Shown one piece after another: positions 1 through 46,872 of a DNA stretch of 46,872 nt. Below the pieces are notes generated by a model. The model was not told the origin of the DNA. It made no database searches and saw only the letters and a list, made by a program, of their open reading frames with translations. Both the position numbers and the translations under genes were made by a program. The DNA comes from Thermoplasmata archaeon (GTDB lineage Archaea > Thermoplasmatota > Thermoplasmata > Lutacidiplasmatales > UBA184), in NCBI GenBank assembly GCA_027315455.1, contig DAHUXZ010000008.1, forward strand, positions 21,143 through 68,014. Reading direction: 5' to 3'. The stretch's first letter is position 1; every line of letters begins with the position of its first letter.

Positions 1-961
1 ACAGCTCGGCGACGAAGATCGAGGCGAAGAGGCCGAACGTCCAGTTGGGCCGCTCGAGCCAGCTGGCGCCGCCGCCCTGCGCGAGCCGATCGGGCCGAGC
101 GATGGCGGGGAAGAAGATGATCATCTCGAGGACGACGGAGGCGGCGAAAAGGGTCCCGTCGCCCGAGTCGAGCCAACGCAGGAGGCCTCCCATCATGAGG
201 GCGTACACGGCGAGCAGCTCGAGGAGGTAGCCGGAGAGGGCGGGCGGAAGCTCGGGGTGCCGGTAGAGGTGCTCCAGGATGCCGATGACGAGGACGATCA
301 TGAGCAGGCTCGACGCCGGGACGCTGAGCCCCACCCAACCCGTCACGGCGAGCGCCGGCGGCGACAGGGCCATGATCGACCCCTGCAGGAGGAGGAGGAA
401 CGCGACGGGCCGGGGAAGCCGGTCGCGGAGGAAGATCGTCGAGGCGATCATCTCGGCGGCCATGGTGAGCAGGAACCACGGCGAGTTGACCGCGGCGACG
501 AGGACGGCCCCGAGCCCACCGCCGACGGGCAGCGCGGCCCCCCCGCCGACGAGCGCCGCCGATGAGGAGAAGACCAGTCCCATCAGGAGCTCGTTGACGA
601 GGACGAGACCCACGAGCGCGGCGAGGAACGGGGCGTCGCGGCCGAGCGGTCGGGGGTGGTAGGCGTCCCCTTCCACGGCGCGTCGCCGCGCCTCCCCCGA
701 GAGAAGCGCGAACAACGGGAGGACCGTCGACGCCATCGCTCCCCCGGCGATCCAGAACCCGATGACGAGCGCCGGCGCGGAGGGGCCCGTCGTGTAGTAC
801 AGGCCCCCCGCGAGCATTCCGGCCATCATGGCGAGGAGGAACAGCACCGTCGCCGCCCGGGTGCGGCTCCGTGACTCCGCCGTCCAGCGGACGAACGTCG
901 CGGTAAGGTAGGCCATCGCGAGGGCGATCCCCGCGAGGACCACGAGGAGGTACGACGCCAT
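1..961 (-). CDS. Multi-pass membrane protein of unknown function, partial (C-terminus beyond left edge)
   Basis: Reading the minus strand from the ATG at 961 gives an open frame with no stop down to base 1, so about 320 residues are present and the C-terminus is missing. The protein begins MASYLLVVLAGIALAMAYL. It is dominated by hydrophobic segments of about 20 residues separated by short Arg-rich or Gly/Pro-rich loops, as expected for an integral membrane protein with perhaps eight or more helices. I recognise no motif that gives a function. The start lies 24 bases after the stop of the upstream membrane protein gene (986-1942, same strand), so the two probably form one transcript and may make a membrane complex (inference). 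The frame is confirmed by the unbroken hydrophobic pattern. Confidence 0.75.
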   Translation of the reverse strand, partial: MASYLLVVLAGIALAMAYLTATFVRWTAESRSRTRAATVLFLLAMMAGMLAGGLYYTTGPSAPALVIGFWIAGGAMASTVLPLFALLSGEARRRAVEGDAYHPRPLGRDAPFLAALVGLVLVNELLMGLVFSSSAALVGGGAALPVGGGLGAVLVAAVNSPWFLLTMAAEMIASTIFLRDRLPRPVAFLLLLQGSIMALSPPALAVTGWVGLSVPASSLLMIVLVIGILEHLYRHPELPPALSGYLLELLAVYALMMGGLLRWLDSGDGTLFAASVVLEMIIFFPAIARPDRLAQGGGASWLERPNWTFGLFASIFVAEL

Positions 962-985
962 ACCCGCGACCCTGTCGCCCGCGGC

Positions 986-1942
986 CTAGCGGTCCGGCTC
1001 GCGCCCCGCGAGCCGAGCGGCCCCGACCGCCGACGCCGACGGCGAGGCGGGCTCCTCAGCGGGGAGGACGGCCGCTTCGGCGGCCCGGGCCAGGAGGGCG
1101 CGGTGCGCGAGGTACGCGAGGTCGGTCGCCATGACCAGCGTGGACAGAACCCCGAAGACGAGCAGGCCCGCCGGGCCACCGACCGTGAGGTTCCCCCACT
1201 CCGCGACGGTCATCGCGAGGAACGCCGCCCCCACGGCGAACAGGACGCGCGTCTCGACGCCGGTGAGGCCGAGCCGGGACTCGAACCGTCGGTAGATCAG
1301 GACGAAGGCGAGGCCCATGACGAGCGTCATCAGCAGGGCGCCGAGGAGGGGAGAGGCCGCGATCCAGGGGGCGACGGCGGCCGCCGCGACGAGCGTCGCG
1401 AGCCCTTCCCGCTCGGTGCGGGTCAGCGGGACCCAGATCACGAGGGCCGCCATTGCCGCGGCCATCGACCAGTCGAACCACGGAGAGACGAGCGACTGCG
1501 CGACCGTCCACTCGGTGAGGACGGGCACGGGGTTGGAGACCGAGAAGAGGAGCCCCATGATCACCTCCGCCCCCGTGGCGGCCGCGGCGATCAGCACCGG
1601 CCACCACCAGCCGGTCCCGTCGATCCGGCGGTCCTCGTAGACGATGACCGCGATGACCCAGAGGCCCGGCGGGGCGAACATCATGAAGTTGAGGCCCCAG
1701 AGGACGACCGTCGCGGCACTGTAGCTGTCCGGGAAGAAGACGAAGTCGAGGAGGGCGAGGAGGAACGCCGCCGACCCGAGGAGCGCGGACGAGCCGATCA
1801 CCATGTGGCTCATCGTCGGGGGTCGACCGGTGCGGGGGAGGATCTGATAGAGAAGGTAGACCTCGACGGCGACCATGACGACGGCCACGATGGCGTACGC
1901 CTCGAGGGCCGGGGTCACTCCGAGGGGAGGGAGCCACTCCAC
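986..1942 (-). CDS. Multi-pass membrane protein of unknown function
   Basis: About 318 residues with roughly eight hydrophobic segments, short polar loops and a C-terminal tail rich in Ala, Glu and Pro (last 35 residues) that is probably cytoplasmic. No catalytic or binding motif is visible and I cannot assign a family. The longest frame begins with a TTG at 1969, but an A/T-rich box on the minus strand at 1965-1974 overlaps that codon. The GTG at 1942 lies about 28 nt downstream of the box, fitting a leaderless start, so I chose it. The next gene (start 961) follows after 24 bases. The organisation suggests a two-gene membrane operon, but the role is unknown. Confidence 0.7.
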   Translation of the reverse strand: MEWLPPLGVTPALEAYAIVAVVMVAVEVYLLYQILPRTGRPPTMSHMVIGSSALLGSAAFLLALLDFVFFPDSYSAATVVLWGLNFMMFAPPGLWVIAVIVYEDRRIDGTGWWWPVLIAAAATGAEVIMGLLFSVSNPVPVLTEWTVAQSLVSPWFDWSMAAAMAALVIWVPLTRTEREGLATLVAAAAVAPWIAASPLLGALLMTLVMGLAFVLIYRRFESRLGLTGVETRVLFAVGAAFLAMTVAEWGNLTVGGPAGLLVFGVLSTLVMATDLAYLAHRALLARAAEAAVLPAEEPASPSASAVGAARLAGREPDR

Positions 1943-1964
1943 CGGCCGTTCGACTCCACCGGGT

Positions 1965-1974
1965 CCCAAATAGA
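1965..1974 (-). promoter_or_regulatory. TATA-like box for the 986-1942 membrane protein gene
   Basis: Minus-strand TCTATTTGGG, an A/T island in a GC-rich region. Its centre is about 28 nt upstream of the GTG at 1942, the distance expected between an archaeal TATA box and a transcription start, so translation would start at or next to the 5' end. Confidence 0.5.
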
Positions 1975-2134
1975 CGCCGTACGTGCTCGGGACCGGCCGC
2001 GAGCGCCGTCGAAAGGCCGTGGACGTCCCCGGACGGGGGCGACCGCGCCGGCCGGGCTCGGGCGGGCCGAGCGACGGACGTGAACCCGGGGCATGGCCGG
2101 CACCGCGTCGACGGGGCCCGAGGGGAGCTACCGG

Positions 2135-2968
2135 TTACGCTCGGCGGGTCGGGGGCTGCCGGGAGCGACGCGAGGGGAGCGGTCCCTTGGACGCGCGCAC
2201 GCGGCGGGCCGATACCACGAGGTGAAGGGGGATCTGCTCGATCCATTCCTTCCGGATCCGACGACCGACGAATTCGGACGTGGGCGTGGGCTCGATCAGG
2301 TCAAGGATCACCCAGCCGGCCTCCCGCAGGGTTCGCGCGTACCAGCTGAGCGGTCGGTGGTATCCTCGCGTCAGCGCCGTCCGACCCTCGCCGAGTTCCC
2401 ACGGGTAGCGGTCCTCGTGGAGGGTGCGGTAGCGGGTGACCTTGCGAAAGACCTCCGAGGGCGCCGTGGTGTCGGGCACGGGTTCGACCACGTAGCTCGA
2501 CCGCGTATCGACATCGAAGCACGGATGGCTGATGCTGAAGACGAAACTCCCCCCCTCGACGACGACGCGGGCGACCGAACGGATGGCCCCCGCCGCGTCC
2601 TCGATGTCCATGAGCGACATGTTGGCGAGGGCGGTGTCGAAGCTCGCGTCGGCGAGCCCGTCGAGCCGGGCCGCGTCCCCCTCGAGATAGACCACCCCCA
2701 GCGGATCGCGCCCCTCCCGCTCCCGGGCCCGCGCGATCAGCTCCGGGGAAGCGTCGATCCCCGTGACGCGCGCGCCGGCCCGGGCGAGCCGCCGGGCGAT
2801 GTAGCCGTTCCCGCATCCCACGTCGAGGATCCGTTCCCCCGGTCGGACCTCGCCCAGGGCAGCGAAGAGGCCGGGGTCGATCAGCGTCCGGTGCCAGAGG
2901 TCGCCGGTGTCCCCCTGCTGGTCGTCGTACCAGGCGGAAAAACCTTCCAGCGGGGGGCGCGGCTCCAT
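2135..2968 (-). CDS. Class I SAM-dependent methyltransferase
   Basis: A 277-residue protein with a Rossmann-type methyltransferase fold. Motif I (ILDVGCGNGYIARR) is at about residues 47-60, the acidic end of strand beta-2 (GIDAS) at 70-74, and a motif with FDTALANMSLMDIED at about 110-124. This places it among UbiE/Methyltransf_11-type enzymes that move the methyl group of S-adenosylmethionine onto a small molecule; the substrate cannot be told. The N-terminus (FSAWYDDQQGD) is typical of the family. The last 20 residues are basic and probably disordered. The ATG at 2968 follows the stop of the Nudix-like gene by 10 bases, so the two are probably cotranscribed. Confidence 0.85.
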   Translation of the reverse strand: MEPRPPLEGFSAWYDDQQGDTGDLWHRTLIDPGLFAALGEVRPGERILDVGCGNGYIARRLARAGARVTGIDASPELIARAREREGRDPLGVVYLEGDAARLDGLADASFDTALANMSLMDIEDAAGAIRSVARVVVEGGSFVFSISHPCFDVDTRSSYVVEPVPDTTAPSEVFRKVTRYRTLHEDRYPWELGEGRTALTRGYHRPLSWYARTLREAGWVILDLIEPTPTSEFVGRRIRKEWIEQIPLHLVVSARRVRASKGPLPSRRSRQPPTRRA

Positions 2969-2978
2969 CGTCAGAGAC

Positions 2979-3521
2979 TCAGCCGGTGGGAACGCCCGCG
3001 AGCGCCAGGATGTCCGAATGCGAGCGGGCGAGCGTCTCCGCGCGGAGAGAGCGGGTGTCCACGAACGCGAGCTCGGTCCAGGCGGGATGCCGCGCGAGCT
3101 CGTCGGCCCTCGCCCGGGCGGTGTAGACGAACTCGAGGTCCCAGTGTCGACGGGGCGGCGTGGCTCCGGGAGGGCCGTACACCTCTGACCCCACGATCGG
3201 TCCCTCGAGAGCGCGCGGAGCCAGGCCGGTGAGCTCGGCGAGGACGCGGGCGGCGGCCTCGTCCGGTCCCTCCCCGAACCGGAGGTGGCAGGAGGGGAGC
3301 ATCCAGTGCTCCTTCCAGCGGGCGACCCGCTCGGCGTCGAGCGCCCCGAGATGGTCCCACGGCGCCGAGGGGTCGGGCTTTCCGAGGAGGACCCAGCCCG
3401 GGCGGTCCTCGGAGCGGATCACGAGGAAGGCGGACAGACAAAAGCCGTCCTCGGGCACGGCACGGATCCCCACCGCGGTCGCCGATGGCGAGAATCGGCA
3501 GAATCGGCGGTCCGTCGTCAC
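2979..3521 (-). CDS. Nudix-like protein with a degenerate Nudix box
   Basis: 180 residues. The segment GEGPDEAAARVLAELTGL lines up with the Nudix signature (G-x5-E-x7-REUxEExGU), but the RE pair is RV and the EE pair is EL, so two of the glutamates that bind catalytic metal in the family are missing. The flanks (hydrophobic strands such as FLVIRS and GWVLLGKP, and a later WDLEFVYTA) fit the Nudix fold. It may be a binding protein rather than a hydrolase (inference). The GTG start at 3521 lies about 27 nt after a TATA-like box at 3544-3552, which supports a leaderless mRNA. The methyltransferase gene follows 10 bases downstream. Confidence 0.65.
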   Translation of the reverse strand: MTTDRRFCRFSPSATAVGIRAVPEDGFCLSAFLVIRSEDRPGWVLLGKPDPSAPWDHLGALDAERVARWKEHWMLPSCHLRFGEGPDEAAARVLAELTGLAPRALEGPIVGSEVYGPPGATPPRRHWDLEFVYTARARADELARHPAWTELAFVDTRSLRAETLARSHSDILALAGVPTG

Positions 3522-3543
3522 GCCGGCAGGGGAGGCGAACGGA

Positions 3544-3552
3544 CAGATAACG
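3544..3552 (-). promoter_or_regulatory. TATA-like box for the Nudix-methyltransferase pair
   Basis: Minus-strand CGTTATCTG. Its centre is about 27 nt from the GTG at 3521, so transcription should start at that codon. Confidence 0.5.
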
Positions 3553-3575
3553 GCTGACCGACGCGGCCCGAGCCG

Positions 3576-4271
3576 TTACATCGGCGGAGGCCGAGGCCCG
3601 GCCCGGCGCTCGAGGACCGCGAAGTAAACGGCGGCCCCGCGCCCGCCCTTCGGACCGCGAAAGCCGGCCCCGTACCGGGTCTCCCGGAACAGGAACTCCT
3701 CCTCGAGGGCCGCCGTGGCCTCCTCGAGGGAGGGGCGATGAGGAGGTCCCGGTGTGCCCGCGTACTCCCGGGCGAAAAACGAGAGGACGAAGCGCGCCCC
3801 GGGCTTCAGGACTCGGGCCAGTTCCTTCGCGAAGGCCCGACGGAGGGAGATCGGCAGGGTGTGGAAGCAGCCGATGTCCAACGCGCCGCCGAACTCGCCG
3901 TCCGGGTAGGGCAGCCGGAGTACGTCACCGACCTGGAAGTCCACCGTCCGGCGGGCGGCGATCGCCCGCGCGCGGGCGGCTTGGATCGCTCCTTCCGCGA
4001 TATCGATGCCGGAGACGCGGAACCCCCGGCGGGCGAGGTAGAGGGAGTTCGATCCGGCGCCGCAACCGACGTCCAGGATGCGGGCGCCCTTCCGCCACCG
4101 CCCGCTTCGAACGGTCTCCACGATCCAATCCGATGGGCGGGGCGAGAACCAGGGGAGTTTCCGGTAGTGTGTCGCCCGGTAGGTCTCGTTCCATTGACGC
4201 CGGTGCGCCTCCGGGAAGGCCGGTCCGGACGAGGCGCGCCCCGTAGAACCCTTCGCGGTGCGCTCGCCCAC
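3576..4271 (-). CDS. Class I SAM-dependent methyltransferase (TPMT/TehB-like)
   Basis: 231 residues. The N-terminal WNETYRATHYRKLPWFSP block (about 27-44) is typical of thiopurine/TehB-type methyltransferases. Motif I (ILDVGCGAGSNSLYLARRG) lies at about 65-83, the beta-2 acid in GIDIAEG at 88-94, and the DIGCFHTLP block near 132-140 is also characteristic. Proteins of this group methylate small, often toxic thiol, halide or metalloid compounds using SAM; the substrate here is unknown. The GTG at 4271 is the start of the longest frame, and a TATA-like stretch lies about 23 nt upstream (4288-4297). It is a separate unit from the next methyltransferase: 54 bases containing another promoter lie between them. 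Confidence 0.85.
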   Translation of the reverse strand: MGERTAKGSTGRASSGPAFPEAHRRQWNETYRATHYRKLPWFSPRPSDWIVETVRSGRWRKGARILDVGCGAGSNSLYLARRGFRVSGIDIAEGAIQAARARAIAARRTVDFQVGDVLRLPYPDGEFGGALDIGCFHTLPISLRRAFAKELARVLKPGARFVLSFFAREYAGTPGPPHRPSLEEATAALEEEFLFRETRYGAGFRGPKGGRGAAVYFAVLERRAGPRPPPM

Positions 4272-4287
4272 GGAGGCCGCAGGCGTT

Positions 4288-4297
4288 GCCTAATTTT
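4288..4297 (-). promoter_or_regulatory. TATA-like box for the TPMT-like methyltransferase gene
   Basis: Minus-strand AAAATTAGGC, the most A/T-rich stretch in the 298-base gap between the divergent genes starting at 4271 and 4570. Its centre is about 22-23 nt from the GTG at 4271. Confidence 0.45.
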
Positions 4298-4543
4298 GAC
4301 TTCTCCCCAGGGAGAGCGGAGCCGGCGGGCCGCGCGGACCGGGATCCGCTCGATTCACGGCTAAGGAGCGTTCGATCCGACCCGGTCGCGAGCTCCCGCG
4401 CGATCGCGCGGCGGCGCCCGGACCTCGCGCCGGGAGTCCACCCGCCTTGCGGGGGGGCGTTCTTCCGGGCCCCGCCGACCCGCGGCCCGCCCGCTGTTCC
4501 GGCCCCGGCATCCGCGAGTTTGCACCGTTCCCTTGAATCGGCC

Positions 4544-4552
4544 CTATTATTA
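4544..4552 (+). promoter_or_regulatory. TATA box for the collagen-like gene
   Basis: CTATTATTA in a GC-rich region. It lies about 22 nt before the ATG at 4570 and about 27 nt before an in-frame ATG at 4576. The spacing rule seen elsewhere in the window favours 4576 as a leaderless start, two residues shorter. Confidence 0.55.
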
Positions 4553-4569
4553 GACGGGAGAAACGGTCG

Positions 4570-5286
4570 ATGGGCATGCAGTCGGCTCCGCCGAACGTAC
4601 CGAGCCCCCCTCCGCCGATCGGACCCCCACCCGGAACCTCCGCGGGAGGCGCGGGGGGATCCTCGCTCGCCCGACTCCTGTCGCTGGTGGCGATCGCGAT
4701 ATCGGTCATCGCGATCATCCTCACGCTCGTCATCCCCGGGCCCGCGGGCCTGACGGGGGCCACGGGAGCCGCCGGACCGACCGGAGCCGCCGGTCCCCAG
4801 GGCCCGGCCGGAGCGACCGGAAGCCGCGGCCCCGCGGGGGCGAACGGTAGCGCCGGGCCGGCCGGCCCCGCCGGGAACGGCACCATCATGGCCTCGTCGT
4901 CCACCGGCGCGACCACTTTCATCGGCACGGGCTGCACGCCCTACGTCGGCGGCGTCGTAACCATCACGGTCCCCGCCAACGGCACGATCGTGGTCCAGGC
5001 CCAGATCTGGGTCCAGTTCACCCACACCCTCGGTACCGAGAACCTCGCCTTCCTGACCGTTTCGAACGCGAACAACACCTGCACCAACTACACCAGCCTA
5101 TGGCCCGTGATGGTGGGGGCGAACGAAGCGAACGCTACCTACAACCTGGGCGGCTTCCCGATGCAGGAGTTCTCCGTTCCCGCCGGGACGTATTCGTTCT
5201 ACATCGTCGGGGACATGTCCGCGGGCGCCACGGACAGCGCGTACTTCTGGTACGCCAACATGGTGGCGGTCTACTACCCGGCGTAG
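4570..5286 (+). CDS. Membrane-anchored collagen-like protein
   Basis: 238 residues. A Pro/Gly-rich N-terminal tail (1-33) is followed by one transmembrane helix (about 34-56) and then 16 uninterrupted Gly-X-Y triplets (Gly57 to Gly102) with several Pro residues. Next comes a beta-rich C-terminal domain of about 135 residues with Cys122 and Cys171, ending in WYANMVAVYYPA. This is the layout of bacterial and phage collagen-like proteins, where the repeat forms a homotrimeric triple helix and the globular head (C1q/TNF-like in many cases) sets the trimer. The single N-terminal helix would leave the stalk and head outside the cell (inference). A protein with two DTG aspartic-protease motifs follows on the same strand. 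Confidence 0.85.
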   Translation: MGMQSAPPNVPSPPPPIGPPPGTSAGGAGGSSLARLLSLVAIAISVIAIILTLVIPGPAGLTGATGAAGPTGAAGPQGPAGATGSRGPAGANGSAGPAGPAGNGTIMASSSTGATTFIGTGCTPYVGGVVTITVPANGTIVVQAQIWVQFTHTLGTENLAFLTVSNANNTCTNYTSLWPVMVGANEANATYNLGGFPMQEFSVPAGTYSFYIVGDMSAGATDSAYFWYANMVAVYYPA

Positions 5287-5417
5287 GTCGGACGCGCCTC
5301 CGGGGCCAACCTCTTCCTCCCCCTTCTTCGGCGTCGGGTTCTCGCCACCCGCGACCGGATCCCGCCCGGCCGCCGGAAGGGTCATCCCTTCGAACGGCTC
5401 CGTCCCCCGAGGGGTCC

Positions 5418-6248
5418 GTGGAGGTCCCGTTCCGGTTCGTCGGCCACATGACGGAGGTGCCGGTGCGCCTCCTCGACGGGGAGGTAACCCCGTTCCTCCT
5501 CGATACGGGCATCGGCATCGAGCTCGTCACGCCCGACCTCGCCCGACGCTGCGGGGCGCGGCCACGGTCGGAGGAGTTCACGGGCCACCGGATGTCGGGC
5601 CAGGAGATCCGGGGACGCCTCGTCACCGTGCCCCGGCTAGAGTTCGGGAGTATGGTCTGCTCCGACGTCGACGCGGGTCTCCTCGAGATGGCCCTCCCCT
5701 CCGCGTTCGACCACATTGGAGGCTTCCTGTCGCTGCGGCCGTTCCTCTTTACGCCGTTCTCGATCGACTTTCCCCGGGAGGTGGTGGCCGTAGGTCGCGA
5801 CCGACCGTCGGCGGCGACCGAAGGGACCGCGACCGTTCCCCTCCGCCTCCTTCGCGAGGGTCCGGCCCTGAGCGCGTTCCTGCCGATGGTGCTCCCCTCG
5901 GGGACCGTGGTCACGATGGAGGTCGACACCGGCTCGGACGCGCTCATCCTTCATCGCCGGTTCCTGAAGGAGCTCGGCCTGTCCCCGGAGGATCCGCGCG
6001 TTCGCCACGTCGAGGGCACCGACGAGACCGGCCACCCCTTCGAGCGGCTCTTCGCCCCGGTCCCGGGGGCGGTCCGCGTCCGTAACGCGCCCCAGATCTT
6101 CCAGGAAGCGCCGGTGGCGATGTTCCAGGAGATCATCTATGACGGCCTCGTGGGGACCGACTTCCTCCGCCGCTACGCGGTGGGCTTCGACCTCCGGGTG
6201 CCGTCGATCACCTTCTCGCCGCCGGCCGCGCCGCCGTCTCGACCGTAG
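5418..6248 (+). CDS. Retropepsin-like aspartic protease with two DTG domains
   Basis: 276 residues when started at the GTG at 5418. Two repeats of a retropepsin-type fold are visible: FLLDTGIG with Asp29 and MEVDTGSD with Asp170, each preceded by beta strands (VPVRLLDG; TVPLRLLREG) and followed by a hydrophobic strand ending in Gly (IGGFLSLRPF; YDGLVGTDFL). Two DTG motifs in one chain could form a pepsin-like active site within a monomer, whereas viral retropepsins dimerise. I see no signal peptide, so a cytoplasmic place is likely. The start is uncertain: an ATG at 5448 is the alternative, but it would cut the first strand, and no TATA box or convincing ribosome site decides. It lies 131 bases after the collagen-like gene. 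Confidence 0.7.
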   Translation: MEVPFRFVGHMTEVPVRLLDGEVTPFLLDTGIGIELVTPDLARRCGARPRSEEFTGHRMSGQEIRGRLVTVPRLEFGSMVCSDVDAGLLEMALPSAFDHIGGFLSLRPFLFTPFSIDFPREVVAVGRDRPSAATEGTATVPLRLLREGPALSAFLPMVLPSGTVVTMEVDTGSDALILHRRFLKELGLSPEDPRVRHVEGTDETGHPFERLFAPVPGAVRVRNAPQIFQEAPVAMFQEIIYDGLVGTDFLRRYAVGFDLRVPSITFSPPAAPPSRP

Positions 6249-6340
6249 CCCGGCCCCGCTACGAACCGCGGCGGTCGCCCCCGACGCGGCCGTCACGGGT
6301 GGGGCCTGCCGCCGGAGGTCACGCGCGGCCCATTACCAAA

Positions 6341-6358
6341 CTTAGTAACGCTTATGCC
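6341..6358 (+). promoter_or_regulatory. Promoter A/T islands for the 6392 operon
   Basis: Two A/T islands, CTTAGTAACG and CTTATGCC, in an otherwise GC-rich gap. The second is centred about 38 nt before the ATG at 6392, which would give a leader of about 10-12 nt. Confidence 0.45.
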
Positions 6359-6391
6359 GTCCGACGGCCTTCCGGACCTAGCGGGGCGCGG

Positions 6392-6760
6392 ATGTTCAGC
6401 AGGGCCGAGCGGCAGTACCTCGGGATCCTCGCGCGAAGCCACCGGGACGGCACGGACCCGGACGTGGCCCTGACCGCGCTCTTTCCGAACCCGGTCTACC
6501 GGCGCAAGCTCCTCTGGGGGATCCGGCGAAAGGCGCAGCGCACCGCGGCCGACCTCTCGCTGTACGCGGTCGCGGCCCGCGCCGAGGTGAGGGTGCTTCC
6601 ACGGGCCCCGGCGCCCGAAGCACCCGCGATCCCCCTCGCGGAGGACCCCCTCGTGACGTTCCTGCGGTACCTGGCCACGGTCGTCGGACCCCGTCCGGCG
6701 CCGACGAAGGGATCCGGGAAGGCGGCCCCGGCGAGGGGCCGGAACAAGGAGGAACGATGA
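6392..6760 (+). CDS. Conserved-looking hypothetical protein
   Basis: 122 residues, started at the ATG at 6392, downstream of the promoter islands; the longer frame from 6299 would start before them and is poor in ordinary residues. The N-terminal two thirds look like a helical, folded domain, with blocks RAERQYLGILARSH and NPVYRRKLLWGIRRKA. The last 30 residues are Pro, Gly, Lys and Arg rich and probably disordered. I do not recognise a family. The gene overlaps the next one by ATGA (ATG 6757, TGA 6758), and a good ribosome site (GGAGG at about 6747-6751) lies before the downstream start. The two products are therefore probably made together, and this protein may act at the membrane with its partner (inference). 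Confidence 0.65.
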   Translation: MFSRAERQYLGILARSHRDGTDPDVALTALFPNPVYRRKLLWGIRRKAQRTAADLSLYAVAARAEVRVLPRAPAPEAPAIPLAEDPLVTFLRYLATVVGPRPAPTKGSGKAAPARGRNKEER

Positions 6761-7044
6761 TCCTGGTGGGGTATCTGGCGATCGGCATCGCGGTGGTCGT
6801 CCTGGCGCTGGTCGTCGGGTTCTACGCGTGGACGTACCGCCGCAACCGCCAGCTCGGGAGTCCGGGCATCGTTTCGCGCTCGCGTCTCACCTGTCCGAAG
6901 TGCCACCAGGTCTTCGACTACGACTACATGCCGGGGGCGTCGTTCACCGCGCTGCGCCTGGGTCGCTCCCGGTACATGGCCTGCCCGCTCTGCCAGAAGT
7001 GGTCCACGTTCGACCTCAGCGAGGAGCGGCTCGCGAGGCCGTAG
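6757..7044 (+). CDS. Membrane-anchored zinc-ribbon protein
   Basis: 95 residues. One N-terminal transmembrane helix (about 3-26) is followed by a short basic segment (TYRRNRQLG) and a zinc ribbon with CPKC at about 48-51 and CPLC at about 80-83. The ribbon most likely faces the cytoplasm, because the residues after the helix are basic. Small proteins of this form are common in archaea, but no role is known to me. The start overlaps the stop of the upstream gene. The last 29 bases overlap, tail to tail, the 3' end of the recombinase gene on the other strand. Confidence 0.8.
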   Translation: MILVGYLAIGIAVVVLALVVGFYAWTYRRNRQLGSPGIVSRSRLTCPKCHQVFDYDYMPGASFTALRLGRSRYMACPLCQKWSTFDLSEERLARP

Positions 7045-8221
7045 GCTTTTGCGCGGCGCCGGACCCCGGCGGCCGCCTCCGCCTCCGGGCGCGCCGTCGC
7101 CCCGGCCCCCGGCCGCGGGGCGTCGGGAAGGGAGGCGGTCGGCGACCGTTCCCGGTCGCACGGCTCGCCGCGCGACGTCGTGCGCCACCCGTGTCCAGGA
7201 GATCGTCGAGGCGGCTCAGGCCGTCCCGCATCTCGTCCGCGTCGAGGCCGATGTAGTGCGCGGTCATGTCCACGGAGGCGTGCCCGAAGAGGTTCTTGAT
7301 CTGGACGAGGTCCATCCCCGCCCGCGCGGCCAGCCGCCCGAACGTCCGCCGCAGGTCGTGATGCGATACGCGGACGCCACGGCCCGTGAGCCCGGCGGCC
7401 CGGGCCGCGCCGGCAAGAAGGAGGTCGGCGCTGGAGCGCGACATCTCGAAAATGCGAGCCTCCGGCGCCTTCCCACGGACCCACCGCTCAAGGAGAGGGG
7501 CAACCCGCGGGTGGAGGGGGATACGTCGCCACTTCCCGCCGTTCCGTCCCTTGCCGAGCACTCGGAGGGTCGACTCCGGAAGGAAGACGTCCTTCACGCG
7601 CAGGCGGAGGACCTCGACGCGCCGAAGTCCGTTGAGCCCCTCGAGTGCGACCAGGATGCGGGCCCGCCCCGTCGCATGGGCGAGGAGCGCGAGGAGGTCC
7701 TCCCGGCTGAGCCAGCGTCGGTGGCTCGGCTCGCCGGACGGGAGGCGCCAGGCGCCGGCCTCCGCGGCGAGCGGATTCCCCGCCCAGCGCAGGAACTGCC
7801 GAAGCGCGGCGAAGTGGATCGCGAATGTAGGCTTCTCCCACCTCATGCGCTCCCGCAGCCCCTCGAGGTACGCGACCGGCAGGTCGCCCGGAACCGTCAG
7901 CGCAGTGTCGGGGGCGGCCACGGCCGACAGGCGGGGGACCCTGCCGAGCTCCCAGCTCATGCGCCGGAGCCATAGCTCGCCGACCGTCCTCGCGGCCCGC
8001 CGGGACTGAACGAACCGGCTGACCTCGTCGGTCCACTTTCGCCGTGCTAGGGCCACGGAGGCCTTCGGTCCGGCGGGTACCGGTCCGGACGTCGCGTACT
8101 CGTCCAGGGTACGGATCCCCTCCGGGCTCGGCGCGGACCGGCCTGACGGGCCGCCGCTCCGAGCCTTCCGGCCGCGCCGCGGGTCGCCACGTACCGTCGT
8201 CCCCGCGGGCGCCGGCGCCAC
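7016..8221 (-). CDS. Tyrosine recombinase / integrase family protein
   Basis: 401 residues. After a low-complexity basic N-terminus (about 1-50) come a SAM-like core-binding region (about 60-150) and the catalytic domain. All the usual catalytic residues are visible: Arg200 in GLRRVEVLRL, Lys224 in LGKGRNG, His288 and Arg291 in HHDLRRT, His314 in LFGHAS and Tyr323 in MTAHYIG. It should therefore be able to cut and join DNA through a 3'-phosphotyrosine. It could be an XerA-like chromosome resolvase or the integrase of an element. I see no tRNA or obvious attachment repeat beside it and no phage genes. A tail of about 75 basic, Pro-rich residues follows the tyrosine and overlaps the zinc-ribbon gene. 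The GTG at 8221 has only a weak box upstream, so the N-terminus is uncertain. Confidence 0.88.
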   Translation of the reverse strand: MAPAPAGTTVRGDPRRGRKARSGGPSGRSAPSPEGIRTLDEYATSGPVPAGPKASVALARRKWTDEVSRFVQSRRAARTVGELWLRRMSWELGRVPRLSAVAAPDTALTVPGDLPVAYLEGLRERMRWEKPTFAIHFAALRQFLRWAGNPLAAEAGAWRLPSGEPSHRRWLSREDLLALLAHATGRARILVALEGLNGLRRVEVLRLRVKDVFLPESTLRVLGKGRNGGKWRRIPLHPRVAPLLERWVRGKAPEARIFEMSRSSADLLLAGAARAAGLTGRGVRVSHHDLRRTFGRLAARAGMDLVQIKNLFGHASVDMTAHYIGLDADEMRDGLSRLDDLLDTGGARRRAASRATGNGRRPPPFPTPRGRGPGRRRARRRRRPPGSGAAQKPTASRAAPR

Positions 8222-8347
8222 GGCGCCGGGCTGTCCGCCGGGGGGAAAGCCTCCGCCGCCGACGCCGAACGGTGGACGATGACCGGCCGCCCGCGGCGTA
8301 CCGGCGATCCCGCTACCGGCGGAGAGCCGGCGCGCGAGGAGTGGACC

Positions 8348-8743
8348 TCAGTCCGGAACCGGCCCGAAGAACTCCAGCCAGTTGCCGTCGGGATCGCGCG
8401 TGTACACGATGTTCTCGTGGGCCTCGCGGATCCGCGCGACGATGGGCAGCCGGCGACGGCGCAGCTCCGACTCCCAGCCCTCGACGTCGGAGACGCGGAA
8501 TCCGAAGTGGTCGAACTCGGTGCCTCGACGCGGCGGCTCGTAGAACCGGTTGCCCCGCGGGTAGTAGTTCAGCTCGACCTCCTGCGTTGCCCCGGGGAAG
8601 ATGAGATGAACCCACCGACCCCCGTGGCCCATCGTGCCCCGGGCGGTGATGCGGAAGCCCATCCGTCGATAGAACGCGAGCGACCGGGTGAGGTTGCGGA
8701 CGCGGATACCGGCGTAGACGTACTCGACCTGGATGGGTGGCAT
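8348..8743 (-). CDS. VOC (glyoxalase/bleomycin-resistance fold) family protein
   Basis: 131 residues with two beta-alpha-beta-beta-beta modules typical of the VOC superfamily: AGIRVRNLTRSLAFYRRMGF near the N-terminus, then VELNYYPRG, FDHFGFRV and DPDGNWLEFFGP. Three of the four usual metal ligands are visible (Glu57, His79, Glu124). The first, normally a His in the opening strand, appears as Tyr (VEYVYAGIRV). The overall form is like lactoylglutathione lyase and related dioxygenases, but the substrate is unknown. The ATG at 8743 lies about 26 nt from a TATA-like box at 8764-8771, so the mRNA is probably leaderless. It is transcribed away from the ABC transporter gene at 8936. Confidence 0.85.
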   Translation of the reverse strand: MPPIQVEYVYAGIRVRNLTRSLAFYRRMGFRITARGTMGHGGRWVHLIFPGATQEVELNYYPRGNRFYEPPRRGTEFDHFGFRVSDVEGWESELRRRRLPIVARIREAHENIVYTRDPDGNWLEFFGPVPD

Positions 8744-8763
8744 GGCCCCTCAACGCGGCGGTC

Positions 8764-8771
8764 GGCATAAA
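8764..8771 (-). promoter_or_regulatory. TATA box for the VOC gene
   Basis: Minus-strand TTTATGCC, centred about 26 nt from the ATG at 8743. It is one of the clearest leaderless arrangements in the window. Confidence 0.6.
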
Positions 8772-8900
8772 CCCCCGCCGGGGCCGGCGCGGAAGACCTC
8801 CGCCGACGCGCCCCCCGATCGGCGGCCGTCGCGGCCGCGGAGGTTCCCGCGCACAGGGCGCGCACCCCCCCGGCCGGGCGGGATGTCCACCGCCCGGGCA

Positions 8901-8909
8901 GACCTAAGA
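8901..8909 (+). promoter_or_regulatory. TATA-like box for the ABC exporter operon
   Basis: GACCTAAGA, centred about 30 nt before the ATG at 8936; the leader would be only a few bases long. Confidence 0.4.
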
Positions 8910-8935
8910 CCCCGCTCGTCTAGCCCTCGCCCGGG

Positions 8936-9931
8936 ATGTCCGCTCCCCCGGGTCCCGACGTCATCCCCCTCGCGAGCGGGCCGGCCACCCCGGTGATCGT
9001 CGCGAACGACCTGCGCTACACCTACGACCGGCGCCACTACGCGCTCGACGGAGTGAGCTTCCGCGTCCACCGTGGGGAGGTCTTCGGACTTCTCGGCCGG
9101 AACGGTGCGGGCAAGTCCACCCTCATCAAGGCGATGACGACCCTGATCCGCCCGACGTCGGGGACCCTCACGGTCCTCGGGTTCGACCCCGCGCGCGACG
9201 GGGCACGGATCCGCGAACGCATCGGGGTGGTACAGCAGGGCGAGTCGTTCGACTTCACCACGGTCCAGGGCAACCTCGACATCTATGGCGTCCTCTGGGG
9301 CCTGCCCAAACCGGAGCGGGTCCGCCGCCGGGAGTTGCTCCTCGAACGGTTCGGCCTCGGCGAGGTCCGGCGGAAGAGGGCGTTCGACCTCTCCGGTGGC
9401 CAGAAGCGACGCGTCCAGGTGGCCCGGGAGTTCATGCACGACATGGACGTCCTCTTCCTCGACGAGCCGACGGTCGGTCTGGACGTCATCATGCGTCGGA
9501 CCCTCCTCGACTCGGTCCGGGACGAGGTGCGGCGAGGCCTCACCGTGGTCTTCACGACCCACAATCTCGAGGAGGCCGACTACCTCTGCGACCGGGTCGC
9601 CGTGATCGACGAGGGGAAGATCCTCATGCAGGACACCCTCGAGAACCTCAAGCGCCTCTACGGGGGGAAGAAGACCGTCGACCTCACCGTGGCTGGCGCC
9701 GATCCGGCCGCCTTCTACCGCCGCCTGGGCGAGCGGCTGGGTCCGCGGGTGTCCCTCACCGCGCAGGGCACGACCGCGGTACTGCTCACCGACGACACCA
9801 AGACGGCGCTCTCCGAGATCGCCGAGCTCGCGCGCAGCCTAGGCGTCCAGCTCGAGTGGCTCAACGTCCGAACGAACACGCTGGAGGACGTCTTCCTCCG
9901 GTCCGTCGGGCACCGGGAGGACCGCGGGTGA
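8936..9931 (+). CDS. ABC transporter ATP-binding protein (DrrA-type)
   Basis: 331 residues. Walker A GRNGAGKST is at 54-62, the signature LSGGQKRR at 152-159 and Walker B DVLFLDEPT at 171-179, followed by the H-loop in TTHNLEEADYLCDR. A C-terminal region of about 90 residues after the nucleotide-binding domain ends in the NTLEDVFLRSVGH block typical of drug and polyketide exporter ATPases of the DrrA class (DUF4162-like). It powers export by the permease encoded immediately downstream, whose GTG start overlaps this stop (GTGA at 9928-9931). The exported substrate cannot be told. Confidence 0.93.
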   Translation: MSAPPGPDVIPLASGPATPVIVANDLRYTYDRRHYALDGVSFRVHRGEVFGLLGRNGAGKSTLIKAMTTLIRPTSGTLTVLGFDPARDGARIRERIGVVQQGESFDFTTVQGNLDIYGVLWGLPKPERVRRRELLLERFGLGEVRRKRAFDLSGGQKRRVQVAREFMHDMDVLFLDEPTVGLDVIMRRTLLDSVRDEVRRGLTVVFTTHNLEEADYLCDRVAVIDEGKILMQDTLENLKRLYGGKKTVDLTVAGADPAAFYRRLGERLGPRVSLTAQGTTAVLLTDDTKTALSEIAELARSLGVQLEWLNVRTNTLEDVFLRSVGHREDRG

Positions 9932-10695
9932 AGGTCCCGAACATCCTCCGGCTCGTCTACCGGAACATCCTCGTCAACGTCGACCCGGGCAGCATGATGA
10001 TCCTCGTGGGGCTCCCGGGGCTCTACCTGATCTTCTTCGGCTACGGGTTCCAGGCGCTCGGCTCGGGCGGGACCGGCGGGGCGAGCTACCTCGCGTATCT
10101 CACCCCCGGGATCATGGCGTTCCAGTCCGTCATGGCCGGCACCACGGGGGGCAGCATGCTCTGGGCCGACCGGAGGTGGGGGATGCTCTCCCAGCTGCTC
10201 ATGGGCCCGTACACCCGGCTACAGTATCTGCTGGGCATCATGCTCACCTCGCTGCTGTTCGGTCTCGTGGGCGCCCTCGTGATGCTCGGGATCGCGATCG
10301 CGCTCCTCTCGGTCGTCCCGGTGGGCCTCGGCCCGCTCGCGGTGATGCTCGGCACGATCACCCTCGGGTCGATCTTCTTCGGGGCCCTGATGCTGCTCCT
10401 CTCCGCCCTCGTGAAGTCGAACACCGCCTACAACAGCATCCAGATCATGCTCATCTTCGTCGTGAACTTCGCGAGCACGGTCTTCTACCCGCTCAGCCGC
10501 GGGCTGCCGCTGCCGCTCCAGGTCCTCTTCCGCATCAACCCGCTCACCTACATCGCCGACGCGGTGCGCGGCGCGTACCTGGGCAACTTCACGGCGACGG
10601 ACGGCCTCCAGCTCGTCGTCCTCGCGGTCGAGACGGTCGTGGCGCTCTTCCTCGCCACGCGAGCGTATCTCCGCTCGGACGTCTCCTTCGAATGA
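9928..10695 (+). CDS. ABC-2 type transporter permease
   Basis: 255 residues from the GTG at 9928, which overlaps the stop of the ATPase gene. The longer frame from 9856 would lie inside the ATPase gene and starts with an unlikely Arg/Pro-rich stretch. Six hydrophobic helices are visible. The family hallmarks are the LTPGIMAFQSVMAGT block after the first helix, the WADRRWGMLSQLLMGP amphipathic segment, and the INPLTYIADAVRGAYLGN segment before the last helix. Together with the DrrA-type ATPase it would form a homodimeric exporter of the DrrAB/NodJ kind. A perfect inverted repeat lies 47 bases beyond the stop. Confidence 0.92.
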   Translation: MKVPNILRLVYRNILVNVDPGSMMILVGLPGLYLIFFGYGFQALGSGGTGGASYLAYLTPGIMAFQSVMAGTTGGSMLWADRRWGMLSQLLMGPYTRLQYLLGIMLTSLLFGLVGALVMLGIAIALLSVVPVGLGPLAVMLGTITLGSIFFGALMLLLSALVKSNTAYNSIQIMLIFVVNFASTVFYPLSRGLPLPLQVLFRINPLTYIADAVRGAYLGNFTATDGLQLVVLAVETVVALFLATRAYLRSDVSFE

Positions 10696-10742
10696 TGCGG
10701 TCACGGCCCGCGGGCTTTCGCGGCGACGCGGCTTCAGTTGCC

Positions 10743-10759
10743 GACCCCCGGCGGGGGTC
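10743..10759. repeat. Perfect inverted repeat between convergent genes
   Basis: Arms GACCCCCG and CGGGGGTC, 8 bp each, with one unpaired base. It sits in the 90-base gap between the permease (ends 10695) and the convergent methyltransferase (ends 10786). It could fold in both transcripts and may mark their 3' ends, but archaeal termination mainly depends on T-runs and none is present. Confidence 0.5.
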
Positions 10760-10785
10760 AATCGGGGAGGAAAAGCGTGGTTCCG

Positions 10786-11400
10786 TCAGGACCGGAGGAG
10801 CGGCTTGCGCGCGATGACGCTCTCGCGGCGTCGGCGACGGACTACCGGCCCGATGGCGTAGCCGTGCTCCGTGAGCCACGCGCGCAGCCGGTCCGTATGG
10901 ACGAAATCCTCGTAGACCAGGGCACCGCCGGTGCGGAGCACGCGGTCGATCTCCCCGAGGGCGTCCGACACGCGCTCGAAATCGTGATGGTCCGGTCCGG
11001 CGTGGTGGAGCGCCTCGAACGCGAGGACCGCGTCGAACGACGCCGGGGGGAACGGGAGGCGCGTCATGTCCGCCTCACGGATCTCGATCGCCGCCGGTGC
11101 CCCTTCCGGGTAGCGGCGGGCGAGGGTCCGCCGTGCGGCCGCGACCTGGCGGGGGTCGAGGTCGACCGCCACGCACCGGGCCAACGCGAACCCCTCCGCC
11201 ATCCGTGCCGCGAGGTCCCCGTTGCCGCAGCCGACCTCCAGGATCTCCGACCCGGGCGGCAGGCGGAGCTGCGCCCGCACCCAGTCGTACCGTCGCCGGC
11301 TTCGGCGGCCGGAGGAGAGGTTCACGAAGAACCGGCCCAGGAATCTCATCTCGGCCATGGGGCACGCCGCCGTGAGAGAGGCGGGTCCCGCCTTGAGCAT
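10786..11400 (-). CDS. Class I SAM-dependent methyltransferase (UbiE-like)
   Basis: 204 residues. Motif I EILEVGCGNGDLAARMA is at about 52-68, the beta-2 acid in VAVDLDPRQV at 77-86, the motif with ADMTRLPFPPASFDAVLAFEALHHA at about 113-137, and the post-motif RVLRTGGALVYEDF near 155-168. This is the usual Methyltransf_11 layout. The substrate is unknown. An internal ATG 14 residues on (MAEMRFLGR) is an alternative start. A TATA-like CTTTAGGG on the minus strand lies at about 11488-11495, some 90 nt upstream, so either the leader is long or the gene is read through from the DUF3237-like gene, 108 bases upstream. Confidence 0.85.
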   Translation of the reverse strand: MLKAGPASLTAACPMAEMRFLGRFFVNLSSGRRSRRRYDWVRAQLRLPPGSEILEVGCGNGDLAARMAEGFALARCVAVDLDPRQVAAARRTLARRYPEGAPAAIEIREADMTRLPFPPASFDAVLAFEALHHAGPDHHDFERVSDALGEIDRVLRTGGALVYEDFVHTDRLRAWLTEHGYAIGPVVRRRRRESVIARKPLLRS

Positions 11401-11508
11401 TGGCGCCCGTCGCCGGGCGGTGCCCGGGAACCCTGACCTCGGGGCCGAACGGGGCCGGCCACTACGTGCGCGTACGCCGAAGGGGCCCTAAAGTGGCGAC
11501 GCCCCGCC

Positions 11509-11940
11509 TCAGATCTCGGTCACGCACCGGTACAGTGGGCCCGCGACCCCCCAGCTGTCTCCGACGGCCCGACCTACCAGCTCGGCGACGGCGTAGATGT
11601 CGTTCCACGCCTTGAGGACGGGGTTGGGACTCCAGAACGTCAGGCCCACCGTAACGATGCGTCGGGGAGGCTGTGCCGCCGGGTCGCGGACCGAGATCCC
11701 GTCCATCGTGAAGTACGCCTTGGCCCCCGTCGTGGTCGTCACGACGCCGCGCAGGGTCGGGGTGAAGGCCTCGTCGGGGCGCTGGCGGGCCAGGTTCGTG
11801 GCGTGCAGGGTGCCCTGGAGACCCCTCGCGTCGACCTTCCCGGTCAGGATCCCGTAGACCAGACCCCCCTCGGCGAAGGGGATCTCATCGTCGGTTTCGG
11901 TGTAGACGAGCTCGATCTGGCCTACCTTCTCCAGCCGCAT
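11509..11940 (-). CDS. DUF3237-like small protein
   Basis: 143 residues, mostly beta strands. It opens MRLEKVGQIELVYTETDDEI and continues with alternating strands and turns such as GLQGTLHATN and LRGVVTTTTGAKAYFTMDG, then GLTFWSPNPVLKAWNDIYAV and a final GPLYRCVTEI. The order of features resembles DUF3237 proteins (a small beta-barrel of unknown role), but I am only moderately sure. No signal peptide or membrane segment is present. A strong TATA box (11970-11977) lies about 33 nt before the ATG at 11940, so the leader is about 7 nt. The gene is divergent from the MBL hydrolase at 12122 and may be cotranscribed with the methyltransferase downstream. Confidence 0.65.
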   Translation of the reverse strand: MRLEKVGQIELVYTETDDEIPFAEGGLVYGILTGKVDARGLQGTLHATNLARQRPDEAFTPTLRGVVTTTTGAKAYFTMDGISVRDPAAQPPRRIVTVGLTFWSPNPVLKAWNDIYAVAELVGRAVGDSWGVAGPLYRCVTEI

Positions 11941-11969
11941 GGACCGATGCGGGGGAACGGTGCTTCCGG

Positions 11970-11977
11970 ATTAAATA
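11970..11977 (-). promoter_or_regulatory. TATA box for the DUF3237-like gene
   Basis: Minus-strand TATTTAAT, among the best TATA matches in the window. Its centre is about 33 nt from the ATG at 11940. Confidence 0.65.
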
Positions 11978-12093
11978 GCTGCCCCGGGCCGCGAGCCGTG
12001 CGCGCACGGCCTGGCGGCCCCCGACGCGGAGGCACCCGCGGCCGGGGGAGACCCGGGAAGGGCCGTCGCGGTGGCCGTGGCATGGCCCACGGA

Positions 12094-12100
12094 CTTTAGG
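12094..12100 (+). promoter_or_regulatory. TATA-like box for the MBL-fold hydrolase gene
   Basis: CTTTAGG, centred about 25 nt before the GTG at 12122. It marks that GTG as a leaderless start and argues against the longer frame from 12071. Confidence 0.55.
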
Positions 12101-12121
12101 CGACGCGGTCGTGCCCTTCCA

Positions 12122-13324
12122 GTGAGCGACTCGCTCCCCCGTTCCGAGCACTACACCTTCGAAAGGATAGCCGAGGGAGTCACGTTCGGGCAGGCCCGGC
12201 GCGAGGGCACCGGCCTGTCGAACACCGCGCTCCTCGACCTCGGGAGCGTGACGCTCGTCTTCGACACCCGCCTCACCCTGCGCTCGGCGCGGGAGATCCG
12301 TCGGGTCGCCGTCGCCAGCCCCCCCCACGCCCCGGCGCTGTGCGTCAACAGCCACTGGCACCTTGACCACGTGGGGGGCAACCCGGAGTTCGCTCAGGGG
12401 CCGATCTACTCGACCGGCCGCACCCGCGCGATCCTCCTCGAGAAGCGGGCGGAGATCGAAGAGGAGCTCACGCCGGCCCGGCTCAACTCCGACATCCTTC
12501 AGCTCGAGGAGCAGGAACGGACCTCCCCGACCCCCGCCGCCCGCGCCGTCCCTGCGAGCGCCCTCGGCCTCAACCGTGCGCTGCTCGCGGAGGCTCGCGA
12601 GCGCCGGCTGACGCTGCCCACCCGTACCTTCGACGGATCGCTCGAGCTTCCCGGAGATCGGGACGCCCGCTTGGTGACCTTCGGAAGCGGCCACACCGAG
12701 AGCGACGCGATCCTCGTCCTCCCCCGCGAGCACATCGTGTTCGCGGGAGACCGGGTCGTGGCCGGGACGCATCCGAACCTAGCCTCGGGCGATCCCGAGC
12801 ACTGGATCGAAGTGCTGGACCGCATCTCCGCGCTCCGTCCGGAGCGGATCGTCACCGGTCACGGGCCTCTCGGAACGACCGAGACCCTCGCGACGATGCG
12901 CGAGTATCTTCTCACCGTGCTCGCGCTCGCGCGGGAACCGGGCACGCCGGCGATCCCCGACCGCTTCCGACCCTGGACCGAGCCGGACCAGTTCGCGGGG
13001 AACATCGCCCGCGCGCGGGAGCGCTACGCTGCCCGCGACGCCGGAGCGGCGCACGGCCCGACCTGTGGCGGACGGCCCCGCTCCCCTGCGCTCCCCCTCC
13101 CCCCTCCGCCCGGTGGCGTTAACTCTCGTGCCCGGCTCGCTCCGGCGTGGGCGGGGAACAGCCGTCGGGCCGGGACCGCCGCGCCGCGCCTCGACGCTGT
13201 CCGTGGGCGACGGAGGCGGACCCCGGCATGGAACGCTACCACGACCGTGAGTGGGGGGTGCCGACCCACGACGACCGGCGGCACTTCGAGTTCCTGCTTC
13301 TCGAAGGGGCGCAGGCCGGGCTGA
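12122..13324 (+). CDS. MBL-fold (metallo-beta-lactamase superfamily) hydrolase
   Basis: The open frame is 400 residues, but the recognisable domain ends near residue 310 (about 13060). The zinc-binding HxHxDH motif is present as SHWHLDH (His78, His80, Asp82, His83). Later ligands are in FGSGHTESDA, VFAGDRVV and VTGHGPLG. The family hydrolyses diverse esters, lactams or thioesters; the substrate is unknown. The last 90 residues are Pro/Arg-rich, unlike the domain, and overlap by 178 bases the glycosylase gene and its TATA box (13118-13123). One missing base in the C-runs at about 13085-13110 would bring the TAA at 13120-13122 into frame, so the tail may be an artefact. A frameshifted relative lies at 24353-25052. 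Confidence 0.8.
   Translation: MSDSLPRSEHYTFERIAEGVTFGQARREGTGLSNTALLDLGSVTLVFDTRLTLRSAREIRRVAVASPPHAPALCVNSHWHLDHVGGNPEFAQGPIYSTGRTRAILLEKRAEIEEELTPARLNSDILQLEEQERTSPTPAARAVPASALGLNRALLAEARERRLTLPTRTFDGSLELPGDRDARLVTFGSGHTESDAILVLPREHIVFAGDRVVAGTHPNLASGDPEHWIEVLDRISALRPERIVTGHGPLGTTETLATMREYLLTVLALAREPGTPAIPDRFRPWTEPDQFAGNIARARERYAARDAGAAHGPTCGGRPRSPALPLPPPPGGVNSRARLAPAWAGNSRRAGTAAPRLDAVRGRRRRTPAWNATTTVSGGCRPTTTGGTSSSCFSKGRRPG
13118..13123 (+). promoter_or_regulatory. TATA-like box for the tag gene
   Basis: GTTAAC in a GC-rich region, centred about 26-27 nt before the GTG at 13147. It supports that start, which is also the one needed to keep the zinc-binding cysteine. Confidence 0.55.
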
Positions 13325-13818
13325 GCTGGTCGACCGTGCTCCGCAAGCGGGAGGGATACGCCCGCGCGTTCGCCCGGTTCGACCCCGACAAGGTCGCCCG
13401 CTTCCCCTCCTCCCGCCTCTCGGCCCTTTGCCGTGACCCCGGGATCGTCCGCAACCGCGCGAAGATCGCGGCGGCAATCGCCAGTGCGCAGGCGTTCCGA
13501 TCGGTGCAGCGGGAGTTCGGGAGCTTCGATGCCTACGCCTGGTCGTTCATCGGTGGCGTCCCGCGGCAGAACCGCTGGAGGTCGGCGCGCGAGGTTCCCG
13601 GCACGACGCCCGAATCCGCCGCCTTCAGCGTCGATCTCCGTCGTCGGGGGTTCCGTTTCGTCGGGCCGACGATCGTCTACGCCTACATGCAGGCGACGGG
13701 GATGGTCAACGACCACCTCGTGGATTGCTTCCGTCACCGCGAGGTGGCGCACCGCGAGCCCCGCCGCGCGGCGCGCCCTCCGCTTAGACGCCCCACGACC
13801 CGTCGCCCCTCGGCGTGA
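13147..13818 (+). CDS. tag: DNA-3-methyladenine glycosylase I
   Basis: 223 residues. It removes 3-methyladenine from alkylated DNA as the first step of base excision repair. The zinc-binding set known from E. coli TAG is visible: Cys18 (RRCPW), His32 (RYHDREWGVP) and the later NDHLVDC (His and Cys three apart). The substrate pocket block LEGAQAGLSWSTVLRKRE matches the family very well, as do FDPDKVA, GIVRNRAKI, SFIGG and the RRGFRFVGPTIVYAYMQATG helix. Cys18 requires a start upstream of the ATG at 13228; the GTG at 13147 has a TATA box 26 nt before it, so I chose it. The C-terminal 25 residues are Arg/Pro-rich and probably not folded. Confidence 0.93.
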   Translation: MGGEQPSGRDRRAAPRRCPWATEADPGMERYHDREWGVPTHDDRRHFEFLLLEGAQAGLSWSTVLRKREGYARAFARFDPDKVARFPSSRLSALCRDPGIVRNRAKIAAAIASAQAFRSVQREFGSFDAYAWSFIGGVPRQNRWRSAREVPGTTPESAAFSVDLRRRGFRFVGPTIVYAYMQATGMVNDHLVDCFRHREVAHREPRRAARPPLRRPTTRRPSA

Positions 13819-13933
13819 GCTCCCGGTCCCCGCGCGGCGTTCCCGAACTGGTGCGACGCCGACCAGGGCCTCGCGCTCGCCATGACGCCCGCGCGTACCA
13901 CCGACGGGCCCCCGTGTGCCGGTCGGAGGCAGA

Positions 13934-13940
13934 GGTAAAG
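13934..13940 (+). promoter_or_regulatory. TATA-like box for the alpha-alpha-toroid gene
   Basis: GGTAAAG, centred about 26-27 nt before the GTG at 13964 but only 14 nt before the GTG at 13952. The spacing favours 13964 as a leaderless start. Confidence 0.5.
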
Positions 13941-13963
13941 CGCGAAGGTCGGTGGCGACGGCT

Positions 13964-14935
13964 GTGCCGAACGACCGGGTCCTCGACTGGCTCCTCGAAG
14001 GTGATCAGCCCTCGGTCCGCTACCTTGCGCTGACGCAGCTCCTGGGCCGCAAGCCCTCCGACCCCGAGGTCCGTGCGACGAAAGCGAAGATCCCGACGGC
14101 GGGATGGGCGGCCGAGATCCTCGCCCGGCGCGACCCGGGCGGCTGGTGGGGCCGCGACCGGCATCCGATGTGGCCGAAGTACACGGGCACCCACTGGAAC
14201 CTGCTCGCCCTCTCGGACCTCGGGGCGACACGCGCGATCCCCGCGGTCCGCCGGTCGGCGGAGTACTGGATGCGTAAGTCCCCCCTCGAGGGAGGGGGCG
14301 TCGGCGGGATGTCGGGAGTCCACGGACACCACTGCTACACCGGCAACATGCTCCGCGCGCTGATCCGGTTCGGGTACGGGGACGACCCCCGCGTGCGCAA
14401 GGGGCTCGACTGGCTCGTGCGGACCGCGCACCCGAAGGGAGGCTGGACGTGCTGGTCGTTCGGGTCGGGCCCGGCCCCGAGCCGGGCCCTGGGCGCGTGG
14501 GAGGGGCTGAGCGCGTTCGCGGCGTACCCCCGCGCCCGATGGACGGCGCGCATGAAGGGCTGCGTGGAGCGCGGGGCCGCGTTCTACCTCGAGCGCGAGC
14601 TCCACCGCCAGGGGTCGCGCTACGCGCCGTGGTACCGCTTCCACTGGCCGGTCCACTACTACTACGACCTGTTGGTGGGGCTCGACGTCCTGACCGCCCT
14701 CGGGTACGGCGACGACCCGAGGCTGGGGTTCGCCCTCGGCCTCGTGCGGAAGAAGCGGCGGTCCGACGGCCGTTGGAACCTGGACGCGAACCAGCCGGAC
14801 CTTGACGCCCGTGGGAAGCGGTACTATGCCGAACATCCCGCGTCGCGGCCGACGCCGCTCACGTTCGAGCGGGCGGGACGCCCCAGCAAGATGATCACGC
14901 TGCGGGCGCTCACGATCCTCTCCCGGGTGGGCTGA
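13964..14935 (+). CDS. Terpenoid cyclase/prenyltransferase-like alpha-alpha-toroid protein
   Basis: 323 residues from the GTG at 13964, chosen by its TATA box; GTGs at 13952 and 13916 are alternatives. The chain shows repeated paired helices with aromatic turn motifs: GGWWGRDRHP, THWNLLALSDLG, GHHCYTGNMLRALIRFGYG, KGGWTCWSFGSG, HWPVHYYYDLLVGLDVLTALGYG and DGRWNLD. This pattern is that of alpha-alpha toroids such as squalene cyclases and protein prenyltransferase beta subunits. No DxDD or QW-type cyclase motif is seen, and it is about half the size of a triterpene cyclase. The His, Cys and Tyr residues in the turns could line a pocket or bind metal (inference). No signal peptide is visible. 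The last 26 bases overlap an aldo/keto reductase remnant on the other strand. Confidence 0.7.
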   Translation: MPNDRVLDWLLEGDQPSVRYLALTQLLGRKPSDPEVRATKAKIPTAGWAAEILARRDPGGWWGRDRHPMWPKYTGTHWNLLALSDLGATRAIPAVRRSAEYWMRKSPLEGGGVGGMSGVHGHHCYTGNMLRALIRFGYGDDPRVRKGLDWLVRTAHPKGGWTCWSFGSGPAPSRALGAWEGLSAFAAYPRARWTARMKGCVERGAAFYLERELHRQGSRYAPWYRFHWPVHYYYDLLVGLDVLTALGYGDDPRLGFALGLVRKKRRSDGRWNLDANQPDLDARGKRYYAEHPASRPTPLTFERAGRPSKMITLRALTILSRVG

Positions 14936-15173
14936 GGGCGTCGGCCTTCCGGTCCCGGCGCCCCCACAGCAACCGGCCCACACGCTCCGCGTTGGGGTAC
15001 GGCGCGCACGCGTCCGCGCTGGCGAAGAAGTAAACGCCGATCGCGAACGCCCGCTCGTAGGTCGCCATCGACACGGCGGCGTGATGCACCCCCGAGGACG
15101 GGGACGCGCCCATGCACCCGAGCCCGATCGTTGCGACGCGCGGGCCGCTATGGCCGAGCGGACGCATCCGCAT
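14910..15173 (-). pseudogene. N-terminal remnant of an aldo/keto reductase
   Basis: An 87-codon minus-strand frame from the ATG at 15173. It begins MRMRPLGHSGPRVATIGLGC and continues to AERVGRLLWGRRD, which lines up with the first 75 or so residues of aldo/keto reductases (normally about 320). After GRRD the similarity stops and the frame ends at 14910. The catalytic Asp and Tyr of the family (in FDTAxxYG) appear as FASADACA, that is Asp to Ala and Tyr to Cys, so the site is lost. Truncation together with loss of both residues indicates a decayed gene. Confidence 0.7.
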
Positions 15174-15361
15174 TCGTTGACCTCCCGCCGGGCCCGGAAG
15201 AGAGCCCCGGTTCGCGCCGTCGGGATTAGCGCATAGTGACGGTCGGTCGGTGGCGGGGCGCGAGGTCGGCGACGGCCGTGCCGGGGTCTTCGTTGTCGAA
15301 CGGCCCCACCGGGACACCGGGCCGGACCGCCTCGACCCCGGGGCCGAGGAGCCCGGTATCC

Positions 15362-15713
15362 CTACCGGCGCGCGGCAGCCCTCCCCATCCGCAGTCCGTA
15401 GAGGCCGAGTCCGGTCCGGCCGAACGTCGGGGTCCGGCGGTCCCGGGCCCACCGGCGCTGCGCGTCGCAGCGACCGCCTCCGATCCCGTGGACCACGATC
15501 ACGACCCCGCGCTCCCGAACGAGGGGATCGAGCCGGGCGAACTCCGTGCGCGCGTCCCGGTCCTCGTGGGGAACGTCGTAGACGAACAGGTCGATGCGGG
15601 GAAGCTCCTTGGCGAGAAGGGGGAGCACCACCGCCTTGTCCCCGATGCGAAGGTCCCATCGGGCTCGGAGCCGGTCGGGGACCGCCCCGCCCGAGGTCCG
15701 TTCCGCGGGCAGG
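15362..15713 (-). pseudogene. C-terminal remnant of a class I methyltransferase
   Basis: A minus-strand frame running from just after a TAA (about 15714-15716) to a TAG at 15362. The readable part, RARWDLRIGDKAVVLPLL, then IDLFVYDVPHEDRDARTEF, RLDPLVRERGVVIVVHGIGG and the ending TGLGLYGLRMG, is the order of the last half of O-methyltransferase/Methyltransf_24-like proteins (iDlfihDxxH, then GGxxxxDD). The N-terminal SAM-binding glycine loop is absent and the frame has only an internal GTG (15631) to start from. It lies 188 bases from the reductase remnant. Confidence 0.55.
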
Positions 15714-15942
15714 CTTTAGGAGACGCGAGGCACGGGCGGGCCGGCTACGCTCCGCGGGCGCGCATCCGATGCTGCCCGGTCGGCCCTCGAAGGGATGGGT
15801 CAAGGTCTCCATGAGGTCGGTCGCCGACCCGACGGCCCTAAAGGAGTGGGTCCGGCGCTCGCGTGCGTTCACGGCGACCGTGCCCCCCAGGTGACCGGCC
15901 GGCCCGCCGGCTCGGCGGCGCTGCCCCGCCCGGCGCCTCCGG
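15714..15942. other. Non-coding or decayed stretch
   Basis: No convincing gene. A plus-strand frame ending at 15894 with a short protein-like stretch (SVADPTALKEWVRRSRAF) could be another remnant, but I cannot name a family. A TTTAGG at about 15714-15719 resembles the promoter boxes seen elsewhere, with no start at the usual spacing. Confidence 0.3.
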
Positions 15943-17307
15943 CTAGACGAAGGCCGCGAACTGCCCGGCGACGGCGCGGATCGCCCCCTCCCCCAGGTGG
16001 AGGAGGGTGGCCAGAGCACGGTAGAACTTCGCGAGGTTGCCGGGACGCTCCCGCTCGGCGAGCGCCGTGGTGAGGGCGCCGGCAGCGATCATCCTCGTGC
16101 TCGTCTTCCGGAAGGCGGGGTCGGCGCCCGCGCGTCGGGCCAGCGCGACCGCCCGCTCCTTCAGGCGGGGGAGCTCGCCGTCGGCGAGCTTCTCCTGGAG
16201 CAGCTCGCCGATCTCGTAGCCGTCGATCCACGACTGGATGAAGGTCCGCACGTCGACCAGGTTGATGCGCAGCTGGAGCGCGCGCTTGTAGAAGCGGTAG
16301 AGGCGGTAGCTCTCCCGCAACGAGCCGGGTTGCGGGCCCGCGGCGAGGATCTCTCTCAGGTCGCGGGGATACTCCTCGAGACGGCATGCGAGGTAGATCG
16401 TGGTCGGCACGAGCGACGAGTTGAGCCGGGGCGACAGCTGGACCCGGCGGCCGGGAGGGGCCTGGAGCCGAGCCCCGTGCAGGTCCACGATGCGGTTGTA
16501 GATCTCCAGAGCCCGGTTACGGACCCGGTCCGGAAGGCGGAGCAACCTCGACTGTTCGGCGATCCTCCGACGCGCCCACGCGTTGGTGCTCGGTTGCCGG
16601 GGACGGGGCGGTGGGGCCGCGGTGGGGGGGCGCGGGGAGGTCGACCGAAGCTCCCGCAGCCGTAGGATCTCCTCGGACGGAACCTCCGCGAGCGCGGTTC
16701 CAACGGGGGGGCCGGCGGCGATCGGGGGCGGCGGGCCGGCAACAGCGGGTGCCGGCGGGGGGGCGGGTCGTGGGGATGCGGCGGTCCGCACCCGGAAGTC
16801 CGGCGCCGGGGCCGGCAGGCCCCGGCCCGCGCTGGGTCGGGCCCGCGGGACAAGATCACGGGTCGCGCGCCGGACCGGGGCGAGCATCTTTGCGTAGGCA
16901 GCGTAGAGCCGATGGGCGGTATCGATCGTCTCCTTCGTCGGGGCGGCGCCGATCCGCAGCACCCGGTTGAGGTCAACGGGGTGGCCCTTGTACTCGCAGG
17001 CGAGCGCCAGCGAGATGGGCACCAGGTACCGGTTCGTGTTCGGGAGAAGGTTCCCCGCCACCGCTCGATAGGGGGTCAGGCGGACGACCGCCCGGTTGTA
17101 GTACCACAGTGCGACATTGCCCACCTGCCGGGCCGCCTCCGGGGGGAGACCCAGCGATGGGGCCCTCGCGAGGATCGCCCGTCTCGCCCAGGCGTTCGTC
17201 GCCGGGTCCGGGCGCGGGGCCCCGCGGGGCCGGGGGCTCAGGGCCGTCAACGGGGTCGCGGTTCCCGGCCGTGAGGGGGAACTGTCCGCTTCGCTCACCC
17301 GGACCAT
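15943..17307 (-). CDS. Divergent TFB (TFIIB)-like protein with duplicated cyclin-fold units and no zinc ribbon
   Basis: 454 residues. Two related units are visible. Unit 1 (about 37-145) begins TNAWARR, then LGLPPEAARQVGNVALWYYN, NRYLVPISLALACEYKGHP and TAHRLYAAYAKML. Unit 2 (about 241-347) begins with the same TNAWARR, then LRLPDRVRNRALEIYN, NSSLVPTTIYLACRLEEYP and SYRLYRFYKRAL. Each follows the cyclin-repeat pattern of TFIIB (LPxxVxxxAxxIY, then LACR, DLxEIL and YRxLYR). A Pro/Ala-rich linker of about 95 residues separates them, and a further helical region (350-454) follows. Genuine TFB has an N-terminal zinc ribbon and B-finger; there is no CxxC pair here, so recruitment of RNA polymerase would have to differ. 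It may bind DNA or TBP, or compete with TFB (inference). The ATG at 17307 has no clear TATA box nearby. Confidence 0.65.
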   Translation of the reverse strand: MVRVSEADSSPSRPGTATPLTALSPRPRGAPRPDPATNAWARRAILARAPSLGLPPEAARQVGNVALWYYNRAVVRLTPYRAVAGNLLPNTNRYLVPISLALACEYKGHPVDLNRVLRIGAAPTKETIDTAHRLYAAYAKMLAPVRRATRDLVPRARPSAGRGLPAPAPDFRVRTAASPRPAPPPAPAVAGPPPPIAAGPPVGTALAEVPSEEILRLRELRSTSPRPPTAAPPPRPRQPSTNAWARRRIAEQSRLLRLPDRVRNRALEIYNRIVDLHGARLQAPPGRRVQLSPRLNSSLVPTTIYLACRLEEYPRDLREILAAGPQPGSLRESYRLYRFYKRALQLRINLVDVRTFIQSWIDGYEIGELLQEKLADGELPRLKERAVALARRAGADPAFRKTSTRMIAAGALTTALAERERPGNLAKFYRALATLLHLGEGAIRAVAGQFAAFV

Positions 17308-17480
17308 CGTGAGGGCCTAGACCGCGCCGCGCGCCGTCGGCCGGCGGCAACCCCCCATGGACCATAGAGGCATCGACCGGTCTCGGAGGGACTCCTGCCA
17401 CGAGACCGACTTGGTGGGAGCCGTCCCCACCCCTCGCTTCCGGCGGCCGCGTGGGGACGAGCCGCGCCCCCCGGCCCTCG

Positions 17481-18683
17481 CTAACGCGGCGAGCCGAGGG
17501 AGAGGGCGGAGCGGTCGGCTCCGAGGAACCTCGCGAGGTCGTGGGCCTCGGCGGCCAAGTCCCTCCGCGCGCGCCGGACCGGCCCACCGAAGCCGGTCAC
17601 CGAGACGGCCAACCGCCCTCCCCGTCGGGCGTGCGCCCATACCCCCGCGACCTGCCCGTCGATGAGCACCACGGGGGAGACCCAGCCCTGCGGTCGGTAG
17701 ACCTTCCCGTAGTGCCGGGGCGGCACCAGCCGGCCGCGGTCGCCATGGCCCAGGAGGAAGGAATCAAAGTAGGGGAGTAGCCGCGCCGGGAAGACCGGCT
17801 CGTCCCGGTCCAGGAGGGCCGGTAGGTCCTTTACAAGGATCCCGGCGGTCCGGGACTCGAGGGAGACCGGGGCGATCTCGGACCCCAATCCGGCCCAGAG
17901 TCGCTCCGCCTCGGAGCGAAGCATCCCGGTCCACCACGCGAAGTCCGCGGGGGTCGCCGGGCCGAAGGCGGCCAGGTACCGGCGGAGGAGCTCGCGTTCG
18001 GCCGCCTCGCCGGGAAGGTCCTTCCACCCCGATACCCACGCCTCCGCCCGGACGAACGTGGGCTCGTTCCCCCGGGGCGGACCGTGACAGTACACCCCCC
18101 GGGAGGCCGCGAGGTGGAGGAGGTATCCGACGGGCAGGAGGAGCTTGCCGACCCGGAGCCACGCGGACCTCGCGTCGTTCCCCCACCCCCCGCCCCCGGG
18201 CTTTTCACGCACCGGGACCCCGAGCTCGCCCGCCACGGAGTCGGCGATCTCCCTCCGCGTCGCCGGCGCGTCGAGGGCCGCGAGGGTGGCCGTGAGCGCC
18301 CGTTCGAGCGCGGCGGCGGACACCCCTTTCCCCCGCGCCCAGCGGATCTCCCTCAGGACGCGGCGGGCCGTACCTCGGCCGTACATCGCCACGTCCGAGG
18401 CGGGGACGAGGTAGAGCGTCCGGCGCATGCACCACATCTTGACGAGGCTCCGCTGACGAAGCGCGTCCCGTACCTGGAACGGGCCGAGGCCAACGACCCG
18501 GGTCCACAGGGAGACCGCGGCCGCGGAAAGGAGCTGGGCTTGGGCACCGCCCATCGCCCCGGCCACGGCGACCAGCTCCCCCGAGGGCGCGCGAGCGTCC
18601 AGGCGGTGGCGGCGCAAACGGAACGCGGTCGCCTGCCGCCACGATATCGGGGTGGGAGCGGGGCCCTTCGCGCTGTGGACCAC
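17481..18683 (-). CDS. AlkZ/YcaQ-like winged-helix DNA glycosylase family protein (HTH_42)
   Basis: 400 residues. Family landmarks appear in order: ISWRQATAFRLRRHRL at the N-terminus, a helical region with AALSLWTRV-like pattern (AAVSLWTRVVGLG), the MRRTLYLVPASDVAMY segment that holds the catalytic region in AlkZ relatives, winged-helix repeats in the middle (LDAPATRREIADSVAG; FGPATPADFAWWTGM), and near the C-terminus RLLPYFDSFLLGHGDR and GWVSPVVLIDGQVAGVW. Members excise alkylated or crosslinked bases, and many are found with natural-product genes; the substrate here is unknown. The GTG at 18683 is the longest-frame start and has a weak A/T patch (ATCTAC) about 24 nt upstream. It is the second DNA glycosylase of the window. 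Confidence 0.82.
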   Translation of the reverse strand: MVHSAKGPAPTPISWRQATAFRLRRHRLDARAPSGELVAVAGAMGGAQAQLLSAAAVSLWTRVVGLGPFQVRDALRQRSLVKMWCMRRTLYLVPASDVAMYGRGTARRVLREIRWARGKGVSAAALERALTATLAALDAPATRREIADSVAGELGVPVREKPGGGGWGNDARSAWLRVGKLLLPVGYLLHLAASRGVYCHGPPRGNEPTFVRAEAWVSGWKDLPGEAAERELLRRYLAAFGPATPADFAWWTGMLRSEAERLWAGLGSEIAPVSLESRTAGILVKDLPALLDRDEPVFPARLLPYFDSFLLGHGDRGRLVPPRHYGKVYRPQGWVSPVVLIDGQVAGVWAHARRGGRLAVSVTGFGGPVRRARRDLAAEAHDLARFLGADRSALSLGSPR

Positions 18684-18869
18684 GACCGCCCCTACGCCGG
18701 TCCGTAGATGACGTTCCGGCCGTCGAACGCGGGTTCGCGAGCGCGCCCGCCGCCTTCCCCCCCCGGCAGGCCGCCGCCGTGGGCCCCCGGCCCCGGACCC
18801 ACTTCGGGTCGGGGTCCGATCGCGTCCGACCGCGCTGCCCGCCGGGGACGCTCGTTTCCGTTGCCGTCG

Positions 18870-20273
18870 TCAGGGCCGACGGCGATCGCGGGGCCGCGGG
18901 AGCGGGGGCGGCTCCTGCGCCGGCGCGGAGGGGGCGGGGCTCTCGTCCGGGGTCGACTCGCTCGACGGGGTCGGCGTGGGAGCCGTAAGCGGCTCCTCCG
19001 AGCTCAGGGCGATGATCTCGGGGGCGGCGGACGCCCAGACCCGGTCCACCTCGGGGGCGACGGCCCCCGGAATGGGAGGCTGGAGGAACAGCATCACGGT
19101 CATCGCGATGTTCGTCCCCACGATCACGAGGAGCGCCGGGAGGAACAGATTCGCGGCCGAGGGGATCTCTCCGAGGGAGATGATCAGGAGGACGGCGGAG
19201 GTGAGACCCCGTCCGTAGAGCGACGCCACCGGGCTCGCCCAGGCGCGCGGCACCGTCTTGGGGTTGCTGACCGCGGGGACGATGAGCCGGCGCATGCCGA
19301 GGAGGATCACCACGATCCCCACGATCACCACGCCCGTCTCGAGCCCGGGGCTCGACAGCGTCACGAGCATCCCGATGAGGAACAAAAAGAAGGTCCGCAG
19401 CAGGAAGGCGATCTCGACCTCCACGCGGCGGAGCTCCCGGGAGATGCGGAACGGGCGGACCCGGCGCAGGAGGCGGCGCACGATCGCCTCGTTGCCGAGG
19501 ATCATGCCGAAGACGATCGCCGCGAGGATCCCCGACCCGCCCAACGCCTCGGTGACGGCGTAGATCGCGAAGAGGAAGCCCAGGGTCGCGAGGGTCGCGA
19601 AGGGCCGGTCCTGCCAGCCGTAGAGGAACAAGAGCCACAGGAGGCCCGCCGCGATGCCGATGAGGATCCCCACCGGGAGGGGTAGGACGACGGAGACCGT
19701 GACGGTCAGGACAAGGTCCCCGCGCGACGGACCGATGAGGGAGAGGAGGGTGGTCACGGTCACTACGGCCAGCGCGTCCTCGATCGCCCCATCGAGGTGG
19801 AGCAGGCTGCGCAGTCCGGCCGGAAGCTGCAGCCGATTGGCGAGGGGGATGATCACCGCTCCCGAGACGCAACCCAACGAGGCGGCGAAGAGGAGGGCGC
19901 GCACCCAGTGGCCCGGGAAGAGGGCGAAGAGGCCGGCGGCGAACAGGACCGCGGTGCTCAGAAAGTAGCTCAGGACGGCGAAGAGGACGGCCGAGCCGGC
20001 GAGGGGGCGGAGGAGCGTGACCTTGAGGTCGATACCGGCGTCGAAGAGGATGAGGACGAGCGCCGCGGTCCCGAGGAGCGGCGCGATGGTCAGGAGCGAG
20101 GACGACGAAAGGAGCCCCAGGATCGGGCCGGCCAGGATCCCGAGGGCGATGAGCCAGAGGACATCGGGGATACGGAAGCGGGTCGCGAGCCAGTCGGCTC
20201 CGAAACCTACCAGAAGGGTCACGCCGAGCAGCGCCAGGACGAGGGTCGTCCCCGAGACGACGAGCAGCGTCAC
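18870..20273 (-). CDS. Cation:proton antiporter (NhaP/CPA1 type)
   Basis: 467 residues with about 12-13 membrane helices followed by a soluble C-terminal tail of about 75 residues, rich in Pro, Ser, Thr and Glu. The transport core is recognisable: LVLILFDAGIDLK at about 72-84, the unwound-helix region SGAVIIPLANRL at 137-148, and HLDGAIEDALAVV at about 159-171, where Glu165-Asp166 occupy the place of the conserved acidic pair. In relatives this protein exchanges Na+ or K+ for protons and helps pH homeostasis. The tail carries no TrkA domain. The GTG at 20273 has a weak box (CCGATACGG) about 30 nt upstream. Its neighbour downstream in coordinate is a P-type proton ATPase, so ion balance may be the shared theme. 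Confidence 0.88.
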   Translation of the reverse strand: MTLLVVSGTTLVLALLGVTLLVGFGADWLATRFRIPDVLWLIALGILAGPILGLLSSSSLLTIAPLLGTAALVLILFDAGIDLKVTLLRPLAGSAVLFAVLSYFLSTAVLFAAGLFALFPGHWVRALLFAASLGCVSGAVIIPLANRLQLPAGLRSLLHLDGAIEDALAVVTVTTLLSLIGPSRGDLVLTVTVSVVLPLPVGILIGIAAGLLWLLFLYGWQDRPFATLATLGFLFAIYAVTEALGGSGILAAIVFGMILGNEAIVRRLLRRVRPFRISRELRRVEVEIAFLLRTFFLFLIGMLVTLSSPGLETGVVIVGIVVILLGMRRLIVPAVSNPKTVPRAWASPVASLYGRGLTSAVLLIISLGEIPSAANLFLPALLVIVGTNIAMTVMLFLQPPIPGAVAPEVDRVWASAAPEIIALSSEEPLTAPTPTPSSESTPDESPAPSAPAQEPPPLPRPRDRRRP

Positions 20274-20757
20274 GGGGCCCCCCGGCCCCCCGGGCTCTTC
20301 CGTATCGGCCTACGTCCCGTCGGCCCCAGGTCGCTTCGATCGCGGCCCGGTCCGTTCGGGCCCCGCGGGCGCGCGCGGCTCCGCGCAGAGAACGGTCCCC
20401 TGCACGGGGCGCTCCCGCCGAACCTCGGCTGACCGACGGGGGGAGCGACCGACCGACGCACAGGTCCTCCCCCGAACGGAGGGTCCATCGATTAAGAACC
20501 CTCGCCACGAGCCCCGGGCGATCGCCATGGAGCAGTGCCACCGCGGGAACGCGCCAGCGGGGCGACCCCCGACCGCCTCGGGGGCGGTTCCGGGTCCCGC
20601 GGTGGAGGACGCCGCCTCCTCCAGAGCGACGGGAAGGAGGCTACCGAGGCTACCCTGCCCGGGGGTCGGGTGGGTGCCGGAAGCCCGGTCGGTGGAGGGG
20701 GGCGACGGGGGTGTGCCACCCCGGCCCCCTCCCCGGGCCGCTGGGCGGGCGGAACGG
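20274..20757. other. 484-base gap with an unassigned promoter-like element
   Basis: No convincing coding region. The only clear A/T island is GATTAAGA at 20490-20497 (readable on the minus strand as TCTTAATC). It could drive the antiporter with a leader of about 190 nt, or a short plus-strand transcript beginning near 20520. The frame from the ATG at 20527 runs antisense through the ATPase gene and has a shadow-like composition. Confidence 0.4.
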
Positions 20758-23202
20758 TCAGGGCGGAGTTCCGGCTGCGCCCGCGGACCCGGCCGCGGTC
20801 GCCGCGACCTCCGTGAGCACGGACTCGCCGGTCTTCTGGAACACCCAGAGCTTGAGGCGGTCCAGCCCGAGGGCCGTCCCGGCGACGGCCGCGAGGAGCG
20901 CCACGACCCACGTCAGAGGGATCGGCGTCATGAGCAGTCCGAAGACCGCCATCAGGCTGAGCACGGTGATGTCGACGCTGGACGCGAGGAGAAGGTACCG
21001 GCTCGGCCGGGAGCTCCAGAACGGGCCGCGCTCGCGCAGGAGGTAGGTCGTCGCCTGCCCCGAGAACAGGAGGTAGAGGAAGACGACGGTCTGGAGAGTG
21101 GCGACGCTCCAGTGGAAGGCGGCAAGGCCGAGGGTGACGAGCGAGAACGACAGGATGAGCCACCCGGCCGCCATCGCGGCGCCGAGCAGAAGGAGGCGGC
21201 GGACGTTCCATCGGTCGGGCTCGCGCGAGATCCGGGCCCGGTCGGTGCCCACCGAGATCGTCACGAAGTCCCCCGCGAAGATCATCACGAGGACGAGGAG
21301 CGGGGTCGTGACGAAGGCGTGGTAGACGAGGAACCCGACCCCGAGCAGGACCACGAGCTCGAGGTTCTTCGAGATCTTGGTGAGCATCCAGGTGAGCATC
21401 CGGCGGTAGACGCGGCGACCCCCCTCGACCGCGCTGACGATGTCACCGAGGCCGGGTCGGGTGAGCACGACCTTCGACGCCGCCTTGGCGACATCGGTCG
21501 CGTTCGATACGGCGATGCCAACCTCCGCCTGCTTGAGGGCGGGCGCATCGTTGACGCCGTCTCCCGTCATGCCGACGACGACCCCCGTCGCCTGGAGCGA
21601 CCGGACGAGGGCGAGCTTGTCCTCGGGGTAGACCCCCGCGAACCCCCCGAAGCCGCGGGCGGCCGTACCGAGGTCCGTCCGCCCGCCGATGGGCCCCACG
21701 ATCCCGAGCGTCCGCGCGACGGCCTCCGCCGTCGGGCGCGTGTCGCCCGTGACCATCACGACGCGGACGCCCATCTCGTGAAGGCGCGCGATCAACGCGG
21801 GGGCGTCCTCCCGGACCGGATCCTCGAGCGAAAGGAGACCGACGACGTCGAGCCGTCCCTCCGGTCCGGCCGCGACGGCGAGCACCCGGCTGCCGTGCCC
21901 GGCGAGCGCGTCGACCCGGTTGGCCAGGTCCTCCGGGGCGCGGGCGAGCTGCGCGATGATCGCCGGCTGCCCGAGGAGGACGCGGAGTCGCTGGCCGCCC
22001 TCACGGACGACCGCCTCGCTCCGCTTGGTCGCCGGGTCGAACGGCACGACCGACTCCCTCGGCAGCCGGGCCGATCCGGCGGCGGCGCGGAGGATCGCGA
22101 GGTCGATCGGGTCCTGCGTCGCCTCGTCGCACGCGGCCGCGGCGAGGGCAAGGACCTCCTCCCGGGACCTCGGCCCCAGCGAGCCCGCCCGCTCCACCGC
22201 GAGACGGTTCTGGGTGAGCGTCCCGGTCTTGTCGGTGCAGAGTACCTCCATCCCCGCGGCCTCCTCGATCGCCGAGAGCCCGGTGACGAGGACGCCGGAA
22301 TCGGCGAGATGTCGCGACTCGAGCGCGTTCGCGACGGTGAACGTCGCGGGGAGCGCCGCCGGCACGGACGAGATGAGCAGGATGAGGATGAACGGGACGA
22401 TCTCCACGAAGCTCGAGGCGCCGAGGAGGGTGTCGACGACGATCAGGACCGCGAAGACGGCATCGGCGACCGCGAGGTAGCGGACGACGGTGAACATGAG
22501 GTCCTGGAGGTGGCCGCGTCCCCGGGCCGAGCGGACGAGCTCCGTCGTGCGCCCGAAGTAGCTCCGGGCCCCCGTGGCGGTGACCAGGGCCGTCGCCTCG
22601 CCGCGTCGAAGGATCGAGCCGGAGTAGAGGGTCTCGGCGGGGCCCCGGTCGACCGACGCCGACTCGCCCGTGAGCGCGGACTGGTCGACCTCGACGTGAC
22701 CGTCGAGCACCCGGCAGTCCGCCGGCACGATGTCGCCCATCCGCACATGGACGGCGTCGTCAGGGACGAGCTCGCGCGCCGGCAGCAGCTGCCACTGGCC
22801 GTCGCGCCGGACTCGGGCCGTGACCCGCAGGCGACCGCGCAGCAGCTCGACCGCGAGCCGCGCCCGCTGCTCCTGGCTCACGGACAGCGCCGCGTTGAAC
22901 ATGAGCAGGCCAACGAGGATCAGCGCTTCCGGGAGGTGACCGAGCACGAGCTCGATCGCGAATGCCGCCTCGAGCATCCATGGGATCGGGCCCCACAGCT
23001 CGCCCAGCAGGAGGCGGGCGGGATGGGTCCGCTCCTCCGGGACCTCGTTGAACCCTGCCTGGGGGCGGCGCTCGGCGACCTGCGCCGTCGTGAGGCCGGC
23101 CTCCGTCGCCAAGGGTAGACGAGGTCCCGACCCCGGTGCCGTGCTCAGCAGACCTTCCCTCCCCTCCGGCGAAGGCCGACCCGGTTCCCCGTCGACCCGC
23201 AC
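20758..23202 (-). CDS. P-type proton-efflux ATPase (type IIIA)
   Basis: 814 residues. The actuator motif TGES is at 178-181, the PAALP membrane motif at 281-285, the phosphorylation site CTDKTGTLT with Asp324, MVTGDTRPTAEAV in the 483-495 region, and GDGVNDAPAL at 547-556. About ten membrane helices are arranged 2+2+6. The N-terminal LTTAQVAERRPQAGFNEVPE block is typical of plasma-membrane H+-ATPases, also known from Thermoplasma-like archaea. It would pump protons out using ATP. In the nucleotide domain the usual KGAP motif reads LGQP, so the ATP-contacting Lys is missing. The GTG at 23202 gives the longest frame, but no TATA box was found at a fitting distance, so the first 25 residues are uncertain. 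Confidence 0.93.
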   Translation of the reverse strand: MRVDGEPGRPSPEGREGLLSTAPGSGPRLPLATEAGLTTAQVAERRPQAGFNEVPEERTHPARLLLGELWGPIPWMLEAAFAIELVLGHLPEALILVGLLMFNAALSVSQEQRARLAVELLRGRLRVTARVRRDGQWQLLPARELVPDDAVHVRMGDIVPADCRVLDGHVEVDQSALTGESASVDRGPAETLYSGSILRRGEATALVTATGARSYFGRTTELVRSARGRGHLQDLMFTVVRYLAVADAVFAVLIVVDTLLGASSFVEIVPFILILLISSVPAALPATFTVANALESRHLADSGVLVTGLSAIEEAAGMEVLCTDKTGTLTQNRLAVERAGSLGPRSREEVLALAAAACDEATQDPIDLAILRAAAGSARLPRESVVPFDPATKRSEAVVREGGQRLRVLLGQPAIIAQLARAPEDLANRVDALAGHGSRVLAVAAGPEGRLDVVGLLSLEDPVREDAPALIARLHEMGVRVVMVTGDTRPTAEAVARTLGIVGPIGGRTDLGTAARGFGGFAGVYPEDKLALVRSLQATGVVVGMTGDGVNDAPALKQAEVGIAVSNATDVAKAASKVVLTRPGLGDIVSAVEGGRRVYRRMLTWMLTKISKNLELVVLLGVGFLVYHAFVTTPLLVLVMIFAGDFVTISVGTDRARISREPDRWNVRRLLLLGAAMAAGWLILSFSLVTLGLAAFHWSVATLQTVVFLYLLFSGQATTYLLRERGPFWSSRPSRYLLLASSVDITVLSLMAVFGLLMTPIPLTWVVALLAAVAGTALGLDRLKLWVFQKTGESVLTEVAATAAGSAGAAGTPP

Positions 23203-23379
23203 CGGCGAGGCGCTGCGCTACATCTCGGCATCGCCCTCGGACCGGCCCGGGGAACCCGTGGCCCCGCCCGCCAGGTGCCCACTCGGCCACCGTCGCGTCC
23301 CGGCGGCGGCCCGGGGCGGTCTCGGCCGGTCCGCGGGCGTTCGCGGACCGGCCCCCCGGGGGTCGTGGCGGCCGCCGTC

Positions 23380-23610
23380 CTATTCCTTCTTTTCCTCGCC
23401 CTCGCCCTTGAACCCCTTCTTCGTGGAGGAGCCGACGGCCTTCGCCCCGCCCCACAGCCCCTTGCCGATCTTCCCGGCGACGTTCCCGGCCCCCTTGGCC
23501 ACGTGGAGGGTCTCTCCGGCCGCGTGCTGGCCCATGCCGACGGCGCGCCCGCACGCCGGGCAGGCCTTCACCGTCTCCGCCATCTCCGCACCGCATCCTT
23601 CGCACTTCAC
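23380..23610 (-). CDS. Small zinc-ribbon protein
   Basis: 76 residues. A zinc ribbon at the N-terminus has CEGC at residues 3-6 and CPAC at about 17-20. A Gly/Ala-rich middle (GAGNVAGKIGKGLWGGAKAVG) and a Lys/Glu-rich end follow. The GTG start at 23610 has a good ribosome site (GGGAGG, about 9 bases upstream), in contrast to the leaderless genes nearby. The function is unknown; such proteins may act as adaptors. It is divergent from the next gene, another zinc-ribbon protein. Confidence 0.75.
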   Translation of the reverse strand: MKCEGCGAEMAETVKACPACGRAVGMGQHAAGETLHVAKGAGNVAGKIGKGLWGGAKAVGSSTKKGFKGEGEEKKE

Positions 23611-23814
23611 GTTCCGTTCCTCCCTTCTCGGTTCCCCGGGGGCGATGCCCCCGGGAAGACCGAGTACCCGGAGTACCGAGGTCTCTCTTGTTGGTGTCGA
23701 TGGTGCCGGCCGCCCCGCGGGTCCCCGGCCGGCCGGTTCCGGTCGAGGTGCGCCCCCTCTGCGTCAATCCGGCTCAACGGAAGCGACACAACCCGTCGGG
23801 GGGCTGCTGGGAGC

Positions 23815-24363
23815 ATGTCCGTGAGCTATCCGGCGCCGGGCGTCTCCCTTCGGATCGCGCGCGTCCCCTCCCCGTCCGCGTCGAGCGCCCAGACCCTGAT
23901 CCTCGTCGCGTGGATCCTCCAGGCGATCGCCGTCGCCATCTTTCTCGGCGGGATCGGGTTCCTCGTCGTGTACTCGGCGCTTTACCCGTATCCGTACGCC
24001 GCCCTCGCCGTAGCCGGAGGGATCGGCCTGGGGATTCTTCTTGGCGCGTTCCTCTACCTGGCCTACACGCTCTCCTACGAGCGCGTCCGGGCCGGCCAGC
24101 TGGCCGAGGCCCAGACCCCGACCCTCGTCATCGGGATCCTTTCCCTCTTCGCGGGGGTGCTGCCGGGGATCTTCTACATCCTCGGCTACGTCAAGATCGG
24201 AGACGCGATCCACGAAGAGGGCCCGGGGTTCGCGGGTAGCCCCGCGACCTATGGTCCCGCGTTCCCCCCGCCCCCTGCCGCGACCTGCGCGGGGTGCGGC
24301 CGCGCCTACGCCGTCGGGTCGGTGGCGTACTGCCCCGCCTGCGGGCGCAAGCTCACCGCGTGA
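23815..24363 (+). CDS. Membrane protein with C-terminal zinc ribbon
   Basis: 182 residues from the ATG at 23815; the longer frame from 23275 is a shadow of the opposite strand. Three to four helices are visible (about 25-50, 58-82 and 100-125), followed by a Pro-rich linker and a zinc ribbon with CAGC and CPAC near the C-terminus (CAGCGRAYAVG; YCPACGRKL). This is a common archaeal layout with unknown role. The end overlaps an MBL-fold pseudogene on the other strand by 11 bases. The start region has a weak A/T patch only. Confidence 0.8.
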   Translation: MSVSYPAPGVSLRIARVPSPSASSAQTLILVAWILQAIAVAIFLGGIGFLVVYSALYPYPYAALAVAGGIGLGILLGAFLYLAYTLSYERVRAGQLAEAQTPTLVIGILSLFAGVLPGIFYILGYVKIGDAIHEEGPGFAGSPATYGPAFPPPPAATCAGCGRAYAVGSVAYCPACGRKLTA

Positions 24364-25052
24364 CGGAGGAACCCTTTCCGCCGGGGGAGGCTTCGGGAGA
24401 ACCGTCCGTCGTCCAGGGATGGAACCCGTGGGAGACCAGGTCTCCGGCCGCGAGGACCCGATCGTCCCTCAGCCAGAGAAACGCATCGCTCGGGGTATGC
24501 CCCCCGCCGTAGCTCAGGATCTGGGCGGTCCGACGCCGGCCAGACAGCCGCAACTCCGTGGCGAACGTCAGGGACGGAGGAACGATGCGGACTCGCCCTC
24601 GTGCCGCGAGGATCCCGCCCCACCATCCCTCGTAGAGGGCCCGATCGACCCCGGGGATCGGCTCGCGCCCGGACCGCGGCCCCTCGAGGAGGGCGGGCAC
24701 TGTCGGCGGTCCTCGGGGAGCTCCTCACCCGCGCGTCGCGCGACCAGCGACCGGGTCCCCTCCGTCCCGATCAGCCGTGCGGCCGAGAGCGCCGGGTTCC
24801 CTCGGATGTGGTCCCCGTGCCAGCGGCTGTTCACGAGGAACGACGCCCGCCGCCCGGTCAGCGACCGGGCCAGGCGGCTCAGCTCGGCCCCCCCACGGGG
24901 GTGAGACCGGCGTCGAAGACGAGCGCGTCGTCGCCGAGGTCGACGATCAGCGAGTTGCCGAGGGCCGCACGGCCGTCTCGTACGATCGCCGCCGTACTAC
25001 CATCGCCCAAGGCCCGCGCCACGAAGTGCGGGCCGCGGACACGGGCCGCCAC
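24353..25052 (-). pseudogene. MBL-fold hydrolase interrupted by two frameshifts
   Basis: Three overlapping minus-strand pieces together give one MBL-fold protein. Piece 1 (from GTG 25052) carries AALGNSLIVDLGDDALVFDA and reaches a TGA just after a run of seven G (plus 24888-24894). Piece 2, in the next frame, gives FLVNSRWHGDHIRGNPAL. Piece 3, after a second shift near 24715-24735, gives PSLTFATELRL, SYGGGHTPSDAFLWL and VLAAGDLVSHGFHPW. The order matches the intact MBL gene at 12122. The zinc motif reads SRWHGDH, so the first His is also lost. One extra G in the run would restore the first junction, so sequencing error is possible there, but two shifts plus a lost ligand favour decay. Confidence 0.65.
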
Positions 25053-25166
25053 GGCGGTCGAGGCCCGTGCTCGGCCTCAAGCCACCCACCTCCCCCACGT
25101 TTCCGGCGGGCTCGCCATCGGCTCCCCGCGCGAGCCGAACGACGGCCCATGGAACGACCAGAAGGG

Positions 25167-25174
25167 TCTATACC
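25167..25174 (+). promoter_or_regulatory. TATA box for the BNR/PEGA surface protein gene
   Basis: TCTATACC, centred about 36 nt before the ATG at 25207. The leader would be about 10 nt, with a short GGAG just upstream. Confidence 0.55.
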
Positions 25175-25206
25175 CCCGGGACCGGTCCGAACCCGGAGCG
25201 GACCTG

Positions 25207-28200
25207 ATGCATCGGCCCCACCACGCCTCGTGCCGTCGCCGACGACCGAAGATCGGCATCGGACGTGTCGTGGCCCTCGGCGCCCTGCTCGCCGTTTCGC
25301 TCCTCGTCGACCCGGTCGGCGGCGTTCGCGCCGCCCCGCTGAGCGGCATCGCCGGCGCGTCGGCCGCCCCCGTGACGGCGACCACGCCCGCCGGGCCGGA
25401 CGGGGGATCCCTCCCGTGCGTACTCGCGGCGTGCCCGGTCCCATCCCCCACCGGAGCGGGGCCGTCGCCCGCTCTCCGGCTACGTCCCCTTCCGAGCCTC
25501 CTCGGCAACACCCCGACCAACTGGCTGGTCGCCAACTGGAGCGGCGAGGGGATGATCGCCGAGAACCCCTCCAACCCGGCAAGCTTCGTCGCGGGCAGCC
25601 TCTACCAGGAGCCCGGATCGCTCAACAACTCGACGATCTACAATGCACAAGGAGTGAGCGGCGCCTACGCCTCCTCCGACGGCGGCCACAGCTGGTTCGT
25701 CCAGCCGCTGCCGGCGTGCGAGTTCCACATCGCCGACTCGGCGCTGGCGTTCGGACCCGGCGGGCATGTCGTCTACATCGACATGGGCTGGGGGACGTCG
25801 GCGGCGGGGTGTCCGTGGTCGGGCGTCAGCGGCTACGGCGTGTTCGCCACGACCTCGGACAACGGCGGCTACACGTGGGGGACCCCCGTCTCGCTGCGCG
25901 GGAACGGCAGCTTCTCGCTCGACAAGCCCTGGGTCACCGTCGACCCCGTTTCGGGAGAGTACTACGCGGCCTACACCGACGATGGCGCCTCCTCCCAGAT
26001 CTACCTGCAGAACTCGACCGACAACGGCTCGACCTGGAGCACGCCGATCCGGCTGAGCACGACCCTCGCGGACAGCATGCGGGGGGTCGAGCTGTCCGTC
26101 GACGCGACGGGGGCCGTCGATGCGGTCTGGGTCGACCAGTCCACCGCCACGGTCGAGTTCACCCGGTCGACCGACCACGGAGCGAAGTTCTCGACACCCG
26201 TGGCGCTCGGAACGGCCGCCACCGCCTACTCGTCACCCTCTCCCGACGGGTTCCGGGCCTACCTCCTCCCGGCGCTCGCCGTCGACCGTTCCCCGACGAG
26301 CGCCGACGAGGGACGGATCTATGCGGCGTGGCAGAACGGCACCGGCGGAAGCGCCGGCTCGCCCTTCATCTCCGAGGTGTACTCCACCGACAACGGCACG
26401 CACTGGACGGCGCCGAAGAAGGTGAACTCGGACACCCTCTACGAGGACTTCCAGCCGTCGATCGCCGTCGACCCGAACGGGACGGTCTTCATCGACTGGT
26501 ACGCCGAGAGCGCGACGTCGGGCCACTACCGGCTCCAGGCCTCGGAGTCGCACAACGGGGGCGCGACGTTCGACCCCGAGGTCAACGTCTCGGACACGGA
26601 CTCCTACCCGTACTATACGGGCCTCGGCAACGCCTGGTGGATCGGGGACTACACCGACATCGTCGCCGACGCCCAGGGGGCGCACCCCCTCTGGACCGAC
26701 GCGCGCGGCACCCAGGAGTGGTCCTGCACCAACTGCCTCTGGGGCTACGACTACAACATCTCGATGTACACGGCGGAGATCGTGAACTTCTCCGTCACCG
26801 CGAACGTCCCGGTCAACCTCACGCTCGGCGGCTCCGTGCCGGGTGCCGGTACCTGGCCCGTCGGCCCGGGCGGGGCGTACGGGGACTGGCTCGTCGGGCA
26901 GAACTACACCTTGACCGCCCCCGCGGTCACGACCGTCAACGGAACGAACGCGTACTTCACGACCTGGTACGGCGCGGCCAGCTCGAGCTCGACCTCCCTG
27001 ACCGGATCGGTCACCGGGGATGCGGCCCTCCATGCCTGCTACACGTTCCGCGCGAACGACGTCTGCCGCGCACCGGGGGCACCGGGGTTCCTGGAGATCT
27101 CCGGCGCACCGGCCGGCGCCGCGGTCCGGGTGAACGGCCAGCCGGCGGCGCTCTTCGCGGGGGCCGCGAACCTCACCGAACGGCCCGGCCCGTACTGGGT
27201 GAACGCCTCCGCGCCGGGGTTCCACAGCCGCGACACGGAGGTGAACGTGACTACGGCGAACGTGAGCCGGGTCAACGCGACGCTGACGCCGTACCCGGGG
27301 TGGATCGCCGGTAGCGTGCTTCCCGCCGCCTCGGGGCTCGAGGTCGACGGGGTCCCGGTGGTCGTGGCCGCGAACGGGACGTTCAACGTCTCGGTGCTGC
27401 CGGGGACGCACACGATCTCGGCCTTCTACCCGCTCTACGCCAATTTCACCGACCCCGCGCTGAACGTCGTCACGAACGTGACGACCCCGCTACTGATCGA
27501 CCTGGCCGCGAACGCCGGGGTCGTGCACGGGTCCGTCTTCCCGCCCGACGCGGCGGTCACCGTGAACGGCCAGGCCGTCCCGACCCCGGGAGGGATATTC
27601 GATATCGTCCTCCCGATCGGCACCTACTGGTTCAACGCGACGGCCGCGAGCTACCTGCCGGGCTCGAGCGGCCCCGTCGTCGTCCTCGGGCTGTCGAACA
27701 CCTCGGTCGACCTCACGCTCCTGCTGGCCGCCGGGACCCTCGCCGGGACCGTCGCCCCCGCTTCGGCGACGCTGCGGGTGGACGGCACCGTGGTCCCGCT
27801 CTCGGGCGACGCGTACAACGTGACCCTCTCCCCCGGGCCCCACGACGCGAACGTCTCGGCCCCCGGCTACGCCCCCGAGGGGTTCGTCGCCACGGTGAGC
27901 CCGGAGGCCACCACGTGGCTCAACTTCAGCCTGAGCGCGGTGCCCGGGTGGATCGTGGGCCAGGTGAGCCCCGCCGGCGCCACGGTCCGCGTCGGCGACT
28001 CGCTGGTGTCCCTCGCCGCGAACGGCGCCTTCAACGTCTCGCTCATGGCCGGGACCTACCGGCTCAGCGCGGGCGCGACGGGCTACGCCCCCGTCTACCG
28101 GAACGTGACGGTCGCTGCCGGGGTCGCGGTCGAGACGAACCTCACCCTCTCCCCCCTTCCGGCGGTGACCGCCTCGGGACTGACCACGACGGACCTCGCG

Positions 28201-28353
28201 GGGTTGGGGATCGTGGCGGTCGGCGCGGTCGCCGTCGCGGTAGGCGTACTTCTCCTCCGGGCCCGTCGGGGCCGTCGGGCCTCCCCGGCCTCCCGGCCCC
28301 CGTCGCGCCCGCCTCCGAGGAGCCCCCGGCCGCCCGGCCCGAGCGGCCGCTAG
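25207..28353 (+). CDS. Cell-surface protein with BNR (Asp-box) repeats and PEGA-like domains
   Basis: 1048 residues. An N-terminal basic region and hydrophobic segment (about 18-42) form a signal peptide. Residues 100-560 look like a sialidase-type beta-propeller with six Asp-box turns: SSDGGHSW (156-163), SDNGGYTW (217-224), STDNGSTW (270-277), STDHGAKF (321-328), STDNGTHW (393-400) and SHNGGATF (448-455). From about 640 to 985 there are about five PEGA-like repeats (for example GSVLPAASGLEVDGVPV; GQVSPAGATVRVGDSL). A transmembrane helix near 1000-1020 and a basic, Pro-rich tail follow. Many N-x-S/T sequons suggest glycosylation. The sialidase RIP/Arg catalytic set is not evident, so it is probably a binding or structural protein. 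Its stop shares CTAG with the convergent gene. Confidence 0.85.
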   Translation: MHRPHHASCRRRRPKIGIGRVVALGALLAVSLLVDPVGGVRAAPLSGIAGASAAPVTATTPAGPDGGSLPCVLAACPVPSPTGAGPSPALRLRPLPSLLGNTPTNWLVANWSGEGMIAENPSNPASFVAGSLYQEPGSLNNSTIYNAQGVSGAYASSDGGHSWFVQPLPACEFHIADSALAFGPGGHVVYIDMGWGTSAAGCPWSGVSGYGVFATTSDNGGYTWGTPVSLRGNGSFSLDKPWVTVDPVSGEYYAAYTDDGASSQIYLQNSTDNGSTWSTPIRLSTTLADSMRGVELSVDATGAVDAVWVDQSTATVEFTRSTDHGAKFSTPVALGTAATAYSSPSPDGFRAYLLPALAVDRSPTSADEGRIYAAWQNGTGGSAGSPFISEVYSTDNGTHWTAPKKVNSDTLYEDFQPSIAVDPNGTVFIDWYAESATSGHYRLQASESHNGGATFDPEVNVSDTDSYPYYTGLGNAWWIGDYTDIVADAQGAHPLWTDARGTQEWSCTNCLWGYDYNISMYTAEIVNFSVTANVPVNLTLGGSVPGAGTWPVGPGGAYGDWLVGQNYTLTAPAVTTVNGTNAYFTTWYGAASSSSTSLTGSVTGDAALHACYTFRANDVCRAPGAPGFLEISGAPAGAAVRVNGQPAALFAGAANLTERPGPYWVNASAPGFHSRDTEVNVTTANVSRVNATLTPYPGWIAGSVLPAASGLEVDGVPVVVAANGTFNVSVLPGTHTISAFYPLYANFTDPALNVVTNVTTPLLIDLAANAGVVHGSVFPPDAAVTVNGQAVPTPGGIFDIVLPIGTYWFNATAASYLPGSSGPVVVLGLSNTSVDLTLLLAAGTLAGTVAPASATLRVDGTVVPLSGDAYNVTLSPGPHDANVSAPGYAPEGFVATVSPEATTWLNFSLSAVPGWIVGQVSPAGATVRVGDSLVSLAANGAFNVSLMAGTYRLSAGATGYAPVYRNVTVAAGVAVETNLTLSPLPAVTASGLTTTDLAGLGIVAVGAVAVAVGVLLLRARRGRRASPASRPPSRPPPRSPRPPGPSGR
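28350..28353. other. Convergent stop codons sharing CTAG
   Basis: The plus gene ends TAG at 28351-28353 and the minus gene ends TAG at 28352-28350. The two genes therefore have no intergenic space and overlap by two to three bases. Confidence 0.85.
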
Positions 28354-30842
28354 CGCGGACGCCGGCGGCGGAGGAATAGTGCCGCCAGGGCGACCGCGAG
28401 GGCGCCACCGATCCCGATGGCCCAGTCGGTCAGAGGGAACCCCCACCACGCGAGCGAGGTCGGCCCGCTCCCCACCGACGGGCTCCCGGCTGGGGCGACG
28501 ACCAGGGTGAGCGAGGCGTTCGCGGCTCCTCCGACGGCGTCGGTGACCCCCACGTCGATCGCGTAGGTGCCCGCGGCGCTCGGGAGGCACGACAGCGTCG
28601 ACGCGTTCTGGGAGGCGCAGCCCGGCGGGAGGTCGCCGTAGGACCACTCGAACGGGGGCGTACCGCCGCTGAAGGTCGCGGTGAGCGTGAGCGGCCGCCC
28701 GGCGACCGGCGTCGTCGGATCACTGTCCAGCGCACCGACCACGAGGCGAGGGTTCACCTCGAGCTGGAGGGCGGGCGCCGCGACTAAGAGACCGTTCGCG
28801 TCCGTCGCTTCCGCCCCGATCCCGTACGCCCCCGGAGCCGTCGGCGCGCACTCGAGGGTGGATGCCGTGCCGGCGCATCCGGGCGGTAGCCCGCTCCAGA
28901 CGATCGCGTACGGCGCGGCGCCCCCGGAGAGCGACAGGGCGAGCGTCGACGATTGGCCCACGTCGAGGACCGACCGGGACGCAACGAGCGTCGGCGGGCC
29001 CGGGTCCGGCACGACCGAGAAGGCGAGGGGTCCGGCGGTCGCCGTGTCCCCGACCAGGTCCTGGACCGTGACCGACACGCTGAACGCGCCGGTGGCGGAC
29101 GGCACGCAGGGGACCGTCGAGGCGTTGATCGTAGGACAGCCGGTCGGCAGTCCGTTCCAGGCGTAACGGTAGAGGGAGGTACCGTTGACCACGCCCACGC
29201 CGAAGTCGACCTCCTGACCGAGGTCGATCGACGCCGGCGTCGCCGTGGGGCCCTGTAGCTGCAGCGGGGTCGACCCCACGACCACCGTCGTGGTCCGGTT
29301 CACCGAGGCGCCGAGCGAGTCGTTCACTGTCGCGCGGACCGTGTAGACGCCGGCCGCCACGTACGTGTGGGAGACGTTCGCCCCCGTCGCGCGCTCCCCG
29401 TCGCCGAACGCCCAGGCGACGGCGAACGGCGCCGTGCCCCCCTCCACCGTCGCCCGGAACGCGACCGAGAGGGGAGGCGGGCCGGAGGAGGGCACCGCAA
29501 CGAGAGTGAGGCCGAGGGCGGGCCGGACTACGATGGTCGTCCCGGGGGAGGCGACCTGGCTTCCGTTCACGTCCGTCACCCCCGCCACCACGGTGAACGT
29601 GCCGGGCGACACGGGCACGCACGTCAGCGACGAGGCGTTGACCGAGGCACATCCCGGGGGAAGGCCGGTCCAGGAGTAGGTCAGCGGGGGCGTCCCGCCG
29701 TAGGCGGCCTCGCTGAGCTCGAGCGGGGAGCCGGCGTCGAGCAGCACGGGGGACGCCGTCGGGGCGGTGACCTTGGGGGAGCCGGGGCAGGCGAACGGCG
29801 TCCCGCCCATCGGAGCGCAGAACAGGCCGGGGGGCTCGGTGCCCTGCCAGAAGCGGAACATGTCGAGCGGGTCGAGGTCGTTGAGGCTGTGGGTCGCCCG
29901 GGGCTCGTAGACGAAGCGCCAGCGATACTCGCCCGGGTGGGCCGCGCTCAGGTTCACGAACGGGGTCTGGCAGCTCGCGGGCTGGCTCCAGTTGGGAAGC
30001 GTCAGGCACGTCGCGTTGAGGAAGGTGTTGTTCGACTGCTGGTAGCCGAAGAGCGCCAGGTTGTTCGGACAGCGGTCGTCGGCGCCGCCCTGGACCGCGT
30101 ACATGAGAAGGTGGGAGTAGTTCTGGGGGAAGTAGCGCACCGCATCGAGATAGTAGGTCTGCCCGAGCGCGTAGGCGCTCTGGTTCGGCGCGTACCCGCC
30201 GGTCGTCGAGAGGTACGCCCCGCTCTGGCCGATGAGGGCGTGGTAGTACGTGGCCATGAACACCTCCGGGCATTCGGCGATGGCGCCGATCCCCCGGATG
30301 AGCCCGGGGTGGTGGCCGGCGATGGAATAGGCGCCGATCGTCCCCATGCTCGAGCCGAAGAGGTAGACGGCGCTGCTGTTGATCGATCGGCGGGCCTCCT
30401 CGTGGGCGATGGCGTCCAGGACGTCCTGCTCCTGGGGACCGGAATAGGGGGAGTTCACATAGAAGCCGGCGGGCGTGCGGGTGTTGAGCGAGATCAGGAC
30501 GAACCCCATCGTGGAGGCGTTCTGGATCGCCTCAAGACCGCTGACCAGCGTGAACAGCTCGCTGCCGTTGTAGCCGAGGCCGTGGAGGTAGACCGCCAGC
30601 GGGTAGCGCTGTGACGAGGTGTAGTTCGCGGGGAGCCACTCGTAGTAGCTGAGGTTCGTCCCGTCGACGGAGCTCGAGTAGTTGACGAGGGTGTAGTTCG
30701 TCAGGTTCGTGAGATTCGTCGCGGGGACGGCGCCGCGCGGAGCGAAGGCGCGGACCGGGGCCGATCCATTGCCGGGCGCCGGTGGCACCAGAAGGATCAG
30801 TGCCAGGATGGCGGCCAACACGACCGTGACCGCGGCGCGCAC
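28350..30842 (-). CDS. Surface-anchored esterase (alpha/beta-hydrolase) with PKD/Ig-like Cys-pair repeats
   Basis: 830 residues. Signal peptide 1-25; an alpha/beta-hydrolase of the esterase/PHB-depolymerase type at about 50-340, with LAVYLHGLGYNGSE (oxyanion region), nucleophile Ser165 in FGSSMGTIG, and candidate acid Asp255/256 and His318 (ATHSLNDLD). Then come Ig/PKD-like domains: one with WAFGDG (477-482) and four with a LPPGC or LPTGC turn plus a second Cys 10-12 residues on (Cys398/408, 569/579, 656/665, 742/752), probably one disulphide each. A transmembrane helix at about 803-825 and an Arg-rich end anchor it with the enzyme outside. The GTG at 30842 opens a typical signal peptide; the nearest TATA box (30932-30939) is about 95 nt upstream. 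Confidence 0.85.
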   Translation of the reverse strand: MRAAVTVVLAAILALILLVPPAPGNGSAPVRAFAPRGAVPATNLTNLTNYTLVNYSSSVDGTNLSYYEWLPANYTSSQRYPLAVYLHGLGYNGSELFTLVSGLEAIQNASTMGFVLISLNTRTPAGFYVNSPYSGPQEQDVLDAIAHEEARRSINSSAVYLFGSSMGTIGAYSIAGHHPGLIRGIGAIAECPEVFMATYYHALIGQSGAYLSTTGGYAPNQSAYALGQTYYLDAVRYFPQNYSHLLMYAVQGGADDRCPNNLALFGYQQSNNTFLNATCLTLPNWSQPASCQTPFVNLSAAHPGEYRWRFVYEPRATHSLNDLDPLDMFRFWQGTEPPGLFCAPMGGTPFACPGSPKVTAPTASPVLLDAGSPLELSEAAYGGTPPLTYSWTGLPPGCASVNASSLTCVPVSPGTFTVVAGVTDVNGSQVASPGTTIVVRPALGLTLVAVPSSGPPPLSVAFRATVEGGTAPFAVAWAFGDGERATGANVSHTYVAAGVYTVRATVNDSLGASVNRTTTVVVGSTPLQLQGPTATPASIDLGQEVDFGVGVVNGTSLYRYAWNGLPTGCPTINASTVPCVPSATGAFSVSVTVQDLVGDTATAGPLAFSVVPDPGPPTLVASRSVLDVGQSSTLALSLSGGAAPYAIVWSGLPPGCAGTASTLECAPTAPGAYGIGAEATDANGLLVAAPALQLEVNPRLVVGALDSDPTTPVAGRPLTLTATFSGGTPPFEWSYGDLPPGCASQNASTLSCLPSAAGTYAIDVGVTDAVGGAANASLTLVVAPAGSPSVGSGPTSLAWWGFPLTDWAIGIGGALAVALAALFLRRRRPR

Positions 30843-30931
30843 CTTCCCTCAACCCCCGTGGTCGCACCCGCCGGAACGGACCGACGTCCGTCCCCCGCCG
30901 CCGGGCACAGCCCCCGGCAAGGGGGGCGGAG

Positions 30932-30939
30932 GAATATAG
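30932..30939 (-). promoter_or_regulatory. TATA-like box upstream of the surface esterase
   Basis: Minus-strand CTATATTC in an otherwise GC-rich gap. Transcription from it would begin near 30910 and leave a leader of about 65-70 nt before the GTG at 30842, longer than for other genes here. Confidence 0.45.
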
Positions 30940-30987
30940 GGTTCCCGGCCCCGCGACGGGCGGGGCGGACGACGTCGCGGGGCGAGC

Positions 30988-31638
30988 TCAGCGGACCGGC
31001 GCCAGCATGTGGTCGAACGTGCCCCGCTTCGCGCCGATACGGACCCAGAGGGGTACGAGCGCTTCCAGCCAGCGGGCCGCGTCGATCCCCCCCACGTCCA
31101 GCGCGCCGGGCCAGCCGAGCTCCCGCACGAGCGCCTCGGCCTCCGCCTTCGCGTGGGGGTCGTTCCCGCAGATCAACATGGACGGGTGGCCCTCCGTGAA
31201 CGCGGGGTCGACCATGCGCTGGTGACCGACGGTGTTGAAGCATTTCACGACGTGCGCGGACGGCAGACGGTGCTGGACCATCTCGCCGAGCGAGGTCGTG
31301 GTCCCGACGAACAGGGTCGGCGGCATTCCCTGGGAGAAGTCGAGCGGGTTCGTCGCGTCGAGGACCAACTTCCCCGAGAAGTGTTCGACCCCGGCGAGGT
31401 CGATCGCCGCGAGGGTGGCCGCCCCGTGCGTGGCGAGCACCACGACGCTCCCGAACGCGGCGGCTTCCGCGAAGCGCCCGACCGACACCGCCCCGGCCGT
31501 CGCCGCGCGCCACGCCTCCAGCTTGATCGGTTCGCGCGTCCCGACCATCACGGGGTGACCGCGTCCCGCGAACCCCTGCGCCAGGGTCCGTCCGACGTCG
31601 CCGCTTCCCAGGACCCCGATCTTCACCTTCTCCGACAT
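30988..31638 (-). CDS. NADPH-dependent F420 reductase-like oxidoreductase
   Basis: 216 residues. The N-terminal Rossmann motif is KIGVLGSGDVGRTLAQGF, followed by HPVMVGTREP at the end of beta-2, where NADP selectivity is set. LVLDATNPLDF and VVKCFNTVG are the usual blocks of the F420_oxidored family, and the length matches Fno-type enzymes, which pass hydride between NADP(H) and coenzyme F420. Several bacterial relatives act on other substrates, so F420 use is likely but not proven. A TATA box (31671-31678) lies about 36 nt before the ATG at 31638. Its neighbours do not add to its function. Confidence 0.82.
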   Translation of the reverse strand: MSEKVKIGVLGSGDVGRTLAQGFAGRGHPVMVGTREPIKLEAWRAATAGAVSVGRFAEAAAFGSVVVLATHGAATLAAIDLAGVEHFSGKLVLDATNPLDFSQGMPPTLFVGTTTSLGEMVQHRLPSAHVVKCFNTVGHQRMVDPAFTEGHPSMLICGNDPHAKAEAEALVRELGWPGALDVGGIDAARWLEALVPLWVRIGAKRGTFDHMLAPVR

Positions 31639-31670
31639 CGCCTGTCCCGGGGGCCGCAGGCCCGCGACGG

Positions 31671-31678
31671 GATATACC
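31671..31678 (-). promoter_or_regulatory. TATA box for the F420 reductase-like gene
   Basis: Minus-strand GGTATATC, a near-consensus TATA sequence centred about 36 nt from the ATG at 31638. Confidence 0.6.
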
Positions 31679-31704
31679 GCCTCGGGCCCGGAAGCGCGCC
31701 GGGC

Positions 31705-32247
31705 CTAGCGCTCGGGCGACGCGACGAAGCGGGCCAGCCGGGGGAGTCGGGCCCGGTGGGTCGTCCAGATCCAGTGGTCGATGGAGAGGGCGCGCCCCGC
31801 TCCCCCGACGATGAGCACCACGTAGATGAGCACGTACAGCGGGTGGGGGCCTACGTCCGTCCCGTTCGGGATCGAGAACGTGCTCCCGACCTGGGTGATG
31901 AGCAGCGCGACCGAGAAGAGGATGCCGACGAGGCAGGCGAACCGGGTCGTGAACCCGGTGATGAACGCGACGGCGAGGTACGCCGTGACGATCGCGATGA
32001 GCCAGGCGAAGACGACGGCGTGTGCCGCGACGAAGTCGGCGACGCCGGGCCCGCCGAGCGAGGTCGGCGCGAACGACAGTGCGGTCGAGCTGAAGGTCCC
32101 GAAGAACCGGTTCGAGGGATCGAAGACGAAGATCAGGTTGAGCAGCCAGACGACCCCGATCCCGATGCGCAGCAGCTCGAGCGACCGGTGGCGCAGCGTT
32201 CCGCCCGGGGCCGGGCCGGCCCCGTGCTCCGGCTCGGGTTCGCGCAT
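31705..32247 (-). CDS. DoxX/DoxD-like membrane protein
   Basis: 180 residues from the ATG at 32247; the longer frame from 32403 has a Pro/Arg-rich start that lies upstream of the promoter. Four or five hydrophobic helices are visible, beginning LLRIGIGVVWLLNLIFVF, with FAWLIAIVTAYLAVAFITGF, RFACLVGILFSVALLITQVG and PLYVLIYVVLIVGG. This is the layout of the DoxX/TQO small subunit family of quinone-linked or uncharacterised membrane proteins. A GTTATGC-type box (minus GCATAAC, 32269-32275) is 25 nt from the ATG, fitting a leaderless mRNA. The C-terminal basic tail (HRARLPRLARFV) probably faces the cytoplasm. Confidence 0.72.
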   Translation of the reverse strand: MREPEPEHGAGPAPGGTLRHRSLELLRIGIGVVWLLNLIFVFDPSNRFFGTFSSTALSFAPTSLGGPGVADFVAAHAVVFAWLIAIVTAYLAVAFITGFTTRFACLVGILFSVALLITQVGSTFSIPNGTDVGPHPLYVLIYVVLIVGGAGRALSIDHWIWTTHRARLPRLARFVASPER

Positions 32248-32268
32248 CAGCCGTCGAGGCCGCGGCGC

Positions 32269-32275
32269 GTTATGC
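32269..32275 (-). promoter_or_regulatory. TATA-like box for the DoxX-like gene
   Basis: Minus-strand GCATAAC, centred 25 nt from the ATG at 32247. Confidence 0.5.
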
Positions 32276-32476
32276 CCCCTCGGTTTGAGCCGCGGTCCCT
32301 CCCCCGGCCCCGGCGACGCCCGGTCGTTGAACGGTCGACCCCCTTCGAGGTTGCCCCCGGGAACGCCCGCGGACCTCCCGCTACCGCAGGGCGGCGGCGA
32401 CATCCCCTCCGACCCCCTACGCCCCGCGCAGGGGACGCCCGGCTCCTCGGGGTCGTTCGACGTCGTTCACCGAGAG

Positions 32477-32483
32477 GTTTAGG
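32477..32483 (+). promoter_or_regulatory. TATA-like box for the second ABC exporter operon
   Basis: GTTTAGG, centred about 35 nt before the ATG at 32516. Its last base is the first base of the GTG at 32483 that opens the longest frame, so that GTG cannot be the start of a transcript from this box. Confidence 0.55.
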
Positions 32484-32515
32484 TGACGAGCGGCCTTCCT
32501 CGGCGCGAGGCGTCG

Positions 32516-33349
32516 ATGCTCGGGCCGGTCCCCCCGCTGCGCTCCATGGCCCGGGGCACCATCCCGCCGCCCGGGGCGGCCGCGCCGGCGCTGTCGGTCC
32601 GCCACGCCGTCAAGTCCTACGGCCCGGTGCTCGCGGTCGCGGACGCCAGCCTCGACGTTCCGGCGGGCCAGGTCGTCGGCCTCCTCGGCCCGAACGGCGC
32701 CGGCAAGTCGACCCTCATGAAGATCGTCCTCGGGATCGTGCGGGCGGACTCGGGCACCGTCCAGGTGCTCGGCCGTGAGATGGCCCCCGAGGCGGTCGAG
32801 ACGAAGGCCCAGATCGGCTACGTGCCGGAGTCCCCTCTCCTCTACGAGTTCCTCACCGGCGCGGAGTACCTCGACTTCGTGGCGGACATGTACGGCATGG
32901 ACCCGCGCACGCGTCGGGAGCGGATCGGCCAGTACCTGACCGCGCTCGAGCTCGCGGGCCACGAGAACTCGATGATCAGCGGGTACTCCCAGGGGATGAA
33001 GCAGAAGATCGCCCTCATCTCCGCCCTCGTCCACCGCCCCCGTCTGCTTGTCCTGGACGAGGGGCTGAACGGCCTCGACCCGCGTTCGGCCCGGATCGTG
33101 AAGGACCTCCTGCGGAGCCTGGCGCGCCAGGAGGGGGTCGGGGTCCTCTTCAGCACCCATGTCCTCGAGATCGCCCAGGCGATCTGCGACGAGGTCGTGA
33201 TCCTGCATCACGGGCGCGTTCTCGCGACGGGGACCGTCGCCGAGCTGCGCGGACGTGCCGGCCTCCCCGGTTCCGGCCTCGAGGAGGTCTTCCTCTCGCT
33301 GACCGGCACCGGCGATCTCGGCGAGATCGTCGCGGCGCTGGCCCGCTGA
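32516..33349 (+). CDS. ABC transporter ATP-binding protein
   Basis: 277 residues from the ATG at 32516, chosen because the upstream GTG overlaps the TATA box. Walker A GPNGAGKST is at 58-66, the Q-loop in IGYVPESP near 100-107, the signature YSQGMKQK at 157-164, Walker B LLVLDEGLNGLD at 177-188 and the H-loop in FSTHVLEIAQ. The signature has YSQGM instead of LSGGQ, a form common in ABC-2 exporters of this type. The permease gene follows after 12 bases, with a GGAG-like ribosome site between. Confidence 0.93.
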   Translation: MLGPVPPLRSMARGTIPPPGAAAPALSVRHAVKSYGPVLAVADASLDVPAGQVVGLLGPNGAGKSTLMKIVLGIVRADSGTVQVLGREMAPEAVETKAQIGYVPESPLLYEFLTGAEYLDFVADMYGMDPRTRRERIGQYLTALELAGHENSMISGYSQGMKQKIALISALVHRPRLLVLDEGLNGLDPRSARIVKDLLRSLARQEGVGVLFSTHVLEIAQAICDEVVILHHGRVLATGTVAELRGRAGLPGSGLEEVFLSLTGTGDLGEIVAALAR

Positions 33350-33361
33350 GGAGCCGCGGGG

Positions 33362-34984
33362 ATGAACCTCCATCGTATCCGCCGGCTGGCCGGGGTCCTG
33401 CTCGCCTCCGAGCTGCGATCCGGCCGCAGCCGTTCCGACCCGCACAGCCTGCTCGGGCGACCCGTGATCCTGGCGGTCCTCGACCTCGCCCTGTTCCTGG
33501 GGGTCTTCGGCATCGCCTACCCGGTCCTCGGCCTCGTTCGGAGCACGGACCCGTCCCTCCTGGCGAGCGTCGCGACCCCGGTGCTCCTCTTCCTTCCCGT
33601 CATCGCGGTCGCGACGGTCCTCCTCGCCGGGGTGATGTTCGAGTTCAGCACAACGACCCGGGTCGGGGCGAGCGATGCCGCGAACTGGCTTCCGATCTCC
33701 CCGACGGACTACGTCGCCGCGTCGTCGACCGCGGTGGCGTTCGTCTACTCGCCGGCCCCGGCCCTCGCGCTCGGGGGCGGGCTGGCCATCGCCCTCGTCA
33801 CCGGCGCGATCGCCACCTACGGGCTCGCCGCGGCGCTGACGGTCCTCGGCCTCTACGAGGGCGCGTTCCTCATCGAGATGCTCCGCTCGGCCACCCCGCG
33901 CGCCTCGGCGGTCCTGTCGGGGCGCACCGGCAAGGTCGCGCTCCTCGGGCGGGCCGTCCTGCTCATCGTCGTGATCCTGGCGTTCCAGCTCATGTTCAAC
34001 CCCGTCGTCCTCCTCCAGTTCCTCGGCGCCATCTCGGGGTTCGCCGAGGTGACGAGCGTGATCCCGCTGTTCTGGTCGACGCAGGCGCTGCTGTACTGGA
34101 CGCGCGGGGCCCCCGCCCTGGCGGCCCTGTTCATCGCGGCGCAGGTCGGGTTCGTGGCGTTCCTGCTCTGGGCGGCCGCGCGGCTGCGGGTCCGCTTCTG
34201 GGCGCCGGCCCCGGCCGAGGTGCGGCTCGAACCCCACCGCTTCGGTGGGGGCCATCCGGTGCTCGCCCTCGCCGGTCTCACCCCGGCGGAGTCCGCCCTC
34301 GTCGCGAAGGACCTCACGGGGTTCACCCGGCGTCGCGAGCTCCTCCCGCTGCTCGTGACCCCGCTGGTCATCGCGCTCCTCCTCTTTTTCGAGTCCGGCC
34401 GCGTGGGCGGGCCCGTCGACCACCTCCAGATCTCGATCTGGACGACCTGGTCCGTCGGCTTCTTCGCCCTCATGGTCTCGCTGACCAGCATCGGGCAGGA
34501 GCGGCGGTCGATCTTCGGCCTGTTCGCCTTCCCCCTCACCGCCCGGAACTTCCTGCGGGCGAAGTCCGCGACGACCTTCCTCCTTTCCGCCGCCTTCGCG
34601 GCCGGGCTCACGGCCGTGGCGCAGGTCCTCTACCGGCCCCCCGCGCTGCCCGCCGCGATCGGCGGGGTCGTCGCCCTCGTCTCGGCCGCCCTGGGGACCC
34701 TCGTCGGCCTGACCGTCGCGACGCGCTACTCCGACTTCCAGGAGCGGCCCCGACCGCAGTTCGTCCGGCCCGGGGCGATGATGGCCGGCCTCTTCGGAGG
34801 CTTCGGGCTCATCTTCCTCATCGCGGTCCCGGCGATGCTGGGCGCCTACTCGCCCGACCCGGCCGGGGCGTCGGCCCTCGAGTCGATGGCCTTCGCCGGA
34901 GCGGCGGCCGTCGCGGCCGTGGCGCTGCTCGCCCGCGCGGCCCGGACGGGAGCGGAGCGGCTCGCGCGCGAGATCCCCGCGTAG
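33362..34984 (+). CDS. ABC exporter permease, large (two membrane halves)
   Basis: 540 residues, about 12 hydrophobic helices in two sets: one from about 30 to 290, the other from about 330 to 530. A soluble loop between them includes RFWAPAPAEVRLEPHRFGGG. It is encoded directly after the ATPase gene and must be its membrane partner; a chain with two halves would need no dimer partner. It belongs to the ABC-2-like permeases, but I cannot name the substrate. It ends only 6 bases from the convergent formate-tetrahydrofolate ligase gene. Confidence 0.85.
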   Translation: MNLHRIRRLAGVLLASELRSGRSRSDPHSLLGRPVILAVLDLALFLGVFGIAYPVLGLVRSTDPSLLASVATPVLLFLPVIAVATVLLAGVMFEFSTTTRVGASDAANWLPISPTDYVAASSTAVAFVYSPAPALALGGGLAIALVTGAIATYGLAAALTVLGLYEGAFLIEMLRSATPRASAVLSGRTGKVALLGRAVLLIVVILAFQLMFNPVVLLQFLGAISGFAEVTSVIPLFWSTQALLYWTRGAPALAALFIAAQVGFVAFLLWAAARLRVRFWAPAPAEVRLEPHRFGGGHPVLALAGLTPAESALVAKDLTGFTRRRELLPLLVTPLVIALLLFFESGRVGGPVDHLQISIWTTWSVGFFALMVSLTSIGQERRSIFGLFAFPLTARNFLRAKSATTFLLSAAFAAGLTAVAQVLYRPPALPAAIGGVVALVSAALGTLVGLTVATRYSDFQERPRPQFVRPGAMMAGLFGGFGLIFLIAVPAMLGAYSPDPAGASALESMAFAGAAAVAAVALLARAARTGAERLAREIPA

Positions 34985-34990
34985 GGCCCC

Positions 34991-36625
34991 TCACTGGAGG
35001 CCCGTGATCTCCCCGTCGTCGCGCACGTCGATCTGCTCGGCCGCCGGCCGTGCCGGAAGCCCCGGCATCGTCTCGATCGCGCCGAGATAGGCGACGGTGA
35101 ACCCCGCGCCGGCGCTCCGCGAGAAGCGGTGGACCTGGGCCACGAACCCCGTCGGGCGACCCCGCTGCTTCGCGTCGTCGGAGAGCGAGAGCGGCGTCTT
35201 CGCGACGCACACCGGCCCGGCAATCTCCCCCACGGCGAGGAGCTCGCGCAGGTCGACCGTCGCCTCGTCGAGCAGCCGGACGCCGGCGCCCCCGTAGAGC
35301 TGCCGGACGATGAGGTCGAGCTGCTGGGGCACCGGGGTTCCCGCGGGGTAGAGCGGGTGGCTGCGCCGTCCCGACCGGGAGAGCTCCTCGACCTGCGCGG
35401 CCAGCTCGAGGCAGCCGTCGCCCCCCTGCTCGTACGCGCCGGATCCGACCACCCCGACCTCCCGCTCCCGGCAGAACGCCACGAGGCGCTCGACCTCCTC
35501 GGGGCTGTCGCCCGGAAAGCGGTTCAGCGCCACAACGGTCGCCGGCCCCAGGGCGGCGAGGTTCGCGAGGTGCTGCTCGAGGTTCGCGAGGCCGCGCTCG
35601 AGCGCCTGCGGCGCCGGGAGGAGCGCATCCGCGTCCGACACGCCGCCCTGGACCCGGAGGCTGCGCAGGGTCACCACGAGCACCGCGACGTCGACGTCCC
35701 GTCCGAGGACGGGGGTGACGATGTCCACGAACTTCTCGGCACCGAGCTCCGTCGCGAACCCCGCCTCGACCACGCAGTAGTCGGCGGTGGCGAGGGCGAG
35801 CTCGATCGCGAGGCGGCTGGTCGTGCCGTGGGCGAGGTTGCCGAACGGGCCCGTGTGGATGATCGCCGGCGCCCCGCCGCCGGTCGCGACGAGGTTCGGC
35901 TCGAGGGCGTCCCGGAGCACCGCCGTCATCGCGCCGGTGGCGTGAAGGTCCGCCGCGCGCACCGGGCTCCCGTCCCCCCGGTACGCGACGAGGATCCGGC
36001 CCAGGCGGGTCTTGAGGTCGGCGTAGTCCCGGGCGAGCGCGAGGACGACCATCACCTCGGAGGCGGCGGTGATGACGAAGCTGCTCTCCTGGGCCGGCTG
36101 CCGGGGGTCGACGCCGGTCCCGGTGACGACGTGGCGGAGCGCCCGGTCCTCGACATCGAGCGTCCGGGGCCAGAGCACGCGGCTACGCTCGATGTCGAGG
36201 GCGTTGCCGTGGTAGAGGTGGTTGTCGACCAGGCTCGCGAGGAGGTTGTGCGCCTCGGCGACGGCGTGGATGTCGCCCGTGAAGCCGAGGTTGATCGTCG
36301 CCGCCGGCTCGACGGTCGCCCGTCCGCCGCCCGTAGCGCCGCCCTTCACACCGAAGACCGGGCCGAGGGACGGCTGGCGCAGGCAGGCGACGGCCCGGGC
36401 CCCGCGGCGCGTCAGCCCTTCGGTGAGCCCGATCACGGTGACGGTCTTCCCTTCGCCGTGCTTGGTCGGCGTCATGCCGGTGACGAGGACGAGGCGCCCG
36501 CCGCCGGGACGCGACGCCCGGTCACGGACCGCGGCGACCGAGACCTTGAGAGCGCCCCGCCCCGCCGCGCGCACCTCGTCCCTCGCGAGCCCCAGGCCGG
36601 CCGCGAGCGCTTCGGGCGTCCCCAT
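34991..36625 (-). CDS. fhs: Formate-tetrahydrofolate ligase
   Basis: 544 residues. It joins formate to tetrahydrofolate using ATP to give 10-formyl-THF, feeding purine and other one-carbon reactions. The phosphate-binding loop TPTKHGEGKTV is at 52-62, the LRQPSLGPVFGVKGGATGGG block at 82-101, NLGFTGDIHAVAEAHNLL at 112-129 and DNHLYHGNALD at 134-144. Later blocks include EAGFATELGAEKFVDI and HTGPFGNLAHG. The length is close to the family norm of about 555. The ATG at 36625 lies about 36 nt after a TATA box and has a GGGGAGG ribosome site just before it. Its presence implies THF-type one-carbon carriers, found in some but not all archaea. Confidence 0.96.
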   Translation of the reverse strand: MGTPEALAAGLGLARDEVRAAGRGALKVSVAAVRDRASRPGGGRLVLVTGMTPTKHGEGKTVTVIGLTEGLTRRGARAVACLRQPSLGPVFGVKGGATGGGRATVEPAATINLGFTGDIHAVAEAHNLLASLVDNHLYHGNALDIERSRVLWPRTLDVEDRALRHVVTGTGVDPRQPAQESSFVITAASEVMVVLALARDYADLKTRLGRILVAYRGDGSPVRAADLHATGAMTAVLRDALEPNLVATGGGAPAIIHTGPFGNLAHGTTSRLAIELALATADYCVVEAGFATELGAEKFVDIVTPVLGRDVDVAVLVVTLRSLRVQGGVSDADALLPAPQALERGLANLEQHLANLAALGPATVVALNRFPGDSPEEVERLVAFCREREVGVVGSGAYEQGGDGCLELAAQVEELSRSGRRSHPLYPAGTPVPQQLDLIVRQLYGGAGVRLLDEATVDLRELLAVGEIAGPVCVAKTPLSLSDDAKQRGRPTGFVAQVHRFSRSAGAGFTVAYLGAIETMPGLPARPAAEQIDVRDDGEITGLQ

Positions 36626-36656
36626 GCGCCTCCCCGTCCGGACCGTCAGTCCCCGC

Positions 36657-36664
36657 GCTAATAC
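36657..36664 (-). promoter_or_regulatory. TATA box for fhs
   Basis: Minus-strand GTATTAGC, centred about 36 nt from the ATG at 36625. Confidence 0.5.
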
Positions 36665-36770
36665 AACCTTCGTGGAGGCCGTCCGTGCCGTGCGGCCGTG
36701 CTACGGTGTCGGTCACCCCGCGGCCCTGCGTCGCACGATTTGAACCCGGCCGGATAGTCGGTCCCCGCCG

Positions 36771-38267
36771 ATGGTCGAGCCGAAGTGGGTGACCCTCAGC
36801 AACACCACGATCGGGACCTTCATGGCCCTCCTCGACTCCTCGATCGTCCTCATCTCCCTCCCCACGATCGGCCGCGAGCTTCCCGGCACATCCCCCGAGA
36901 TCCTCCTGTGGGTCGTCCTCTCCTACAGCGTCGTGACGACGACCCTCCTCCTCGCCTTCGGCCGGCTCTCGGACATGTTCGGCCGGGTGCGTCTCTACAC
37001 CGCCGGGTTCGCGATCTTCACCGTGGGGAGCCTGTTCGCGAGCCTGGCGCTGGACGGCGGCCAGCTGCTCGCCGCCCGGGTGTTCCAGGGGGTCGGCGCC
37101 GGCTTTCTCGCCTCCACGTCCGCCGCGATCCTCACCGACGCCTTCCCCCCCGACGAGCGCGGCCGCGCCCTTGGGCTCAACCAGGTCGCGGCGATCTCGG
37201 GGTCGATCCTCGGGCTCGTCCTGGGGGGGATACTGACCACCGAGCTCGGCTGGCGGTCGATCTTCTGGGTGAACCTCCCGGTCGGGGCGTTCGGCACCGT
37301 GTGGGCCTACCTGCGCCTGGTCGAGCGGCATCCCCGCGAACCGCGGACCCAGATCGACTGGATCGGGAACGCGACGTTCGGCGTCGGCCTCACCCTCTCG
37401 CTGGTCGGGGTCACGCTCGGCGCGCTGGACGGATGGACCGCCGCGCCGATCCTCGTCGCGCTCACGGTCGGGCCGGCCCTCCTCGCCGTCTTCGCGGTCG
37501 TGGAGCGCCGGGTCCCGCACCCGATGTTCGACCTGACCCTGTTCCGCATCCGAACTTTCGTCGCGGGCAATCTCGCCGCCGGCCTCGCCTCTCTCGCGCG
37601 CGGCGCGTTCACCTTCATCATGGTCTTCTACTTCCAGGGGCTCCTCGGCCTCAGCGCCGAGCGCGCGGGGATCCTGCTCATCCCGCTTTCGGCGGCGTTC
37701 GCGATCGCCGGGCCGGTCAGCGGCACGATCTCCGACCGCACCGGCGCCCGCTTCCTCGGCACCGGTGGCCTCCTCCTCAGTGTCTCGGGCTTCCTCCTCC
37801 TCGTCACGTTTCCCGCCGACGGGCCGTACCCCGTCCTCGCGCTCGCCATGGTCCTGCTCGGCGTCGGACAGGGGATGTTCGCCGCCCCCAACCGCGCGGA
37901 GGTGATGTCGAGCGTGCCGGCGGAGCGCCGCGGGGTGGCCGCGGGCACGGGCACCACCTTCCTGAACGCGGGCAATCTCGGGAGCCTGGCGCTCGGCTTC
38001 ACGGTCCTCGCCGGGGTCGTCCCCCGCGCTACGCTCGGCGCGGTCTTCTCCGGCGAGCCGTCGTCGAGCCCGCTGGACGTCGGGGCGTTCATGGCGGCCC
38101 TCCATCTCCTCTTCTCGGTCGGCCTCGTCCTGACGCTGGCCGCGGCGCTCACCAACCTGTTGCGCGGGCGACGCGAGTACCGGCCCGCACCCCCCCGTAC
38201 CGACGGCGGGCCGACCGCGGCGCCGCCCGGGCTCTCCGCGCCGGCCGCACCCCGGGCGGGTCCCTGA
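36771..38267 (+). CDS. MFS drug exporter (DHA2, 14-TMS type)
   Basis: 498 residues with about 14 helices. Family blocks are visible: MALLDSSIVLISLPTIGREL in helix 1 (motif D1-like LDxTIVNVALP region), GRLSDMFGRVRLYTAGF (motif A), ARVFQGVGAGFLASTSAAIL (motif B) and GLNQVAAISGSILGLVLGG (motif C, antiporter), then RSIFWVNLPVG. These place it with proton-coupled DHA2 exporters such as EmrB and QacA. It removes small lipophilic compounds from the cell. A GATTTGAA patch about 31 nt upstream of the ATG may be its promoter. It converges with the MarR-controlled ABC operon, so this part of the window has two efflux systems side by side. Confidence 0.92.
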   Translation: MVEPKWVTLSNTTIGTFMALLDSSIVLISLPTIGRELPGTSPEILLWVVLSYSVVTTTLLLAFGRLSDMFGRVRLYTAGFAIFTVGSLFASLALDGGQLLAARVFQGVGAGFLASTSAAILTDAFPPDERGRALGLNQVAAISGSILGLVLGGILTTELGWRSIFWVNLPVGAFGTVWAYLRLVERHPREPRTQIDWIGNATFGVGLTLSLVGVTLGALDGWTAAPILVALTVGPALLAVFAVVERRVPHPMFDLTLFRIRTFVAGNLAAGLASLARGAFTFIMVFYFQGLLGLSAERAGILLIPLSAAFAIAGPVSGTISDRTGARFLGTGGLLLSVSGFLLLVTFPADGPYPVLALAMVLLGVGQGMFAAPNRAEVMSSVPAERRGVAAGTGTTFLNAGNLGSLALGFTVLAGVVPRATLGAVFSGEPSSSPLDVGAFMAALHLLFSVGLVLTLAAALTNLLRGRREYRPAPPRTDGGPTAAPPGLSAPAAPRAGP

Positions 38268-38414
38268 GGACCGGCCCGCAAGACGACGACGCCACCCCAT
38301 CGGGCCAGCGACCCATCTCCGCCGCACGGAACGCCGGGCGGACGCACGGTCGAAACGGACGTTCGGCCGGGCCGGGAGCGCCCGAGGATCGGTTCGTGCG
38401 CCGTTTCCGTACCG

Positions 38415-39293
38415 CTAGCTGAACTCCTCGCGCTCGAACAGCGCGAGGCCACCGACCGCGGTGAGAAGGAAGTAGCCGAGCATGATCCCGATCCCCTCGA
38501 GGTACGTCGGGGCGTAGAGGGTGTCCACGACCGCCCCCGACGCGGCGCGCATCACGGTCACGTGGGCCGGGAGGGACGACGCGAAGGGGTAGCCGATCAC
38601 GGGGGAGGCGTAGGAGATGAGGAACCACGGTTCGATCTTCACCAGTCCCGTCACCACCGACTGCAGGATCCCGAACCCGAAGATGAACAGGACCGCGACC
38701 ACGAGCACGGCGTAGGTGCTGGTCTTGAACAGCGAACTGAACAGGAACGTCGCGCCCAACAGCGCCAGCAGGTAGGCGATGGCGAGGAGCAGGGAGGCGA
38801 GGAACGCGAGCGGCAGCGCGTCGATCCCGAAGTAGAAGACCCCGTTGCCGATCAGGATCGCCGCGAAGGCGAGAACGGAGATGAGCGCCGCGGCGAGGGC
38901 GGCAAGGTACTTGCCGGCGTAGACGGCGGCCCGCCGGACCGGGAGCCCCATGAGGAAGTAGCCGGTGCGGTTCTGGAACTCGCCGGCGATCGCGTCCCCG
39001 CCGAAGATGACGCCGGCGAAGACGATGACGATCGGGACGCCGTTGGCCCAGAGAGCGCCATAGAAGGTGTCCGGCGTCGACAGGAGCGCGGCCGGTCGGA
39101 AGTAGCCGACGAGCGCCGTGAAGATCGCCCCGAGGGCGGCGACGATCGCGAGCATCAGGATGAACCGACGGGAGTTCAGGTAGTCCCGGAACTGGTAGCG
39201 GGCGAGGCGGACCGACTGGACCGCGCTCGACGGGAGGCCGAGGTCGGCCCGACCGGGCGCGGGTCCGGAATCCGTGGGGGTGGCGGTCGCCAC
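38415..39293 (-). CDS. ABC-2 family transporter permease (MarR operon)
   Basis: 292 residues with six helices. RLARYQFRDYLNSRRFILML at the N-terminus precedes helix 1, followed by FAGVIFGGDAIAGEFQNRTG, the typical block of the ABC2_membrane_2/NatB-like family, and GLPVRRAAVYAGKYLAAL. It ends GLALFEREEFS. The GTG at 39293 follows the ATPase stop by 5 bases, so the genes MarR, ATPase and permease form one operon on the minus strand. The product is probably the membrane part of an efflux or surface-stress exporter. Confidence 0.9.
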   Translation of the reverse strand: MATATPTDSGPAPGRADLGLPSSAVQSVRLARYQFRDYLNSRRFILMLAIVAALGAIFTALVGYFRPAALLSTPDTFYGALWANGVPIVIVFAGVIFGGDAIAGEFQNRTGYFLMGLPVRRAAVYAGKYLAALAAALISVLAFAAILIGNGVFYFGIDALPLAFLASLLLAIAYLLALLGATFLFSSLFKTSTYAVLVVAVLFIFGFGILQSVVTGLVKIEPWFLISYASPVIGYPFASSLPAHVTVMRAASGAVVDTLYAPTYLEGIGIMLGYFLLTAVGGLALFEREEFS

Positions 39294-39298
39294 GGCGC

Positions 39299-40246
39299 TC
39301 AGTCCCCCCGCTCGATCTGGCTCAGGTAGACCTCCTCGAGGGCGCTCTTCGACTCCTGGAAGGAGACCAGGCCGAGGTCGAGGACGGCGAGCGCCTTGAG
39401 GAGGGAGGCCTCCTGCTCGAGGCCCGGCGGCAGATGGAGGCGCAGCCTCCGTCCGTCGAGGCGCTCGACCCGGGAGACCCCCGGGAGCGTCCCGACCCGC
39501 CGGTCGACGTCGCCGTCGCTCACCGGACGGGCGAAGGTCGCGTCCACGGTGGCCCCGGCGGAGTTGAACCGGGCCGTGACGGCGTCGAGGGTTTCATGAA
39601 AGAGCAGGCGACCGCGGTTGATGAGGGCGACCTCGTCGCAGACGTCGGTCACCTCCGGCAGGATGTGGCTGCTCATCAGGATCAGCCGGTCTCGCCGCTT
39701 GAGGGAGCGCACGATATCGCGCACCTCGGCCATCCCGCGGGGGTCGAGGCCGGTCGCCGGCTCGTCCAGGATGAGGATCTGCGGGTCGTGGACGAGGGCG
39801 GCCGCGATGTTGATCCGCTGCTTCATCCCCTTCGAGAACTTGCCGACCTTCTTGTCGGCCCACTCGGTCATCTTGACCTCCTCGAGCGATTCGGGGATGC
39901 GTCGGCGCCGCTCGGCCGGAGCGAGGTCACGGAGGTCCGCGACCATCTCGAGTGCCTGGTACGGAGTGAGGGAAGGGTAGACCTCGGGCGACTCGATGAG
40001 GACCCCGCAGCGGGCCAGGGCGGACTTCCGGTCCTTCCGGACCGGGATCCCGTCGATGAGGCACTCGCCCCGGGTCGGGAAGATGAGGTCGGTCAGGAGC
40101 TTGAGGGTCGTCGTCTTCCCCGCTCCGTTCGGGCCGAGGAACCCCACGCACTTCGTGCCCTCGATGCGGAGGTTGAGGCCGTCCACGGCCGTGAACCGGC
40201 CGAAGGTCTTGGTCAGATCGCGGGTCTCGAGCGAGGGGCCGCTCAT
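39299..40246 (-). CDS. ABC transporter ATP-binding protein (MarR operon)
   Basis: 315 residues from the ATG at 40246, which overlaps the MarR stop (ATGA, 40243-40246); the longer frame from 40426 lies inside the regulator gene. Walker A GPNGAGKTT is at 38-46, the Q-loop in CGVLIESPEVYPSLT at 80-94, the signature FSKGMKQR at 137-144, Walker B QILILDEP at 156-163 and SSHILPEV as H-loop. A C-terminal domain of about 100 residues ends SALEEVYLSQIERGD. It drives the ABC-2 permease encoded next. Confidence 0.94.
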   Translation of the reverse strand: MSGPSLETRDLTKTFGRFTAVDGLNLRIEGTKCVGFLGPNGAGKTTTLKLLTDLIFPTRGECLIDGIPVRKDRKSALARCGVLIESPEVYPSLTPYQALEMVADLRDLAPAERRRRIPESLEEVKMTEWADKKVGKFSKGMKQRINIAAALVHDPQILILDEPATGLDPRGMAEVRDIVRSLKRRDRLILMSSHILPEVTDVCDEVALINRGRLLFHETLDAVTARFNSAGATVDATFARPVSDGDVDRRVGTLPGVSRVERLDGRRLRLHLPPGLEQEASLLKALAVLDLGLVSFQESKSALEEVYLSQIERGD

Positions 40247-40794
40247 GCCGCACCGGCCCCCCGGCCCCGCCGGAGCCGGAGCGCGGCCGTCGGTCGGTGG
40301 CCGACGGACGCGCGGCCGGGACGCGGCCGGTGGGCCGGCGGGGCAAAGCCGGCGGTCAGCCGGTCCAGGACCCCGCTCGCGACCTCGGCCTCGCCCGGGG
40401 CGATCTCGGCGCGGACGGCCCGCCAACGCTCCCGGTCGAACGAGTCGAGCCGCGCGGCCCGGCGGCGTCCGAGCGGCGAGAGGGCGACGATCACCTGGCG
40501 CCGGTCCTCAATCCCGTGCCGCCGGGTGAGGAACCCCAGCCCGTCGAGCCCGTCCAGGACCCCCGATATCGCCGCGGGGGTCGCGCCGGTCCACTCCGTC
40601 AGGCGCGAGACCGGCACCGGGCCGGCGCGCAGAAGGGTCCCCATGATGAACCGCTGCGGCAGCGACAGGCCGGCCCGCCGGGCCTCCTCCCGCGCGTGGC
40701 GGAGATAGGCAAAGACCCAGCCGGTCGCGGAGGCTCGCAGCCGAACGCTCCCGTCGTCCGTCCCGCGAGCGGGCTCGTATTGATTAGGTGACAT
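40243..40794 (-). CDS. MarR family transcriptional regulator
   Basis: 183 residues. The winged helix-turn-helix is clear: LSLPQRFIMGTLLRAGPVPV leads into SRLTEWTGATPAAISGVLDG (recognition helix) and LGFLTRRHGIEDRRQVIVAL (wing, with the conserved DRR), followed by the dimer helices. MarR proteins usually repress a transporter and their own gene until a phenolic or other ligand binds. The gene is first in an operon with an ABC exporter. A palindrome (40800-40812) lies between the TATA box and the start, a fitting operator. The last 35 residues are Arg/Pro-rich and probably unfolded. Confidence 0.92.
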   Translation of the reverse strand: MSPNQYEPARGTDDGSVRLRASATGWVFAYLRHAREEARRAGLSLPQRFIMGTLLRAGPVPVSRLTEWTGATPAAISGVLDGLDGLGFLTRRHGIEDRRQVIVALSPLGRRRAARLDSFDRERWRAVRAEIAPGEAEVASGVLDRLTAGFAPPAHRPRPGRASVGHRPTAALRLRRGRGAGAA

Positions 40795-40799
40795 GACTG

Positions 40800-40812
40800 T
40801 TCGGAAACCGAA
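40800..40812. promoter_or_regulatory. Palindromic operator candidate at the MarR promoter
   Basis: TTCGGAAACCGAA: two 5-bp arms around AAA, a perfect inverted repeat. It covers the predicted transcription start of the MarR operon, 6-18 bases upstream of the ATG at 40794. A dimer bound here would block initiation. Confidence 0.5.
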
Positions 40813-40824
40813 GCGCTCGGATAG

Positions 40825-40832
40825 GGTATAAC
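40825..40832 (-). promoter_or_regulatory. TATA box for the MarR-ABC operon
   Basis: Minus-strand GTTATACC, near consensus, centred about 35 nt from the ATG at 40794. Initiation would fall at about 40801, inside the palindrome. Confidence 0.6.
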
Positions 40833-40896
40833 CCTTGTCCGGCCGCCCGGCCCCCGGGCGGAGCTACCGACCCGGCACCCTCGCGTTCACGCGCGG

Positions 40897-40904
40897 GATT
40901 AAGA
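40897..40904 (+). promoter_or_regulatory. TATA box for the coiled-coil protein gene
   Basis: GATTAAGA, centred about 29 nt before the ATG at 40930; a leader of only a few bases. Confidence 0.5.
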
Positions 40905-40929
40905 GGTTGGAGCGAGCATTTCTTCGCGT

Positions 40930-42789
40930 ATGGGCGCCCGACAGCGCATCTCGGGCCCCTCCCATGCGGATCGGGGCAAGAAGCGCGGGCCGACGAGCGA
41001 AAGCGGCTCGCCCAGCCCGACCGGGTCCGCCCCCGATGTCCCCGCCGCTCGGGCCTCGACCGGGGGCGTGCCCCAGCCCCGGCGCGGCTCGGTCGTCTCC
41101 CCTCCTCCGGCGTGGGAACCGGACGAGGTGACGCTCGGGTTCGCGATGGTCGCCGACGAGGGCGGCTCGCTCCGCGACCTCGCCGAGCCGGTCGTGCTCG
41201 CCACGATATTCATCGCGGCCGAGACGGAACGTCGCCGCCTGCTCGGACGCCTCAGCGGGGCGAACGAGGAGATCGAGGCGATCGCGAACCTCTACTGGCC
41301 GCTGCTGGTCCTCCCCGGTCCGACCGCTCCCGACATCGCGATCTTCGACGGCACGGGGGTCTGGAACCGCACGTTCCGCTACACCCTCCTCCCGCCCGTC
41401 GACGGGGTCGAGGCGCTCCTTAAGCGCCCTCCGCCGCTCCCCGACTGCCTCGCGCAGCTGCGGGCCCTGATGCCGTACTTCTCCCATGACCCCGGCGCGG
41501 AGGTGCTGACGGTCTCGGGCTTCTTGCCGGTCGATCCCCCGCTCCTGTTCGACGTCCTGTCCCACAGCGAGCTCCGCAGCGACCCCCAGTCCCCGCACGC
41601 CGGCTTCTTGCCCGCGCGCCACGAGGCGGCCTGGTACGAGGATGTCGTGCGCAAGATGCGCACATGGCTCGACCGCTTCGCGACGGACCTGGGGACGTTG
41701 GGCCACCTGCGCGACCGCATCCAGGCGCTCGTGACCGACAGCGTGGCCGCGATCGACGCGGAGTACGCCCGGGTCCAGGACGAAGTGAAACGGCGCTCCG
41801 GGGAGGCGATCGCCCGCTCGGACGCCCAGGTGACGGAGATTCGGCGGCGGTACGCGGCCGAGATGCAGCCCCACCTCGAGGAGCTGCGTCGGGCCCACGC
41901 CCTCATCGCCCACAGCGAGACGGCCGCCGCGACCGGCGAGGCCCTCGCCCTCCGCGCCCACCACCGCCGGGCCGATGCCGCGGTGCATCAGGCGCGGAGC
42001 CGGCAGGCCGAGCTCCACCTGCGGACCGGCCACCGGCAGATCGCCGAGCGCCGTCGGGCCCTCGAGGCGCTGAGCGCGCGGGAGCGGGGCGAGGTCGAGT
42101 CGGCCGTCGCTATCGTCGCCGAGACCGAGCGCGAGGGGGCGCGCCGTCTCGCCGAGATCGAGCTGTTCCGGGACGAGTTCGTCGCCACCGGGTCCGACCT
42201 TCTGCAGGCGATCGACGGCCAGCGGGCGGCCCGTACGTCGCAGCAGAACCTCCTCGCCGGCTACTTCATCCCGCTTCCGGCACTGGCGCCGGTCCGCGTC
42301 ATCTGGTTCCCGCTGTGGACCGTCGTCCTGCGCGGGCCGCGCGGGACCCGCCAGCTCCTCTTCCCCCCGATGCGCGTGCGCGGCGGGGCCGGCCTCACCG
42401 GCTCGCTTCGGAAGCTCTTCGGAGGGGTGGTCCTTCCGCTCGAGCCGAGGACCGAGCAGTTCGACACCGTCCTGCGTTCTACGATGGAGGAGGCGATCGT
42501 TACCGACCCGTGGCTCGCGTCGGCCGCGGTCGGACTGGCCCGGGCGGCGGACCTGCTCGTCGACCCGGATGCCCAGCGGCGCCTGCGCCAGGGCCTCGAG
42601 GACCTCCAGCGGGCCGGCTGGGTCACGGCCAAGCAGGTCCAGGAGTACCTCGCCGTGTTCCAGGAACGGCTCGAGCGTCGCTCGGCGCTACCGTCGGTCT
42701 CCGCCCCGCCTCCCGCTCCGCCGTTGGCGGCAGCCGCCGCCCCCCCCGGGGAGATGAGCCCGAACCGGCCGAACGACGCGAAGGGCTAG
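40930..42789 (+). CDS. Large coiled-coil protein of unknown family
   Basis: 619 residues. A disordered N-terminus rich in Ser, Pro and Gly (1-62) leads to a domain at about 63-245 with strands and helices (VTLGFAMVADEGGSLRDLAE; LYWPLLVLPGP; FRYTLLPPVDGVEALL). Residues about 250-430 are a long helical stretch with heptad-like Leu/Ala and many Arg/Glu (IRRRYAAEMQPHLEELRRAH; RRRALEALSARERGEVESAV), a coiled coil. A second folded region (440-600) starts YFIPLPALAPVRVIWFPLW and ends with helices (LRQGLEDLQRAGWVTAKQVQ). A Pro-rich tail follows. No signal peptide or membrane helix, no cysteine cluster and no nucleotide-binding loop are seen. It may be a scaffold or cytoskeletal-like protein (inference). 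The next gene converges 27 bases away. Confidence 0.7.
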   Translation: MGARQRISGPSHADRGKKRGPTSESGSPSPTGSAPDVPAARASTGGVPQPRRGSVVSPPPAWEPDEVTLGFAMVADEGGSLRDLAEPVVLATIFIAAETERRRLLGRLSGANEEIEAIANLYWPLLVLPGPTAPDIAIFDGTGVWNRTFRYTLLPPVDGVEALLKRPPPLPDCLAQLRALMPYFSHDPGAEVLTVSGFLPVDPPLLFDVLSHSELRSDPQSPHAGFLPARHEAAWYEDVVRKMRTWLDRFATDLGTLGHLRDRIQALVTDSVAAIDAEYARVQDEVKRRSGEAIARSDAQVTEIRRRYAAEMQPHLEELRRAHALIAHSETAAATGEALALRAHHRRADAAVHQARSRQAELHLRTGHRQIAERRRALEALSARERGEVESAVAIVAETEREGARRLAEIELFRDEFVATGSDLLQAIDGQRAARTSQQNLLAGYFIPLPALAPVRVIWFPLWTVVLRGPRGTRQLLFPPMRVRGGAGLTGSLRKLFGGVVLPLEPRTEQFDTVLRSTMEEAIVTDPWLASAAVGLARAADLLVDPDAQRRLRQGLEDLQRAGWVTAKQVQEYLAVFQERLERRSALPSVSAPPPAPPLAAAAAPPGEMSPNRPNDAKG

Positions 42790-42816
42790 CCGCCGAAGGC
42801 CCCGACGCGCCCGGGT

Positions 42817-43212
42817 TCAGCCTTGCCGGCGCCGGCGTCCGGACCACTTCGCGTTCCGGTCCGCGATCCACTCGAAGTTCTGGGCAAAGCTCGGACCGAA
42901 TCGGGTCCGCTCCTGCTCGACGGTCAGGCGCAGCCACGACCAGGGGCCCCGGAGCATCCAGCGGTCATGGGCGATCTCCTCCCGGAGAAGGCCCCGGCGC
43001 ACCAGCAGACCGACGATCTCGCCGAAGCCGACCAGCCGCAGGAACAGCGGGTACTCCGCCGACTCGAGCGGGATCGGCGCCGCCGGCCGCATGCCCTCGC
43101 CGGGGTAGTTGCGATGGTACCAGTCGAACGCCGACCGCATCTCCTCGGCCCCGGCCATCAACTCGAGGCGGAGGAGCAGGTCTCCCTCCTCCCAGTTCAT
43201 CTTCTCGGGCAC
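42817..43212 (-). CDS. Hypothetical protein, helical
   Basis: 131 residues, mostly helical, with Trp and acidic residues (NWEEGDLLLRLELMAGAEEM; AFDWYHRNYPGEG; LFLRLVGFGEIVGLLVRRG) and a short basic C-terminus. No membrane segment is clear; I do not recognise the family. The longest frame starts GTG at 43212, and an ATG at 43200 is the alternative. A TATA-like box (43241-43248) lies about 33 nt before 43212, giving a leader of about 7 nt, which favours the GTG. The gene converges with the coiled-coil gene. Confidence 0.6.
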   Translation of the reverse strand: MPEKMNWEEGDLLLRLELMAGAEEMRSAFDWYHRNYPGEGMRPAAPIPLESAEYPLFLRLVGFGEIVGLLVRRGLLREEIAHDRWMLRGPWSWLRLTVEQERTRFGPSFAQNFEWIADRNAKWSGRRRRQG

Positions 43213-43240
43213 GGTCGCCCCCGGAATCGCACTTGAGCCA

Positions 43241-43248
43241 TAGGTTAG
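43241..43248 (-). promoter_or_regulatory. TATA-like box for the 43212 gene
   Basis: Minus-strand TCTAACCT, centred about 33 nt from the GTG at 43212. Confidence 0.4.
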
Positions 43249-43288
43249 ACGCTCAAAGAACTGTCGCTCGACCGTGTCCGGCCCGTCC

Positions 43289-43306
43289 CCCTGGGCTCGC
43301 CCAGGG
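43289..43306. repeat. Perfect inverted repeat (hairpin 1)
   Basis: Arms CCCTGGGC and GCCCAGGG around TC. Together with the next hairpin it lies between the end of the cupredoxin-like gene (43365) and the promoter of the gene starting at 43212, all on the minus strand. Confidence 0.55.
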
Positions 43307-43322
43307 CCCCAGCGGCCGTCCG

Positions 43323-43346
43323 GGGCCGGGGCTCACGCCCCGGCCC
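43323..43346. repeat. Strong inverted repeat (hairpin 2)
   Basis: 10-bp arms GGGCCGGGGC and GCCCCGGCCC with a TCAC loop, 18 bases downstream of the stop of the cupredoxin-like gene. It may stabilise the 3' end or aid termination; no T-run follows. Confidence 0.55.
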
Positions 43347-43364
43347 GGCTCGCGTCAACCCCCG

Positions 43365-43919
43365 TTACGTTGCGGTGAGGGTCCCCCGGAGCCCGAACTG
43401 GCCGATCGAGGTCAGGACCGCGCAGCTGAACGGATACGGTCCCGGAGCCGGCAGGACGATCGTGAACGTCACGGTGGTGGGGGAGTTCACGGTCCACTCC
43501 GGCGGGATGGGCACGTTGAGGAAGAACTGCGGGGTCCGGATCGTGAAGGTGTGGCTGACCTGGTTCATCTGAAGGAAGTGGGTCGTGTAGAACATCGGGC
43601 CCTGGTGGACGACCATCACGCCTCCCACCGCACCGAGGACCTCGGCGGACGCCGGTCCGGCGACCGGTCCGACGTGCGGGTCGTAGTTCGAGATGGTGAT
43701 GACGAGGGGCACGTTCGACGGGAGCGACAGGGTCGTCGGCGTATAGACGTACGGGCTGGGCCCGTTGCTCGCGATGATGCTCAGGTTGGCGTAGACGGCC
43801 GGTGGCGAGCCTCCTCCGGTCGGCGGGGCCACCGTCGGGGGCGGGGCGGCCGCCCCGAAGGCGAGCACGCCGATCATGGTGCTCAGGGCGACGTAGCTGT
43901 ACCACGGAATGTGGGTCAT
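43365..43919 (-). CDS. Secreted cupredoxin-like protein with incomplete copper site
   Basis: 184 residues. An N-terminal hydrophobic segment (about 6-24) serves as signal peptide or anchor, followed by a Pro/Gly linker. The rest is a beta-sandwich: VPLVITISNYDPHVGP, VSHTFTI with His123, NVPIPPEW, VTFTIVLPAPGPYPFSCAV with Cys166 and a final LRGTLTAT. This is the cupredoxin order (His, then Cys), but the His and Met expected about 5 and 10 residues after Cys appear as Ser171 and Phe176. A normal type-1 copper site is therefore unlikely. The ATG at 43919 has a GAGGTGA ribosome site a few bases upstream and a TATA-like box (43951-43957) about 36 nt away. It is divergent from the sedolisin gene. 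Confidence 0.7.
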   Translation of the reverse strand: MTHIPWYSYVALSTMIGVLAFGAAAPPPTVAPPTGGGSPPAVYANLSIIASNGPSPYVYTPTTLSLPSNVPLVITISNYDPHVGPVAGPASAEVLGAVGGVMVVHQGPMFYTTHFLQMNQVSHTFTIRTPQFFLNVPIPPEWTVNSPTTVTFTIVLPAPGPYPFSCAVLTSIGQFGLRGTLTAT

Positions 43920-43950
43920 ATCTCACCTCGGGAACGAGAGACGCGGCCGA

Positions 43951-43957
43951 CCCATAG
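43951..43957 (-). promoter_or_regulatory. TATA-like box for the cupredoxin-like gene
   Basis: Minus-strand CTATGGG, centred about 36 nt from the ATG at 43919. Confidence 0.4.
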
Positions 43958-44095
43958 TCGGCCCGTCGACCCCGGTTGACCGACCGGGGCCCGGGGGGCC
44001 GCGCGGCGGCGTCGACGCCGTGGACGACCTCCCGGCTCCGGGGGGCGGTCTCGCGACGCCCCGGAGAGCGAGAAACCGGCTCGTCCCGGTCGGAA

Positions 44096-44103
44096 CGATT
44101 ATC
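44096..44103 (+). promoter_or_regulatory. TATA-like box for the sedolisin gene
   Basis: CGATTATC, centred about 34 nt before the ATG at 44134. Confidence 0.5.
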
Positions 44104-44133
44104 CACCGGACGCGGGTCGGCCCCCCAGATCCC

Positions 44134-45378
44134 ATGGGACCATCGCAGCCGACCCCCGAGCGTCGTCTTCCCCGGACCGCCGTCGCTCTTCTTGCGGTCG
44201 CCGTCGTGGCCGCCCTAGTGGTGCCGAGCGCGGGCGCGATCACCCCGGCCGTGGGCGCCTACGCCCACCCGGACCTGATCTCGGCCCAGGCGCGGGGGCT
44301 CGCCGTGACCTGCTCCACGGCGGCGCTCTGCCCGTCGATGGTCCGGCAGGCGTACGGGTTCTCGAGCCTTCTCTCGAACGCCTCGACCAACGGGACCGGC
44401 CAGACCGTGGTCATCATCGACGCCTGCGGGGACTCGGGGATCGCCTCCGACCTCAAGACGTTCGACTCGACCTTCGGCCTCCCCTCGGTCAACCTGACGG
44501 TCTACACCCCGCAGGGCAAGCCGTGCTCGGACCCGTTCGGCTGGGGGATCGAGACGGCGCTCGACGTGGAGTGGGCTCACGTCATCGCCCCCGGAGCGTC
44601 GATCGCATTGGTCGAGGCTCGGACGGCGAGCACGGCGAACCTCTTCGGAGCGTGGAACTACTCGCTCTCGCACCACCTCGGCAACCAGATCTCGAACAGC
44701 TGGGGCGGCTCCGGCGGCTGCTCCTCCTCGGCCCGCCACCTCCTGTCGACGGCGACCTCGCAGCACGTCACCCTCCTCGCCTCCTCCGGCGACTCCGGCG
44801 CGTGGGGCTCCGGCCAGACCCTCGCGGCCCAGCAGCCGGCGGACTGCCCGACGATCGTCACCGTCGGCGGGACGAGCCTCCACGTGAACGCCTTGGGCGG
44901 CTACATCAACGAGACCGCGTGGAGCGGGAGCGGCGGCGGCTACGTCCCGAAGACGAAGGAGCCGCGCTACCAGTCGACGGCGAAGATCGCCGACTCGTAC
45001 AGCGAGCTCGCGAAGCCCGACGTCGCGGCGGTCGCCGACCCGAACACCGGTGTCTGGGTCTACGAGGCCGCGGGCGGGGGATGGTACATCGTGGGCGGGA
45101 CGAGCGTCGCCTGCCCGATCTGGGCCGGGTTCCTGGCCGACGTCAATGCCTGGCGCGCCTCGGGATCGCTCACGGCGCTCGGGAACGTCGACCCGTTCCT
45201 CTACACGACCGTCTACGGCGCGAGCGGCTCCTCCGCCCACTACGCCAAGACCATGAACGACCCCATCTACGGGAGCAACGGCTGGTCGGCGGGGACGGGC
45301 TGGGACCCGGCGACGGGCCTCGGGAGCTTCCAGGCCTACGCGCTCGCGGCGCTCCTCGGGACCAGCCCCGCGGCGTAG
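44134..45378 (+). CDS. Sedolisin (S53) family serine-carboxyl protease, secreted
   Basis: 414 residues from the ATG at 44134; the longer frame from 43909 starts before the promoter. Signal peptide about 12-36. The catalytic set is visible: Glu140 and Asp144 in WGIETALDVEWAHVIAPGAS, Asp220 in LLASSGDSGAW and Ser324 in GGTSVACPIWAG. GTGWDPATGLGS near the C-terminus is the calcium-binding region of the family. These proteases work best in acid and cleave proteins outside the cell. Unlike most sedolisins it lacks the N-terminal pro-domain (usually 140-180 residues): only about 50 residues separate the signal peptide from the catalytic domain. Expression is probably from the TATA box at 44096. Confidence 0.92.
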   Translation: MGPSQPTPERRLPRTAVALLAVAVVAALVVPSAGAITPAVGAYAHPDLISAQARGLAVTCSTAALCPSMVRQAYGFSSLLSNASTNGTGQTVVIIDACGDSGIASDLKTFDSTFGLPSVNLTVYTPQGKPCSDPFGWGIETALDVEWAHVIAPGASIALVEARTASTANLFGAWNYSLSHHLGNQISNSWGGSGGCSSSARHLLSTATSQHVTLLASSGDSGAWGSGQTLAAQQPADCPTIVTVGGTSLHVNALGGYINETAWSGSGGGYVPKTKEPRYQSTAKIADSYSELAKPDVAAVADPNTGVWVYEAAGGGWYIVGGTSVACPIWAGFLADVNAWRASGSLTALGNVDPFLYTTVYGASGSSAHYAKTMNDPIYGSNGWSAGTGWDPATGLGSFQAYALAALLGTSPAA

Positions 45379-45408
45379 GGGCGGCCCGCCGCCTCGCGGA
45401 CCGGCCCC

Positions 45409-46350
45409 CTAGGCAGGGCCGGCCGGGAACCGCTCGCCGGCGACGGGGCGTTCGACGGTACGGGCGAGCGCCGCCGCGATGGCGTCGGCGTCGTTCGGCA
45501 TCGGCACCCGATGGTACGCGATCCCGTGCCGCTCGGCGAAGGCGCGGACCTCGACGTCGAGGTCGTAGAGGGTCTCGAGGTGGTCGAAGACGAAGCCGAA
45601 GGAGGCGACGAGCTGGGCCGTCGCGCCGCGCGCCTTCGCCTCGACCATCCGCTCGGTGATGTCGGGACCGAGCCACGGCTCGGTCGTGTTGCCCGCGCTC
45701 TGGAAAGTGAACCCCCAGCGCACGAGCCCGGCCGCGGCGGCGATCGCCTGCGAGGTCTCGGCGAGGATCTCCGGATACGGGTCGCCCGCGTCCCGGAAGC
45801 GCTTCGGCAGGCTGTGCGCGGAGAGGTGGACCCAGGCCGTGGGGTCGTCCAGGTCGGCGAGGCTGGCCCGGATCGAGCGGGCCCAGTGGCCGATGAGATC
45901 CGGGTCGAGATGCCAGCCGGCCTTCAGCTCCACCTCGATCGGGGACCGGGCGGCCCGCACCCCCTCGGCGAGGGTGGCCCGGTACGGCTCGAGGATCCAC
46001 GTCGACGCGTACGGAGACAAGGGCACCGCGACGGCGCGGCGCACCCCGTCGGCGGCCATCTGGGGGACGACGGTGGCGATGTTCGGCACCCAGTGCTTCG
46101 TCCCGAGGTAGACGCGCGGGCCCGCGCCGGACCGGGCGAGCCGCCGTTCGAGCTTGGTCCGCAGCGAGGCGAGGATCGCGTTCTGGGGCGAGCCGCCGAT
46201 GATGGCGTAGCGCCGCTCGTACTCGCGGACCATCGCCGGGGACGGCGGCCGTCCCCGCAGGACGTCGGTGAGGTAGCCGGTGAGGTCCGCGGCCCCCGAC
46301 GGACTGCCGTAGCCCATCAGGAGGACCGCCATCGGGGATGCGTCGCTCAC
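45409..46350 (-). CDS. hemH: Ferrochelatase
   Basis: 313 residues from the GTG at 46350, which overlaps the hemE stop (GTGA, 46347-46350). It inserts iron into a porphyrin, the last or second-last step of haem synthesis. AVLLMGYGSP opens the chain, YAIIGGSPQ and VYLGTKHWVPNI follow, the catalytic His179 is in WVHLSAHSLPKRF, Glu224 is in FQSAGNTTEPWLGPDI, and the region SFGFVFDHLETLYDLDVE matches the porphyrin-binding segment. The length is typical of the short bacterial form without an iron-sulphur cluster. Whether the substrate is protoporphyrin or coproporphyrin cannot be told from this window. Confidence 0.94.
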   Translation of the reverse strand: MSDASPMAVLLMGYGSPSGAADLTGYLTDVLRGRPPSPAMVREYERRYAIIGGSPQNAILASLRTKLERRLARSGAGPRVYLGTKHWVPNIATVVPQMAADGVRRAVAVPLSPYASTWILEPYRATLAEGVRAARSPIEVELKAGWHLDPDLIGHWARSIRASLADLDDPTAWVHLSAHSLPKRFRDAGDPYPEILAETSQAIAAAAGLVRWGFTFQSAGNTTEPWLGPDITERMVEAKARGATAQLVASFGFVFDHLETLYDLDVEVRAFAERHGIAYHRVPMPNDADAIAAALARTVERPVAGERFPAGPA

Positions 46351-46871
46351 GCGGCGGCCTCCCGCCCTTCGGCGTGCACGAGGTCGACGAGCTGGGCGAC
46401 CCGGTCCGGGTCCGTCGAGGGAAGGACCCCGTGACCGAGATTGAAGACATGGCCGCGGTGGGTCGGAACGGCCGCGAGCACGCGCCGCGCCGACCGTTCG
46501 AGCGCCTCCCGGCTCCCGAGGAGCGCGCCGGGGTCGAGGTTCCCCTGGAGCGCCGGCTGCGGGCCGACGCGGGCCCGGGCGACGTCGAGCGGGACCCTCC
46601 AGTCGAGGCCGAGGGCGTCCGCGCCGAGGCCCGCGAACTCCTCCAGCAGATGGCCCGAGCCGATCGAGAAGTAGATCGTCGGCCGACCGAGCGGGGCCAG
46701 GGCGGCGAACAGACGGCGGAGCCGGGGAGCGACGAACTCCGCGTACTCGGCCGCCCCGAGGATCCCGGCCCAGGTATCGAACAGCTGGAGGGCGGCCGCC
46801 CCCGCGCGGGCCTGCATCCCGAGGTAGTCGACGGCCATGTCGGTCAGGCAATCGAGGATCCGACCGAATCG
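46347..46871 (-). CDS. hemE: Uroporphyrinogen decarboxylase, partial (N-terminus beyond right edge)
   Basis: About 174 C-terminal residues, open to the right edge of the window. The enzyme removes four carboxyl groups from uroporphyrinogen III to give coproporphyrinogen III. Family blocks: ALQLFDTWAGILGAAEYAEF, the IYFSIGSGHLLEEFAGLGAD strand and turn, ALGLDWRVPL, LQGNLDPGALL and FNLGHGVLPSTDPD. The stop overlaps the hemH start, so the two haem genes are translated together. Confidence 0.93.
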   Translation of the reverse strand, partial: RFGRILDCLTDMAVDYLGMQARAGAAALQLFDTWAGILGAAEYAEFVAPRLRRLFAALAPLGRPTIYFSIGSGHLLEEFAGLGADALGLDWRVPLDVARARVGPQPALQGNLDPGALLGSREALERSARRVLAAVPTHRGHVFNLGHGVLPSTDPDRVAQLVDLVHAEGREAAA

Positions 46872-46872
46872 T

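Follow-up and report, generated by a model that had tools for sequence, protein, structure and literature searches.

The window analysed here, a stretch of 46,872 nucleotides from a Thermoplasmata archaeon, encodes a real and rare TFB derivative, specific to its lineage and unusual in its layout: the zinc ribbon is missing, and two tandem, mutually homologous units stand in front of a third predicted helical region. The protein is very basic (454 amino acids, pI 11.3), and its frame, at the coordinates given by an earlier reading of the letters alone (hereafter, the sequence-only reading), is open on the minus strand. The plus frame over the same positions contains internal stops, and the GC content of the three codon positions (0.73, 0.58 and 0.89) is as expected for a gene in a GC-rich genome. 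The start ATG at 17307 is conserved in the ortholog of a sister genome and follows an in-frame stop just 5' of it in the window. The features of the ORF are as follows:

15943..17307, minus strand: whole ORF (P0001), ribbon-less TFB-like protein of 454 aa; open frame, ortholog 74% identical, overall dN/dS 0.24
16858..17205, minus strand: unit A, residues 35-150, duplicate of cyclin repeat 1 from its hhalign match to unit B, with predicted helices; dN/dS 0.18
17179..17199, minus strand: first TNAWARR motif, residues 37-43, from the sequence
16594..16857, minus strand: Pro-rich linker, residues 151-238, from composition (25 Pro in 88 residues); predicted disordered except for a helix at 212-222
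16642..16686, minus strand: EVPSEEILRLRELRS, residues 208-222, possible remnant of the TFB stretch before cyclin 1, within the hhalign match to whole TFBs; labelled the B-linker in this analysis
16270..16593, minus strand: unit B, residues 239-346, TFB cyclin repeat 1 (PF00382; repeat 1 E 2.6e-8); dN/dS 0.10
16567..16587, minus strand: second TNAWARR motif, residues 241-247, from the sequence
15946..16269, minus strand: region C, residues 347-454, five predicted helices in the repeat-2 position, strongly diverged, from the structural model and a weak repeat-2 signal

Both TNAWARR motifs lie at the residues that the sequence-only reading had given, and the Pro-rich linker that it had described does separate the two units. 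The further motif pattern that it had the units share holds in part: YRLY..Y is present in unit B and becomes HRLY..Y in unit A, and the Tyr after LAC is differently spaced in the two. The helical region at 347-454 was absent from its two-unit layout and appears in the AlphaFold2 model.

Two homologous units and a missing zinc ribbon

The relationship between the two tandem units, also part of the original claim, is far above chance. Local alignment of the two halves of the protein (BLOSUM62) scored 176, while none of 1000 shuffles exceeded 72; with everything through TNAWARR removed, the halves scored 101, compared to at most 62 for 1000 shuffles. Units A and B share 43 identical residues out of 102 aligned in the window protein and 43 out of 101 in the ortholog, and comparison of their profiles (hhalign) gave an E-value of 2.3e-13. 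In the AlphaFold2 model, with residues matched via the sequence alignment, their main helices pair one to one, unit A having an extra short helix at 81-84.

The zinc ribbon is missing, in agreement with the sequence-only reading: the sole cysteines of the protein are C104 and C308, and no match to PF08271 was found at the locus. A frameshifted or overlooked ribbon 5' of the start, which that reading had named as evidence against itself, was not found: the interval separating the start from the upstream gene is free of CxxC in all three frames, both in the window and in the sister genome. Normal TFB genes, for which a check had been proposed, are present elsewhere in the same genome, which carries three ribbon-bearing TFBs (C24, C15 and C6) together with one TBP ORF.

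Kinship to the cyclin repeats of TFB

A TFB reference set was drawn from the ORFs of loci L001-L056 that match the protein's two-row profile at E <= 0.01; after leaving out orthologs, adding two TFBs of the window's own genome and removing duplicates, 29 ORFs were obtained, every one of which (29/29) contains CxxC-x(10-20)-CxxC, in L021 at an odd position. Unit B matched Pfam PF00382 with 24.5 bits, above the cut-off of 23.6, and, when compared to the 29 TFBs using hhalign, matched repeat 1 with E 2.6e-8 and repeat 2 with E 4.4e-4. The corresponding E-values for unit A were 0.012 and 0.052, and region C matched repeat 2 with E 0.03 and repeat 1 with E 0.095. Profile comparisons were also made in global and local mode, with 100 column shuffles each. 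In global mode, unit B scored 45.3 with repeat 1 (shuffle maximum 11.0) and 16.9 with repeat 2 (9.8), unit A scored 15.5 with repeat 1 (shuffle maximum 11.0) and 3.3 with repeat 2 (32/100 shuffles as high), and region C scored 10.2 with repeat 2 (shuffle maximum 10.0) and 3.6 with repeat 1 (47/100 as high). In local mode, the score of unit A was reached by 1/100 shuffles for repeat 1 and 3/100 for repeat 2, and that of region C by 3/100 for repeat 2 and 17/100 for repeat 1. Plain pairwise scores of A and C with the genome's three TFBs were not above those of shuffles. Given these profile and pairwise scores, the link of unit A to TFB runs via unit B, and that of region C is weak.

When the whole protein was compared to whole TFBs (hhalign), the match extended over residues 208-373 (E 3.3e-8) and included the surroundings of unit B: EEILRLREL before it faces AQLYRLRKW of TFB, and NLVDVRTFIQSW after it faces the TFB inter-repeat link and the start of repeat 2. 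Starting a little ahead of repeat 1, the 29 TFBs have 65 columns with conservation of 90% or more; the window protein keeps 28 of these, which by our own count comprise 3/5 before repeat 1, 20/32 in repeat 1 and 5/28 in repeat 2, the repeat-2 part of this alignment being insecure. The full-length NCBIfam TFB model NF001658 scored 32.3 bits, far from its cut-off of 384. When scores of unit B were summed over both orthologs, the best TFB of its own genome reached 150; TFBs from other families within the order or class reached 178.

On the basis of these sequence comparisons, both units resemble TFB cyclin repeat 1, unit B corresponding to repeat 1 with its flanks and unit A to a copy of B. The TFIIB/TFB kinship suggested for the pair is thus upheld for unit B and reaches unit A via B, A by itself being weakly TFB-like. 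The proposal that the units follow the TFIIB cyclin-fold order did not hold: they are two copies of repeat 1, and the place of repeat 2 is taken by the third predicted helical region. A weak PF00382 match elsewhere (G019:C135) was rejected as a TFB; by our reading, this ORF encodes a cation-efflux protein.

The AlphaFold2 model, built from two sequences, is of low confidence (mean pLDDT 59.5, pTM 0.32) and contains helix groups at 35-150, 241-343 and 353-453. Foldseek searches with the whole model returned the Pyrococcus TFB core first (1ais_B, E 6.7e-5 over 209 columns; 1d3u_B, E 3.8e-4), these being the only matches at E <= 0.001, followed by eukaryotic TFIIB and cyclins. As TM-scores by target are low (0.40 for 1ais_B and 0.38 for 1d3u_B) and the rmsd is high, the model supports the fold class and not the arrangement. 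A structure unlike cyclins, another outcome named in advance as contrary, was not seen. When modelled alone (pLDDT 56.9), region C found no Foldseek match at E <= 0.001 (best E 0.65), while some cyclins, mixed with unrelated folds, came up at E-values of 0.76 and higher, all non-significant. Its profile had a best E-value of 1.4, to an unrelated protein, among solved chains, and matched 6 of 400 genomes in a sample of the class, namely the two orthologs and four weak partial matches (E 0.004-0.007). Region C occupies the repeat-2 place, and a repeat-2 origin is weakly visible in its sequence.

Distribution, selection and gene neighbourhood

A search of public genome contigs found one relative, a full-length ortholog 74% identical to the window protein, in a genome of the same genus (JAKAOB010000020.1, Thermoplasmata archaeon isolate YF1.bin107; G007, the sister genome). 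Judged by the exchanger gene nearby, this genome is the closest relative (83% identity, compared to 65% for the next genome), and nine predicted ORFs of the window, from 12071 to 30842, have counterparts in the same order in the 20 kb of the sister genome that were compared. Nei-Gojobori dN/dS between the orthologs was 0.38 for the N-terminus, 0.18 for A, 0.42 for the linker, 0.10 for B and 0.22 for C. Judged by these ratios, the protein is real and under selection, which is purifying on A, B and C (0.10-0.22), with the Pro-rich linker freer to change (0.42).

The profile search for homologues of the TNAWARR-pair protein, suggested by the sequence-only reading, yielded full-length proteins in 2/78 genomes of the genus and otherwise weak partial matches. 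At E <= 0.1, matches were present in 62/78 of these genomes, the remaining 60 being weak and partial (best E 0.002-0.04); because many genomes of the genus are incomplete (25/78 reach 90% completeness with contamination of 5% or less), part of the absences may reflect missing sequence. In the class sample, at least 11/400 genomes were matched, comprising the 2 full-length proteins and 9 weak partial ones (E 2e-4 to 8e-4), with up to 4 candidates per genome scored, so that weak relatives may be missed. A profile of the A/B unit matched 6/389 genomes in a phylum sample, with a whole-unit match in the window's own genome only and partial matches in the other five (E 1.4e-5 to 9.8e-4; frames of 316-335 aa). 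A mobile or viral origin was rejected, with no relative in three pattern-seeded viral-contig scans or in tblastn of phage records; PADLOC and PHROGs also returned nothing.

A gene for an AlkZ-like DNA glycosylase (17481-18683, minus strand; PF06224, 218 bits) precedes the TFB-like gene by 173 bases on the same strand and adjoins it in both genomes that have the latter. AlkZ relatives occur in 10/78 genomes of the genus; no window-type copy of the TFB-like protein was seen in the 5-10 kb around AlkZ in five of the other eight, nor did a profile scan find the protein in the shorter AlkZ loci of all eight. As for promoter boxes, no 8-base stretch with at least six A/T occurs in the 180 bases that precede the TFB-like gene or in the 195 bases that precede AlkZ.

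Just downstream lies a fragment (14952-15173, minus strand) that we take to be aldo/keto-reductase-like, the family name being our own reading; it is 61% identical over 74 aa to an ORF of the sister genome, which has a long open frame at this place. A 339-aa protein (13916-14935, plus strand) matches a squalene-hopene cyclase C-terminal domain below threshold (25.4 bits, cut-off 26.1) and has relatives near AlkZ in the sister genome and also in a further genome (G253). Two long predicted ORFs, 24601-28353 (plus strand, 1250 aa) and 28350-30842 (minus strand, 830 aa), have sister-genome matches at 70% and 66%, and a phage-integrase-family recombinase (7016-8221, minus strand; PF00589, 60 bits) lies about 8 kb from the TFB-like gene.

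Possible modes of action and known systems

Our best explanation, which we put forward tentatively, is that this lineage-specific TFB derivative occupies TBP-promoter complexes without recruiting polymerase, as a natural equivalent of the isolated TFB cyclin folds known as TFBc. We hold more loosely the fuller version, in which a TFB of natural origin, devoid of the ribbon and with its TBP/DNA-gripping cyclin unit present twice, would serve as a promoter-occupying repressor or a two-site clamp. The derivative differs from an ordinary TFB by the absence of the N-terminal zinc ribbon and B-reader and by a duplicate of repeat 1 (unit A) placed in front and held on a flexible Pro-rich tether; it retains unit B as repeat 1, together with the stretch preceding it and the connection to the strongly diverged repeat-2 region C. 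Unit B, aided by basic unit A, would bind TBP-promoter DNA. According to PMC7289017, the TFB ribbon docks on RNAP and the second cyclin fold contacts the BRE; a cyclin 1 protein without the ribbon should therefore occupy TBP-DNA with no start of transcription, and the promoter would be held against ordinary TFB. TFBc is described as forming TBP-DNA complexes, failing to recruit RNAP and blocking initiation (PMC8448881). Since few conserved repeat-2 residues are found in region C, normal BRE reading is unlikely; any promoter choice would rest on something else, and unit A may make up affinity. Counted against this explanation are the 5/28 repeat-2 residues, the low confidence of the model, the NF001658 score far below cut-off and the restriction to two genomes, as well as a unit A that alone is not clearly TFB-like and a repeat-2 signal in C barely above shuffles, and that in global mode alone.

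An alternative that we consider unlikely makes the protein a positive or gene-specific regulator, with unit A as a new docking module that replaces the ribbon and works with ordinary TFB or an activator, or with the two cyclin-1 units bridging two TBP-DNA sites. It is raised because Sulfolobus has a partial TFB, TFB3, that acts beside ordinary TFB to stimulate transcription (PMC7289017, PMC5817253), and the conservation and strongly basic character of unit A (dN/dS 0.18; pI 10.9) would suit such a role. However, TFB3 has the RNAP-contacting part that the window protein lacks, and the latter has no known partner. Less probable still is that the protein binds DNA or has an architectural role, having ceased to work with TBP or the initiation machinery: the conserved repeat-1 columns kept by unit B, the most constrained region, argue against it, whereas the pI of the whole protein, the eroded repeat-2 residues and the DNA glycosylase neighbour are consistent with it. 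That a functionless TFB copy is decaying here is very improbable, as both orthologs are full-length open frames with constrained domains, even though the protein is rare in the genus and long diverged and the adjacent reductase gene is a fragment. Least credible is the layout of the sequence-only reading, with A and B as TFB repeats 1 and 2 separated by the linker, which accommodates two homologous cyclin-like units and no ribbon but conflicts with the far better fit of B to repeat 1, the global-mode fit of A to repeat 1 and not repeat 2, and flanks of B that are those of repeat 1.

A conserved natural TFB of this kind, with no ribbon and the first cyclin unit duplicated, would suggest that the promoter-gripping half of the basal factor can be turned into regulators in archaea, and the window offers a defined protein for testing competition for TBP-promoter complexes as a form of regulation, with a reach limited for now to two sister genomes. 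Among titles and abstract openings of the open-licence literature, no description was recognised of an archaeal TFB that lacks the ribbon and has repeat 1 in tandem, which is weak evidence of absence.

The protein resembles the core of archaeal TFB and eukaryotic TFIIB (PF00382; 1ais, 1d3u) in having unit B as repeat 1 with its flanks, followed by a helical region in the repeat-2 place. It differs from them in lacking the zinc ribbon and B-reader, in carrying an extra repeat 1 in front and in a repeat-2 region diverged beyond secure recognition. Plant AtBRF5 is likewise TFIIB-like without the N-terminal zinc domain, but has a linker and one cyclin fold, with no tandem copy described in the excerpted text (PMC7865254).

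Further comparisons are provided by two archaeal partial TFBs, the engineered TFBc and the natural TFB3. TFBc (PMC8448881) shares the ribbon-less cyclin part, and a hold on TBP-DNA without RNAP would be expected by analogy; TFBc, however, was made in the laboratory by truncation and has both repeats in normal form, whereas the window protein is natural, with repeat 1 doubled and repeat 2 eroded. Sulfolobus TFB3 (PMC5817253, PMC7289017) is, like the window protein, a partial TFB paralogue found beside ordinary TFBs. According to the same excerpts, TFB3 keeps the RNAP-contacting side, interacting with RNAP without a DNA-binding domain; the window protein, which has the DNA-side cyclin and no ribbon, is no TFB3 but its mirror image.
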